Notes under the pieces: model-generated
The model's database searches: none
Told to the model about the DNA's origin: nothing
Seen by the model: only the letters and a program-made list of their open reading frames with translations
Origin: Isoetes taiwanensis
Lineage: Eukaryota; Streptophyta; Lycopodiopsida; Isoetales; Isoetaceae
Reading direction: 5' to 3'
Assembly (NCBI GenBank): GCA_021234155.1
Contig: JAJEKV010000017.1
Coordinates: forward strand, 7,105,253 to 7,169,252
Length of the DNA: 64,000 nucleotides
In this document: positions 1 through 64,000 of the stretch, in pieces
Layout of the letters: each line of letters starts with the position of its first letter
Position numbering within the stretch: position 1 is the first letter of the stretch
Program-made: the position numbers and the translations under genes

Positions 1-1333
1 TAAAACACAGGGGCATCTCATGAATTTTGACATATTCTATTCTCAACAGGCCATATTCTACCCTTGCGAAGCATCAAGTTGGAATTTCACATTAGTTTGT
101 TGTTCCTAGATCTATATTCCCTTATCTCTATCTATCGGAGGATTGGGTGTTCTTTCTAGGGGCTTAGACAAACTAGGTCACATGACCAATTGATAAAAAA
201 TCTATTAATAAAAACTCTATTTTCAGTGGTAACCGCACTAGTCCTAGAACATCCAAAGTCCACTATATATAGACCTGTCCTATGGTCTACTGTAGGGTTC
301 TCATGGATGTTAAAGTAATATTTATCTATCTATTCTATTCCATTCTCAAAACGGTCCACTGCTGCACTATTTGGCATCTCCTTTTGTGTTTGTGGCCAAT
401 CAATTACCTACATTGATGAGGTATTTATCTAAACTATGAAGAGTAGTTTAGGGAGCTCTTTATAAGCGAATATAGTTCTCATCTACTAGGACACAAAATA
501 GCTAATTCTCTCATGCATTCTTATTGTGGCACTTTTCATGTCCCTTCCTCCATGGGACAGTAAAAAAATGATCTTAAAGGTTTCTTATTACATTATCTTC
601 TAGTTGGCATTCAGAATGGTCTTCCTTCTACTCCTCCAATAATAATATCTTCAGCCATTACCCCCAAAAAAAAAATAAATAAATAAAAAAAAAAAAAAAT
701 AAAATAAATAAATCTATATAACATTGCCCTTTTCAAACAAATACAAGTTAATGTAGGCCATATAATAATGTGTTGGAAATTAATCTGGTAATCTATATAT
801 TCTACTTTTACCATTTGGCGTGATTGACATTCTTTAACGTGTTCTATAATCTTTTTTACACCGTTCAAAAGATTCTCTTATTGATGTATATATTCTATTG
901 AAACTGAATATCCAACTGTGCTCAATGCATCTATCACTATGTTGAGATTTCAAGGTTTATAAATAATTTGGAAGGCAATTATGCTTGAATTAGTTTTAAA
1001 CATCTCTGCCTCATGCTTAGTGGGAAGAAGTGGTCCAGTCTCTTTTGTGATGTTTATGCAACTAAACTAGCAAGTTGAGGAGGTAGTGTCACCAAGACTT
1101 TAATACGTGCACAACTGCAAGAAACTCCTTTTCGTGAGTTGGGATCTAGAATCCATATACAATGCCTCTTCCTTCTTGCATAGGCATTGATTCCATCTCC
1201 TAGTTATTGACCTATATTTTTATTTCTTTTTATTGAAGGACGTCATTTTATTCATCATCACATCATGAGTACAATATATGTATCACATATGGAAGCCAAT
1301 CCACTACCTAGGCATGATATGTTAGGCGCTGCT
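1..1333. other. No gene seen
   Basis: AT-rich sequence with no reading frame of protein-like composition. A short A-rich tract lies near 660-710. Around 300-350 there is a short (TATC)-type tract that resembles the tail of the SINE described at 5.67 kb. Nothing else can be supported. Confidence 0.5.
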
Positions 1334-1335
1334 TT

Positions 1336-1446
1336 GTATGTGATCATCTAGTGCATGTGATAGGTTTAAGGTCCTTGCTACGAACTCCTTTGCATGTGAT
1401 CATCTAGTACATGTGGTAGGTTTAAGGTCTCTACCGCAGGACCGGT
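1336..1446. repeat. Two-unit 56-bp tandem repeat
   Basis: The segment starting at 1336 (core ATGTGATCATCTAGT) recurs at 1392 with a few substitutions, giving a period of about 56 bp. It directly abuts the tRNA-like SINE remnants, so it may be part of the same composite repeat. Confidence 0.6.
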
Positions 1447-1449
1447 TGG

Positions 1450-1575
1450 TTGTACTTGAACCCGTGAGCTCAGTGCAATGGATTTTTAAGGTCCCCATTA
1501 CTAGACCGATGATGGCCATGTTTGAACCCGTGACCTCGGATGTAGCAGTCTAAGGTCCTGCCACTAGACCATGCC
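1450..1575 (-). mobile_element. tRNA-derived SINE remnants (two heads)
   Basis: Read on the minus strand, 1571-1561 gives an A-box-like TGGTCTAGTGG and 1529-1520 gives a B-box-like GGGTTCAAAC. This is the internal RNA polymerase III promoter spacing of a tRNA-like head. A second, more diverged head follows, with GGTCTAGT near 1508 and GGGTTCAAG near 1464-1456. Two partial units in a row suggest tandem or nested tRNA-like SINEs. It could also be degenerate tRNA pseudogenes, but neither segment folds obviously into a complete tRNA. Confidence 0.5.
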
Positions 1576-1599
1576 CCAAAATTTCCATGGTTGCTTAAG

Positions 1600-4500
1600 G
1601 TATGGTATCACAAGGATGGAAACTTTTATTGGCGCCTTCCTTGAGTGGCTCAAGTACTACCACAATAATGCTCAAACCTGAGAGCTGAAGTGGTTCATAC
1701 AACGATTTAGCTAGGGGCACATTATTAAAACTTCGACTAGAGTGCTATCCTTTTAGAAACCCTTTTAGACTAAGAAAAGAACATAAGGCTATAATAATTC
1801 ATCTTTTCCTTTGCTTACTCTTGAATTTCTCTCATTTGTAATAACTATCGATGAGATCTAATAAATTGGCATATCTTCTCTTACTCTAAGGGCATCATAG
1901 ATGTCTTTGATATCATCAAATCATAAAAATTTTGTCTCTTTACTTAGTTCTGTGCACAAAAGCCTCTTTTATATCTGTTCTGTATCTTCCCATAAATTTA
2001 GAGGCAACACAGATCCCTAGGTTTGGGTCGATTGCATATTTGGATGCTGAGCTTGAGATGGCTCCTAGCAAAGCATGTAGATGATTGGAATTGATTTGAG
2101 GGATGTGGCATTGGTTGGGCACTCCTAATGTTGGAGCTATTTTTAAAATGGGATTTGCGTTTAGGGTAAAATATCCACGAAATGTGCCTCTTGTCCTCAT
2201 CAAAAGTATTTGGGGGTGATATGTTTATGGTTCTAAGTAAATCCATCTCATTATGTAGTATACATTATATCCTATAGGTAGGAATAAGTAATTGGTAGAT
2301 CCCTCCGGATCCTTTATATGATGGCATATATCAAAGAAGCTAAGTACGATGTCATTCTATATAGTTAGCTTCTCATGAATAACTTTTTCTCAATATATCT
2401 CCCAAGAATATTTTGGCAACATTGATTCAATACTGCGCCTTATGATCCCTTATATAAGATTGTTCTAATGGTCGAACCATGTTGTGTGCATATATTAACT
2501 ACAATAGGTTAGTAGCATCTCCTCTATCAAGACCACCTCAGTGTGCTTGGTCAACTAACTCGAATGCAAAAAAAAATTGGCAACTTTAGTTGCAATTATA
2601 CTTGATTTTCATGGTTAAGAATCATTAACTTGACCCTATAACTACCTCTTGCTCAAATTTTGAGGTTTTGTGATGCCACACAATAATCATCATTTAGGCA
2701 CAACCTCTCTTTCTTTACGAAAGAACTTTGACCTACTAGCTGCCAGTCTCGGACGTGGTCACTATGCCTTGCTAACCTTGGTTGTTGCTTCACGTTCTCA
2801 ACTGCAGCTTCTTGGCCATGTCCCAAGTGCAAAAGACCAAAACTCGGCCCCCAAAACGTGAACTCTCAATATGTAGCATAATAACATGGGGTTTTTTTTT
2901 GTGTTTTTGTACGCTTTTTACAAAGGTTTTCCTAAGATTTCATGGCGTATTCAAATGGATGTACTAATGCGTACATCTAGAGTGCACCATTTCTTAGTCG
3001 TTGATTTAGTTTTTTTTTTTCAATGGTCCAACATCCAAGGGCTCACAACAAAAGCCCTCTTTTTATTTTAGGGGCTGAACATGCAAGCCTCGTGGATAGC
3101 ATTTCAAGGCAATGTGTTTCTTCCAGCCGCGTCTATCTTCAATCATGATCTCCGCTTCCTTTCCCGCGTCTATCTTTTTCCGTTGCTATCTTCTGATCTT
3201 CCCTCCGTTCAAATCTGTTTTTCAGAGGACACAAGGGCCAGGTTACTCCAGTGCAAAGGGATTTTTGGATTCTTGCAGCACTCAGAAAAAAAAATGCAAC
3301 ATTGGCGGTCTTGAACTCTTCCAGTTAGTAAATTGGCAGCCTTGATTGGGATAAGTTTTTTCGAAAAATTGGTGGTGCCCAATAAGAATGGGCTTTGAGT
3401 CGAGGTTAAGAGGACTTCCATTTGACAATAACGAGATCGTTAGAGATTGGGAAACGAATTTGAAGCTACAGGGTAGTTAAGTGATTTATCTTAGGGATCA
3501 GATCTCCAAGGATTGAAGCTCGTAAGCCATTGATGCTATCCTCCGGTTCGCTGCCATGTTCCGCTTGCTTAGAACCCGCATCACGGCGTGGGTGAAAGGT
3601 CTATTGCAAAGCTCAAATGCGGCCATCATTTTCATCTAGGTAATACTTGTTTACTTGTATCGCATTAATCGCCTTCTTTAACCATGACTAAAGCAACGTT
3701 ATATTTTGAGAAACAAGTAGTAAGATCAATGCGCTAACTGCAGGCACGTCGAAGATGGTCGCTAGCTTTATGCAAATGGAGGTTGTTCACACGAGGACTT
3801 TGGATTTGATGAGCTGACAACAGTTTATGAAGATGCTTATGAAGTATATGATATGTTTCATCCTCATCATGATGTTGTAAGGAGCTCATTTTGTTTTGCC
3901 GTTCCTTTCATCTCTGCAGAAAAGCCACTTTCTTGGAAAATGACTTAGGGTCATTTCCCATGACCTTAGCCCCGTGGACATTGCCTCACAAAACGAGACT
4001 ATTGCAAGAAAATGGTGGCCACATGCTTTCATGGCCGAACTCGTATGTTATCCTTCCAACAGAGACAGCGGTCGGCGGACTCAAATAAAATCGAACGCAT
4101 GCATTGCAATCGAGATGACTTTCATAGAGTCCGACCATTAGCCCGGAAGCCCAAAGAAATTTTGAAAAAAGGTTGAGCCTGATAAGATTCAACCCAGGAG
4201 ATTAATTGCACTTGAATCCACAGCTGAAGATAGTGAAACATTTTCTCGATCTTTCACACACACTTGATCGAGAATGACACCATAGCCGATTACTTGCAAA
4301 GTAAGCTTGGATGAAAGAGTAAGCTTGGACCAAAGAAGAAGATAATCCTTTACAAATTCCCTCGAAGTTATACAATGATCCAAATTTGAGATTTTATTAT
4401 CAGAAGATTTTTGCCTGCTGCTAAAGCTTTGGCTGATGAGCCTATGAAATGGTGAAGTCTATGGAAAAGGTGATCCTTAACAGTGATAAGCTTCTACAAC

Positions 4501-4860
4501 GACCTGCACCTTTTACCATAGAGTCAGTGTGCCACTACAACATACACAGTTGTTTATTGTTGCGTGGAAATGTTGTTCTGCATCATTATTATTTACCTTG
4601 GTTTCTTCAAAGTCCTACTACATCAAAGATTTCTATGACATATGTTTTTTCACATTCTATTGCTTGTTGAGCGAGAATTTATATATATGGTATTTCAACT
4701 TGTAATAGTGCTGAATGGATGTTTCTTCATTTCTCGATGGAAGATTTTCCCATTTTCTTTCTGCTTTAATTAGGGCCCGAAGGGTCCAATTTTTTTTTTT
4801 AATATAACAATCAACACATAACTACCATTAACATTATTAACACAAACCATTGCATTTGAC
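1600..4860. other. No gene seen; scattered repeat pieces
   Basis: There is no convincing coding region. The stretch 2800-2860 (core CCCAAGTGCAAAAGACCAAAA) is related to 5408-5460, 33475-33535 and its copy-B counterpart, so it belongs to the dispersed family annotated at 5190-5590. Short open frames here have low complexity or no family resemblance. Confidence 0.45.
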
Positions 4861-4883
4861 ACATTTAAATTAAAATCCCCCTT

Positions 4884-5163
4884 TGGTTTGGGTGCATATT
4901 CACACGGGGGGTTACGTAGGGCAGCGAGAGCTCCAAAAATATATTTACAATACATGTACAAAATTAACACCATTAAGTACATTCTCTCAAACCTTATAGT
5001 ATTTTGCAAATCTTAATATACAGTATACAAAAATTTGTACATGCATACCCCACAAACGAGGATCGCTATGTATGGTCCAGATCTTGGAATAAAGGGCAAA
5101 TATGCCCATCCGACAGCTCTCGTTGGCCGGAGTAACCCCCCGTGTGAATATGCACCCAAACCA
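4884..5163. mobile_element. Foldback / MITE-like element
   Basis: The 32 bases at 4884-4915 are the exact reverse complement of 5132-5163, and similarity continues imperfectly inward (GAGAGCT in both arms). The arms enclose about 216 bp of AT-rich sequence. The structure fits a short non-autonomous inverted-repeat element. I could not find a clear target-site duplication, so the superfamily is open. Confidence 0.6.
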
Positions 5164-5189
5164 CACACAACTCACAAGATTCAGATTTT

Positions 5190-5590
5190 GGATGATGAAA
5201 TGCGGTCATTTTCATAGATAACTAGATGCACCATCTCCAAATATGCTTGCATAGCCATGGCAATTGAAAAAATGGGGTTCGGATCTATCGGCCATCCAAA
5301 ATGATCCCAAACCTTGCTACTGCAAAAAGTAGCTCTTGACTTCCAATTGCCACATCGAAAGGAGGACAGATCCAAATTCCATTCCGTCAATTACTTCAGT
5401 TCTCAAATGCTATTTCTCGGCCACATCCCAAGTGTAAAAGACCAAAACATGACCCCCAAAAAGGGTAGACCCTTCAAGAACCTAGCAACTGATTTGATTA
5501 AGACCTTGCACAGTGTCATGACGTAGAGGGAAGGTGTTGATGCCAGAAGACAGACTCTTAAAACCCTCCAGAAGCAGCCTGACAATGAAA
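5190..5590 (-). repeat. Dispersed gene-fragment repeat (family R)
   Basis: This stretch is recognisably related to 33270-33740 and 50910-51400, and in part to 22655-22870, 24510-24640 and 39470-39600. On the minus strand the best-preserved block encodes a peptide with a WPIDPN motif followed by ACLEI and VIYEND. It reads open for about 60 codons in the copy-B version (51081-50893). That suggests an exon of a real protein captured and spread by a mobile element. I do not recognise the protein. Confidence 0.5.
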
Positions 5591-5610
5591 GAGGAACTTT
5601 TCCACTCCAT

Positions 5611-5996
5611 TATCTTCTTGTCGTGAAACGAAGATAAATTTAATTCTCAAAACCAGCGAGCAACTAACTGAAGATAGATAGATAGATAGATAGTATTTTA
5701 ACGTCACGCCACTAGGCAGCATCCAACTGGACATGTGACCACACACCACACTACATTGCTTGGTTGAGCCCTGCCCCCAACCACAATACATTGCTTGGTT
5801 GGGCCCTGCCCCCAACCACTTTACATTGCGTCTGTGGGTTTTGACACCCAACAGTTCAGAGTGCGATTCTGGGCGGTCTCGAACTCGAGACCTATAGTTG
5901 CTAGACCTAGCGTGTTACCACTAGACTAAACGCCCAGAGCTGAAAGATAAGCCACATCTGGGCATCTCCACTAAACAATAATATAGTACATCTACT
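5611..5996. repeat. Dispersed repeat split by a SINE
   Basis: Bases 5611-5671 and 5938-5996 match 7536-7603 and 7604-7660 respectively, but here they are separated by 266 bp. The 7.5-kb copy therefore acts as the empty-site version. It places the boundaries of the inserted SINE to within a few bases. Confidence 0.75.
5672..5935 (-). mobile_element. tRNA-derived SINE with (TATC)n tail
   Basis: On the minus strand the element starts near 5935 with GGGCGTTTAGTC. An A-box-like TAGTCTAGTGG lies at 5928-5918 and a B-box-like GAGTTCGAGACC at 5886-5875, the internal polymerase III promoter of a tRNA-type SINE. The body holds two 35-bp tandem units (5753-5787 and 5788-5822). The 3' end is a (TATC)n tail at 5694-5672. 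Comparison with the uninterrupted repeat at 7.5-7.66 kb confirms insertion. The 3' end recurs on the plus strand at 15445-15526. No target duplication longer than 2-3 bp is clear. Confidence 0.75.
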
Positions 5997-5999
5997 TTG

Positions 6000-6588
6000 A
6001 AAGTGTAACCATTATAGCCACGGTTAAGAAACATCGCCCTTTCGGGTTTTCGAGGAAAAACCATGATGATAAAAGAAACACTAAACAAAGATCCTTATTT
6101 GAACACAACTAAGTACAACAAGGCTTAATTAAGCTGATAAACGTGCTTGAAGAAGCTGATAGTCATGATTTCTCTGATCCTTGTATACATAGATACTAGA
6201 TTCTCTGCAGAAGCTGATAGAGCAGGAAAGGCACTTGGAATCTCCTACGCCAACGCTGATAGAGAAAGCCTGCAACCAAAGATCACAAATCCATACTAGA
6301 AGCTCAAGAACTATCGACCTACACATGAAGTGAGACTATTACATCAATCACATAGCCTAGCACGGGGCTCACAATCCGCAATCATCCACTGGCAAACACC
6401 AGCACGAGGGCCTACCAAACAATGGCACGAGGGCCAAGAGTCCACAGAGCTCACAATATCTCCAACCATCCACTAACTCAAGGGCACTAAACTCACAACC
6501 AACTGAACTAGGTACGAGGGCCTCCAATATCACAACCAAGCACTGGCACAAGGTCAAGATGTCACAATCTCCACTGTCACACACAATA
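6000..6588. other. No gene seen
   Basis: Composition is CA-rich with repeated words such as CACGAGGGCC. Minus-strand open frames here are low-complexity and I treat them as chance. Confidence 0.4.
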
Positions 6589-6745
6589 ATAGCCACACAT
6601 TAGCCACAATGCTAATGCTGCTCAAGCCACAATGCTCCACTACAACACAATATGAGCCGCAATGTTTTTTCAAAGCCATAATGCCACAACAATAGCCACA
6701 CATTAGCCACAATGCTAATGTTGCTCGAGCCACAACGCTCCACTA
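6589..6745. repeat. Duplicated 54-bp block
   Basis: The 54 bases at 6589-6642 (core AGCCACACATTAGCCACAAT) recur at 6692-6745 with three or four substitutions. The 49 bp between them also contain shorter GCCACAATG words. It looks like a small decayed tandem array. Confidence 0.7.
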
Positions 6746-6749
6746 ACTA

Positions 6750-7393
6750 CCCTCTATAAACCCAAGCCATATTCCAAGTGAAAACTGGTGGAGGTAGAGA
6801 AACATGTCTGCAAAGATAAAACAACCTAGCAAACAAACGAAACCAAAGGATCTCAATACAAGCAACACAACACAAGGGCACAAGACATAAGGATCTTCCA
6901 TAATATACTAATGCTGGCACCCTGGTAATAATCTCATACCAAGCTTGGCACAAATGCCATTCCAACATAACTAGGAAAACAATAGCGAACGTAGTTAAGT
7001 AGATGGGAGAGAAGAAATGTGAAACGGAATACAATTTAAAGACATGCTTAAACATAGCAGAATAAAAGGACATGGCACGGAAACATCGACTTAAGCTGAT
7101 GAAAAATACAAGGCATAGCAACATCTAGTATGCTAGCAACTGATGGTCTTTTCAAACATTATAATGGCACACAAGGACTGTTTAGCAAGGCTACCAAAAA
7201 GACGAAATCAATTCTAGCAATGGTTTGAGAGGCATATTTGTATAAACAAGGATGAAAACGACAAAAAAGGATATGAGGTACTTTTTTAAGGAACTAGACT
7301 CTTTCACCACACAGCCATACTAGCACGGGCCACAAATAAAAGATAAACAAATCCAAACCAAAGGACAAACAATAATGTTGGGTGGGCGGGTGG
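6750..7393. other. No gene seen
   Basis: A minus-strand open frame of about 125 codons (7124-6747) is rich in hydrophobic residues and cysteine, as expected from antisense reading of purine-rich DNA. No domain, signal or splice context supports it as a gene. Confidence 0.4.
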
Positions 7394-7534
7394 GTGGGAA
7401 GATCAAGACTAAAACCAGTGCTCAAGGAGATGCAGATGAGCTGATGAAGGAAAAAAGACGAGAAGAAGGGTGTATAAAGGGATGAAACCCTAACTAACTC
7501 AAGATCTATGTGGCAATGGTTTTGAGAATACCAT
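7394..7534. repeat. Dispersed repeat, copy 1
   Basis: These 141 bp match 22117-22256 almost base for base in the same orientation (core AAGATCAAGACTAAAACCAG). The second copy lies just outside the TIR element that ends at 22049. The family is unknown. Confidence 0.75.
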
Positions 7535-7535
7535 T

Positions 7536-7660
7536 TATCTTCTTATCGTGATATGAAGATAAATTTAATTCTCAAAACCAGCGAGCAACTAACTGAAGAA
7601 AGAGCTGAAAGATAAGCCACATCTGGGCATCTCCACTAAACAACAATAGAGTACATCAAA
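7536..7660. repeat. Uninterrupted copy of the SINE target repeat
   Basis: This matches 5611-5671 joined to 5938-5996, with AACTGAAGAAAGAGCTGAAAG spanning the place where the 5.7-kb copy carries its SINE. It serves as an internal empty-site control. Confidence 0.75.
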
Positions 7661-8513
7661 ATGCTGACAAACAGAGGCAGCAAAGGCTGTGGGCACGTAA
7701 TGGCGAAGGAAGCTCACTGTACGAAGGATTTTGCAACAACCTCTCCAAGAAAGATGAATAAGGATGGATAAGGTGGACAATTGAGGCCCAACATCAATCA
7801 GTCTAAGGCTTGAATAAAGAGTCTAGCATGGTCCAAAGCACGAAAAACATAGATCTCCTTCTAGGACACCGCAAACAACACAAGAACAACTCTTTGCATA
7901 AGGCCTGCTTCATTCCAATTATAGGGTTGGACAAATTTCCAGCTACAATCCAAGCAAGGCCAAGGATGCAATAAGAGAATGAAAGGCAAAAGAACAAATG
8001 GTGGAAACAATAAATAGGGAAAAAGTGTGAAGCCGGGATTAAGCAACAATTGAAAGCAACAATTGGTTTCCTCTAAAAAATGTAGAACCACCATCTAACC
8101 AATGTAATTGCTCTTCATAAATCATCGTAAACAATAGAATAGAATAGAATAGAATAGAATAGAATAGAATAGTTTTTTTAACATCCACGGAGACCAAAAC
8201 AAGCAATACCAATACAAGGGAATATGGCCAAATTAAACACTTGTAATGTAAGGTGCGCCTATTCGATATTATATTATAAAAATGCATATCGACTTGAGAA
8301 AAACTAAAGCAAGACATGAGCCTACAACGAAAAAGCAATTTACAAGTTACCACTTACTTACGACACGACAAAAGGTAAAGTTTCAAGAATCGACAAGGCA
8401 ATTGCATAAGTTTTATCCTGAGGCTTATTATGGCATAAAGTGATTAAAAAACCATAGATTGTTCATAACTAGCTATTTGGGTACGATTTTATATGTCTAG
8501 TTGGGAACAATTG
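7661..8513. other. No gene; (TAGAA)n tract
   Basis: A pentanucleotide tract (TAGAA)n occupies about 8134-8171, followed by a T-run and AACATCCACGG. This could be the tail of another SINE or LINE copy. No gene is supported in this interval. Confidence 0.45.
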
Positions 8514-8626
8514 ATCTGTAGACTATTACCAGATATTGCAGAGTTCTATCAAATTATATTTGGCAATTTATCTATAGACTATTTTCCAAATATTGCAGGG
8601 CTATATTGAATTATATTTGGCAATTT
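8514..8626. repeat. Diverged 56-bp tandem pair
   Basis: Bases 8514-8569 and 8570-8626 share the order CTGTAGACTATT / ATATTGCAG / TTATATTTGGCAATTT with several substitutions and one indel. This is an old direct duplication. Confidence 0.7.
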
Positions 8627-8961
8627 TTGGAATGAGGAACAAGATCTTTACAGGATGCTTAGAAGTTAATAACATATGACAATTATTGGATAGTTGCTGG
8701 TGAATATTACAGACTTTCCTTTTCCTAACAAAGTTGGCCTTTACTAATATAGAAAAACCATAGTTCACCAACAAAACCTCAAGACTGAAGAAAAATAATG
8801 TTGCCAATGCAATACAAGGATTCACAATAAACTAGTAGAAATTGAAGCTTAAGTTCTGAGGCTCATAAGTGGTTCAACCCAAATAATCCAAAAATGTTCG
8901 AATGGTATGGAGATGCAAGAAAGAAATAGACATTATTATCATAATCAATGAGAGTGCAAAT

Positions 8962-9059
8962 AAGATTGCTTATCTGGAATGGTATCCTCCAGACCAATGC
9001 CATATCTCACAAGATTGCTTATCTTGAATGGTTTCCTCCAGACCAATGCCATATCTCCT
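8962..9059. repeat. 49-bp tandem duplication
   Basis: Bases 8962-9010 and 9011-9059 share the core CAGACCAATGCCATATCTC and differ at only two or three positions. This is a recent direct duplication in non-coding sequence. Confidence 0.8.
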
Positions 9060-10079
9060 CTGCTCCCCATACCTTTGTGCATTTCAAAAACTTGGAAAAC
9101 TTTGGTTTGTAGTAGTTAAGAATTGAATGGAAGGGTTTGTGAATTCTATATTCCTGCCTCAAACTTATGGAACTAAAAGTGATAAGTGTGTTGGATCAGC
9201 TGCCAATCTTATTGAATTGGGAAAAGAAAGAAAACTAATGCCACTAATTTATACCAAATCTTTAAGAAGTACTGCCTCTCTGCAGTTATCAGAATACAAA
9301 TCTTTGGAACTTAGCAACAAATGTACTTTTGCCTTTGTAGTTGCGATCAACTCACTTGTACCAATATAAGTTGTCTATTTCCTGCACCCATAACTGGAAA
9401 AACTTGATTGAACCCATTGTAAGTTATGGCAGAGACCACAAGAGGAAAATTATGATAGAAGCAACACATGGTAGAAGCAACAGCAGAAAAATTACGAGAA
9501 GGTTATAGAATAGTGATAAAATTTAAACCATAATCATTAAGAAGACGAGGTTACTTAACTGGGAACTCCTTACTTTAAGTTGTAGAAAGTGGAAATGTTA
9601 CTAGCCTTGCCCAATACTGTTACCTAATACTGTTGTTCAGACCTCTATGAATACTTTGCTACAAAGAATGCAAAGATGCTTCTTCATCCTGCTTTCTATG
9701 TACAAAACCTGGCTCTGTAAATCTCATAAAAAATCCTCCTGTCAAAAATAGCTTCTGTCAAAGGCTCCAAGGCTTATCTGCTGATTTTATGCAGGTCGGC
9801 CCTTCTGGATAAGTCTCATCAAAGCATAACCCTATCCAGGATATCTTGTTCAACCTGTTGATGGCGTGAACCAACTCTGTTGTTCCCAAGCTGCTGACTG
9901 AGATGTGAGAAAATAAACTGGGTACAGGATATCTTGTGATAGATGGAAACTATCCCAATGCAAAATGGCTACTGAATGCTGGGAAAACTACAGGGCAAAC
10001 TGCTAGTCTGCACTTTGAATGCTTGATGTTGGTCCGCACTATGCACTGGGAAATCTATAGACCAAGTCGTCCAAACGAA
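9060..10079. other. No convincing gene; 5' flank of the copia element
   Basis: A plus-strand frame of 80 codons (9127-9369) has ordinary amino-acid composition but no motif I recognise. Nothing else supports it as a gene. The interval ends at the AATAC target duplication of the retrotransposon. Confidence 0.4.
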
Positions 10080-10084
10080 AATAC

Positions 10085-10534
10085 TGTGAGGAGAAAGACT
10101 TTCAACAACAGTATCTATGCACTGAGAAAGGTAAATTTCTAGCTTTGATATATTTCACAGGCAATACATAATGGTCAATAGTTCTTATCAATGAAATCTT
10201 TATACCATCGAATTTTCAGCAGTGCTCTATAGCGGTCACGCTAGATGCCCAAAATATTGCCGAGAACCCAAGCTTTTCCCAAGTAAGCCAAATCCGACTT
10301 GCAACAGATCACCTCCATATGATTCTCTACTGTCCGGCTTGCTCTTCTTTCTCTTTCTATTTATCTGGTTGATGTTTCCATCGAAAACTGAAACTTAGGA
10401 TCTCGGTGCTTTCCTTATTTGTCACATTGCATTGTCTTCCCATTTCTTATTAATGCCATGTCTTCACAACCTTAGAACTTCCATTTGATTTCTGCTTCAA
10501 TACTATATTTGCCATGACCCTTTAGATTTTAACA
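10085..10534 (-). repeat. 3' LTR of the copia element
   Basis: This 450-bp LTR starts TGTGAGG and ends TTTTAACA in plus-strand reading. It pairs with 14893-15356 and lacks a 14-bp segment present in the other LTR just after ATATTTCACA. On the element's strand it is the downstream LTR, because RNase H and the polypurine tract lie next to it. Confidence 0.93.
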
Positions 10535-10543
10535 TTCCCCTTC
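10535..10543 (-). promoter_or_regulatory. Polypurine tract
   Basis: The minus strand reads GAAGGGGAA directly against the LTR end. This is where second-strand priming of an LTR retrotransposon is expected. Confidence 0.75.
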
Positions 10544-10555
10544 ATGGCAAATTTT

Positions 10556-11019
10556 CTATTGCCTATTGCCTGTGTTCTCAGTTTTCCCTTCAACTAACAG
10601 CCTTGACTTTAAATATAAAAATTGTGACACTGGTAAAGCTTTGGTGAGTATGTCAGGTACTTGTTCTGCAGTATGTATATATTTCAGCTGTAGTGTCTTG
10701 TCTTCAACCATATTTCTGATAAAGTGCATATTCATTTCGATATGCTTTGTTCGCTCATGAAACACCAGATTCTTGGCTATTGCCATACAGCTCATGCTGT
10801 CAGTACACAATATGGTAGATTGGTCCTGAGAAATTCCAATTTCTTCCAGTAATTTCCTCAGCCACATAATCTCCCTTGATGCTAGTGACGCTGCTGCATA
10901 GCCTCCGCAGAGGACATTGTTAGCGAATTTTGTTTTTTACTCCTCCAAGATATAACATTATTGTCAAGCATTACAATATAACCGGATGTTGATTTTCTAC
11001 TGTCTATATCCCCTCCCTA
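10556..11019 (-). pseudogene. Copia RNase H region (disrupted)
   Basis: The frame 10867-10556 contains LCTDSMSCMAIAKN, HERTKHIEM and ILTKALP, the familiar C-terminal RNase H signature of Ty1/copia polyproteins. It is separated from reverse transcriptase by a stop at 11019-11017, where the usual DADW reads DAD-stop (TGG to TAG), and by further disruption up to 10870. The element's integration was certainly not dependent on this damaged copy. Confidence 0.88.
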
Positions 11020-12381
11020 GTCCGCATCTGAATATGCATGCAGTTCTAACTTATCTCCATCATCAGATTTGTATGTTAAACCCTGCTCTTGAGTGCCTTT
11101 TAAATATCTTAGGACTCGCTTGGCAGCTGCCCAATGTGCTTTGCCTGGACTGTTGCAGAATCTACTCAGCAGGTTTACACTAAAGGCAATATCAGGCCTC
11201 GTGTTATTTGATATATACAGCAAACATCCGATTAATTCTCTATAAGGTCTTTCCTCCATTTCTAGCTTTTCCTCTAGAGTAGTAGGGCATTGTTCTAGTG
11301 AGAGCTTCTGTCCTGGTACCATTGGAGTACTTACACTGTTTGCGTTTTCCATGTTGAACCTTTTCAAGATGTTACTGATATTTCTGCTTTGTGACAGCCT
11401 TAACACTTTATTATCTCTATCTCTGAAGACCTCCATTCCCAAGAATTGTTTCAGTGCCCCCAAATCTGTCATCTTAAACCTCTGTTTCAAGATTCTCTTG
11501 CACAATTCCAGAACTTTGCCATTATTTGCTACTAGTACACAATCATCTACATACAAAGCAAGAACACAAAATCCATTGTCAGGTTTCAATATGTATAAGT
11601 TCCCGTCCTGACACAGCTTTGTAAATCCCTGTTCTATAAGGAATTTATTTATACAGAGAAACCACTGTCTAGGCGATTGCCTCAGGCCATATACAGCACG
11701 CTTTAGTTTCCATACTTGATCTTTGTTTTTCTGAAACCCAGGAGGTGGATGCATGTAGATGTCTTCATCAAGCTCAGCATTTAAGAACGCTATTTTAACA
11801 TCCATGTGATGGATTTCGAAGTTCAGAGCATTTGCAATAGCTAGAAGTGTTCTCACACTCGTGAGTTTTACCAGCGGAGAGAAAGTCTCATAAAAATCCT
11901 TGCCCTTTTTCTAAGAATAGCCTTTAGCTACTAATCTGGCCTTGTACCTTTTTGAGCCATCTGTTTCCTGTTTGATTTTGAATATCCATTTATTACCAAC
12001 GATATTTTTATCTTCTGGCCTTTTTACAATTTCGAACGTGCCTGTGTCTATAAATGATTGTAACTCATCCTCCGTTGCTTTTTTCCAGTTATTGGCTTCT
12101 GTACTATTTATGGCTTCTCCAAAATTGGATGGCATGTCTGGTTCCAAAATTGTCATGATCGATAGTGCCCTTTTTGTTCTCAGACTTTTGCCTGTCAAAT
12201 TTCTACCATATATGTTAGGATCAAGTCTAATCATTTCTTGCAGCTTCTCTATTTCTCCTTTTCTTTTCCTTGTATGTGTATGTTCTTGTGCAGTAGATTG
12301 TGATGATTCTCCTTGAATCTCCTGCGATAGATCTTCAAGTCTTTCCTCCTGTTGTTCAACTTCTGCAGTATCTACATCCAA
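11017..12381 (-). pseudogene. Copia reverse transcriptase (one internal stop)
   Basis: Two open segments (12381-11911 and 11856-11017) join across a TAG at 11913-11911. That stop follows KARLVAKGYS, where a glutamine codon is expected (CAG to TAG). The first segment has WKKATEDELQSF and the conserved NKWIFKIK. The second has the catalytic YVDD in ALYVDDCVLVA, preceded by WKLKRAVYGLRQSPRQW. Both stops seen in pol are C:G to T:A changes, as expected from deamination of methylated cytosine in a silenced element. Confidence 0.92.
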
Positions 12382-12441
12382 ATCTGATTTATCATCTGTT
12401 ATTTCATTATCTCCATCAGCTATATCTTTTCCTTCATTCTC

Positions 12442-13504
12442 CTAGTTATCTTCCTCATCTGATTCATCAATCTCCATGATATCCGTTTTGTTATTCATGA
12501 ATGGTGTTTTGGAAGAAACCTCTTCTTGTTTAAATCTGTGTTTATAAAGAGTGAGCTCATCAAATTTAACATCCCTGCTTATAATTATTCTGTGAGAACC
12601 AGGTACATACATTCTATAGGCCTTAGATTCCTCGTCATAACCAACCAGATATGCCAGTTCTGCCCGATCATCCAGCTTCTTACGTTTTTCTTTTGGTATA
12701 TGCACATATCCCAGGCATCCGTATACTTTTAACCTCTTATAATCTTGTAAGTCATATCTATCATACCACAGCTGATCTGGTACATTTCCATCAACATTAG
12801 CCGATGACAATTTATTTTGTATAAAGTATACAGTTTTTAAGGCCTCTTCCCAGAGTGAATTCGGCAAACCAGTATGCTTGAACATTGCTCTTACTACGTT
12901 CAGGACAGTCATGTTCTTTCTTTCGGGTTCTCCGTTCTGCTGGAGTGAATGCACACAAGTTAGTTGTCTTTTTATTCCCTTGCTTCGACATTATGCTTTG
13001 AAACGTTTTGATAGAAACTCCCCACCTCTATCTGTCCTTAAACATTTTAAGGTTTTCCCTGTTTGCCTTTCTACTTCACTCACATAAATTTTAAATGCTA
13101 TAGTCATCTATAAACGAAATGAAATATTTCTTGTCTGTCCTTCCCCTCACATTTAAGAGCCCACAGATATCTGCATGTATCAATTCTAACACACTGGTAG
13201 CTCTTTTTGCAGTTTTCGGAAATGGTAGTCTGGTGATTTTTCCAATTAAGCATCCTTTGCATAAGAAGTTGTTATACGCATCATCAGAACATTGTATTAA
13301 ACCTTTTCTTTTCATGAACTTAATGGTATTCAAATTCACATGTGCTAGTCTGTCATGCCAAAGCTTAGCATCAGAACATGAAACTGCATTTATATTGCCT
13401 GCATTTGTGCGTCCACTTGTGAACTGAAATAATTTTCCCACTCTTTTAGCAAAAAACTTAATTTTATTTCCCAAAAACACTTTACATCCAAATTTTTCAA
13501 ACAC
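12442..13504 (-). pseudogene. Copia integrase (split)
   Basis: The upstream segment 13504-13091 carries the GAG-pre-integrase zinc-binding pattern (WHDRLAHVN ... LCKGCLIGK) and the first two catalytic aspartates (HADICG and FIDDYS). The downstream segment 12954-12442 begins HSLQQNGEPERKN, which holds the catalytic glutamate, and continues to an IN C-terminal part with a GCLGYVHIP block. Stops and frame changes at 13090-12955 separate the halves. Confidence 0.9.
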
Positions 13505-13606
13505 AAGTTTGTAGCCAAGGTCTACAAGTCGGGTGACGGAATCAGATTCTTAACTAATGTTGGACGCATTAATACATTCTCTATATTCACTAAGTTTCCA
13601 TCAAGA

Positions 13607-14859
13607 TCATATAGCTGTAGCAGTCCATTCCCCTCCACTTCTTGCAAATCTCCATTTCCCATTTGAACATGAGTGGTTGAACTCCACTTCTTGCAAATCT
13701 CCATTTCCCATTTGAACATGAGTGGTTGAACTGCTAGTTTTGAGATTTCTGAGGATGTCCACAGATCCCACTACGGTTCTTTCTACTCCACTATCAACTA
13801 CAAACACGTCACAATCTGTTTCAGTTTTTGAGTCATAACTAGAAAGAATTGTGTCTTTGACTTTACCTCTTCCTCCGGATCCTTGTCCTGTTTCATATTC
13901 TTGGGCCAAATTTACTCCTGATTTTCTTCCATATACTCGTCCTCTAGAAGGTGTACTCCCTCGTCTACCTTTTCGTCTACCTTTTCCCCTACCTCGACCT
14001 TTTCCTTTGGGTGTTGGACATTCTGATGCCATATGTCCTCTCCCACCACAAGTAAAGCAATTAACGTCTCTATTTGCTAGTTTAGGACAATTCCACTTTA
14101 AATGCCCCATCTCGTGGCAATAATAGCAGGGTCCAATCTCTGTTTGACTCTTTTGGCTGCGTTGGCCAAGTCTAACTTGGGTAGAGCTACTCTTTGCCTT
14201 TCCTGCATACAAAACTTCTGCATCTTCTTCGTCATCATTGTTAACCTTCCGCTGCTCCAATTCTGTCCTGACCATTCTCTCTGCGTGGTCCTTATCTCTT
14301 GCTACGTTTCTGATTAGTATAGCCAAGTTTTCATACCTTGAGACTGCCCTTGCATTAGCATTTATTTGCATTTGTTCATTCATAACAACCCCTGCAGCTT
14401 CTAAATCTGCAAGATCATATCCATCTTTCCAAAAAACTCACCTATGTCTTGACCTTCTTCAAACTTCATTTGTCGCAGCTCCTTCTCCAGCACATCTAAT
14501 TGTGAAGATGACTTCACCTCAAACCTGTCAAGTAAATAATCCCACATTTGTTTCGGACTGAGCTTTCTTAATTTTAACAAAATACTAGGTCCAACTTTAC
14601 TAGTAATGATGCCCTTTGCACGAATGGATTTGGTGTCAATTGATTCAGAAACACCAGAAGTACCTTTACTAGATGAGCTTGTGTCTAGTTTTTCCCCTTC
14701 AATCTTCACTTTTGGAGTTTCTATCCCTGTGTTCACAAGTTCCCATAGACCTTCTTCCTGCAAAATATTTTGGATCTTCTCCTTCCAAATTTGGAAGCCA
14801 GATCCTCCTTTAAATACTTCAACTCCGTTGAGTAAGGAGGCTCCAAATCTAGTTGACAT
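13607..14859 (-). pseudogene. Copia gag and protease region
   Basis: Gag probably starts at the ATG at 14859, just inside the PBS (context MSTRFGASLLNG), because the longer frame start lies in the LTR. A UBN2-type gag domain (FQIWKEKIQNIL ... LDVLEKELRQMKF) is followed by a one-base frameshift near 14410. Two CCHC zinc knuckles follow (CYYCHEMGHLKWNC and CFTCGGRGHMASEC), then a basic GRGKGRRKGRR stretch and the protease active site VVDSG (Asp codon 13795-13793). A 49-bp duplication then breaks the frame. Confidence 0.92.
13635..13732. repeat. 49-bp tandem duplication in protease
   Basis: Bases 13635-13683 are repeated exactly at 13684-13732. Because 49 is not a multiple of three, the second unit is read in a different frame. 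The peptide HVQMGNGDLQEVE is followed by an out-of-frame reading of the same bases. This is a clear inactivating lesion and probably occurred after insertion. Confidence 0.9.
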
Positions 14860-14878
14860 AATGACTGAGATTGGATTC

Positions 14879-14890
14879 GCTCTAATACCA
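14879..14890 (-). promoter_or_regulatory. Primer binding site (initiator tRNA-Met type)
   Basis: On the minus strand the 12 bases two positions inside the 5' LTR read TGGTATTAGAGC. The usual plant copia PBS, complementary to the 3' end of initiator tRNA-Met, is TGGTATCAGAGC, so there is one mismatch (C to T). Confidence 0.88.
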
Positions 14891-14892
14891 CT

Positions 14893-15356
14893 TGTTAGGA
14901 GAAAGACTTTCAACAACATTATCTATGCACTGAGAAAGGTAAATTTCTAGCTTTGATATATTTCACAATTCTATAACTCATAGCAATACATAATGGTCAA
15001 TAGTTCTTATCAATGAAATCTTTATACCATCGAATTTTCAGCAGTGCTCTATAGCGGTCACGCTAGGCGCCCAAAATATTGCTGAGAACCCAAGCTTTTC
15101 CCAAGTAAGCCAAATCCGACTTGCAACAGATCACCTCCATATGATTCTCTACTGTCCGGCTTGCTCTTCTTTCTCTTTCTATTTATCTGGTTGATGTTTC
15201 CACCGAAAACTAAAACTTAGGATCTCGGGGCTTTCCTTATTTGTCACATTGCATTGTCTTCCCATTTCTTATTAATGCCATGTCTTCACAACCTTAGAAC
15301 TTCCATTTGATTTCTGCTTCAATACTATATTTGCCATGACCCTTTAGATTTTAACA
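14893..15356 (-). repeat. 5' LTR of the copia element
   Basis: This 464-bp LTR starts TGTTAGG and ends TTTTAACA in plus-strand reading. It is 14 bp longer than its partner because of an extra segment after ATATTTCACA. It lies next to the PBS, so it is the transcription-start LTR on the minus strand. Confidence 0.93.
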
Positions 15357-15444
15357 AATACCACAAGGACTCCTACATCTTATTCACCAAGCAATGGAAT
15401 GTTGATGGGCCCCTGCAACTAGTATCAACTGTTTCCATAGCATC

Positions 15445-15493
15445 CAGTCACATGTCCAGTTGGATGCTGCCTAGTGGCGTGACGTGAAAACTA

Positions 15494-15526
<33 letters not shown>
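15445..15526 (+). mobile_element. SINE 3' fragment with (TATC)n tail
   Basis: The block starting CACATGTCCAGTTGGATGCT is the reverse complement of the 3' part of the SINE at 5672-5935. It ends in a (CTAT)n run. The tRNA-like head is missing, so this is a 5'-truncated or recombined copy in the opposite orientation. Confidence 0.75.
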
Positions 15527-15529
<3 letters not shown>

Positions 15530-16797
15530 ATATTCCCATAACTAAGCAAGTTTGATGGCAAAAAGAAGAAACATCGCAAGTCTTCAAAGCCTCCGGGCAC
15601 AGCATAATCTCAAATAATCCAGCATAATCTCAAATAATCCAACGTCAACAACTATGTATAAAAATGGTCCCATTTACTAACTGGACAACGAGGCAATGTA
15701 TTGCATTTAATAAAGAATGGAGAGTCATCACAATTGCAGGACAAGTAGGAGATAAACTAAGCAAGGAACAAAGAGAAACAACAAATACAATATGGAATTC
15801 AGGCTCACAAGCCCAGAACTAGAAACTCCCAGTGCGGATGGAAATCAATCTTGAAATGTGCCTTATGTTGTATCTCCATGCAATTCTAGTGTAGAGCTAG
15901 TGTAGTGCTGCACCTAGTTATCGTAGAAAAAGGGACAAATTAGAAGACGTGATAAAACAAGGATTCATAACGGGATTCATAACATGGATTCATAACAAAC
16001 AAGAAGGGAACTACACAGCATTCTAGACGTTCTCAATCAAGGCAAATAGATAGAATTTAAATTGAGATTCATTGGCCAAGAACTGTTGGGAAGCATTCTT
16101 GATTTAGAACCTAGAGCAATACTACATGGCCCCAAAGGACTTTCTCAAACAATGAAAATGTAGTTAGAGCAAGGAAAACATAAGTAGGCCAGGCAAACCG
16201 TCAAATTGTGTTACAGTTGAAGGTCATATGAGTCCCAAAATACACATGAAATCAGTCATTCTATCCATTTCCTAGGTGCCGCCAGGTTCTTCACCAAGAT
16301 TCATATTATGATATTGTGCTTGAACAAGAATAAACTAGCATTGAGAGCCAACAACCTGATGCAGCCGTAAGCACATTCTACATTCTTGTTCTTGATGACG
16401 GGAAAACTTGAATCCGGCTTGAAATAACCTCGAAATGACCTAGACCTGTACAAAATGCCAGAAAAAGAAATGTCTTGCAACTACTTAAGAAATAAACCTG
16501 TTGGAGAACCAAAGTCTGGCGAAACTCTGCTACTGTCGCATGAAACTCATATTGCAAAACTTTAGAAAACTAAGGCCAAATGGAATGCCGCTATAGCCGA
16601 TGAAGAAAACTGACTGCAAACTTGTTGGTGCTTGGATCCATTCAAGCATACAAAACTTGAAACCCTAACTTAAGAGGAATCGGCCTGTAGACTCTGAAAT
16701 TCACAAGTTGCCGGAGTGACCCGGTGCTCAGCAGCACAGAAAATAAAACTGAAAAGGATATAGAAAACATATTAAAATGGGTGAAAATGGCTAGTAT
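15530..16797. other. No gene seen; one 20-bp duplication
   Basis: The 20 bases at 15601-15620 are repeated exactly at 15621-15640. Otherwise this is AT-rich sequence without coding signal, between the copia element and the TIR element. Confidence 0.5.
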
Positions 16798-16848
16798 ATA
16801 TAATAATACAAGAAATTTATCGCGGCGGCCAAGGCCGCCGCGAACATT

Positions 16849-18359
16849 TCTCTTCCCGGACTTACTTCTGTAAGGGCAGATTCGTATATCTTTGGAATGG
16901 TGCGAAAGATGTTCTCGAAATCTAAGACTTAATAATGAAGAATTTGTGTTAAAAACATGAATTTGAGGATTAGCAAACTTGATTCTGCATTGTTGCTTCA
17001 TGATTCGTGCCCATATGATAGATGAGGATTGAGGACATGGGTTTTGTTCGAGCATGGCATCCGCACCCGTAAATATCAGATGGGGTCATGCTTAAACCAT
17101 GGCCATCTCCGTAGTATATCTGCCTCGGTTGGGGTCATGTTTAATCCGTATATGCCCCTCATTATCGTGTTAAAACCATAGTTACACATATTACTTGTTA
17201 TGGAGAGGAAATTTCTGAGATTTAAGCTGGTTTAAACATGATCGTGAATGATATTTACCGCTCTAGTTCTAGACACGGCATACCAAAATTACCACCAAGA
17301 AAAATCATCCATCTCAAACTGCAGATGGTGGACTCAGAGAAATCGGCATAGGTAAAGGGTTTTAGGATACTCTCCATCGAAAACTATGGAGCTGTGGAGC
17401 ATCTAAGCAAAAAATTCTGTTGGGTAAACCTATGAATGCCGGTGAAGCCCGTGCAGCACGACCCAGCGGTGCAACCTAGAAAAATCGGCGCCAGCATGAT
17501 TTCTGTTTTTCTTGGATGCAAGATTTTTGCAAGCTATGGCGGTGAGAGATCCCTGGCTTTTTCTTCAGTCATTCCTCTGTTTTTGTTGAACCGTGTGTGC
17601 CACATTTCACTCAACAGATTTACTCGAAGTCAGAAAGGGCAGGGAAAGTTAAGGAATAGCACCGCAGATGTGCCACAGATGTCCTTAATCTGTAAAAATG
17701 GGAAAAAATTGCCAGAGTAAGATAACGAGTTCATGTTTGTCTAAAAAATCAAAGTTTTCCTGGAGTAAGATACCGAGTTTGTGTCTGTCTAAACGCTGCT
17801 CGTTGCGCCGCCGCCATGTTTCTTCCAGAAACCTTCAGGTGGCGTAGGCTTCTTTATACATAAAAGATGCTTCTTCTTTTCGTCAAATATAGTTGCTATG
17901 TCATCATTTTGTAAAGTGTAGATGCGAGACACGAATTGCACATCAATTAATTGTTGATGTTAAGAATCATTGTGGTTTAGTTTTGAGTTTACGTTAAATG
18001 TCTACTTCTAGGAAATCTACATAGGCTAAGATATATCTTTTACTAATCCCGGTAGCTTTGGAATGACTTATATTACATCGACCTTAGGTCATTAACACTT
18101 TCGTAGATGTACTTGTGAGAAGATCTTGTTGCATCATTGTGCAAGATTATCAATGTGGTAACAAATGGCCATTTATCTAGTTATGTGAATGGCAACCTTT
18201 AAAAGCTTATATAAGGTCCTCTAAACCACACCCACCATTTGGGCATTGCCTTCCCAAAAATAACTCTTTGGAATGAAAATGTCGTACATGCCAACTATAT
18301 AGACTTAACATTCCATGCATTCATCACACTTAGACATCACACTTAGACAGATTCTATTC
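16849..18359. other. Left interior of the TIR element; no gene recognised
   Basis: Open frames at 17055-16642 (minus) and 17436-17720 (plus) show no domain. The phrase GGGGTCATG followed by TTAA occurs twice near 17080-17150, possibly a small decayed repeat. Confidence 0.35.
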
Positions 18360-18713
18360 TAAGGTCGAATTTCCACTAACGGCAGGTTTGAAAATCAGGT
18401 TTGAAAATGACGTGATCTGGTAGCTTCCAGGCAGTAATAACGAAAAACTCGGAGTTGCCGGCATTTTCAACTTTGAAGCAGTGTATGCCGAATTCCTAGG
18501 AACACTAGCATCCTACCTGTTGAAATCGAGAATTTCCGATAGGAAAAAAAAATTGCAGGAAGTTTTCCGGTCAAAATATGTGGGTTTCTTTATATTTTTC
18601 CGGATGAAATCTAGATTTTCATAGGCTTCTTCCGCCTAACTTAAATTTTACAGGAAATATACTTGTTAGGTTTTTAGAGTTTGTCCCACACTGCTTTGAA
18701 GCCTTCCATTAAT

Positions 18714-18859
18714 GGCAACAATAAAAACAAAGCTATTTTTAGGTAAGTTCTTCCTATTGCCTTTGAATTTTTATTCTACCGGGCAAGGCAACAATAAAAA
18801 CAAAGCTATTTTTAGGTAAGATCTTCCTATTGCCTTTGAATTTTTATTCTACCGGGCAA
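18714..18859. repeat. 73-bp tandem repeat inside the MITE
   Basis: The unit starting GGCAACAATAAAAAC at 18714 recurs at 18787 with one or two differences. It ends in TCTACCGGGCAA, which then forms the left arm of the adjoining palindrome. Confidence 0.85.
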
Positions 18860-18885
18860 TATTGCCCGGTAGAATAAAAATTCAA
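18836..18885. repeat. Perfect 50-bp palindrome
   Basis: The 25 bases at 18836-18860 are the exact reverse complement of 18861-18885 with no spacer (centre CGGGCAATATTGCCCG). The right arm is an inverted copy of the end of the preceding tandem unit, so it arose by an inverted duplication. Confidence 0.92.
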
Positions 18886-19249
18886 TGGCAACAATAAAAA
18901 CAATGCCACCTATGCAGTTACCGCAGCTAATGGAAAGATGCAAGAACGGCAGAACTTGATGTGGAAATTTGTTGTTGGCTACTATTTTTAAGGAATACTC
19001 CCACTGCCGTTAGTGGAAATCCGGCCTAATAATAAAACACAACCATAAAAACTACCCAAAATCTCTCTTATTAGGTCAAAGTAACTCGGGACCATTTCAG
19101 AACACAGAAGGAAAGAGACTCTATCAATTAAGACCAAGATGTGGAGTGGTAAAAGAGACATTGATTTTTTTAATATATAGCTTCCAAGTTGTAGTGAATA
19201 TGTCATCCCATTTCAAGACAAAGACTAGATGCCCCAATCATCCTAAGGT

Positions 19250-19756
19250 TTAGAATGAAGCTATGGGCGCAGAAGATTGTCTTGGAGACATCATGAGCTT
19301 AAAATCTGTGAAATTTACCAAACCGTCCCCATCAGAATCCACCCTGCTTATCATGTGCTCACATTCTCTTACCTTGTGTTTGTGTTGTTGAACAAATCCT
19401 AAATTAGAGAGCACAGCATGAAGCTCTTGGGCACATATGAATCCATCATTATTGCGGTCGAAAATACGGAAAGCTTGATATAATTCCTGCTCTTCCTCCT
19501 CTTCATTGCTTGAACTTTTATACGAATCAATAAACTCCTCAAAATCAACTAAGCCATCCCCATTTTCATCCACAGATTTTAGCATAAGCTGAACTTCGTC
19601 TGCAGGGCTAGGAGAGTCTAACTTTGCCATGAGCTGCTGCAGCTCTTCAATGCTAATAAAACCATCTCCATCCAAATCAAGGACGTTGAAAAATTTTTGC
19701 ATCTCCTTTCTTTCTTCATCAAATGGAGCTTGCATTTCTTTTCCAATGGAAAGCAT
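19250..19756 (-). CDS. Calmodulin-like Ca2+-binding protein (CML), four EF-hands
   Basis: An uninterrupted 168-residue frame encodes a calcium sensor that would bind Ca2+ and regulate target proteins in cytosol or nucleus. Four EF-hand loops are visible: residues 27-38 (DLDGDGFISIEE), 63-74 (DENGDGLVDFEE), 100-111 (DRNNDGFICAQE) and 140-151 (DSDGDGLVNFTD). Loops 1-3 end in the usual Glu; loop 4 ends in Asp, which can weaken or alter binding. An acidic linker (residues 84-90) joins the two lobes. There is no N-terminal Met-Gly acylation signal. The start is the first ATG of the frame (Met8 is an alternative). Lack of introns is normal for plant CML genes. It lies inside the candidate TIR element, 220 bp from the nested MITE, and is the only clearly intact gene of the window. 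Confidence 0.9.
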   Translation of the reverse strand: MLSIGKEMQAPFDEERKEMQKFFNVLDLDGDGFISIEELQQLMAKLDSPSPADEVQLMLKSVDENGDGLVDFEEFIDSYKSSSNEEEEEQELYQAFRIFDRNNDGFICAQELHAVLSNLGFVQQHKHKVRECEHMISRVDSDGDGLVNFTDFKLMMSPRQSSAPIASF

Positions 19757-20657
19757 GATGTTTTTAGGGACCCTTTTGGGCTTAGAACTGAATCAAAATG
19801 CCAGTGATAGCGATGCTCTAGAAGAAAATCCACCTCTGGCGGAGTTTCTATTTGGGGTTCACTATGCTGTTATTTCTGGACCTCATTGAATTATATAACC
19901 CAAATTCTTAGAAACTGCATAGAAGGCGAAACCCACAAATTTCTGCACGCAATAGATGACTCGCAAGCAATAATTTGGCTAAGTTACCTATTAAGCAAAC
20001 TGCTTTTTGGACTCTAATGTAGTAAAAGATGTGAAAAGATAAAACAAAACGAACCTGCTGGAAGCTCCATCCGTATTGTACTCTGTTTTGTACTTTTGTT
20101 TGCAAGATCCGAGAAGCTTCAGGCCACAAATTATGGCCACACACCATCAAAAGATTTTAACCGATATTTTGAGGTGTCTGTTTTGGCGTATGACTCAGAA
20201 TTAAGAGGAGCATTTTTTTTAGCCGAGAAAAAAAATTCGGAAGATGGAATGCAGGTTCTTACCATGTTGAGCTTCCGCCGTTGTATCGAATCTGGCCCCA
20301 GCTGGAACCTATGTGTTAGGTTTAGACCCACCGACCGCGAACGATCTGCAAGCAAATGAAACGAAGAAATAAATTTACAAATTTGAATCGGCTTACCTTG
20401 AACAAATTGGAGCAGATTGGACTGGAACAGAGCGTGGATCTCGCTTCTTCTTGCACATAATCTGCTTCAAAATATAGAATATGATGCAAATCCAGAAGGA
20501 ATAGGACCGAGAACCATGTCTGCATTTGCTTATTTTTTATGACCTGTTTTAACACCTAAAAACTTTGGGCGCCTGTTCTGCATGCACGATTCTGGCAATC
20601 TGTCTAGCAAGAATCTAGGCAGCTTTGGCCCTACATTCTCTAAACATTGCTTATTGA
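19757..20657. other. Upstream region of the CML gene
   Basis: This interval would contain the promoter and 5' UTR of the minus-strand calmodulin-like gene. I see no TATA box that I can place with confidence. Short frames on both strands look like chance. Confidence 0.35.
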
Positions 20658-21086
20658 ATGAGTAATTTCAAGCACAGGGAAAAATCCGGCGCCAGCGAAA
20701 CAGGGAGACCCTCGAAGTGTGGACCTCTGCAGAGTTTCAGAACTATTGGATCTTGCTTCTTGCCGAGAAGTGCCATAGACAGATTAGCTGGAGCCGAAGC
20801 CCAAATAGATGTAGAAGTTTGTCTTGGAAGCGCCAGGCCACCGCTATGGAACTTGGATGTGGGCGACTATAACCAGATATGGCATGCTTTGAAGATTGAG
20901 AGGCCGTCTGTACCGGCAAACCTTTTTTTGGCGTCAAATCTGGACGAACAAAAAAACCGTTTCATCGTCGTGTTTGAAGACTCCAAAAACAAGCGAAAGT
21001 GGAGGAAAACTACATGCAGTCCGATTTCTGACAGTTCTTTCCTGGCAGTGGCAATATCTCCAGGTTACTTCTTGGGCCTGCCTTGA
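20658..21086 (+). CDS. Uncharacterised 142-codon open frame
   Basis: A plus-strand frame opens with MSNFKHREKSG and contains a basic KNKRKWRK stretch near its end. There is no family resemblance, no signal peptide and no membrane segment. It lies inside the candidate TIR element, 0.9 kb upstream of the divergently oriented CML gene. It could be an exon, a relic or chance; amino-acid composition is protein-like but that is weak evidence. Confidence 0.2.
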   Translation: MSNFKHREKSGASETGRPSKCGPLQSFRTIGSCFLPRSAIDRLAGAEAQIDVEVCLGSARPPLWNLDVGDYNQIWHALKIERPSVPANLFLASNLDEQKNRFIVVFEDSKNKRKWRKTTCSPISDSSFLAVAISPGYFLGLP

Positions 21087-21089
21087 TTT

Positions 21090-22008
21090 CCCAGTTTTAG
21101 TCCCAGTGTATCAATGAAAACGTTGGGTGCAGTTACATCTAATTCTGATGATGTTGGGATTTCTCCTTCCTGCTGGGGAAGCTTATCTTTTTTTTGCTAC
21201 ACTTATCTAGAACACGTTAAAACAGCTGCATATGCATCAAACAGCAAATAACTATTCATCCAGATTTTTAATTGCTGGGTTGCATATGATATGTTTATTC
21301 TACTTTGCAAGTTGCATGATATTAGCATGTGAAGGGAAGTTTAGGATTTTTCTCCTGGGACAATGGACAATCAAATAGACCCATGCGTTATTTAGTCTAG
21401 GACCTCCTACATGGAAGGCTGCCAAAAGTTTAGGACATTGTTTTGAATACGATTCGGTTGATGTAATTGCACTTGCTAATCTGGCTTCATGACTCTTACA
21501 GATTCCTATCTAATAAATACGCAATAATAAAATATATGCTTCAACATTGGAAGTCCATTTTCTTTGCAAAAGGAAAATGAGAAGTCCTTTCGTTTCAAAT
21601 GCCTAGCAAATTAACATCGTAGGAACGAGCGTTTTGCCCTCAGACATCTTACGTACTATCCTTGCTATTTAATCATTGCCATGGTATTGACAATTGTCTC
21701 TCCACAAGTTTGTAACCCCTTCTTAATTAGTCTAAGAATATTAATTTTTATCTCCCAATTTGCAACCATGGGATGAGCACAATAGAACTATAATAAATCT
21801 ATCTCCATTCCATGGTTTCACCACAATTTCTAGGTGCCTAGGAATAACTACACAAATGTGAGGTCAACTACATAACTACACAATTTCTAGGCAAAGAGAA
21901 ATGAGCGCGATGGTTTTCATTGCTTTCGATGGGCTTTATTCACTTGCAACAACTAACAAGACTCAGAATTTATTGCAAGTTCCAACTTCACAAGGTTTGG
22001 GCTAAAGT
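21090..22008. other. Right interior of the TIR element; no gene seen
   Basis: AT-rich sequence with no long frame and no recognisable domain up to the right inverted arm. Confidence 0.45.
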
Positions 22009-22116
22009 AATGTTCGCGGCGGCCTTGGCCGCCGCGATAAATTTCTTGTATATAATAATGAACAAAACCAAATGCAATGATTCCAAATAGCAACTAAATG
22101 CTTGAGGAAAAAGATA

Positions 22117-22256
22117 GTGGGAAGATCAAGACTAAAACCAGTGCTCAAGGAGATGCAATGAGTTGATGAAGGAAAAAAGACGAGAAGAAGGGTGTATAAA
22201 GGGATGAAACCCTAACTAACTCAAGATCTATGGGGCAATGGTTCTAAGAATACCAT
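22117..22256. repeat. Dispersed repeat, copy 2
   Basis: Near-identical to 7394-7534 in the same orientation, with one small indel and few substitutions. It starts 58 bp beyond the direct repeat that flanks the TIR element. Confidence 0.75.
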
Positions 22257-22654
22257 AAAGAGTGATTTGACTTTGCCAATTGACTCAAAACATCGATATT
22301 ACTTTGTCGACTAAGTTTTATGACCAAAAGACCACCCTTTCTTCAAGAAGTGTCAAACAAGCATGTATACTGGTGATGACTTAGAAAGCCACATGACAAA
22401 AAATCAGAATTTTATTTCATATTATGCGTTAATTACGAATTTATGAAGCATAAATGCAAAAACAACGCATAACTAAAAAATTATGCATCGAAAAAGGCTG
22501 AAATTCTGATAAGGGGTGCAATATGATGGTGCAAACAAAGCAAAAAATTGCATTGGGGTGAGAAAATATCTTCAGTCATCCTAAGTCTACAAGTGGCCCA
22601 GATGGGGGATAGGTTCTAGCATCCTTACCTACACCAAATCCAACCAGGCCCTTA

Positions 22655-22870
22655 AAGGGAGGGCCTTGACACCAGAAGACAGACCTTTAAACCTTCCCCC
22701 CTCCCCGAAAGCGGCTTGCCCCAAAAGTCCTCTTGTGAATGCCATGTCAATAGACAGACAACTCTTCCACTACAGAACCGCAAATTGGCTTTGCCAATGG
22801 AATCAAAACATTGAGATTACCCTAGGGACCAAGCTTCATGGACAGAAGACCACCCCTAGAAGTGCCAAAG
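22655..22870. repeat. Family R fragment
   Basis: Resembles 33630-33840 (order: CCAGAAGACAGACC, ACAACTCTTCCACTAC, AACATTGA, ACAGAAGACCACCCC) with considerable divergence. It is the downstream half of the dispersed family annotated at 5190-5590. Confidence 0.5.
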
Positions 22871-23199
22871 TAGCTCATGTCCAGGAATGTTTGTGTCAGG
22901 ATGTAACGAATTTGCAACTTGTTTTCTACTTTCACTACAACAATTGAAAGTATATGAAAGAGAAGTTTGATGGAGATGAACCTTCTTTTTATAAACCTTC
23001 TTCCAACAAGGAACTGATGTCTTGTCTAGCCCCACCAGTATCCAGCGTTATGTTCCAGTCAGGTAAAACAGTTCTGTAGTGTCGAACTAGTTTGATAATC
23101 ATTTATCTCAATTCTAGCAGTCCCAATGATTCTATTCTCAAATATACATATTGGGCACCCCTGTCTTATGCATCTGCCTCGATGGCCAGGTCCATAACT
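22871..23199. other. No gene; left flank of the segmental duplication
   Basis: Nothing recognised. Similarity to copy B begins at about 23200 (TTTGTGCCTCCATCC versus TCTGTGCCTCCATCC at 38201). Confidence 0.5.
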
Positions 23200-23393
23200 C
23201 TTTGTGCCTCCATCCTCGCAGCGTCCTCATCACTAGGGTCGCCGTCTCAGAGGGATAGTACTTGGTGAGCGTCAGGACTTGGTCTGGTTGCTCCACGAGG
23301 GTGTATGCCTCATCGACAACATTAAGCTTGAGCAAGAACCTCTCGGTTAGGTGGAAGACGAGGTAAGATATCCAACCTCCTACCCGTGAAGCG

Positions 23394-23910
23394 TTGGACC
23401 CGCTGGTCGAGAAGGAGTTCAACCTTTTTGGGATCTCCCGCAAGGTTATTTTCGAGCTCGACAAAGATCTGTGTGATATCAAGCATGTCATAACTCTAGG
23501 CTTGCATGGTACGAACCATGGCTTATGGAGGAAAAGGAAAGAGGCACTCAGATACAAGGTCAGGAGTCTGGCTATGGCAGAAGTAGCTCAATTCCGGTGG
23601 CTGTGGCGACTGGAGGAGGTAGAAAAAGACACAAGGAAAAGGTCGGAAGGAAACGTTATCCTAAAAAAACATAAATCCCTATTATTTTCGGGGGCATATA
23701 AAAATGATTTTTTTGGCTGTATTGCAGTGCGGAGGTGGTTTTGACCTTTTAAAGTTTGATTCTAAGCATCCATTTCTCAATCGGTGCCGCATTCAGAAAA
23801 ATGCTAAAAATCGTCTCCCTCGAGTGTCTGTCGATGGGGCTTCTAGGGAGGTTTTTGTCAATTTAAGTGTCCTCTATGCAAAGGCACAAGAATCGCCTCC
23901 ATCTGATCTT
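23394..23910. other. Conserved-between-copies open frames of unknown meaning
   Basis: Plus-strand frames 23394-23744 (116 codons) and 23704-23910 are preserved exactly in copy B at 38394-38744 and 38704-38910. The minus strand also reads open (23557-23138, containing NVVDEAYTLVEQPDQVLT). I recognise none as a family. A retrotransposon gag remnant is possible for the minus-strand reading. Preservation may reflect only the recent duplication. Confidence 0.25.
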
Positions 23911-23916
23911 TCTTTG

Positions 23917-24485
23917 CCCCGGGCGCAAGTTGCGTTCAAAGATTCAATGATTCACGGAGTTCTGCAATTCACATCACGTATCGCATTTCGCTGCGTTCTT
24001 CATCGTGGCAAGAGTCAAGATATCCGTTGCTGAGAGTGGTACTATCCATCATTTCGCTATCCGATGCGGGGCGGCTGGAAGACCCCCCCAATCCAGAGTT
24101 GCTCACCATCCAAGACACATAAGGTTCTCGAAATGCAATGCAAATGGCACCCGAGCCCCGAGAGGCACGGGAGGAGGGGAACACTTGCCCAATCCACGCA
24201 AGCACCCGGAAGGTGGGCCCGGCACCGACAAGGAGCCCGCCCGGCCGACGCCACCCCTTGGTGCCTCGCAAAAGGTAACCGAGTAGGGGAGCCATGGCGC
24301 CGAAAGCGACCACACCTCCGTAGGGGACAAGGAAACAACTCAACGGTTTGCACCGGACGTGCGTCAATGATCCTTCCGCAGTTCACCTACGAAACCTTTA
24401 TTACTTACTTCTCCTTCCTCTAAATGATAAGGTTCAATGAACTTCTCACCTCGTCACCTGCAAAGAAACCGCAAGCGTCGAGGCA
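23917..24485 (-). rRNA. rDNA fragment: 18S 3' end, ITS1, 5.8S part (copy A)
   Basis: On the minus strand, 24485-24368 matches the 3' end of plant 18S (TAGAGGAAGGAGAAGTAA, then AACTGCGGAAGGATCA). ITS1 runs to about 24043, followed by 5.8S (CAACGGATATCTTGACTC, GATGAAGAACGCAGCG, TTTGAACGCAACTTGCGCC) that stops abruptly near 23917 before its 3' end. The 18S part carries changes at normally invariant sites (CAGGTTC to CAGTTC, GGAAACC to AAACC), so it is a pseudogene fragment, not a working rDNA unit. It sits between unrelated repeat pieces. Confidence 0.88.
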
Positions 24486-24489
24486 ATCT

Positions 24490-25150
24490 AGTCAAGATCA
24501 AGTCCAAGTAGAAGGATCCCAAACAACACCTTGTTAGTGCAAAGGCAGCTCTTGACTTCTAATCGCCACAGCGAAAGGAAGATAGAGCCAAACTTCATTC
24601 TGTCAGTTCCTATCGCTTTGAGTTCTAACCTATCCACGAGCAAAAGAGTTAAATCAATCTAAAGCCAATCAAAACTCAACGCAACAAGTCATCACTTGAA
24701 GTTCAAATTACAAAGATCATATACAACAAGTTAAGTGTTCTTCTTGGGACTTAGAGTTGAAAGGATCCAAATGATATCTAAAAATCTAGATTGTAGCTTA
24801 AATTTTATTTCGTTGTTTTCCTTAGAATCTCATCCCTTCCCAATTCCAGGGCATATTCCAAGACCTTGGAGAACAAGAAAATGTAAATGCAAAGGTAGGG
24901 AATTGTCATTAGTATTTTCCTGCAGATGACATCCAAGAACATAAGCCATCCTTGAAGTGATGCATTATAACAATCTTAAAAAATAATCTCTCATCTTTCA
25001 ATCTTGGAGATGATCTTGTTTGCATTAAGGCAGTCTATACACACTCGCAAGTTCTTTGTAACATGAATAATAGCACCTACTAGTGTACTCACAAGACCAA
25101 ATGCCACTGCATGATATGTTTATGGTTTCAGTATGTATCGTACAAGCCTT
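24490..25150. other. Family R piece and unassigned sequence
   Basis: Bases 24530-24610 belong to family R (CAGCTCTTGACTTCTAATCG). The rest of the interval shows no gene and is nearly identical to 39450-40140. Confidence 0.45.
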
Positions 25151-25154
25151 TTCG

Positions 25155-25352
25155 CCTCATACGCCAATATACAAAAATAACGTGCTAATTTGGAGGTTAA
25201 ACTGAACATGATGGATGTCGTTATGTATTTCTTCTGGAGCAATAGGCTAAAGTACAAGCCTATTGCTCCGGAAGAAATACATAACGACATCCATCATGTT
25301 CAGTTTAACCTCCAAATTACCACGTTATTTTTGTATATTGGCGTATGGGGTG
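25155..25352. repeat. Long inverted repeat, copy A only
   Basis: About 90-95 bases ending at GGAGCAATAGGCT (25155-25247) recur as their reverse complement at 25257-25350, separated by roughly 10 bp and differing at only a few sites. Copy B holds just the left arm: after 40195 it jumps from GGAGCAA to AACTACTTTAC. Either A gained an inverted duplication of about 110 bp or B lost one arm. Confidence 0.88.
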
Positions 25353-25466
25353 AAAACTACTTTACATTAGTGAAAGTATTCTACGATGGATACTCCTTTC
25401 AGGTCTTCATTCATTGGGATGGTGTAGAAGACTTCGAATGCAATTAATGCATTTTTCTAGTGACAT

Positions 25467-27278
25467 ATTGTCCAACTTTCCTTTTTCTTATGGCCAATGA
25501 TGAAAACCTCCATAATGCTAAGCTGCTCCTAGATACTTTCTCCTTGGCCTCTGGAGTTCTTGTAGGTTGGAGAAAGTGCACTGCTCTATGCACACTGGAT
25601 AGTGTTGTTCCCTCTTGTATTCTTGACTACCCCTAGACAGTGCTTCCTCATGGTCAACCCACAAAGCTTTTGGGCATTCCCTGCGGGGTGCATGTTTTAC
25701 GCCTCATGTGCTTGGGATGAGATCATTAAAGGTCTTGAGAAACATCTGTTCTGGTGGAAGGTGGCTAAGTTATCTTTGCCTGGTAGGATCACAGTTGCAA
25801 GATCCGTCCTCAGCAACATGTCTATATGGCATCTGTCTTACTGGCTTCTCAATGTAAGATGAATGAGATCGTGTGTATTGTCAGGAATTTCATCTGGGGT
25901 GGTACCTCAGAAGGTGCTGTTGTTAAGGTATCATGGGCTAATTGCATCAAGCCTAAGGCTGCTGGTGGCCTTGGAATATTGGACTTCCGTCTGCAAAGCC
26001 AGGTCATGATCTCAAAGTTCATTTGGAGGCTCCTCCTTGGTAAAGATGACTCTCCTGGCTTAAGGTTGGTGGGGCAATCACTTCTGCAGTGTCTCCCCTT
26101 TCACAAGACACTATCAAGCCTAGTCTCCCATGGGCCTTGTTGTATCCTCTCCATCCATATCCAAATGCTTCCCCATTCCTCAAAGGTCTACTTGCTTCCT
26201 GGGATGCAGTTAGATCTTTATTCCATGTTAATCCCCAAGCTTGTGCTTCATTGTTAATGTCATGCTGGTGGCTTCCCCTGCAAGGTATACATGATCAGCA
26301 GCCTTTATGTGCACTCGTACATCCAAAGACCCAACGGCGTTGGCAGCTAGCCGGGGTTTTAACGATTGCAGCTTGGTATGATTCTGGTCATCCTTTGTTA
26401 TGGGAGGCTTTTCAGACGAGATTTCTGTTATACAGATGGGATCGGCAACTCGGGGCTGGGGTGGCTGATTTTTGCCATCCATTGTGCAAAGAACCACAGC
26501 TGATGTGCCTATTTGGATATGTGATGCACATGTTAAACCGAGAAAAGTTTGTTTCTTCCACGCATGTTTCGCTTTTAGATTGTGAGCCTCTTCCCCCATC
26601 CCAGCACTGGCATCTTCAGATTCCTCAACCACAGTGGAAAAGTGTTTGGATGTGGACATGGGATAAATTGCTCCACCCTAAAGTGTCAGCGCTGCGATGG
26701 CGAATTCTCCATAGATGTGTTCGAGTGAATGTCTTGGTTCACAAGATGAACCCTAGAGTCTCAGATCGTTGCCCTCTCTGGCCAACGTGTTGAAACTATT
26801 GAACACCCGCTTCTTCTTGTCGCGATCATCTACGGCTTGCTTGGGCGTGGTTGTTCACTCTTTTCGGTGTGTCTCTCCTAGCCGGGAGATCCTACTTGCA
26901 CTTTATCCCCCTGTTTGGCCCTAACTTGCGTGGCGGGCATTTCATCTTGCTTCTAGTCGGATTTTGTGATCTATCCGGCGGAGGCGACGTTTGTGTATTT
27001 TCCAAGGTGCACACATCTCTTCGACAGCGACTTCTCTGTTGTGCTCAGCAGAAGATCACTAAAGCTTATTGTTGCTCATCTCTAGCTGATGATAAAAAAG
27101 AGATAATTTGGCAGACGTATTTACGGTGTTCTTCTTATGCATAGACGGGTGTTTATGCCTAGTTGGGTCGGCCTATCCACTAGTGTTTTATTCCTGTCTG
27201 TGCATTGTGTATTGTGCCTTTGTTCTTGTCAATAAAAAGAGTCTCACGCAAAAAAAAAAAAAAAAATTGTCCAACTTT
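25467..27278 (+). mobile_element. 5'-truncated L1-type LINE with 13-bp TSD (copy A)
   Basis: The element 25480-27265 ends in AATAAAAAGAGTCTCACGC plus poly(A). It is flanked by ATTGTCCAACTTT at 25467-25479 and 27266-27278. It encodes the C-terminal part of ORF2: the LGIP / GMR-like and FWWKVAKLSLPGRIT region of the reverse transcriptase thumb, FIWGGTSEG, and a zf-RVT domain (WDKLLHPKVSALRW). Frame breaks near 25640, 26260 and 26790 make it inactive. Confidence 0.93.
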
Positions 27279-27279
27279 A

Positions 27280-27545
27280 ATGATTCATTTGAAAATGATC
27301 ATCACTGAGGACTCTCTAACGCTTTGCCTTTGATTGTGTCCACACTCTTGTAACATCAAAATGCATATGGTGTGTCGTCTTCTAGGTCATGGCCTTCTCA
27401 GGTCGTCATTCATTGGGATGATGTAGAAGACTTCAAATGCAATTCATGCATTTTGCTAGTGACATATTATCCAACTTTGATGATTCATTTGACAATGGTC
27501 ATCAGTAAGGACTCTTTAGTGCCTTGCTTTTGATTGTGTCCACAC
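27280..27545. repeat. Tandem repeat into which the LINE inserted
   Basis: With the LINE removed, 25395-25479 plus 27279-27345 reads as one unit (TTCATTGGGATG, GAAGACTTC, TAGTGACATATT, TGTGTCCACAC). The second unit is 27398-27545. The LINE thus landed in one unit of a pre-existing direct duplication. The same arrangement is in copy B. Confidence 0.8.
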
Positions 27546-27594
27546 TTTTGATGACTCTAGCGCCTTGCTTTTGATTGTCGTTCAGGCCCGAGAG

Positions 27595-27890
27595 GAGGTC
27601 GATTGTTGTTCAGACCCGAAGATAGACCAGGCACAGACGAAGGCCTTGAAAAAACTGGAGGCAGGAATCAAGAGCAACAGGACCCGAATCATGGGCCTGG
27701 CAGAAGAGATCCAGTCCTTGGTGCCCCATGTTCTTAGAAAATAATCGGCGCCCCATGTTCTTGGAAAATAATTGGCAACAGAAAAGAAGTGGATTATAGA
27801 GACGGAGACCCACAAACAACACTTAGAAGACGACATCCGTTTGGCCCATTTTGAAAGGCAACAGGAGAAGTAGGATCTTACTGATCTGCG
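27595..27890 (+). pseudogene. Coiled-coil protein remnant (copy A)
   Basis: The plus frame reads KIDQAQTKALKKLEAGIK and, after a break, EKKWIIETETHKQHLEDD, a heptad-like coiled-coil composition. A 28-bp direct repeat (GCCCCATGTTCTTRGAAAATAAT, near 27721-27776) puts stop codons between the halves. The same lesion is in copy B (42450-42740). The parent protein is not recognised. Confidence 0.45.
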
Positions 27891-27899
27891 AGACTTATC

Positions 27900-28658
27900 T
27901 TTAATTCATTGTCTTTTATAACGTCATATAAGACATGCTTCTCTGTGCAAGCTTGTGTTAAGCTGGGTCATTCTAGCATCAAGCATGAACATTTGCTAGA
28001 AATATCACATTCGAAGTTCAGACCTCGAGGGCAAAATAAAAATCTTCTATAAGATATTGCTCCTCCACAAATCATATTTTTTGTGGTAATGTTGCAAACC
28101 CTTTTTTTCATTTTGCTAGTTCTTATCAATGTAACTTTTGTATATATTCTAATTAATTGTTGGCTTATTACGTAGGAGCATAAGTCTTATTGATCTTGAA
28201 ACATTAAAAGCTACTGTTTTATCCAGTGTAATGAAAATGTTCATAAAAAATCTCCATATTTCAAATCTATTTGTTGCTCATTACATTTTTCACATGCCTA
28301 TACAGCTTTACCAGGTTAAAAACAAATCTATCAAGAAGTTAATCAACTACTAATTTGACAAGGTTTGTGATACTAATGCTTTACGCTATCAAGAACAAAA
28401 CTGCTCAATTCTATCTAGAAGCTTTTATACATTGATCTATCATTTGTAGGGCTATGGGCATGAAATGCATTGATAGAAAATTGAGGTGTAACTCCCCAAA
28501 TTTCAACTTCAAAATCGCAGATCTTAATGACTCAAATTTCAAATAAACTTCTATAAAACCTCCAATTATTCATAAATTTTATACTTGGATATTGACATCA
28601 ATGGACTCCCAAGTATATATACAACATTCCAAGTGTATATACTAATAATTGTAAAAAT
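27900..28658. other. No gene seen (3' flank of the glycine-rich gene)
   Basis: AT-rich. Copy B carries a 2.8-kb insertion at the position equivalent to 28108. The part adjoining 28658 would be the 3' UTR of the glycine-rich protein gene. Confidence 0.45.
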
Positions 28659-29165
28659 CTACCACCCACGTCCCCATCCACTATAGCCACCTCGACCATC
28701 GTATCCATCTCGAACCACTATACCCTCCTCGACCACCATATCCACTGGACTACCATACCCTCCATATCCTCCTCGACCACCATATCCACCTGGACCAACA
28801 TACCCTCCATATCCTCCTCGACCACCATATCCGCCATATCCACCTCGTCCTTGTCCTCCATATTGATCAACTTCAAGCATCGCAACAGCCTCGGTCTCGT
28901 ATCCACGATATCCACCACTATGGCCTCCACCATATCCATAGCCTCTTCTGCCATATTCACCGTGTCCTCTATATGGGCCATATCCACCACGACCTCTATA
29001 TGGACCATATCCACCATGACCTCTATATGGACCATATCCACTACCACCTCTATCTTGATCTTCTTCAAAAGCTTGAGGTCGCATTGGAACAAATTAGCGC
29101 GAGCTTGTTTCTACCACTACCATCAATGCTACCATCAAAATGAAAGCTATTGCAAAGGCCTTCAT
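28659..29165 (-). pseudogene. Secreted glycine-rich protein gene, interrupted (copy A)
   Basis: The ATG at 29165 starts a signal-peptide-like sequence, MKAFAIAFILMVALMVVV, typical of plant cell-wall glycine-rich proteins. In the same frame, after one stop codon (TAA at 29096-29094, codon 24), comes QAFEEDQDRGGSG and an array of GYGPYRGHGG then GGYGGRGGYGGYG units to the end at 28659. A frame change within the array replaces some glycine repeats with a VDMVVEEGIVV reading. Such proteins are structural components of the wall. The single early stop could be real decay or a sequence error, since the copy-B stop lies at a slightly different base. Confidence 0.7.
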
Positions 29166-29199
29166 GGTTGCAGGCTGATGGATTGCACATTGGAGCCCC

Positions 29200-29690
29200 T
29201 CATTTTTGTAGTACTACTACTTTGCCACGTGTCTTGCTCCTCATTGCATGTAGAGGGTGTCACAAAGAAAAATGTTGGTCAACAACTAAGAAGAGAAAAG
29301 CTCTCAAAGTGCCTCATGTCAATTGCATGTGTACCATCTTACGACTAAAGATGTTACATTTGTGGCCTTCATTGTCTTGTAATGTCACTAGGGTTCACAC
29401 CCCCCGATTTCCAAGACATGTGCATTCGGGATTGCTTACAAGAGGCCATTTAAGCCTTTCGTTTCTTCATTTCTAGAAACGCTTCCATCAATCAGATTGA
29501 GTCCTGCTCAAAGGAGACAATCGATATTCACCATGTTGGTTTGTTCTCGCATGCATTATTCTTGGCGATCTTTATCGTCTTTCTTTCGTGCATACTTCTT
29601 GTGTTTCTGTGATAGCAATTTCGTCTAATATATTCCTAAGTCCTCATATCTGAAATTGTTGTGTAGACTTACGCTACCAAATAGGTCTCC
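29200..29690. other. Upstream region of the glycine-rich gene; no other gene
   Basis: No protein domain. Differences from copy B are frequent small indels. Confidence 0.35.
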
Positions 29691-29697
29691 TTTTTAG

Positions 29698-31400
29698 GGC
29701 GGTGCCTCAAAGCTTGCCTGTTCCAATTGATATAGCCAGGGATCGCCCTTCAATTAAGGAAGTATACAAACAAAGCCCTATGAGCAGAGGTAAGTCTTTC
29801 CATCATTTCGTTGTTACACTCTGGACTTAATATATATCTTTTGATTCAAGTGTAGAGCTCTAGACGATTGCAAGGATTTCTTAGTTGATACGTTAGTTAG
29901 CAATGTAAGAAGCGATCACAATATAGTACATAGTGCACTGATTTTCTTTGGTAGAAGCTTGAACGTGCTCTAGAGATCTTCAAGCACCTTCCTACAAACT
30001 GAAAATGGTCTCCTATAACTCCAGTTTGTAGATTGTGATAGATCTAGGAACGTTAAAAGAGGCTCTTCACTTTTCAAACAAATGCCATTGACCGATGGAT
30101 CCAATTGAATGGTAAGGCTGCCACTATAAATTTCTTGTATAAGATATAACTTCTTGCTTCGAACAAATATGGCTGTCCCCTCGCCTTCTATGATTCTGAG
30201 ATTTACCTTTTATCCCTTAATCCTATTTGCGTATTTATATGATTTCCGGTGTGTGAAGATCCTTTTGCGGATTGGTAACAAGGGAGATCGAATCAAAAGA
30301 TTGTGGGTCAGCAAAGACATGTGAGTATCTAGTTGCTGATCATTTCCATTTGAAATTGTGAAGAATAAGATTGATTGAAGATGTCGAAATTATTAAATGA
30401 CAGGATCTTGGGCCAAGCTACCTCATTATGGATGCCCCGAGCTCATGTTATTTGCGGGAAGATCCTTTTGCGGATTGGTAACAACGGGAGATCGAATCAA
30501 AAGATTGTGGGTCAGCAAAGACATGTGAGTATCTAGTTGCCGATCATTTCTATTTGAAATTGTGAAGAATAAAGTTGATTGAAGAGGTCTAAATTATCAA
30601 ATGACGGGATCTTGGGCCAAGCTACCTCATTAAGGATGCTCCCGAGCTCATGTTATTTGCGTGGTTTTGCATGAACTTTAAGTATGAAGAAATAATGTTT
30701 AAAGCAAGTTTCGTGGCTATTTTGATGGGATGATGGATTATGGTAAGTTGCCTTTTGTGTCAGAGCCATGCAATGGAGATGAAAAGATTGTCTTGACAGT
30801 AACAAAGATGTATAAGAATATGGTCACCGATAATCGATATTGCAAGCACTTGATCTTTATGTTATTTTTATTGTTAGAAGTGTGTTTTTTGCCACGCTTG
30901 AGTCGGGGCGAATGCAAATAATGCAGATGATGGTGTTGTTGCATCTTTTTCTACTTCCAACTTTGCATCACCAATGTCTAGCAGCATGGCGTATATGCCA
31001 GGCCTATGTTGTGCACAGGACTTGGTTCAACTTACTTTCCAAGTGATACAGATGCCATTTATATGGAAATGGAATTAAGATGAATGACGGGCAACTTCTT
31101 TAAAGGGAAGATCTGCAAAGTCCTCACGAATGCTATTGTTGCAAAATAAGTGTTGTATTAGCTACCGCATAGTTTTCTGCTTCATTGTCCTAGTGTTGAA
31201 GTTGCGATGGGATTCGGAAGAATTGTGGCACAGTTTCAGAAGTATCACCCCAGGGATTACATAACATATTTGGACATTTTCGAGGAATTTTGCATGAAGG
31301 TGAATTTGATATACTTGTTTAGTAGCTTTTTGCCATTGGGAAAGCAAAGTTCCAGGATGGACACTGCCCATGTATTGCAGGTTAAGAGTGGAAGGAAGTT
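29698..31400 (+). pseudogene. Exons of an unidentified gene (copy A)
   Basis: Several segments look like exons with matching splice signals. 29698-29789 (acceptor TTTTTAG, donor GTAAGT) reads AVPQSLPVPIDIARDRPSIK. A block ending at the donor in ACATGTGAGTATC reads KILLRIGNKGDRIKRLWVSK. Another, after TGACAG, reads DLGPSYLIKDAPELM in composite with the second unit. A later one at 31207 reads GFGRIVAQFQKYHPRDYITY. The middle exons lie in a 203-bp tandem duplication. I do not recognise the protein. In copy B the first acceptor has lost its AG. Confidence 0.4.
30255..30660. repeat. 203-bp tandem duplication containing an exon
   Basis: Unit 1 (30255-30457) and unit 2 (30458-30660) both start GAAGATCCTTTTGCGGATTG and end CTCATGTTATTTGCG, with a few substitutions. 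Each carries the exon ending at the GTGAGTATCT donor. Copy B has the same two units near 47881-48280. Confidence 0.85.
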
Positions 31401-31458
31401 GTAAACTATAACATTCCACTTGATTCAAACAACAAGAACCTCAGAGGCTGGCTCTGGA

Positions 31459-31609
31459 GCAATCTGGATAGACCTACATGATAAGGAACATATCCAAGCC
31501 ACTGCTGGCCATCCAAAAGCCATTGTTCACAAGTCAATCTGGATAGACCTACATGATAAGGAACATATCCAAGCCACTGCTGGCCATCCAAAAAGCCATT
31601 GTTCACAAG
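31459..31609. repeat. 75-bp tandem duplication
   Basis: Bases 31459-31533 recur at 31534-31609 with essentially one inserted A (core GGATAGACCTACATGATAAG). It is present also in copy B near 49097-49240. Confidence 0.85.
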
Positions 31610-31995
31610 TTATCAAAGATAATCCTAACAAAGGAGGAGAGTGCATATTTGCATGCTTATGGCAGGTTTAGCCATAGACTAATTTATCTTACCAATTGTG
31701 GCGAGAAAAATAAATGAGTCATTTCTAGCAAGCCATAAATGGAAGGTTGCTTCTCATGCCAGTTCCACAGAATTCCGAAGCTGTAGATATCCGATTTCTA
31801 ACTAGCTTTGCCCAAATAAGCTACCTCGGATGTAATGTAACCCCTCTTTCCTGTCTGTGCCGTTGTCTGTTCTGCAGTACTATATACCAGAAGAAATAAA
31901 CCAAAAATTATATAGACTATGTGCAAGTTTCAAACTATGTCATATATTTTATATCTCATTTCCTTTCTCAAAAATAAAAGTAGAACGGAGGGAAA

Positions 31996-33260
31996 CTATC
32001 TGGTAATAGGAAGGGAAGCCCTACTAGTGCTGGTACTACCAGATATGGTAGATTCAGAAAACAAAGCTGAAATGGAAAGCATTGGCATCTTAGGGCCAAA
32101 TGACAAAGTAGGTTTGGAATCAGGTAGCACCTCACCATTGAGGATCAAAAAGCATCTTCTCACGCTTTGCCTTGATTTTGGATCAGGATTGCTGCAGAGC
32201 AAGTATTACGATAAAACCAATTTCATTTCCTCCTCGTTATAGTCTGATTTGAGCTGAGGATCAGCAACAATGAGCAACGCATCTCTTAATTGGACTTCCC
32301 AGACCCAATCCAATAGAAATTCTTGGCCTTTAATAACAACAATAATAGAACTTCCACATGCCACCTCCAAAAGAAGAATTCCAAAGCTGTAGATGTCTGA
32401 TTTTTCACTTGTTTTGCCCAAATAAGCTAGTTCTGGTGCAATGTAGCCCCTTGTTCCTGTCTGTGTCATTGTCTGTTCTGCAGTATTATCTTCCATGAGC
32501 TTTGCAAAACCAAAATCTCCTAAACATGCCCGGAATTTGCTATCCAATAGCACATTTGCAGCTTTAATGTCTCTATGAACTATTCTTTGATCCCATCCAC
32601 TATGTAAAAAGGCCAATCCATCTGCCACTCCCTTTACTATCTCATTATCTCTGACTCCATGATAAAAAATGATCTGATGAGAATAGATACTTATCCAAAC
32701 TTCCATTTGGCATATATTCGTACACTAGAATTAGCTTACCCTGTTTATGGCACCAGCCCCTCAAGCTAACTAGATTCTTGTGTCTCAGACGGCCTATCAC
32801 AGACAGCTCTGCCATAAATTGTTGATGTATTTTTGTAGACATCACTTTAACTACTACCTTAGAACCATCACTGTGCAATGTTCCTTTCTAAACAGTGCCA
32901 AATGCCCCCTTTCCCAGAATTTCTTTCTCGCTAAACCTCCTTGTGGCAGCACTTAGATCAGTATAGCGAAATTGGGAAGATCTAGATTCAACCAACTGAG
33001 GTTCCCAGTTGTTTTCTGGATCTGGTCTCTTCTTCCTCATTCGGACCTTTTTCATGCAAATGATACCGCAAATTATGGTGCATAGGAATATGAACAGTAT
33101 TATCACAATTACTGCTATTAATATAGTGCTTACTGGCTTCGATCCAGATGGTAAAGCAGGGATGTCACTAATATTAAAATTCCAGGAGTAAATTTGGTAT
33201 AGATCACCTCCGTCCCAAGTTGCAGCAGAGAATTCGAGCAATTCACAAGATTTATGTTTC
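31996..33260 (-). pseudogene. L-type lectin receptor kinase pseudogene (copy A)
   Basis: From high to low coordinate: the end of a legume-lectin domain (EFSAATWDGGD then YSWNFNIS), a membrane segment (TILIAVIVIILFIFLCTII), a juxtamembrane FRYTDLSAATRRFSEKEIL, P-loop GKGAFGTV, the VAIK-type lysine in KVVVKVMS, catalytic loop HRDIKAANVLLD, DFG, GTRGYIAPE and a C-terminal LCSNPDPKSR. This is a plasma-membrane receptor kinase architecture. Breaks include TAG right after GTV (a Tyr is expected), a frame change near 32690 and TAA at LVLS-stop-YLLC near 32205. Only the last part of the lectin domain is present. Confidence 0.9.
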
Positions 33261-33264
33261 AGAT

Positions 33265-33900
33265 GCTGAAACATGGTCATTTTCATAGATAACTCGGCGC
33301 GCCATCTCCAAACATGAATGCACAACCATGGCAACTAGGTTCGGATCTATTGGCCATTCAAATGATTCCAAACAATGTCTTGCTACTGCAAAGCGGCTCT
33401 TGAATTCTAATTGCCACATCGGGAGGAGACAGATCCAAACTCCATTCCGTCAGTATCTCTTGCTTTGCATCTCAACTGCAGCTTTTCAGCCACATGCCAA
33501 TTGCAAAAAACTAAAACACAGCCCCCAAAATGTAAATCCTTTAAGAACTTACCAATTCACAGGGTTTACGTTTCAGAGGCATGTAACTTATAGTCAGATT
33601 CAACTAGGACCTTGGACCATGCCAAGACGTAAAAGGAGGGTGTTGGCATAGAAGACGGATCCTTAAACACCCTGGAAGCAGCTTACCTAAGAGTCCTCTC
33701 TCGAAGGCACTGGCGACCGACGGGCAACTCCTCCATTGGAGAACTGTGATTTGGCTCTGCTAACGGACTCAGAACATTGATATTATCCTGAGAAACATGT
33801 TTCGTGGCCAGAAGACCACTCCATCTCCACGAAGCATCAAACAAGCTCATGCCCAACACACTCTAGTCAATTGGCCTGGGAGATGGTTGCTGAATACTGC
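33265..33900. repeat. Family R copy, full form (copy A)
   Basis: Matches 5190-5590 and, further on, 22655-22870. It directly abuts the truncated lectin end of the kinase pseudogene, which suggests its insertion or a deletion removed the rest of the lectin domain. Copy B has the same junction (near 50880). Confidence 0.55.
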
Positions 33901-33989
33901 CATCATATAAGTGTTTCTTTCTTTGGAATACTGATCTTATAACGAAGTTCGGGTAATTTTGCCATTCTAGATGATATGGCAAAGTTGAA

Positions 33990-34380
33990 TTGTCATTCTG
34001 AAGCCTCTGTAATGCCAGAATGGTAAAACACTTGGGTTTCTACAGTGTTGCCCACAGGATGCTCTGCTGATCGATAAGTTCTCTTGGATCCATCTTGGAT
34101 TTTTTGGTCCTTGAATGGAGGATTCAACAATCAGATAGGATAACCGAGCTCCAAGATAGTGAGCATTAGTGTACCCCCTTCCCCCCTCCCTCGAAGGAGC
34201 GTTGCTAGGAAAGGGGAACTCTTGCAACTAACACCTGCGACATCAGACCCTGCTCTGGTATACGTGACAAGAAGTACAACAGATACAGGATTTTGACAAG
34301 AAGAGGTCAACTTAGCTTTAGAAATCTAGAAACGACTTCTGGCCATCATTATACACCAGCAATCTCAATGTCTGTGTAGC
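33990..34380. repeat. Repeat arm inverted relative to 36890-37141
   Basis: The stretch 34120-34370 (GGATTCAACAATCAGATAGG ... GACTTCTGGCCATCATTATA) is the near-exact reverse complement of 36890-37141. In copy B the left member is present (51770-52010) but the right one is missing. Confidence 0.85.
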
Positions 34381-34440
34381 TGGCCTGTGCATGTCTCATA
34401 TAACTCAGACTCGCTCAAGTAGCTCGGACAGGATGTCTAG

Positions 34441-34896
34441 CTATTGCAATCTTGTCCACAGCTTTTCCCAAGGCACAGTGTCAAAAGCCTTAGCGAAGTC
34501 TACGAAGCAGCAATACAGATCTTGTCGACGGTTCCTGCTGTCCTCAACCAAAGTCTGCAGCGTGAAGATAGGGTCTATGATTGAGTGTCTTGGCCTGAAT
34601 CCTGCCTGCATGAGTGCCCGCACTTCTACTGCCTCTAGCCATCCTGTCAACTACCGCGCGAGGATCCCAGCGAGGAGCTATACAAACACTGAGCTGATCA
34701 TGATGGTCCGGTAATTGGCCGGGCAGTGTGGGTCTCCTGCCTTGTAGATTTGAACAACCCTGCTAATGGTCCATTGCGGGGGAAAACCTTCCCGCAATGT
34801 CTTGTTGAGCATGTCGGTTAGTACCGGTGCCATGGATAGTCCTGCCCACTTGAGTAACACCCGCCTGTATGCCGTCAAGGTCTGGTGCTTTTCCAT
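34441..34896 (-). pseudogene. Non-LTR retrotransposon RT fragment (copy A)
   Basis: The minus strand reads MLNKTLREGFPPQWTISRVV ... YKAGDP ... NYRTI, then GFRPRHSIIDPIFTLQTLVE and CFVDFAKAFDTVPWEKLW. These are the N-terminal reverse-transcriptase blocks, including motif A with its catalytic Asp (FVDFAKAFD). The wording is not L1-like; it resembles Jockey/CR1/I-type LINEs. The fragment is frameshifted between the blocks. Confidence 0.85.
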
Positions 34897-34959
34897 TGGC
34901 TAGACGTTGCAGCCCTGCAGCCCCTCGCCTCACAGGATTTCCAGCACTAGGCCCTGCTG

Positions 34960-35400
34960 GAAATCAGAAAGGCTCTAGTATTACCATTGGATTTCCCTTA
35001 TCCTTTCCTGAGAGGAGCCTCTAGTATTACCATTGGATTTCCCTTATCCTTTCCTTCTTCCAACATTTAGTCTTCTCAGAAGTTCTCTTGCTCGAATAGT
35101 GCAGTAGGGTGGTGAGGTTTGGCTTTAAGGATTGGAATCTTGTTTAATAATGATCAACCTTGAGTTTACACTTCGTAACAAATATGTATTAAAAATAGTG
35201 GTTTCAATTTCTTCTGGAACCTGTGATTCTTTAGAATTAGAATCTATAAACGAAGAGATGATATGGCTTTAAGGTTGTTCTAGCATGATCAACCTTGAGT
35301 TTACACTTCGTAACAAATATGTATTAAAAATAGTGGTTTCAATTTCTTCTGGAATCTGTGATTCTTTAAAATTAGAATCTATAAACGAAGAGATGAGATT
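34960..35400. repeat. Local duplications; 135-bp unit doubled only in copy A
   Basis: CCTCTAGTATTACCATTGGA occurs twice at 34975-35055 in both copies. A unit beginning GATCAACCTTGAGTTTACAC starts at 35152 and again at 35287 (135-bp period). Copy B has only one such unit (near 52820), so this duplication followed the segmental duplication. Confidence 0.85.
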
Positions 35401-35600
35401 AGTTTTGTTAAAAACTTGCAGCATAAATCCAATGCGGTCAATTATCCTCTTATATGTATCCTCTATTGTAGACATTTACAGTTAATTTGTGTGTGTAATT
35501 TATTGTAGAACGCAGGAGATGGCTAAAACTAAGGCCATATTTTGTCATGATAGATGTAGGATGGGAGCAATCCGCTCATAGATAAGTAAGTATTCAGAAT

Positions 35601-35801
35601 TTGATTCTGAAGAATTTGCAGACGAATTTACTTCTACTGGAGTGGCAACAAAAACAGAGGGAGCAGGAAGTTGCTATAACAGTTGTTCAAGAAAAGTATA
35701 GAAAAAAAAATAGAGAAAGGAAGTTTTATAGAAAAGTAAAGGCAAGAGAGAAACACAAGATGTCATCTTCCACCTTGCATGACAGAATTACCTTACAATA
35801 G
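35601..35801 (+). other. Basic 66-codon open frame (copy A)
   Basis: Reads WQQKQREQEVAITVVQEKYR followed by KKNRERKFYRKVKAREKHK. The copy-B frame (53106-53306) keeps length and sequence. It could be a nucleic-acid-binding tail of a retroelement protein. No domain identified. Confidence 0.3.
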
Positions 35802-36262
35802 CCTGATTTATCTGACAGTTTACAAAGTTGCAAGACAATGCAGAAACAATTTCCTTGAAAAAATAACCCTATCAAAGACTTCCTACTATAGAAGAAGCTT
35901 CCCCCACTACCTAAAATCCTACCATAACTTCATTCTAGAATTCTTGGTCTCTCAACCATAAGCTTTTGGTTATAGTAAAACTTCTGAGCTTACAACTATT
36001 GGTTTTAGATAGATCTAGGCTGCCATTTATCACTTTCCCATTTATCACTTTTGCCATAGAAGTACAGTGATCTTGAGGCAATATCAAGATATGGACCTCA
36101 TGACTCGTTGTCCTTAAGATATTGCTTAGGTTATAAATACAACAATGTCACGGTTTGTTTCCCCAAACAACCCGTTTTGGGGGCGGTGTTTAACCCGGAC
36201 AGTAATACGCTTGCTGCGCCTCCTGTTTGGGTAGGCCAATTGGTCTCCGTGGACGATAAAAA

Positions 36263-36379
36263 CGATTCGATTCGATTCGATTCGATTCGATTCGATTCGA
36301 TTCGATTCGATTCGATTCGATTCGATTCGATTCGATTCGATTCGATTCGATTCGATTCGATTCGATTCGATTCGATTCG
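36263..36379. repeat. (TTCGA)n pentanucleotide satellite
   Basis: Roughly 23 uninterrupted ATTCG/TTCGA units run from 36263 to 36379. It lies in the copy-A-only segment 36147-37141. The long frames on both strands across it are artefacts of the repeat. Confidence 0.95.
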
Positions 36380-36389
36380 CAAATTTAAG

Positions 36390-37141
36390 AAGAGAGATGG
36401 ACTAAAAAATTGGCTATGGAAGGAACTCGTAAATTCACCAAAGACTGGAGGATCTTGCCTAATCAATTAAATAATAAATACAAAAGATAATCTGAGATTT
36501 TATCTCAACAATAGGAAAATTAGGGATTGATGGTGTAGAATGCAGGATTGGAACTCGTTTTTGAGTTTTTGAAGCCAAATCAGTTGCGTCTAGTCGAAGT
36601 GTTGTATCTACTGTACTTCTTGTCACATATGTTGGATTAGAGTCACTGATGTCACTGTACTTCTATGGCTAGTGATAAATGGCAGCCTAGATCTATCTAA
36701 AATCAATGGTTGTATACTAATAATTTTTATCGTGACCAAAAGCTTAGGGTTGAGAGATATAGGATTCTTGAAGAGATGGATTAAAAAATTGGCTATGGAA
36801 GGAATTTGGGAATTCACCAAAGATGAAGGATCCTGCCTAATCAGTCATCAACACAAAAGATATATCTTAACAATAGATCACAAGAAAAATTCGAGATTGC
36901 TGGTGTATAATGATGGCCAGAAGTCGTTTCTAGATTTCTGAAGCTAAATTGACCTCTTCTTGTCAAAATCATGTATCTGTTATACTTCTTGTCACGTATA
37001 TCAGAGCAGGGTCTGATGCTGCAGGTGTTAGTTGTAAGAGTTCCCCTTTCCTAGCAACGCTCCTCCGAGGGAGGGGGGAAGGGGGTACGCTAATGCTCAC
37101 TATCTTGGAGCTCGGTTATCCTATCTGATTGTTGAATCCTC
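36390..37141. repeat. Two inverted copies of the copy-A repeat end
   Basis: 36395-36625 and 36770-37010 are related units (AAAAAATTGGCTATGGAAGG in both), and both are reverse complements of sequence in 33990-36140. The piece 36640-36790 mirrors 35930-36130. A plus-strand frame at 36672-36941 (RWIKKLAMEGIWEFTKDEGS) is the longest reading. The same family recurs at 62200-62470. It looks like the ends of a retroelement inserted head to head. Confidence 0.65.
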
Positions 37142-37834
37142 CAGAAGAGGAGCCGGTCTATGAAAGACATATTAAAGGATATTTATAAGAGTTTAGGGCT
37201 TCTACATTTGTATATATAAAAGTGAGTAAAGGAATTAAAGTGGTCTAACATACATATGCATGGGTATTTGAACTACTCCATGGTATTCGTGGATGCTTAG
37301 GAAGTTTCTAAAATCTTGTGTTAAGTTTGCCTTAGGGGATGTAAGATGTTCCTTTCCTAATTCCTTTTATTTCTTAAAGCAAAAAACAATGTAATCTTGT
37401 AACTTTGTTCATTTAGACCTTTATGTTACGTTCGCTAAAAAGAACATTTTGAATCAGCTATTATGACTGCAACATAATAGTTGGCCATGGTGATTTTAAG
37501 CCTTAAGGGTTGGACTTGATTATTTCTAGTTGTGGACTCGACCAGGGTTGTAACAATTGACTTGGTTATATTAATTTTCCATATAACTCCTTAATCAAGG
37601 TCGATTAGTCCTAGAAAAGAAAGGAATTGATATGGGCGGAGCAGCTATGGGAGCATGAAAAAGAGAAAGAAAGACACTGACAAGCTATGGAATCAAATAT
37701 CTAAGTTATTATATCCCATGGTTAAATCAATTAAGGTGTATTTATAATAGGTTGGGATCTTTATATATTAAAAGGACGCATAATCGTTAAGGGCTTTTAA
37801 TCTTATAAAACAATGAAAGGAGCAACATTGGGAT

Positions 37835-38199
37835 CAGTGTGGGAATTTGATACCCCAGAGGGTGTCAAAAGCAAAAAAATGTGTCAAAGAGACATCTTCC
37901 GTAGAAAAAATGTGTCAAAAGAGAATTTATGGTTTGATAAAATGCGTCGAAAGAGACTTTTAAAAATTTTAAATGTGTCATTTGACACACTTAAGAATAT
38001 TAAGTGTGTCAAAAAAAATTAGAGCCCCAAATACACACGAGTTGTCTGTATACGGCTTAATGTATGTGTATACTTAATAATGCAAGAAGAATTAATATTC
38101 AATAGAATTTTCCATTTTCCTTATATTTATCAAAACTTATCTTTCATAGCAAAATTCATATTGTAATCTTTTTGTTGTAGAATTTCAAATTATTTTCTT
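37835..38199. other. Junction between duplication copies, TGTGTCAAA-rich
   Basis: These 365 bp match neither flank of the duplication. The word TGTGTCAAA or a close variant occurs about six times in 37862-38018, including the palindrome TGTGTCATTTGACACA. There is no gene. Confidence 0.65.
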
Positions 38200-38916
38200 C
38201 TCTGTGCCTCCATCCTCACGGCGTCCTCATCACTAGGGTCGCCGTCTCAGAGGGATAGTACTTGGTGAGCGTCAGGACTTGGTCTGGTTGCTCCACGAGG
38301 GTGTATGCCTCATCGACAACATTAAGCTTGAGCAAGAACCTCTCGGTTAGGTGGAAGACGAGGTAAGATATCCAACCTCCTACCCGTGAAGCGTTGGACC
38401 CGCTGGTCGAGGAGTTGTTCAACCTTTTTGGGATCTCCCGCAAGGTTATTTTCGAGCTCGACAAAGATCTGTGTGATATCAAGCATGTCATAACTCTAGG
38501 CTTGCATGGTACGAACCATGGCTTATGGAGGAAAAGGAAAGAGGCGCTCAGATACAAGGTCAGGAGTCTGGCTATGGCAGAAGTAGCTCAATTCCGGTGG
38601 CTGTGGCGACTGGAGGAGGTAGAAAAAGATACAAGGAAAAGGTCGGAAGGAAACGTTATCCTAAAAAAACATAAATCCCTATTATTTTCGGGGGCATATA
38701 AAAATGATTTTTTTGGCTGTATTGCAGTGCGGAGGTGGTTTTGACCTTTTAAAGTTTGATTCTAAGCATCCATTTCTCAATCGGTGCCGCATTCAGAAAA
38801 ATGCTAAAAATCGTCTCCCTCGAGTGTCTGTCGATGGGGCTTCTAGGGAGGTTTTTGTCAATTTAAGTGTCCTCTATGCAAAGGCACAAGAATCGCCTCC
38901 ATCTGATCTTTCTTTG

Positions 38917-39362
38917 CCCCGGGCGCAAGTTGCGTTCAAAGATTCAATGATTCACGGAGTTCGCAATTCACATCACGTGATCGCATTTCACGCGTTCTTC
39001 ATCGTGGCAAGAGTCAAGATATCCGTTGCTGAGAGTGGTACTATCCATCATTTCGCTATCCGATCTTGGCGGCCGGAAGACCCCCAATCCAGAGTTGCTC
39101 ACCATCCAAGACACATAAGGTTCCCCCGCGCAATGCAAATGGCACCCGAGCCCCGGAGAGGCACGGGAGGAGGGGAACACTTGCCCAATCCACGCTTGAC
39201 CCGAGCGTGTGGACGGCACCGACAAGGAGCCCCGCCCGACGCCACCCCTTGGTGCCTCGCAAGGTAACCGAGTACTCCAGGTTGGGGACAAGGAAACGGC
39301 TCAACGGTTTGCACGGACGTGCGTCAATGAATCCTTCTGCATGTTCACCTACGGAAACCTTA

Positions 39363-39397
<35 letters not shown>

Positions 39398-39450
39398 ATG
39401 AACTTCTCACCTCGTCACCTGCAGCGAACCGCAAGCGTCGAGGCAATCTA
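38917..39450 (-). rRNA. rDNA fragment: 18S 3' end, ITS1, 5.8S part (copy B)
   Basis: Same fragment and same 5.8S end point as in copy A. The 18S part is closer to a normal plant 18S here (GGAAACC, TTACGACTTCTCC kept), but 5.8S and ITS1 carry many small indels relative to copy A (for example TTTCACGCGTTC against TTTCGCTGCGTTC). The two copies therefore err at different places. Confidence 0.88.
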
Positions 39451-40315
39451 GTCAAGATCAAGTCCAAGTAGAAGGATCCCAAACAACACCTTGTTAGTGC
39501 AAAGGCAGCTCTTGACTTCTAATCGCCACAGCGAAAGGAAGATAGAGCCAAACTTCATTCTGTCAGTTCCTATCGCTTTGAGTTCTAACCTATCCACGGA
39601 GGAAAAGAGTTAAATCAATCTAAAGCCAATCAAAACTCAACGCAACAAGTCATCACTTGAAGTTCAAATTACAAAGATCATATACAACAAGTTAAGTGTT
39701 CTTCTTGGGACTTAGAGTTGAAAGGATCCAAATGATATCTAAAAATCTAGATTGTAGCTTAAATTTTATTTCGTTGTTTTCCTTAGAATCTCATCCCTTC
39801 CCAATTCCAGGGCATATTCCAAGACCTTGGAGAACAAGAAAATGTAAATGCAAAGGTAGGGAATTGTCATTAGTATTTTCCTGCAGATGACATCCAAGAA
39901 CATAAGCCATCCTTGAAGTGATGCATTATAACAATCTTAAAAAATAATCTCTCATCTTTCAATCTTGGAGATGATCTTGTTTGCATTAAGGCAGTCTATA
40001 CACACTCGCAAGTTCTTTGTAACATGAATAATAGCACCTACTAGTGTACTCACAAGACCAAATGCCACTACATGATATGTTTATGGTTTCAGTATGTATC
40101 GTACAAGCCTTTTCGCCTCATACGCCAATATACAAAAATAACGTGCTAATTTGGAGGTTAAACTGAACATGATGGATGTCGTTATGTATTTCTTCCGGAG
40201 CAAAACTACTTTACATTAGTGAAAGTATTCTACGATGGATACTCCTTTCAGGTCTTCATTTATTGGGATGGTGTAGAAGACTTCGAATGCAATTAATGCA
40301 TTTTTCTAGTGACAT

Positions 40316-42133
40316 ATTGTCCAACTTTCCTTTTTCTTATGGCCAATGATGAAAACCTCCATAATGCTAAGCTGCTCCTAGATACTTTCTCCTTGGCCTC
40401 TGGAGTTCTTGTAGGTTGGAGAAAGTGCACTGCTCTATGCACACTGGATAGTGCTGTTCCCTCTTGTATTCTTGACTACCCCTGGACAGTGCTTCCTCAT
40501 GGTCAACCCACAAAGCTTTTGGGCATTCCTGTGGGGGTGCATGTTTCTGCCTCATGTGCTTGGGATGAGATCATTAAAGGTCTTGAGAAACATATGTTCT
40601 GGTGGAAGGTGGCTAAGTTATCTTTGCCTGGTAGGATCACAGTTGCAAGATCCGTCCTCAGCAACACCCATGTCTATATGGCATCTGTCTTACTGGCTTC
40701 TCAATGTAAGATGAATGAGATCGTGTGTATTGTCAGGAATTTCATCTGGGGTGGTACCTCAGAAGGTGCTGTTGTTAAGGTATCATGGGCTAATTGCATC
40801 AAGTCTAAGGCTGCTGGTGGCCTTGGAATATTGGACTTCCGTCTGCAAAGCCAGATCATGATCTCAAAGTTCATTTGGAGGCTCCTCCTTGGTAAAGATG
40901 ACTCTCCTGGCTTAAGGTTGGTGGGGCAATCACTTCTGCAGTGTCTCCCCTTTCACAAGACACTATCAAGCCTAGTCTCCCATGGGCCTTGTTGTATCCT
41001 CTCCATCCATATCCAAATGCTTCCCCATTCCTCAAAGGTCTACTTGCTTCCTGGGATGCAGTTAGATCTTTATTCCATGTTAATCCCCAAGCTTGTGCTT
41101 CATTGTTAATGTCATGCTGGTGGCTTCCCCTTCAAGGTATACATTATCAACAGCCTTTATGTGCACTCGTACATCCAAAGACCCAACGGCGTTGGTAGCT
41201 AGCTGGGGTTTTAACGATTGCAGCTTGGTATGATTCTGGTCATCTTTTGTTATGGGAGGCTTTTCAGACGAGATTTCTGTTATACAGATGGGATCGGCAA
41301 ATCTGGGCTGGGGTGGCTGATTTTTTGCCATCCATTGTGCAGCAACCACAGGCTGATGTGCCTATTTGGATATGTGATGCACGTGTTAAGCCAGAAAAGT
41401 TTGTTTCTTCCACGTACAGGCTGCTTTTAGATTGTGAGCCTCTTCCCCCATCCCAGCACTGGCATCTTCAGGTTCCTCAACCACAGTGGAAAAGTGTTTG
41501 GATGTGGACATGGGATAAATTGCTCCACCCTAAAGTGTCAGCGCTGCGATGGCAAATTCTCCATAGATGTGTTCGAGTGAATGTCTTGGTTCACAAGATG
41601 AACCCTAGAGTCTCAGATCGTTGCCCTCTCTGTGGCCAACGTGTTGAAACTATTGAACACTGCTTCTTCTTGTGCGATCATCTACGGCTTGCTTGGGCGT
41701 GGTTGTTCACTCTTTTCAGTGTGTCTCTCCCTAGCCAGGAGATCCTACTTGCACTTTATCCCCCTGTTTGGCCTAACTTGCGTAAGCGGGCATTTCATCT
41801 TGCTTCTAGCTGGATTTTGTGATCTATCTGGCAGAGGCGACGTTTGTGTATTTTCCAAGGTGCACACATCTCTGATCAACAGCTTCTCTGTTGTGCTCAG
41901 CAGAAGATCACTAAAGCTTATTGTTGCTCATCTCTAGCTGATGATAAAAAAGAGATAATTTGGCAGACGTATTTACGGTGTTCTTCTTATGCATAGACGG
42001 GTGTTTATGCCTAGTTGGGTCGGCCTATCCACTAGGGTTTTATTCCTGTCTGTGCATTGTGTATTGTGCCTTTGTTCTTGTCAATAAAAAGAGTCTCACG
42101 TCCTTCAAAAAAAAAAAAAAATTGTCCAACTTT
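40316..42133 (+). mobile_element. 5'-truncated L1-type LINE with 13-bp TSD (copy B)
   Basis: The element 40329-42120 is flanked by ATTGTCCAACTTT at 40316-40328 and 42121-42133 and ends in poly(A). This copy is better preserved than A. Frame 40309-41109 covers the reverse-transcriptase thumb and connection (KLLGIPVGVHVSASCAWDEI, LPGRITVARSVLSN, FIWGGTSEGAVVKVSWANC). After one frameshift, 41247-41822 ends with zf-RVT (WDKLLHPKVSALRW, CPLCGQRVETIEHCFFLC). The catalytic YxDD block lies upstream of the truncation. Confidence 0.94.
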
Positions 42134-42249
42134 AATGATTCATTTGAAAATGATCATCACTGAGGACTCTCTAACGCTTTGCCTTTGATTGTGTCCACAC
42201 TCTTGTAACATCAAAATGCATATGGTGTGTCGTCTTCTAGGTCATGGCC

Positions 42250-42400
42250 TTCTCAGGTCGTCATTCATTGGGATGATGTAGAAGACTTCAAATGCAATTC
42301 ATGCATTTTGCTAGTGACATATTATCCAACTTTGATGATTCATTTGACAATGGTCATCAGTAAGGACTCTTTAGTGCCTTGCTTTTGATTGTGTCCACAC
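42250..42400. repeat. Second unit of the LINE target tandem repeat (copy B)
   Basis: Equivalent to 27398-27545 in copy A. It carries the same relation to the LINE-split first unit. Confidence 0.75.
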
Positions 42401-42449
42401 TTTTGATGACTCTAGCGCCTTGCTTTTGATTGTTGTTCAGGCCCGAGAG

Positions 42450-42740
42450 GAGGTCAATTGTTGTTCAGACCCGAAGATAGACCAGGCACAGACGAAGGCC
42501 TTGAAAAAACTGGAGGCAGGAATCAAGAGCAACAGGACCCGAATCGTGGGCCTGGCAGAAGAGATCCAGTCCTCGGTGCCCCATGTTCTTAGAAAATAAT
42601 CGGCGCCCCATGTTCTTGGAAAATAATTGGCAACAGAAAAGAAGTGGATTATAGAGACGGAGACCCACAAACAACACTTGGAAGACGACATCCGTTTGGC
42701 ACATTTTGAAAGGCAACAGGAGAAGTAGGATCTTACTGAT
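42450..42740 (+). pseudogene. Coiled-coil protein remnant (copy B)
   Basis: As in copy A: KIDQAQTKALKKLEAGIK and a second coil-like half separated by a 28-bp direct repeat that brings in stop codons. The shared lesion predates the duplication. Confidence 0.45.
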
Positions 42741-42952
42741 CTGCGAGACTTATCTTTAATTCATTGTCTTTTATAACGTCATATAAGACATGCTTCTCTG
42801 TGCAAGCTTGTGTTAAGCTGGGTCATTCTAGCATCAAGCATGAACATTTGCTAGAAATTTCACATTCGAAGTTCAGACCTCGAGGACAAAATAAAAATCT
42901 TCTGCTCCTCCACAAATCATATTTTTTGTGGTAATGTTGCAAACCCTTTTTT

Positions 42953-45733
42953 GGGTTGCCCCTAGGGGGCAAACCCTCGTTTGTATGGGGTTGTGGCATA
43001 TCCTGAGTATATGCTAGAATATACTCAGAATATGTTGATGACTGCTAAAAATCGATTATAGGCTGTAAATGCCAGGTAGCTTTTGTCGCTAAACAACCAC
43101 TCACAAAACCGGCTAACCGGACACCTATTAGGCTAACCGGACACCTATTAAATGGCATAAAGCTTCATCGCCAAAGCTTTGTTCCTGTTTTTGTTGGATT
43201 ATTGCAGTTCGTTGCAGATCGTGTAGGTTATGCGGAGCTAAATGTGGCTCTAACAAAATCAAGAACTCAGTTGATAAAAATTGCGGGTTATCAGAAAATT
43301 CTTCCTCGGCAAGTTCATGGCAAAGAGCTGCAAGATTTATGTCAAAACTGCTTTGCAAGATGCAGATCCAGTTTTATATTCGTTAGGGTATGGAGCTCAT
43401 GGATATTTGGAAGTCCGGTTGTTTCCATGGGAACGTAGCCTAAATCCTGCAGCAACATGACCCCTGCACCTAGGCAATAGTGGTGGAGGCACAACCGCTA
43501 CTGGCAGCTCCATTTCTGACGCCATTGATAGGGAAGCCATTTCTACACCTCCGGCCCCTGTTCTAATTCATCCTCCAATTTCTGAAAGCTCCCCAGCTCC
43601 TGTATTTGCAAGGGCTACCTTTTGAGATTTATTGGATCAGTTGTCATGAAGTTACATATGTGCTATAGTGGATTAAACGTCATGATTTTGGACACTATGC
43701 TTTCTGTTTAAATTCCCTTTCATTCAGGAAAAAGGAATTTGATATAGATATCAAAGATTTGGAGAAACGCTATAAGGATCTGCAGAAGAAACTTCCCATT
43801 TCCAAGGTGCTTCCCATTTTTATTTCCTCTCTGTTAGCATGTAGTATTTTCATGGCAGTGCTTATGATTACGTTTGTGCTTGCCATTATTAAGGTGATAA
43901 TTTTATGTGTAGAGAGAGCAAAATTATTCAGCAGATCAGTCTGCGCATGTTATCAGGGCATATCAGACACTATTAAAGCCTCTGTCCAGAGCTACATATC
44001 TGGTACACCTTTGTTGGTCTATTTTCAGATATTTTAGAGTAAATATAGTAGATGAGTGGACATAGTTATTGTTTATGGCACTGCGTTATATTGATCTATG
44101 TAATACCACGGGCATATTAAATTGTGGTCTCTAGCTTTGCAGTTCTTACACTGTATCATAGTTTGTTGCAGCTGGAGCTTCATGGATGTGACCTGGAAGG
44201 AGAGGGAAGTGTCGATGATCCAGAGTTACTGATGGAGGTATGCTACCCTTGCCTCTCCAGGTATCACAATCAGAGGTGCTCCATTGTCTTCCCAACTTGC
44301 CGTTAAGAAGGTTCTATAAACTTTTTCTCTTGAAAAAATGCGGGGATCATGAGTACATGGCTTATTTAGGCTACCTTGATTTGATGTAGCCATGTCATTT
44401 GGAGAGACTATCAAATATTTACGAGGCCATCACGCGAGAAAAGCTCACCATCTGCGCGTAAAAGCTACGCTTATTTTCTTTTGATTTAGATGGACTATGG
44501 ACGAGTGGACTATGTGGAGATTGAAGATGGATTACGCTTAGGACAAAACATTATGTGAAAGTTCGGAGGGTTATGCTAACATTCAAAGTCTTAAAACGTT
44601 GCAAGTTTGATGGAAAGAATAGTGAAAGATTTCTAACAAATACAAGTTCACGAGAACTGGACCATAGCAGCTTATAAAAAGATCGAAAACAAATGTACAA
44701 GTTCACTTTTTATCGAGGGATTATCCAAGTATACAAAACAGTGCACAAAATATTGGCTTTTACCCTGATTTAAATGTGGTAATTCAGCATGGATCAAGTA
44801 TGTTCTACAATTGAGATTTGGCTCTTTTGTTTTGGGAACAACAGATATCTATAAAATTTGTGAAGGTTCGTGCAAGGAGGAAATTTTACCGTTAATTTGT
44901 CACAAATTTAATAAAACCTTTACAAATAACGGAAGGCTTTTCAAAGTCACAATTTGCTATTAAAATATATTTTAAAACAATGGACAAAATGACACATTCT
45001 TTGTCTAGATATTTTGTCTGCCTTTCTAAATTTAATTTAGACAATGAATTTGTCGGTTATGTAATATGTAAATGCAGCCTTTCTAAGCAACTTAACCAAA
45101 TAATTTGTCAAGTTAAGAGCCAAATGTATTTGGCCAATTTGTGTAGTATATAAATTCTTTACACATCAATGTGAATTAGATGTTACAACATGTGATTGCA
45201 TTGTTAGAATATTTACTTTAAACATTGTAAATAGCATGTGTACAATTCAATATTTCTATTTCCACTTCTTGATTATGAAATAAAAAAAAGGCAATGTCGA
45301 AGAAAGGCAATGACAACGGACCCAACTTGCTACGAGTTCCCCAACTTATGCCCGGTAACAACGGGCAAAATCAGAATCTGATAAAATATATAGATGGCCT
45401 ATATTTGGCTTACAAGTTATTTCGGCCGGTCCGGATAGTCCATGGTCATCTTGCCCGCTTTTTTCCTTTCTTTTGTTCGAAGCAACCGTTACTGGAGCCG
45501 ATCACGTCTGCTACAATGCCAAGCTTCAGATTATGGTGGAAGCTAGCAGAGCACATTGCAGATTTGCTTGCTTATTCATAAGGTTTTTAATAAGGTATTC
45601 CGTTATTTACTTTGAAGAGTGGATGATGGAAGTAGAAGCAGGGATAACGAAGACTGGCTTTGTTTGAACTATGATTTAAGCCACTTCACCCTCTGGCCAT
45701 GGAGGGCAACCCTCCGTGCGCAGCACCTTGTTT
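42953..45733 (+). mobile_element. Copy-B-specific insertion carrying exon-like pieces
   Basis: Copy A is continuous here, so this is an insertion of about 2.78 kb. GGGTTGCCC at 42953-42961 and its reverse complement GGGCAACCC at 45704-45712 lie near the ends, each within a small hairpin. Inside are segments with splice-like borders: 43208-43437 (acceptor ATTGCAG; a one-base shift reads DADPVLYSLGYGAHGYLEVR), 43728-43806 (KKEFDIDIKDLEKRYKDLQK, donor GTGC) and 44172-44237 (LELHGCDLEGEGSVDDPELL, donor GTATGC). Capture of genomic exons by a Helitron or Pack-type element would fit; the ends do not match either class clearly. Confidence 0.6.
43111..43150. repeat. 20-bp exact tandem duplication
   Basis: GGCTAACCGGACACCTATTA occurs twice in direct succession (43111-43130 and 43131-43150) inside the copy-B insertion. 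Confidence 0.95.
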
Positions 45734-46283
45734 CATTTTGCTAGTTATTATCAATGTAACTTTTGTATATATTCTAATTAATTGTTGGCTTATTACGTAG
45801 GAGCATAAGTCTTATTGATCTTGAAACATTAAAAGCTACTGTTTTATCCAGTGTAATGAAAATGTTCATAAAAAATCTCCATATTTCAAATCTATTTGTT
45901 GCTCATTACATTTTTCACATGCCTATACAGCTTTACCAGGTTAAAAACAAATCTATCAAGAAGTTAATCAACTACTAATTTGACAAGGTTTGTGATACTA
46001 ATGCTTTACGCTATCAAGAACAAAACTGCTCAATTCTATCTAGAAGCTTTTATACATTGATCTATCATTTGTAGGGCTATAGGCATGAAATGCATTGATA
46101 GAAAATTGAGGTGTAACTCCCCAAATTTCAACTTCAAAATCGCAGATCTTAATGACTCAAATTTCAAATAAACTTCTATAAAACCTCCAATTATTCATAA
46201 ATTTTATACTTGGATATTGACATCAATGGACTCCCAAGTATATATACAACATTCCAAGTGTATATACTAATAATTGTAAAAAT

Positions 46284-46792
46284 CTACCACCCACGTCCCC
46301 ATCCACCATAGCCACCTCGACCATCGTATCCATCTCGACCACTATACCCTCCTCGACCACCATATCCACCTGGACTACCATACCCTCCATATCCTCCTCG
46401 ACCACCATATCCACCTGGACCACCATACCCTCCATATCCTCCTCGACCACCATATCCGCCATATCCACCTCGTCCTTGTCCTCCATATTGATCAACTTCA
46501 AGCATCGCAGAATGACCTTTTGTCCTCGTATCCACGATATCCACCACTATGGCCTCCACCATATCCATAGCCTTTTCTGCCATATTCACCGTGTCCTCTA
46601 TATGGGCCATATCCACCACGACCTCTATATGGACCATATCGACCATGACCTCTATATGGACCATATCCACTTCCACCAGATATCTTGATCTTCTTCAAAA
46701 GCTTGAGGGCGCATTGGAACAAATTGCTAGCTTGTTTCTACCACTACCATCAATGCTACCATCAAAATGAAAGCTATTGCAAAGGCCTTCAT
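46284..46792 (-). pseudogene. Secreted glycine-rich protein gene, interrupted (copy B)
   Basis: The ATG at 46792 starts the same signal-peptide-like MKAFAIAFILMVALMVVV. It is followed by TAG at codon 22 (46729-46727). A further one-base frameshift near 46676 precedes the array. The distal array is cleaner than in copy A: GGYGGYGGPGGYGGRGGYGG and on to GRDGYDGRGGYGGWGRGW in one frame. A composite of both copies would be needed to see the ancestral gene. Role: presumed structural cell-wall protein. Confidence 0.68.
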
Positions 46793-47329
46793 GGTTCGCG
46801 GCTGATGGATTGCACATTGGAGCCCCTCATTTTTTTGTAGTACTACTACTTTGCCACGCGTGTCTTGCTCCTCATTGCATGTAGAGGGTGTCACAAAGAA
46901 AAATGTTGGTCAACAACTAAGAAGAGAAAAAGCTCTCAAAGTGCACATGTCAATTGCATGTGTACCATCTTACGACTAAAGATGTTACATTTGTGGCCTT
47001 CATTGTCTTGCAATGTCACTAGGGTTCACACCACGATTTCCAAGACATGCGCGTTCTGGATTGCTTTGCTTACAAGAGGCCATTTAAGCCTTTAGTTTCT
47101 TCATTTCTAGAAACGCCCATCAATCGTATTGAGTCCGCTCTCCAAAGGAGACAATCGATATTCATCATTGGTTTGTTCTCATGCATTATTCTTGGCGATC
47201 TTTATCGGGTCTTTCTTTCGTGCATACTTCTTGTGTTACGGGATAGCAATTTAAAAGTCTAATATATTCCTAAGTCCTCATATCTGGAAATTGTTGTGTA
47301 GACTTCGCTACCAAAGGTCTCCTTTTTAA

Positions 47330-49040
47330 GGCGGTGCCTCAAAAGCTTACTGTTCCAATTGATATAGCCGGGGATCGCCCTTCAATTAAGGAAGTATACA
47401 AACAAAGCCCTTTGAGCAGGAGGTAAGTCTTTCCATCATTTCGTTGTTACACTGGACTTAATATATATCTTTTGATTCAAGTGTAGAGCTCTAGACGATT
47501 GCAAGGATTTCTTAGTTGATACGTTAGTTAGCAATGTAAGAAGCGTCACAATATGGTACATAGTGCGATTTTCTTTGGTAGAAGCTTGAACGTGCTCTAG
47601 AGATCTTCAAGACCGCTTCCACGGTGAAAATGGTTTCCTTTATAACTCAGTTGTAGATTGTGCTAGACCTAGAACGTTAAAAGAGGCTCTTCACTTTTCA
47701 AACAAATGCCATTGACCGCATGGATCCAATTGAACAGTGTAAGGTGCCACTATAAATTTCTTGTATAAGATATAACTTCTTGCTTGAACAAATATGGCTG
47801 TCCCCTCGGCCTTCTATGATTACATGATTTACCTTTTATCCCTTAATCCTATTTGCGTATTTATATGATTTCCGATTGTGTGAAGATCCTTTTGCGGATT
47901 GGTAACAAGGGAGATCGAATCAAAGATTGTGGGTTCAAAGAAAGACATGTGAGTATCTAGTTGCCTGATCATTTCCATTTGAAATTGTGAAGAATAAGAT
48001 TGATTGAAGAGGTCGAAATTATTAAATGACGTGGATCTTGGGCCAAGCTACCTCTGTTAAGGATGTCCCCGAGCTCATGTTATTTGCGTGGAAGATCCTT
48101 TTTTGCGGATTGGTAACAACGGAGATCGAATCAAAAGATTGTGGGTCGACAAAAGACATGTGAGTATCTAGTTGCCGATCATTTCTATTTGAAATTGTGA
48201 AGAAATAAAGTTGATTGAAGAGGTCGAAATTATCAAATGATGTGGATCTTGGGCCAAGCTACCTACGTGATGCCCCGAGCTCATGTTATTTGCGTGGTTT
48301 TTGCATGAACTTTAAGTATGAAGAAATAATGTTTAAAGCAAGTTTAAGTGGCTATTTTGATGGGATGATGGATTATGGTAAGTTGCCTTTTATGAAAGCC
48401 ATGCAATGGAGATGAAAAGATTGTGTAGCGTAACGGCATGTATAAGAATATGGTCACCGATAATCGATATTGCAAGCACTTGATCTTTATGTTATTTTTA
48501 TTGTTAGAAGTGTGTTTTTGCCACGCTGAGTGAAGCGAATGCAAATAATGCGTTGATGGTGTTGTTGCATCTTTTTCTACTTCCAACTTTGCATCACCAA
48601 TGTCTAGCAAAGATGGCGTATATGCCAGGCCCTATGTTAAACTGCGGGACTTGGTTCAACTTACTTTCCAAGTGATACAGATGCCATTTATATGGAAAAA
48701 ATTCGGATGAATGACCAGGCAGCTTTCTTTTTAAAGGGAAGATCTGCAAAGTCCTCCACGAATGCTATTGTTGCAAAATAAGTGTTTTATTAGCTACCGC
48801 GTGATAGTTTTCTGCTTCATTGTCCTAGTGTTGAAGTTGCGGTAGGATTCGGAAGAATTGTGGCACGCCAGGGAAGTATCACCCCAGGGATTACATAACA
48901 TATTTGGACATTTTCGAATTTTGCATGAAGGTGAATTTGATATACTTGTTTAGTAGCTTTTTGCCATTGGGAAAGCAAAGTTCCGTGATGGACACTTTGC
49001 CCATGTATTGCAAGTTAAGAGTGGAAGGAAGTTGTAAACT
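47330..49040 (+). pseudogene. Exons of an unidentified gene (copy B)
   Basis: Counterpart of 29698-31400, with the same tandemly duplicated 203-bp block, but with many one- to three-base indels against copy A. The first acceptor reads TTTTTAAGG instead of TTTTTAGGG. The frame 48215-48415 keeps FCMNFKYEEIMFKASLSGYF. Confidence 0.38.
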
Positions 49041-49649
49041 ATAACATTCCACTTGATTCAAACAAATGGCAACCTCAGAATGGGCTCTGGTAGGAGCAAC
49101 TGGATAGACCTACATGATAAGGAACATATCCAAGCCACAGCCATCCAAAAGCCATTGTTCACAAGTCAACTGGATAGACCTACATGATAAGGAACATATC
49201 CAAGCCATCGCCGGCCATCCAAAAAGCCATTGTTCACAAGTTATCAAAGATAATCCTAACAAAGGAGGAGAGTGCATATTTGCATGCTTATGGCGAGTTT
49301 AGCCATAGACTAATTTATCTTACCAATTGTGGCGAAAAATAAATGAGTCATTTCTAGCAAGCCATAAATGGAAGGTTGCTTCTCATGCCAGTTCCACAGA
49401 ATTCCCAAGTAGCTGTAGATATCAGATTTCTAACTAGCTTTGCCCAAATAAGCTACCTCGGATGTAATGTAACCCCTCTTTCTTGTGCATTAATGGTTTA
49501 TGCGCTCTGCTAGCACTATATACCACTATATACCAGAAGAAATAAACCAAAAATTATATAGACTATGTGCAAGTTTCAAACTATGTCATATATTTTATAT
49601 CTCATTTCCTTTCTCAAAGTAGAACGGAGGGAAACTATTTGGTAATAGG

Positions 49650-50880
49650 AAGGAAGCCCTCATCGGTCTTTGGTACTACCGGATATGGTAGATTCAGAAA
49701 ACAAAGCTGAAATGGAAAGCATTGGCATCTTAGGACCAAATGACAAAGTAGGTTTGGAATCAGGTAGCTCTGGAAGAACCACCTCACCATTGAGGATCAA
49801 AAAGCATCTTCTCATGCTTCGCCTTGATTTTGGATCAGGATTGCTGCAGAGCAAGTATTACGATAAAACCAATTTCATTTCCTCCTCGTTATAGTCTCGA
49901 TTTGAGTCGAGGATCAGCAACAATGAGCAACGCATCTCTTAATTGGGCTTCCCAGACCCAATCCAATAGAAATTCTTGGCCTTTAGTAACAACAATAATA
50001 GAACTTCCACATGCCACCTCCAAAAGAAGAATTCCAAAGTCGTAGATGTCTGATTTTTCACTAGTTTTGCCTAAATAAGCTAGTTCAAAAGTAATGTAGC
50101 CGCTTGTTCCTCGTCTGTGTCATTGTGCGTTACTCGAAGATTATCTTCCACGAGCTTTTGCAAAACCAAAATCTCCTAAACATGCCCGAATTTGCTATCC
50201 AATAGCACATTTGCGACTTTTAATGTCTCTATGAACTATTCTTTGATCCCATCCACTATGTAAAAAGGCCAATCCATCCGCCACTCCCTTTACTATCTCA
50301 TTATCTCGACCCATGACAAAAATGATCCGATGAGAATAGATACTTATCCAAACTTCCATTTGGCATATATTCGCACACACTAGAATTAGCTTACCCCTGC
50401 TTATGGCACCACCCCTCAAGCTAACTAGATTCTTGTGTCTCTCGGCCCTATCACGCATAGCTCTCCCATAAATTGTTGATGTACTTTTGTAGACATCACT
50501 TTAACTACTACCTTAGACCCATCACTGTGCAATGTTCCTTTCTAAACAGTGCCAAATGCCCCCTTTCCCATAATTTCTTTCTCGCTAAACCTCCTTGTGG
50601 CAAAAGCACTTAGATCAGTATAGCGGAATTGGGAAAATCTAGATTCAACCAACTGAGGTTCCCAGTTGTTTTCTGGATCTGGTCTCTTCTTCCTCATTCG
50701 GGCCTTTTTCAGGCAAATGATACCGCAAATGATGGTGCATAGGAATATGAACAGTATTATCACAATTACTGCTATTAATATAGTGCTTACTGGCTTCGAT
50801 CCAGATGGTGAAGCAGGGATGTCACTAATATTAAAATTCCAGGAGTACCTCCGTCCCAAGTTGCAGCAGAGAATCCAAGC
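49650..50880 (-). pseudogene. L-type lectin receptor kinase pseudogene (copy B)
   Basis: Contains the same parts as copy A: YSWNFNISDIPASPSGSK, membrane segment, GKGAFGTV followed by the same TAG, HRDIK, and LCSNPDPKSRRSMRRC preceded by the same TAA. It has additional frame breaks inside the kinase core, so HRDIKAANVLLD becomes HRDIKSRKCAIG. Several breaks fall where copy A has CAG or CTG triplets. Confidence 0.88.
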
Positions 50881-50889
50881 AATTCACAT

Positions 50890-51520
50890 GATTTATGTTT
50901 CAGATGCTGAAACATGGTCATTTTCATAGATAACTCGGCGCACTATCTCCAAACATGCATGCACAACCATGGCAACTAGGTTCGGATCTATTGGCCATTC
51001 AAATGATTCCAAACAATGTCTTGCCTCTGCCGCAGTTGCTCTTTGAATTCTAATTGCCACATCAGGAGGAGACAGATCCAAACTCCATTCCGTCAGTATC
51101 TCTTGCTTTGCATCTCAACTGCATCTTTTCAGCCACATGACAAGTGCAAAAAACTAAAACACAGCCCCCAAAATGTAAATCCTTTAAGAATCTAGCAATT
51201 CACAGGGTTTTCAGAGGCATGAATTTATAGTCAGATTCAACTAGAACCTTGAACCATGCCAAGACGTAAAGGGAGGGTGTTGGCATAGAAGACGGATCCT
51301 TAAACAACCTGGAAGCAGCTTACCAAAAGGTCCTCTCCCAAAGGCACTGGCGACCGACGGGCAACTCCTCCATTGGAGAACTGTGATTTGACTCTGCTAA
51401 TGGACTCAGAACATTGATATTATCCCGAAGAACATGTTTCGTGCCCAGAAGACCACTCCATCTCCACGAAGCATCAAACAAGCTCATGCCCAACACACTC
51501 TAGTCAATTGGCCTGGGAGA
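50890..51520. repeat. Family R copy, full form (copy B)
   Basis: Counterpart of 33265-33900. The minus-strand frame 51081-50893 is the best-preserved reading of the WPIDPNLVAMVVHACLEI block. Confidence 0.55.
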
Positions 51521-52090
51521 TGGTTGCTGAATACTGCCATCATATAAGTATTTCTTTCTTTGGAATACTGATCTTATAACGAAGTTCGGGTAATTTTGCC
51601 ATTCTAGATGATATGGCAAAGTTGAATTGTCATTCTGAAGCCTCTGTAATGCCAGAATGGTAAAACACTTGGGTTTCTAGATTGTTGCCCACAGGATGCT
51701 CTGCTGATCGATAAGTTCTCTTGGATCCATCTTGGATTTTTTGGCCCTCAAAGCAAGGTCCTTGAATAGATGATTCAACAATCAGATAGGATAACCGAGC
51801 TCCAAGATAGTGAGCATTAGTGTACCCCCGTCCCCCTCCCTCGAAGGAGCGTTGCTAGGAAAGGGGAACTCTTGCAACTAACACTGCGACATCGGACTCC
51901 CCTCGGTATACGCGGACAAGAAGTACAACAGATACTGATTTTGACAAGAAGAGGTCAACTTAGCTTTAGAAATCTAGAAACGACTTCTGGCCATCATTAT
52001 ACACCAGCAATCTCAATGTCTGTGCAGCTGGCCTGTGCATGTCTCATATAACCTGTACACCGCGTTCTGCAGTTCGGCAGGGATGTCTAG

Positions 52091-52503
52091 CTATTGCAAT
52101 CTTGTCCACAACTTTTCCCAAGGTACAATGTCAAAAGCCTTGGCGAAGTCTACGAAGCAGTAATTCAGATCTTGTCGACAGTTCCTGCTGTCCTCAACCA
52201 AAGTCTGCAGCGTGAAGATAGGGTCTATGGTTGAGTGTCTTGCCTTAATCCTACCTGCATGAGTTCCCGCACTTCTACTGCCTCTAGCCATCCTGTCAAC
52301 TACCGCGCGAGGATCCCGGCGAGGAGCTTTGCAAGCACTGAAATACCAATCCGCGATGGTCCCAGAATTGGCCTGGACAAAGGCGGATCTCCCATATTTG
52401 TAAATTTGAACAACCCCGCTAGTGGTCCATTGCGGAAAACCTTCCCAAGAATGCCTTGTTGAACATGTCGGTTAGTACCGGTGCCATGGATAGTCCTGCC
52501 CAC
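52091..52503 (-). pseudogene. Non-LTR retrotransposon RT fragment (copy B)
   Basis: Counterpart of 34441-34896 with STIDPIFTLQTLVEDSRNCR and CFVDFAKAFDIVPWEKLW still readable. The upstream block is more damaged than in copy A. Confidence 0.82.
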
Positions 52504-53105
52504 TTGAGTAACACCCGCCTGTATGCCGTTAAGGTCTGATGCTTTTCTATTGGCTAGACGTTGCAGCCCCTGCGCTTCTCCGCCTCTGTGATTTCCAACA
52601 CTGGGCCCTGCTGGAAATCAGAAAGGCTCTAGTATTACCATTGGATTTCCCTTATTTTTTCCTGAGAGGAGCCTCTAGTATTACCATTGGATTTCCCTTA
52701 TCCTTTCCTTCTTCTAACATTTTGTCTTCTCAGAAGTTCTCTTGCTCGATTAGTGCAGTAGGGTGGTGAGGTTTGGCTTTAAGGGTTGGAATCTTGTTTA
52801 ATAATGATTGTTCTAGCAGGATCAACCTTGAGTTTACACTTCGTAACAAATATGTATTAAAAAGAATGATCTCAATTTCTTCTGGAACCTGTGATTCTTT
52901 AGAATTAGAATCTATAAATGAAGAGATGAGATCAGTTTTGCTAAAAACTTGCAGCATAAATCCAACGCGGTCAATTATATTTACAGTTAATTTGTGTGTG
53001 TAATTTATTGTAGAACACAGGAGATGGCTCAAACTAAGGCTATATTTTGTCATAATAGATGTAGGATGGGAGCAATCCGCTCATAGATAAGTAAGTATTC
53101 AGAAT

Positions 53106-53306
53106 GTGCTTCTGAAGAATTTGCAGACGGATTTACTTCTAATGGAGTGGCAACAAAAACAGAGGGAGCAGGAAGTTGCTATAACAGCTGTTCAAGAAAA
53201 GTATAGAAAGAAGAATAGAGAAAGGAAGTTTTACAGGAAAGTAAAGGCAAGAGAGAAACACAAGATGTCATCTTCCACCTTGCATGACAGAGTTACCTTA
53301 CAATAG
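53106..53306 (+). other. Basic 66-codon open frame (copy B)
   Basis: Same length as the copy-A frame at 35601-35801, with three or four substitutions and no indel. Identity not known. Confidence 0.3.
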
Positions 53307-53650
53307 CCTGATTTATCTGACAGTTTACAAATTTGCAAGACAATGCAGAAACAATTTCCTTGAAAAAATAACTCTATCAAAGACTTCCTACTATAGAAGA
53401 AGCTTCCCCCACTACCTAAAATCCTACCATAACTTCATTCCAGAATTCTTGGTCTCTCAACCATAAGCTTTTGTTATAGTAAAAATTCTGAGCTTACAAC
53501 TATTGGTTTTAGATAGATCTAGGCTGCCATTCATCACTTTCCCATTTATCACTTTTGCCATAGAAGTACAGTGATCTTGAGGCAATATCAAGATATGGAC
53601 CTCACGACTCGTTGTCCTTAAGATATTGCTTAGGTTATAAATACAACAAT

Positions 53651-54032
53651 TTGCACTACCTTTTGGCAAAAGATTAGAATTGAGTTTGAATTGTTTATTA
53701 AGATGCAGAATCCATGAAATTGTTGTTGATAAAGTTAATTTGAAGGTTGATGTTTATTGATTAAGGATTCATGCACATTGTGGGCCTATTGGACCGTAAG
53801 TTCCTTAGAAGAATTTGTGGATGAAATTTAAAGTTCGCTTTGGGTGCTTCAGTAGTTGTATACAACGTTTAATCTTTCCTTATGTTGAAACCAAAAGCCC
53901 ACAAATGGACTAAGCTAGCAAAGCGCAATTGGGCCGTAAAGCATTAACCTGAAGGGGTCCATGCTTCATGCGCGAGAGTGACTAAGGCAATGCTGAAGCT
54001 ACTGGAGTGAGCATGCAAGCTGGCACCCAGGT
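53651..54032. other. Copy-B-only segment
   Basis: This 382-bp stretch replaces the 995-bp copy-A segment 36147-37141. No coding or repeat signal was recognised. The borders are abrupt (after AACAAT, before CAGAAGAGG in both copies). Confidence 0.6.
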
Positions 54033-54683
54033 CAGAAGAGGAGCCGGTCTATGAAAGACACATTAAAGGATATTTATAAGAGTTTAGGGCTTCTACATTT
54101 GTATATATAAAAGTGAGTAAAGGAACTGAAGTGGTCTAACATACATATGCGTGGGTATTTGAACTACTCCATGGTATTCGTGGATGATTAGGAAGTTTCT
54201 AAAATCTTGTGTTAAGTTTGCCTTAGGGGATTGTAAGATGTTCCTTTCCTAATTCCTTTTATATCTTAAAGCAAAAAACAACGTAATCTTGTAACTTTGT
54301 TCATTTAGACCTTTATGTTACGTTTGCTAAAAAGAACATTTTGAATCAGCTATTATGACTGCAATATAATAGTTGGCCATGGTGATTTTAAGCCTTAAGG
54401 ATTTTAAGCCTTAAGGGTTATATTAATTTGCCATACAACTCCTTAATCAAGGTCGATGAATCCTAGAAAAGAAAGGAATTGATATGGGTGGAGCAGCTAT
54501 GGGAGCAAGAAAAAGAGAAAGAAAGACTATGACAAGCTATGGAATCAAATATCTAAGTTAGAATATCCCATGGTTAAATCAATTAAGGTGTATAAATAGT
54601 CTGGGATCTTTATATAATAAAAGGACGCATAATCGTTAAGGGCTTTTAATCTTATAAAACAATGAAAGGAGCAACATTGGGAT

Positions 54684-55048
54684 ATAGGCTGGACAACCAG
54701 TGATAACGAAAGGTACAACTTCCAACCCTGCATTCTGCACCAGCAATCTCTAATTTTACTTCTGATCTATTGTTAAGTCACGTTATATTAAAGAGGGACA
54801 CATTTCAACAGTTGGGCCTCGTGCAGTTAAAGTGGGATGCCATAAAAAATTTGTAATTTTACTTTGAAGTACTACTAGATTCTCATATTACACATTAAGA
54901 ATTGGTTGAGTAAAGTTGTACATAATATTGAAGCAAAATGTCTGTGAAGTTCAAACATTTACAAGTTGATATATAATGTTATCTACTCTCATACGATGCT
55001 ATAGCATGGAGATTGCTCATGGCTTTGTCCCTCTCCCTCTTGGGGATC
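54684..55048. other. Right flank of the duplication
   Basis: The first 100 bp include CACCAGCAATCTC and GATCTATTGTTAAG, both found in the repeat family at 34.3 / 36.9 kb. A fragment of that family therefore lies exactly at the end of copy B. No gene. Confidence 0.5.
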
Positions 55049-55345
55049 TTATGTGTCTTGCTTTTGGGACAGTGCAGTCTTGTCCATGAGTTCAGGGAAG
55101 TTTACCATATTCTCTCTCCTAAGCTTAGTAGAGAAGGTTCCAAAAAATGCATCTATATCATCATGTGTGTGGCCTACCATCATAAATCCCACTTTCACAA
55201 TCTTGAAGACTCCTATTGCTGTTAAGTATGACAGTGCCCCAAACATCCATATGTTCTTGTTTTCTTTCCAATAGTTATCAAGTTGAACACAGAGTTCTTC
55301 CGGCAGTTGTTTTCCACGTATTGGAAACTCATTCCATGTCCTCAT
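55049..55345 (-). pseudogene. DUF7869-like (transposase-like) protein fragment
   Basis: The 98-codon minus frame contains LDNYWKENKNIWMFGALSYL followed by VGFMMVGHTHDDIDAFFG. The paired motifs Q/L-LDN...KNK and GHTHEDID are what I know from the DUF7869 family, found in large numbers in plant and animal genomes and probably of transposable origin with an RNase-H-like fold. The Asp residues in LDN and HDDID could be catalytic. Only about a third of a typical domain is present; no stop inside it. Neighbours on the other strand are described next. Confidence 0.7.
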
Positions 55346-55399
55346 TGTATCTTTTGATACTTTTGAGGTCAGCTCTCTTATTTTCCATTGATGGATGAG

Positions 55400-55600
55400 T
55401 GGTTGATCATGAAGTAAAAAAGGCCCATGGGCTCGAGCTAATCCCCCACCACTATCTTGCTTCCGCGGCCATCGCGAAAATCATCTAAACATACCACAAG
55501 TCTGCGTCAAAACAACATAATCCAAATGCAAGCTCTAAGCCTGAATCGTGCACAAATGCAAGCTCATAGTGGTTGTGTGCTGTTTGAAATGCCCGCACCT
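55400..55600. other. No gene seen
   Basis: Short spacer between the minus-strand DUF7869-like fragment and the plus-strand decayed gene. Nothing recognised. Confidence 0.4.
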
Positions 55601-55604
55601 GCTG

Positions 55605-57890
55605 CTAGTTGAAGATATGGCGAAAGTCGACTGTGCGATCTCTGAGGCTTCGTGATACCTCCTACCTTGGTCGAACTGGGACCCGCTCTCTCTTCAATAA
55701 TTTCAAATATGCGTTTAGGAGGGCTAAGGATGGCCATGCTATATTCGAGAACCTCTTGTGTGTGCTCAATGATTGCATGATGTTATTTTGAAATTCAAGA
55801 TAACTTCCTTTGTGTGCAGTCCTCAGCTCACAAGATCCCCGTGGTGGAAGAGCACTTCAGGCTCTGTAACTTCTAGCACCGAGCGTCACCGCCGGAGTAT
55901 ATCGACCATCGAATAAGCGCTCTGCCGAAAAAGATCGGGCGTCAGCCAACGCAAAGAAGAGAAGGCTTGCAAAGCCAGGTAATTTCTCAACTATGGTGTC
56001 TTTGTAAAGAGCCTCCAATTTAACACCAGTCTTTCATCAGGTTTTTCTCCCGGGGACCTCGTAATTACTGGTCAAACCCCTTTCTTCGTCATAGAAGAGA
56101 TGCAGATGCAACCGTTCGAGACCCCGCCAATTGTTGGTGGTATGTGGAAGTGACAGTATCCAGGGAAGAGAAAGACCTCTTCTTCTGGTTCAGGGATAAG
56201 AAGGATTCGGGGGACAAGTACAAGAAGGTTGGGGTTGTGTTGCCCATCACTGCTCCAGATGACCAGCATTTGACCTTGTACCTTGAAGATGTCTGAAGGC
56301 TAAGTTCTATCACACCAAAAAATTATCGGTGCTGAATTACTCCTTTTCTTCCATGAGCAAGGCCAAAGGAATGGATAAGAAGGTTTGCCCTCTGGTCTAG
56401 TCTTTTATAATCTAAGGGTTTCGTAACATCACCCGATTAATTTGAATCTTATGTTTGCAGCCCCTATCCGATCAAATAATACATGCAAGGCAGCAATGGA
56501 AGGCGTTGGGATCTCCGTAACGGCCAAAAGGAAACAAGGCACCTTCAGAAAAATGGAAGATTTTCGAAAGGCTGTGCAGGTTTGTACTTACAGAAGGCCA
56601 CCAAGATGATGAGGCCGATGATGAAGATGGTAAGAAAAGAAAACCTACAAGAAAGGCCAGGGAATCGCTATCAATCAGTACGACCTGATACTTCAATGAA
56701 GGAATCTGGCAAAAGTGTACTGAGATCTGGGCATTGTGGTAGAGGGGTATACTGAAGAACAGTAACGGAGAGTTGCCACAAAAACAAGACCCAAAACTTT
56801 TTGACAAGAAGTTCATGAAGAGGATACAAGGGTACGCTAGATTTGCAAAGCAAAATACTAGATGGCACAATACTTCTGAGGAAAATAAGAAGCTAAAAAA
56901 TGCAAGACGCAAAGGACTATGCCATGGTGCTAAAGAGGACGCCTGCGTTGGAGGAGGGCATCACAGAATTCAACGTTGCCTGCAATGAGAGCCTGGATTT
57001 TGAGTACTTTAAGGAAAAGGCCAAGCTGAGGATGAAGACATGAAAGAGATAAAGCGATGTGCCAAATATACGTCAATACCAAGCTACAGCGAAACATCAA
57101 AACAGAACTATTTCCAGAGCATGCTCACGCACTTTTAAAACACAAGCTGGGTTTCGGCCGGTTTCAGCATTGTGCCTTTCAAAGCAGACTCAACCTCTTC
57201 AACGTACTTGATGACATTGGGTCACAAGGGTTTTGATGGACTAGAACTAGTCCCGGGCCTGTGTCATTATTTGTCATGAATATGATTGAAGACCCGACCT
57301 TGTTCTATGAGAAGGTTGATCTAGAACAGTGGTACAAGACCTGTTTGGATATGATGAATAGATACTTTTAGTTCCTTGTCTTTTGCATGCCTGGCAATCA
57401 GACAATGATAGTTTCACAATGGGCAGCACGTATTAACTTCCAAAAGAGGATCTTGTATTACATATACGAGTTAGAACATGATTGCAGAGTCAGCCTTCCA
57501 AAGACCTCAAGTTTTGAAGACGTTATATTGGTTTCAGTGTCTCGCCATAATAGTTTTGACTTCGACAAGTGGTGGTCAAGTGAACTCCCGTATGTAGATA
57601 AGTACATGGCCTCAAACAAGAATCTGGATCCCTGGAAGGGAGGGAAATTCATGGAGGATGTGCTATCATTCGACAAGGTGAGCACAGATGGCAGCACAGG
57701 TCCTATCCACAAGATATCAATATACACCCCAGGGTTATCAAGTACTACGAGGTTGGTCGAAGATGAACAGATCTTGTGTGAGTGGTACATGGACGGGCTA
57801 TTCTCCCAAGGGGCTATGTTACATGGAATGAAGCCAATATCGATAGTTGGTGACAGGAGGTGGCCAACAACCAAGATAACCAAGTAAATT
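55605..57890 (+). pseudogene. Upstream exons of a decayed unknown gene
   Basis: A chain of plus-strand segments reads like protein but is broken by frameshifts: FNNFKYAFRRAKDGHAIFEN (55690s), a basic KKRRLAKPG just before a GTAATT donor (55981), CWWYVEVTVSREEKDLFFWF (56130s), LKRTPALEEGITEFNVACNE (56930s), MIEDPTLFYEKVDLEQWYKT (57280s) and a 166-codon frame 57387-57887 (SFDFDKWWSSELPYVDKYMA). No family recognised. All lie on one strand in order and lead into the HAD-like domain downstream, so I treat them as one old gene. Confidence 0.5.
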
Positions 57891-57948
57891 CCTTGATAGA
57901 CATGGAAGATGAGGCAACAGAACAAGTGCTGGCAAGAATAAGAGAGAG

Positions 57949-58043
57949 GTGAGCTCACTTAACATATTTCCATTGACCTAGTTCTTGACCCACGAGTCGA
58001 GAACCTCATTAACATTGCTAACCATCATTGTTCATCATTTCAG
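57949..58043 (+). other. Probable intron
   Basis: A GTGAGC donor after AGAGAG and a TTTCAG acceptor before GGAATTCGC bound about 95 bp. It contains GTTCTTGACCCACGAGTCGAGAAC-type inverted words, related to the hairpin at 58902-58935. Confidence 0.5.
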
Positions 58044-58310
58044 GGAATTCGCTCAAATGGCTCACCAATTTCATCATCCTCATTGTCACTGTCGGGATCG
58101 TTTGACCATGTTTTGGTGTCCCCGCGACGAATTCAGGAACATGAAGGCGAACTCTGACAAGAACATTGAGACTCTAGGAAAAATCCTGAAGCAGGCTTCG
58201 AGACAAATCGGGAAATAGAATCTGAAAAAAATCCAGATCCAGTGTCAGAGCCAAGTTCGCCATAAAAAACAAAGGTTGCAACAATCAGGATCCCAACTCT
58301 AGATCCAGAA

Positions 58311-58805
58311 GTGGATTACTGGTCGGAGCAAAACTTAAATTGGGATCCAGATGCGCCGACCAAGCTTATTATATTTGATATCAATGGTGTCCTCCCAACA
58401 GTGTACCAGGATGTTGACGTGCCAAAACTTAGCACCTCGCAAAAGCCAAAGAAGACGAGCACTACGGTGGTGTATCCTCGACTCCAATCGCGTGCTATTA
58501 TTGATTAGTGCTTCGATAAGGCTTCGAAGTAGCAATCTGGTCTTCGATGGCGAAGAAAAATATCTTGAATGTCTTGGATATGCTGGAGCTGCCTGCGACG
58601 AGGTTTAAGTTTGTATGGGCCAGTGAAAGGTATGATCATGTGGCAGATTTGCCTCCTATTGTCATGAAAGGGAAACCTATAACGACGAAGAAGTTCTAAC
58701 GTGTCTAAGAGGTGTTTCAGGAATACAATAAGCACATGGAAGCGATGGACATGGAGCAAGGAGGTTGATGAGGAAAACAGACGCATCATGGAAGCGATGG
58801 ACATA
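58311..58805 (+). pseudogene. HAD / FCP1-like phosphatase domain, one frameshift
   Basis: The first part (58311-58508) reads APTKLIIFDINGVLPTVY, in the position of the HAD motif I (DxDG/N in active enzymes; here DING, so the second Asp is missing). After CFDK a one-base frameshift leads to FEVAIWSSMAKKNILNVLDM, containing the motif II Ser region of NIF/FCP1-type domains, then RFKFVWASERYDHV and KGKPITTKKF. These proteins dephosphorylate Ser/Thr, for example the RNA polymerase II tail; the altered motif I argues against activity. A last piece reads EENRRIMEAMDIKFYGDLFE. Confidence 0.65.
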
Positions 58806-58901
58806 AAATTTTATGGTGATTTATTTGAATGACACGGCTCTGTATGGTTCTATGTATATTGTATGTTTTGTATGGAAAAAAAAAGATCTATTATGTTGTA
58901 A

Positions 58902-58935
58902 GGCACTTTCTCGACTCGCAGGTCGAGAAAGTGCC
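58902..58935. repeat. Perfect 14-bp stem hairpin
   Basis: GGCACTTTCTCGAC (58902-58915) and GTCGAGAAAGTGCC (58922-58935) are exact reverse complements with a 6-base loop TCGCAG. It lies 95 bp after the last HAD-gene segment. Confidence 0.92.
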
Positions 58936-59089
58936 TTCCTGCTCAAAACTACAAATATGTCAATTATCTGGTGTAATTGTAATGCATGAAACACCTGAAT
59001 GGAATTGTAATTGGACTATGATTGATAGTTTGGACTGTCATTGCTAACTGGATTGTAATTGTTAATTTTGATGTTCTGTTCTTCTAGGT

Positions 59090-59362
59090 GACAAGGGGTC
59101 CATTGTGCAAAACGCACTCTTACCAGGGCTTTGGGATACGATCAATAGTAAACACATGTATTACAGTAATGCAAGGGATCCTCATGAAAGGAAGTTGATT
59201 TCCAAACTTCGTGAACTGCAAAGGATCTTACAAGCAATGCATGACGTCCATGGGGGATTGGGGAGAAGCATTTTTGACTCAGCAATTGAAGAAAGGATGC
59301 AGGAGGAGGGTGACAAGATCGGTTGGATGGCCAGATGGTCGCCCATGAAGCTCCTCCTCTGA
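59090..59362 (+). pseudogene. Open segment after a splice acceptor
   Basis: After a TTCTTCTAG acceptor the plus frame reads QNALLPGLWDTINSKHMYYS, DPHERKLISKLRELQRILQA and GGLGRSIFDSAIEERMQEEG to a stop at 59362. It has protein-like composition and helical character. It could be the last exon of the upstream decayed gene or a separate relic. Not recognised. Confidence 0.4.
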
Positions 59363-60980
59363 AGCTTTCCATCGTCTTCACGTTGCTCCGAGAGCTTGGA
59401 GAAGGTCCGAGGATGCTTCGGCCGTTGTTCCACTCAGGTGGACCATGTATCATCCTGATGTAATGGTTGTGATAGCACGGCCACCGTGGTCTCTTAAGCC
59501 ACTGTAAATTACATTGTAAAAATATCATTTATGAATAACAAGTCATTGTTCTATAGTTTCTCGACTCGCCATCCGAGGAAAGGAGGCCATTTGTGTGTAC
59601 TTAGATTTTTGATTCACATCCTTTCAGATAGAAATGAAAGGTCCGTCATGGTATTTCCGTTCACTATAAACTACATTGTAATGCTGACTTTTACTAATAA
59701 AAATTCATTGAATACTACCGTTTTGTTTATAGAAAGTGAATTTTTCAATTGGTTTTGTATGTATTTTTTAGTTTCTCGACCCGCCACCCAAGAAAAGGAG
59801 GTCGATTCAATGTTGCATTGAGACTGAGGGAGGCGGACGGTTGGGCAGAAGCGGCTAGGGCAGGCGGCCGCCTCCCTTTCTTGCCGCTCTAAACCATGAG
59901 ATTATGGTGCAAACCAGCAGCATTATGGGTGCTAGCAGGACTTAGATTTGTTCCGCCTTCTCAAGAACAGTCATCGGGTGTGTGTAACTTTCCTTCTTTC
60001 CTTCTTTCGGTTGTTTTAGGTAATCCACTAACGTGGCATCTTTCTTTAGTAGCATACAAGTCCTTTGGTTGTATGCTACTATGTCTGCTCTAGACACGCT
60101 GAAAGGGTAAGCCCACCAGATTGGAATATTGGCCTATAAAGCGAAGGAGATAGAAACTCCAGATTATGTAAATTATGATTTAGATATGCAAATCCCAGCT
60201 GGGAAAATCATGCGCTGTTTTTTGGAAGAAAACTTTTCAAGTTCGTTTAGCTTCTTTCCTTGCTAGCAAGAAGCATAAGTTATTTGGCAGAGGCGGTTCA
60301 AGAGACATGTGACTTATTCTTCATATTGATGTTGGGCAATCACGTTTTACTTATAAATATCAAGGATACAGAACATAATCCTGACAATGCTATATCGATT
60401 AGAGCGCATGATACACTCGAAGGCATGGGACTCTTTGTTTATATCAAGTTCTCTAATTTGTGTATGCTAGTGATTTAAAATGTTTCAAGTACTGCTATGC
60501 TTGATCATTTTTTATATGGATACTAATATTCAATCATATGCTCAAGTACCGATATCCTTGCAGCACTTTAGATCAGGTTCTGATATGCCTGCGTCAATCT
60601 CAAGTTACTATTAAGCTTGAGGGCAGCTGGGGGACTGATACTTCAGCTTGCATTCTGTAGTCCTTTGCTTATAGGTCTAAAACTGGTTGCAAAAGTTTTT
60701 GAGAAAAGTATTTGTTATCTGTTAATTGTACTTTCTCATCGGATCTTTGATGTGAAAAGCTTCTTGAACATATTATGTATCGGGCCAACATGGCTTCATT
60801 GTGCTTATTCTTCCTATCCGATCTTTAGAGATCAATATTGTAACATCTTCTATATTAAGAGAAAACCACCTTGCCTTCCACGAGAGAGAGAGAGGGAGAG
60901 GGAGAGGGAGAGGGAGGTGAAGTGAAGTGAAGTGAAGTGAAGTGTATTACGTCTTTTGGGAGGCCTCCCAGGCCTATAAG
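59363..60980. other. No gene seen; TCTCGAC motifs and GA-rich repeats
   Basis: TTTCTCGACTCGCCA and TTTCTCGACCCGCCA occur at about 59559 and 59771, each followed by an AGGAGG box. (GAGAGG)n runs at about 60882-60915, followed by (AAGTG)n to 60945. No coding region is supported. Confidence 0.5.
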
Positions 60981-60989
60981 ACGACATTA

Positions 60990-61640
60990 TTATACATCAT
61001 AGTCATAAAAAATTAGATGAGTTTCCAATTCCTCATCCAATTCCTCACTCTCACTCAATGCATCCTCTTCTTCTATTAGGGTATTTACATTTTTAATACA
61101 ACTCTCTCTATGCTGTAGAGTCTCAATTAAAAAGGATCCAATTCTATTTCCTTCCAATCCAAAAAAGGTATGTAAATCAGGCACGTTGATGCCATATCTG
61201 TCTCGTATTATACTATAGGCTGGACACTTAAGTATGACATGGTCTTAGCTTCTATCTCATCTTTGCATACTTTGTAGCATCTCATGGTTCTCGAGTAGTA
61301 CCCCATCTCCCAACCTCCACACCTAGATGGTGCGAAATGAGCGGGATTCTGCTGATATTGTGCCTCTTCTTTATCGATAAGTTCTCCTTTAGATGTATTG
61401 CCTCATCCAATGTAGGATTCATATGCATCTTATACAATATCATCTTAGTCTTTGGGCTCATCCACATTTTTCTTCTAACCTTTTCATAGACCCATGTTCT
61501 CAGGTTGTCAATGGAAATTGCCTCTTCCCACATGATATCCCATCTTTCAAGCCATGTCTTGACATCAGCAAACCATCCTTTATGTTCAGTGTTCAGGCAA
61601 GCATAATAAGGAATGCGTGTGGCATCCATCTTTTTTATTT
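60990..61640 (-). pseudogene. C-terminal end of a non-LTR retrotransposon ORF2
   Basis: The minus frame 61629-61282 reads CLNTEHKGWFADVKTWLERW and ends SHHLGVEVGRWGTTREP. This is the conserved (I/L)SxHxLxVExGRW block that precedes the C-terminal zinc region in Jockey/I-type LINEs. Further down, 61184-60990 reads YGINVPDLHTFFG and a C-terminal EELETHL. Stops separate the two. It likely belongs to the same LINE clade as the RT fragments at 34.4-34.9 and 52.1-52.5 kb. Confidence 0.75.
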
Positions 61641-61894
61641 TAGCAAGGTACCTAATGCATTTGAGTAAAGCTTCCCTTCAAGTGGCATAGTGCCGCGATT
61701 CGGCTAGCATCATCGGATATGGGGTTTGGCGCCTTTACACCCAATTCAAACCCGAGAAACTTCTTGTGTACCTGTTCAATATCATCCCAAGAGCCTTGTG
61801 GCAGCCCCGGTCCCCAAATTTCAGCCCCATATAATACTATGCTTTGGACTAGAGATTCATACGCTTTTCTTTAGTGGCCATGCCCATATGTGGG
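61641..61894. other. Upstream continuation of the LINE, unresolved
   Basis: Probably older LINE sequence (plus-strand reading near 61800 gives no domain). No separate gene. Confidence 0.35.
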
Positions 61895-62045
<151 letters not shown>

Positions 62046-62199
62046 CACTTATACCCCCTTTTTAAAAGCATGAAAAATGTCTCTTATTCAAATAATAATA
62101 GACCTTAAAACAATAGGGTTTCTGAAAAAAATGGGAATTGCATGAGTCCCTCTTTAATGAATACGACTTTGTTGAGATAAAGCCTTAGTCTATCTTTTG

Positions 62200-62475
62200 T
62201 GTGATGACTAAATCGGTTAGGTAGATTCCTTTGGTTTTTAGTGAATTCCCAAATTCCTTCCATAGCCAATTCTTTAATCCATCTATCGTTTTAGACTTGT
62301 GAATTTGCTAGAGAGGAGCCTCTACTGATACCATAAGATTAGTCTTTCTCAGAAGTTCTCTTACTCAAGTAGCCCAATTGGGTGGTGAGCTTTGGCCTTA
62401 ATGGCTGAAATTGTGTTTAAATCCGTTATTCCCTAATGATTGTTCTTGCGGATCAACCCTAAATTTATACTTCGT
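62200..62475. repeat. Repeat family of the copy-A/B right end
   Basis: TGAATTCCCAAATTCCTTCC and CTTTAATCCATC match the reverse complement of 36770-36830. The following AGAGGAGCCTCT, CAGAAGTTCTC and GATCAACC words match 35015-35180 in order. This is therefore another, diverged copy of that retroelement end, downstream of the LINE C-terminus. Confidence 0.7.
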
Positions 62476-62479
62476 ATCA

Positions 62480-64000
62480 GATTGGATAAAGAGGGGGGAG
62501 GGAGGGAGGGATAAAATTTTTAACGTACAACAGGGCCATGAAGCCATTCAAAATCAAAACACCATCTAATAGCCAAAGCTGGGGTCAATACATGGTTGGT
62601 CTAAAATATGACTCCCTTTGTATATAGCCCACTTGTATATCATAGGCACATTCCGCATTGTAGCCAATATTGACATCCTCAAGGCTAATTGCTATAATGT
62701 CAAATCTTTTGAATAGATTAAGATGTTTCTTGCAAGTTACTCCCATCATGTCAAATGTGAAAACAACTATCTCGATTCCTAAATTGAAGCAGTATGTGAT
62801 GTGGTTTACCTGGTCATGTCTTACCTTTTTGATAAGCAGCTAAGATACTTGTGGTTGAACATGCATGATGGTAGAGAAGAAGTCTGATTCCTCTTTTTTT
62901 ACTGCCATCTCATCTCTTTCTAGCAATCCAACAATATGTAATACTAATCCTCTGTCTACTTTGGATAAGATAATGGAGGCCTGAATCCTCGTTACATTAT
63001 CACATCCAGTTGGGTATTTATATTTATGTCTTTATGTACTATTTCAACCACTTAAAGTACTATAATTAATTTTTATCTCCTCAGTCTGCACTGTTCTATC
63101 CACTTGTGGCACTTGAACTGATGAAGGTGGCTCCTCGATCTGCACTATTGCATCGACTGTAGGTATACATGTCGGTTCTGAGACATAAATAGGTCCTACT
63201 AGAACTATTGGAGGGGAAAAGAATTATAAAATTAACCCAACGTTTTGTACCCAATTTCACACGTGAAGCTTCACATCTTGTAATATGTCTAAAAGCAACA
63301 ATTGGGCAACCTTGATAGCACATCTTTCTGAATAGCTATATCCATTTGTATAAATTAGGGATGCGCAGCGAATTCGATGTCTGCATACCTTGCGCTGGAC
63401 TCACCTAAAATAGGGCTATAGACCAAAAGTTACAATGCAAAAATATCAAACCAACTTGAAGATCAAAACCCTAAACTAGAAATATGTTGTTTTCCCTTCT
63501 TGGCCAACATATTCAAATCTCATATCATTGAAAGTTCTTTGCAAGAGCTTTCCAAATGCACAAAGCACCTGATTTTGACTTCGACGTCATGAGTTATGAT
63601 GGAAACCTAAGCGATGTCATGAGTCATGAGTCATATCCAAGTAGGGCTGAAACCCTAAGTGCCAAAGAGAAACGAAATGAAATTTGATTTGCATTGTATG
63701 CATAGAAATTCTTATTGTTGGAAGATCCCTGGACACAGTTATCCAGAAAGATTCAAAGATCCAGAAAGTGCCTTTTTTCCTTCTATGCATTTATAGGGAC
63801 CTTTACATGATTATATTTCAATTCCTAGGAATCTTTACATGATTATCTTTCACTGCTTGAAGTAGACACGGAGAAATGTCCTAGCTTTGAGAAAATTTGT
63901 GGGCTTTCAAAAAATAGATTTTGACAAGAAAATGAAATTCAAAGCTACATTAATGGCTAAAAACAGAATTTTAGAATGTACACAAACCATTTGAAGAAGA
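62480..64000. other. No gene seen
   Basis: AT-rich sequence. The longest frame (75 codons, minus, 63323-63096) has no recognisable feature. Nothing else to report to the end of the window. Confidence 0.5.

Follow-up and report, generated by a model that had tools for sequence, protein, structure and literature searches.

The 64,000-nt stretch of Isoetes taiwanensis DNA analysed here (the window) contains, at positions 16808–22049, a segment with the outward appearance of a cut-and-paste transposon carrying a gene, and the question it raises is what kind of element this is. The first-pass annotation described a non-autonomous, possibly Mutator-like element with palindromic 41-bp terminal inverted repeats (TIRs), bordered on either side by the same 10-mer. 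As far as the layout is concerned, this description is accurate. Positions 16806–16851 and 22006–22051 form an inverted repeat of 46 nt that is 98% complementary, within which 16808–16848 and 22009–22049 make up an exact inverted 41-bp core. Each arm contains a GC hairpin with a 10-bp stem and a 4-nt loop, and shuffled sequences folded equally well in 1/200 and 0/200 cases for the two arms. The 10-mer ATATAATAAT is present on the plus strand in the same orientation on both sides, at 16798–16807 and at 22050–22059.

The left flank, 16344–16798 on the plus strand, is a copy of a genomic repeat whose right half resumes at 22051–22144. This repeat is unbroken in 6/6 of the paralogues that were fetched, and seven paralogues reach the border, the one besides these six being C573:69930–70408. 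Because the six fetched paralogues are empty at this point, we conclude that 16808–22049 fills a single insertion site; the boundaries proposed from the arms agree with the empty sites, and insertion at two separate sites was rejected, since the empty paralogues point to one. The 10-mer ATATAATAAT is missing from all six.

The search of the genome that the first-pass annotation had proposed for the arm was run with the left 93 bp and returned 386 candidates. Forty of these were scored, the window's own place included, and all 40 match at 89–100% over 90–93 bp, so the arms are no chance feature, and the non-autonomous element belongs to a large family. In the window and in loci L009–L045, 37 matches to ATAAATTTCTTG were found with one mismatch allowed; 28 with a hairpin-like context were kept and nine were dropped. 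Among the 28, which include one false positive and in which C941 and C1073 look like one duplicated insertion, the base after CTTG is T in 26 and TA follows in 24; two window matches have no hairpin. The 3′ end of the family is made up of a GC hairpin, 7 nt, CTTG and T, with 11 nt from the 10-bp stem through the end of CTTG, and the hairpin is partly deleted in several copies. We refer to the family as Helitron-type rather than canonical Helitron1 because its 3′ end is CTTG and not CTRR. The left arm has this layout on the minus strand (hairpin 16820–16843, 7 nt, CTTG at 16812–16809, T at 16808) and the right arm has it on the plus strand (hairpin 22014–22037, CTTG up to 22048, then T). By sequence and folding, the two arms are the 3′ ends of members of a large non-autonomous Helitron-type family, which we call Helitron A (left) and Helitron B (right). 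A second hairpin end was sought in longer flanks of C856, C1039 and C941, and none was found there. The 13-mer at 30126, which had been taken as a hint of further family members, was ruled out as independent evidence: it occurs again at 47752, once in each copy of an internal duplication of the window (28103–35261 and 45728–52929, 92%), in neither case with a hairpin.

The opposite end of the family is of a different kind. The 5′ ends read TCTAAACATATATAAT or similar; 16 places with three or fewer mismatches were compiled and 14 were accepted, C453 and C470 among them being copies of one stretch, and TC is the 5′ end of the family. The preceding base is A in nine, T in four and G in one, the G belonging to a CTTG|TC head-to-tail junction; a second junction of this form occurs at C1032. 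Seven complete copies of 514–2287 bp have both ends, which are unlike and not inverted repeats of each other, and several of their interiors are unrelated. Exact flank duplication of more than 2 bp was seen in 0/9 complete copies lying outside a microsatellite, a set that includes C1032 and C1056; the flanks of C1056 match at 8/10. The C1090 copy lies in (AAT)n, with its insertion point at A|T. The family follows the pattern of entering at A|T, or sometimes T|T, and duplicating no target sequence, to which the window compound with its 10-bp repeat is an exception.

What had been read as TIRs are, then, the 3′ termini of Helitron-type copies that have 5′-TC at the opposite end. The Mutator-like assignment is not supported, given these TC-ended copies and the lack of an exact flank duplication above 2 bp in the nine complete ones. 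A conventional Pack-MULE, with TIRs of 41 bp, a target site duplication (TSD) of 9–11 bp and a gene taken up by a Mutator-like element, would fit the inverted arms, the 10-bp flank repeat and the gene cargo. It is nevertheless very improbable: the arms correspond to single 3′ ends, inverted ends are not a feature of the family, and the 10-bp repeat at the window compound has no exact counterpart at the nine complete copies. A plain MULE was rejected as contradicted by the TC-ended copies. The autonomous MuDR-type relative that was to be looked for did not emerge either, the sole MULE-type (SWIM-type) gene found, in copy C1028, belonging to a distinct nested element that has inverted repeats of its own of ~490 bp. 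It is scarcely credible that the segment is a Tc1/mariner or pogo-type element with TIRs starting CAAG and a TA duplication. Nearly every arm does have T before A, and a Tc5/pogo-like ORF is found in the C856 locus ~4.4 kb from the arm; however, the TC terminus of the C856 copy is reached 2.0 kb away from the arm, short of that ORF, and in complete copies the two ends do not form inverted repeats. A TA-duplicating element of this type was rejected, the ORF being beyond the TC end of the copy.

As annotated, no transposase was found inside the element. Ten ORFs were scanned for domains, eight of them at family loci and two in the window; the result was one weak C2H2 finger, in L010, and no transposase. 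With PF14214 (RepHel), 150/150 scored matches were above the cut-off, among 1813 candidates; when their places were compared by eye with those matching the left 93 bp, none was tied to these ends, and no autonomous element bearing them turned up. Mobilisation in trans by a RepHel protein would be the presumed route.

The interior of the segment divides between the two Helitrons. The 3′ part of the Helitron A backbone (16808–17793, minus strand) has stretches in common with C941, C1028, C916, C1049a, C1049b, C856, C312, C1073, C1053, C453, C470, C1090 and C1087. Backbone comparison identifies a captured or inserted 2.6-kb segment at 17794–20381, after which the backbone runs onward to its missing 5′ end at 20382–20841 (minus strand); the pieces flanking the insert sit ~30 bp apart in C1049b. 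The Helitron B backbone (20942–22049, plus strand), whose 5′ part is missing, resembles C1039 and C1030 and is 95.8% identical to C1039 over 568 bp. C1030 is ~580 bp longer at 20942–21507, and precise intron loss was rejected there, as the joints, inspected by eye, are without GT..AG. Between the two backbones lies the A/B junction, 20842–20941. A TCTAAACATATATAAT-like 5′ end of A or B was sought throughout the element and none was recognised; two strings with four mismatches were rejected, one at 20639 (plus) within a stretch of A backbone and one at 17965 (minus) inside a captured fragment.

We consider it probable that 16808–22049 is a compound of two oppositely oriented non-autonomous Helitron-type elements, whose 3′ terminators face outward and mimic TIRs. 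Helitron A would carry the 2.6-kb captured insert with its intact calmodulin-like (CML) gene, and Helitron B would be a relative of the C1039 copy. One of the two probably inserted at the AT-rich 5′ end of its partner or within it, leaving A and B 5′ to 5′, and a later deletion at 20,842–20,941 would have taken away the 5′ ends of both. Nesting of this kind is seen in C1049b, where one Helitron lies within the 5′ end of another: in C1049b minus Helitron Y, the 5′ end of Helitron X can be aligned to the C856 5′ end starting at base 1. The statement is based on this alignment, made base by base; a random-join control was set aside, as it could draw true homologues (best 68.5 versus 48.5 for the test).

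Such a nested-Helitron history does not account for the 10-bp flank repeat, which is real. Chance is an unlikely source under a simple Markov model, which puts a 10/10 flank match at ~5e-5 (5.5e-5) while taking no account of targets in tandem repeats, for example the (AAT)n at C1090; among 550 cross pairs of independent family flanks, none reaches 9/10 and ten match 8/10. The repeat would be explained if the compound had arrived as a single unit and duplicated a 10-bp target, either with the inverted 3′ ends serving as TIRs or through the joining of a 10-bp staggered break. We regard arrival as a unit as possible but rather unlikely. In its favour, besides the low chance of the match and the presence of the 10-mer twice here and not in the empty sites, a target GGCTAGTATATATAATAATGAAC would differ from those sites by a TATA gain and one substitution only, and the hairpin ends coincide exactly with both edges. 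Against it, the A/B junction has no second copy among the matches (40 scored of 1521 candidates) and the nine complete copies lack an exact duplication of more than 2 bp; moreover, we know of no transposase that uses ends of this type. The particular version in which two inverted Helitron 3′ terminators act jointly as TIRs, so that a gene-carrying compound without a 5′ end moved whole with a 10-bp target duplication, is distinctly doubtful. Points that we counted against the compound of two Helitron-type elements are the CTTG end, the flank 10-mer and the 8/10 match at C1056, and further that A and B have no recognisable 5′ end and that neither an autonomous element nor an exact CML donor was found.

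Among the nearest systems are the Helitron1-type non-autonomous plant Helitrons, such as rice DHH_Mothra (PMC4683698). Mothra ends in CTAG (CTRR) whereas the family here ends in CTTG, and the window compound differs in that it has a 3′ end on either side while no 5′ end can be recognised in it. The terminator palindrome 11 nt ahead of the 3′ end is as in Helraiser and Helibat; according to PMC4778049, hairpin- or RTS-deleted vectors gave some insertions with a CTTG end beside T, also recorded in maize Helitrons. An end that is aberrant there is the regular one in this family. Terminal hairpins and end-like inverted repeats recall Helitron2/Helentron elements (PMC5148889), but complete copies of the present family carry the GC hairpin at the 3′ end and two hairpins occur in compounds. 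Like the Pack-MULEs and Pack-TYPE elements of PMC8903248, the window element is non-autonomous and has host gene sequence aboard; its ends are inverted and its flanks share a 10-bp repeat; in contrast to them, its termini are Helitron-type 3′ ends and complete copies have no comparable TSD.

If our preferred reading of two nested Helitron-type elements is right, nested rolling-circle elements can mimic cut-and-paste transposons with hairpin TIRs, and automatic annotation could misclassify gene-carrying elements through such mimicry. The locus also brings to light a Helitron-type family whose regular end is CTTG, in which copies join head to tail and one member has inserted in the 5′ end of another, together with an intact, apparently captured gene. 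Should the 10-bp duplication reflect true transposition, it would be a surprising link between rolling-circle ends and a route that forms TSDs.

The cargo itself is composite. Two parts of a presumed captured fragment, 17864–18336 and 19026–19169, are 79% and 88% identical to C1100:12676156–12676637 and C1100:12676002–12676145, respectively. A nested MITE occupies 18352–19037, with MITE-like inverted repeats at 18352–18385 and 19004–19037 (85%) and a further 217-bp piece at 18477–18693; it is a putative PIF/Harbinger element and has relatives in C849, C514, C133 and C1047. The CML gene unit (19182–20381, minus strand) is 96% identical to C363, 94% to C1070 and 82% to C1100:12647048. In the adjoining piece of backbone, 20382–20456, the minus strand has a GTAAG sequence resembling a splice donor. 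Its coding sequence, 19250–19756 on the minus strand, is intact and encodes 168 amino acids with four EF hands, as had been annotated. The suggestion that a host gene was taken up holds to the extent that the gene lies within the 2.6-kb insert in the A backbone, and capture by Helitron A would be its likely route of entry. The exact donor was not found, C363 and C1070 being close relatives. Lineage-specific changes, counted as a measure of selection on the CML gene, are too few for that purpose, with five nonsynonymous and three synonymous in the window copy and six and three in C1070, and the NG86 method gives dN 0.027 and dS 0.065 for the gene.

The genome searched comprises 1.66 Gb in 1110 contigs, of which the window is G000:C985:7105253-7169252. 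The exact 41-bp inverted arms (16808-16848 and 22009-22049), their hairpins, the flanking 10-mer, the intact four-EF-hand calmodulin-like (CML) gene and the nested MITE are all present as described in the first-pass annotation. A copy of a genomic repeat makes up the left flank, 15800-16807; its search gave 47 matches, with 40 of 73 candidates scored. Among the matches listed, seven paralogues extend to query base 999, nine bases short of the border; six were fetched, and C573:69930-70408 was left out. In all six, the left flank (to 16798) continues straight into the right flank, 22051-22144, with 91.7-95.7% identity over 84-94 bp of the latter. We conclude from this uninterrupted passage that the outer boundaries originally proposed are correct and that the whole 5.2 kb sits at one site, whether by a single event or by nested steps. 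Where the paralogues show GGCTAGTATAACAATGAA or near-identical sequence, the window shows GGCTAGTATATATAATAAT[element]ATATAATAATGAAC; the 10-mer, found on both sides of the element, is missing from the fetched paralogues.

A search with the 93 bases at the left end gave 386 candidates; all 40 that were scored, one of them the window's own place, match with 89-100% identity, and the arm is therefore the terminus of a large family. Ten more copies were fetched from the 39 others and, with the window and earlier loci, scanned for 3' ends with ATAAATTTCTTG, allowing one mismatch. The scan gave 37 matches, with acceptable context in 28 and not in 9; those kept include a false positive (L021 3819) and two window matches without a hairpin (30137 and 47763). 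CTTG is followed by T in 26 of the 28, the exceptions being the false positive and the end at C1045. One dropped match, L023 4338 in copy C1053, is an end with its hairpin deleted, and here too T comes next.

At the other end, C856, C1053, C453 and C470, the last two being copies of a single stretch, share backbone and all break off at the same point against dissimilar sequence. Read inwards, this point begins with TC and runs on to ACATATATAAT. Sixteen such rows were found at three or fewer mismatches and 14 were accepted, L033 1944 and L022 591 being set aside as doubtful. The preceding base is A in nine, T in four and G in one, the G being the final base of a neighbour's CTTG at a head-to-tail junction (L021 2642/2643); C1032 has a second CTTG|TC junction. 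Seven complete copies with both short ends span 514, 1849, 1975, 1979, 2121, 2144 and 2287 bp, the first, too divergent for BLAST, being counted by its end patterns; several differ wholly in their interiors. The nested copy of L015, C1056 and C1032 bring the complete copies to ten. One lies in (AAT)n, inserted at A|T, where there is no information on duplication. Exact flank duplication is 0-2 bp in the nine complete copies outside (AAT)n, among which the C1056 flanks agree at 8/10.

The family ends agree with Helitron features given in PMC4683698, PMC5148889 and PMC4778049, apart from a 3' CTTG instead of the usual CTRR. According to PMC4778049, hairpin- or RTS-deleted Helraiser vectors gave CTTG-ended insertions, and maize Helitrons are said to show such ends too. 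For the Helitron replicase domain, PF14214, the genome yielded 1813 candidates, with 150 of 150 scored matches above the cut-off; no link of any of these replicase matches to the family was found.

The compound at 16808-22049 comprises two such copies, Helitron A (minus strand, 3' end left) and Helitron B (plus strand, 3' end right). The A backbone occupies 16808-17793 and 20382-20841, parts of which recur in C856, C312, C453 and C470. In C1049b, pieces of both parts lie in the same order about 30 bp apart, a comparison that identifies the intervening 2.6 kb, 17794-20381, as an insert. Its edges show no target duplication by eye, none of the 15 inverted pairs found in the window connects them, and about 30 bp of backbone is missing there; capture thus fits better than transposon insertion. 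The insert holds a two-part fragment resembling C1100:12676002-12676637, with the MITE between its parts, and a CML unit with 96% identity to C363, 94% to C1070 and 82% to C1100:12647048. The CML coding sequence is open in the window, C1070 and C1100 and frameshifted in C363. Adjoining the CML unit, backbone piece 20382-20456 (minus strand) resembles a 5' exon that has a GTAAG donor, and could form a new first exon for the captured gene. Inside the MITE, a 217-bp piece (18477-18693) matches C1045:11237543-11237759 with 100% identity, and nearly the same stretch is likewise matched at C1050:10517760-10517977; the C1045 match precedes an ORF of 483 aa, putatively exostosin/GT47-like, on its upstream side. 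Helitron B, 20942-22049, resembles C1039 and C1030 and lacks the first 81 and 491 bp of these, respectively; Helitron A starts 200 bp short relative to C856. Recognisable A and B parts adjoin at 20842-20941.

A precedent for this arrangement is found at C1049b (L015), where a minus-strand copy, 994-3347, interrupts a plus-strand copy about 20 bp inside its 5' end; removing the inserted copy restores a 5' end that aligns to that of C856 from base 1. On the left, the nesting also produces a 3' end that faces outward; the 3' end of the outer copy itself is truncated. The 5' flank of C1056 resembles a further family 5' end, and these AT-rich ends may be preferred insertion targets. The window compound would have arisen by the same nesting pattern, with both 5' ends subsequently lost. 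Such a history accounts for the inside of the element but not for the 10-bp repeat. Among cross pairs of 24 flanks (n=550), the top match is 8/10, in ten pairs, and a 10/10 match has a probability of 5.5e-5 under a first-order Markov model that leaves out tandem-repeat targets, one family copy being in a microsatellite. The repeat is accounted for if the 5.2-kb unit was inserted whole with duplication of its target, a serious rival which nevertheless requires a mechanism with no candidate named. We give more weight to the nested history, as C1049b offers a documented case of this kind of nesting.

An alignment of 17 rows, two of them the window matches that lack a hairpin, leaves 15 family ends for comparison. 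Six of these (C916, C856, C312, C1039, C1073 and C1087y) have lost all or part of the palindrome, and that of C1049a is shorter but still palindromic. Outside this alignment, C1053 has lost its palindrome too. Such losses probably stem from hairpin-mediated deletion following insertion. C941 (L009) and C1073 (L022) have identical outer flanks, which suggests duplication of a single insertion; of the two, only C1073 has lost 12 bp of the palindrome. A long internal duplication of the window, 92-97% identical (28103-35261/45728-52929, and also 25353-28107/40202-42952), holds the 13-mer ATAAATTTCTTGT twice, without a hairpin and each time followed by ATAAGATATAAC. At C1028:13057000-13069800 (L032/L010), a Helitron copy contains a nested element of about 8.1 kb, probably a MULE, with inverted repeats of about 490 bp (88%) and ORF pieces, one bearing a SWIM zinc finger. 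Past the end of the C856 copy (L014:5363-6172) lies a 270-aa ORF with a Tc5-type DNA-binding domain, pogo-like, and gene-like ORFs occur a few kilobases from family ends in C1045 (the 483-aa ORF), C312 (NPH3) and C1039 (F-box) (L013, L016 and L019).
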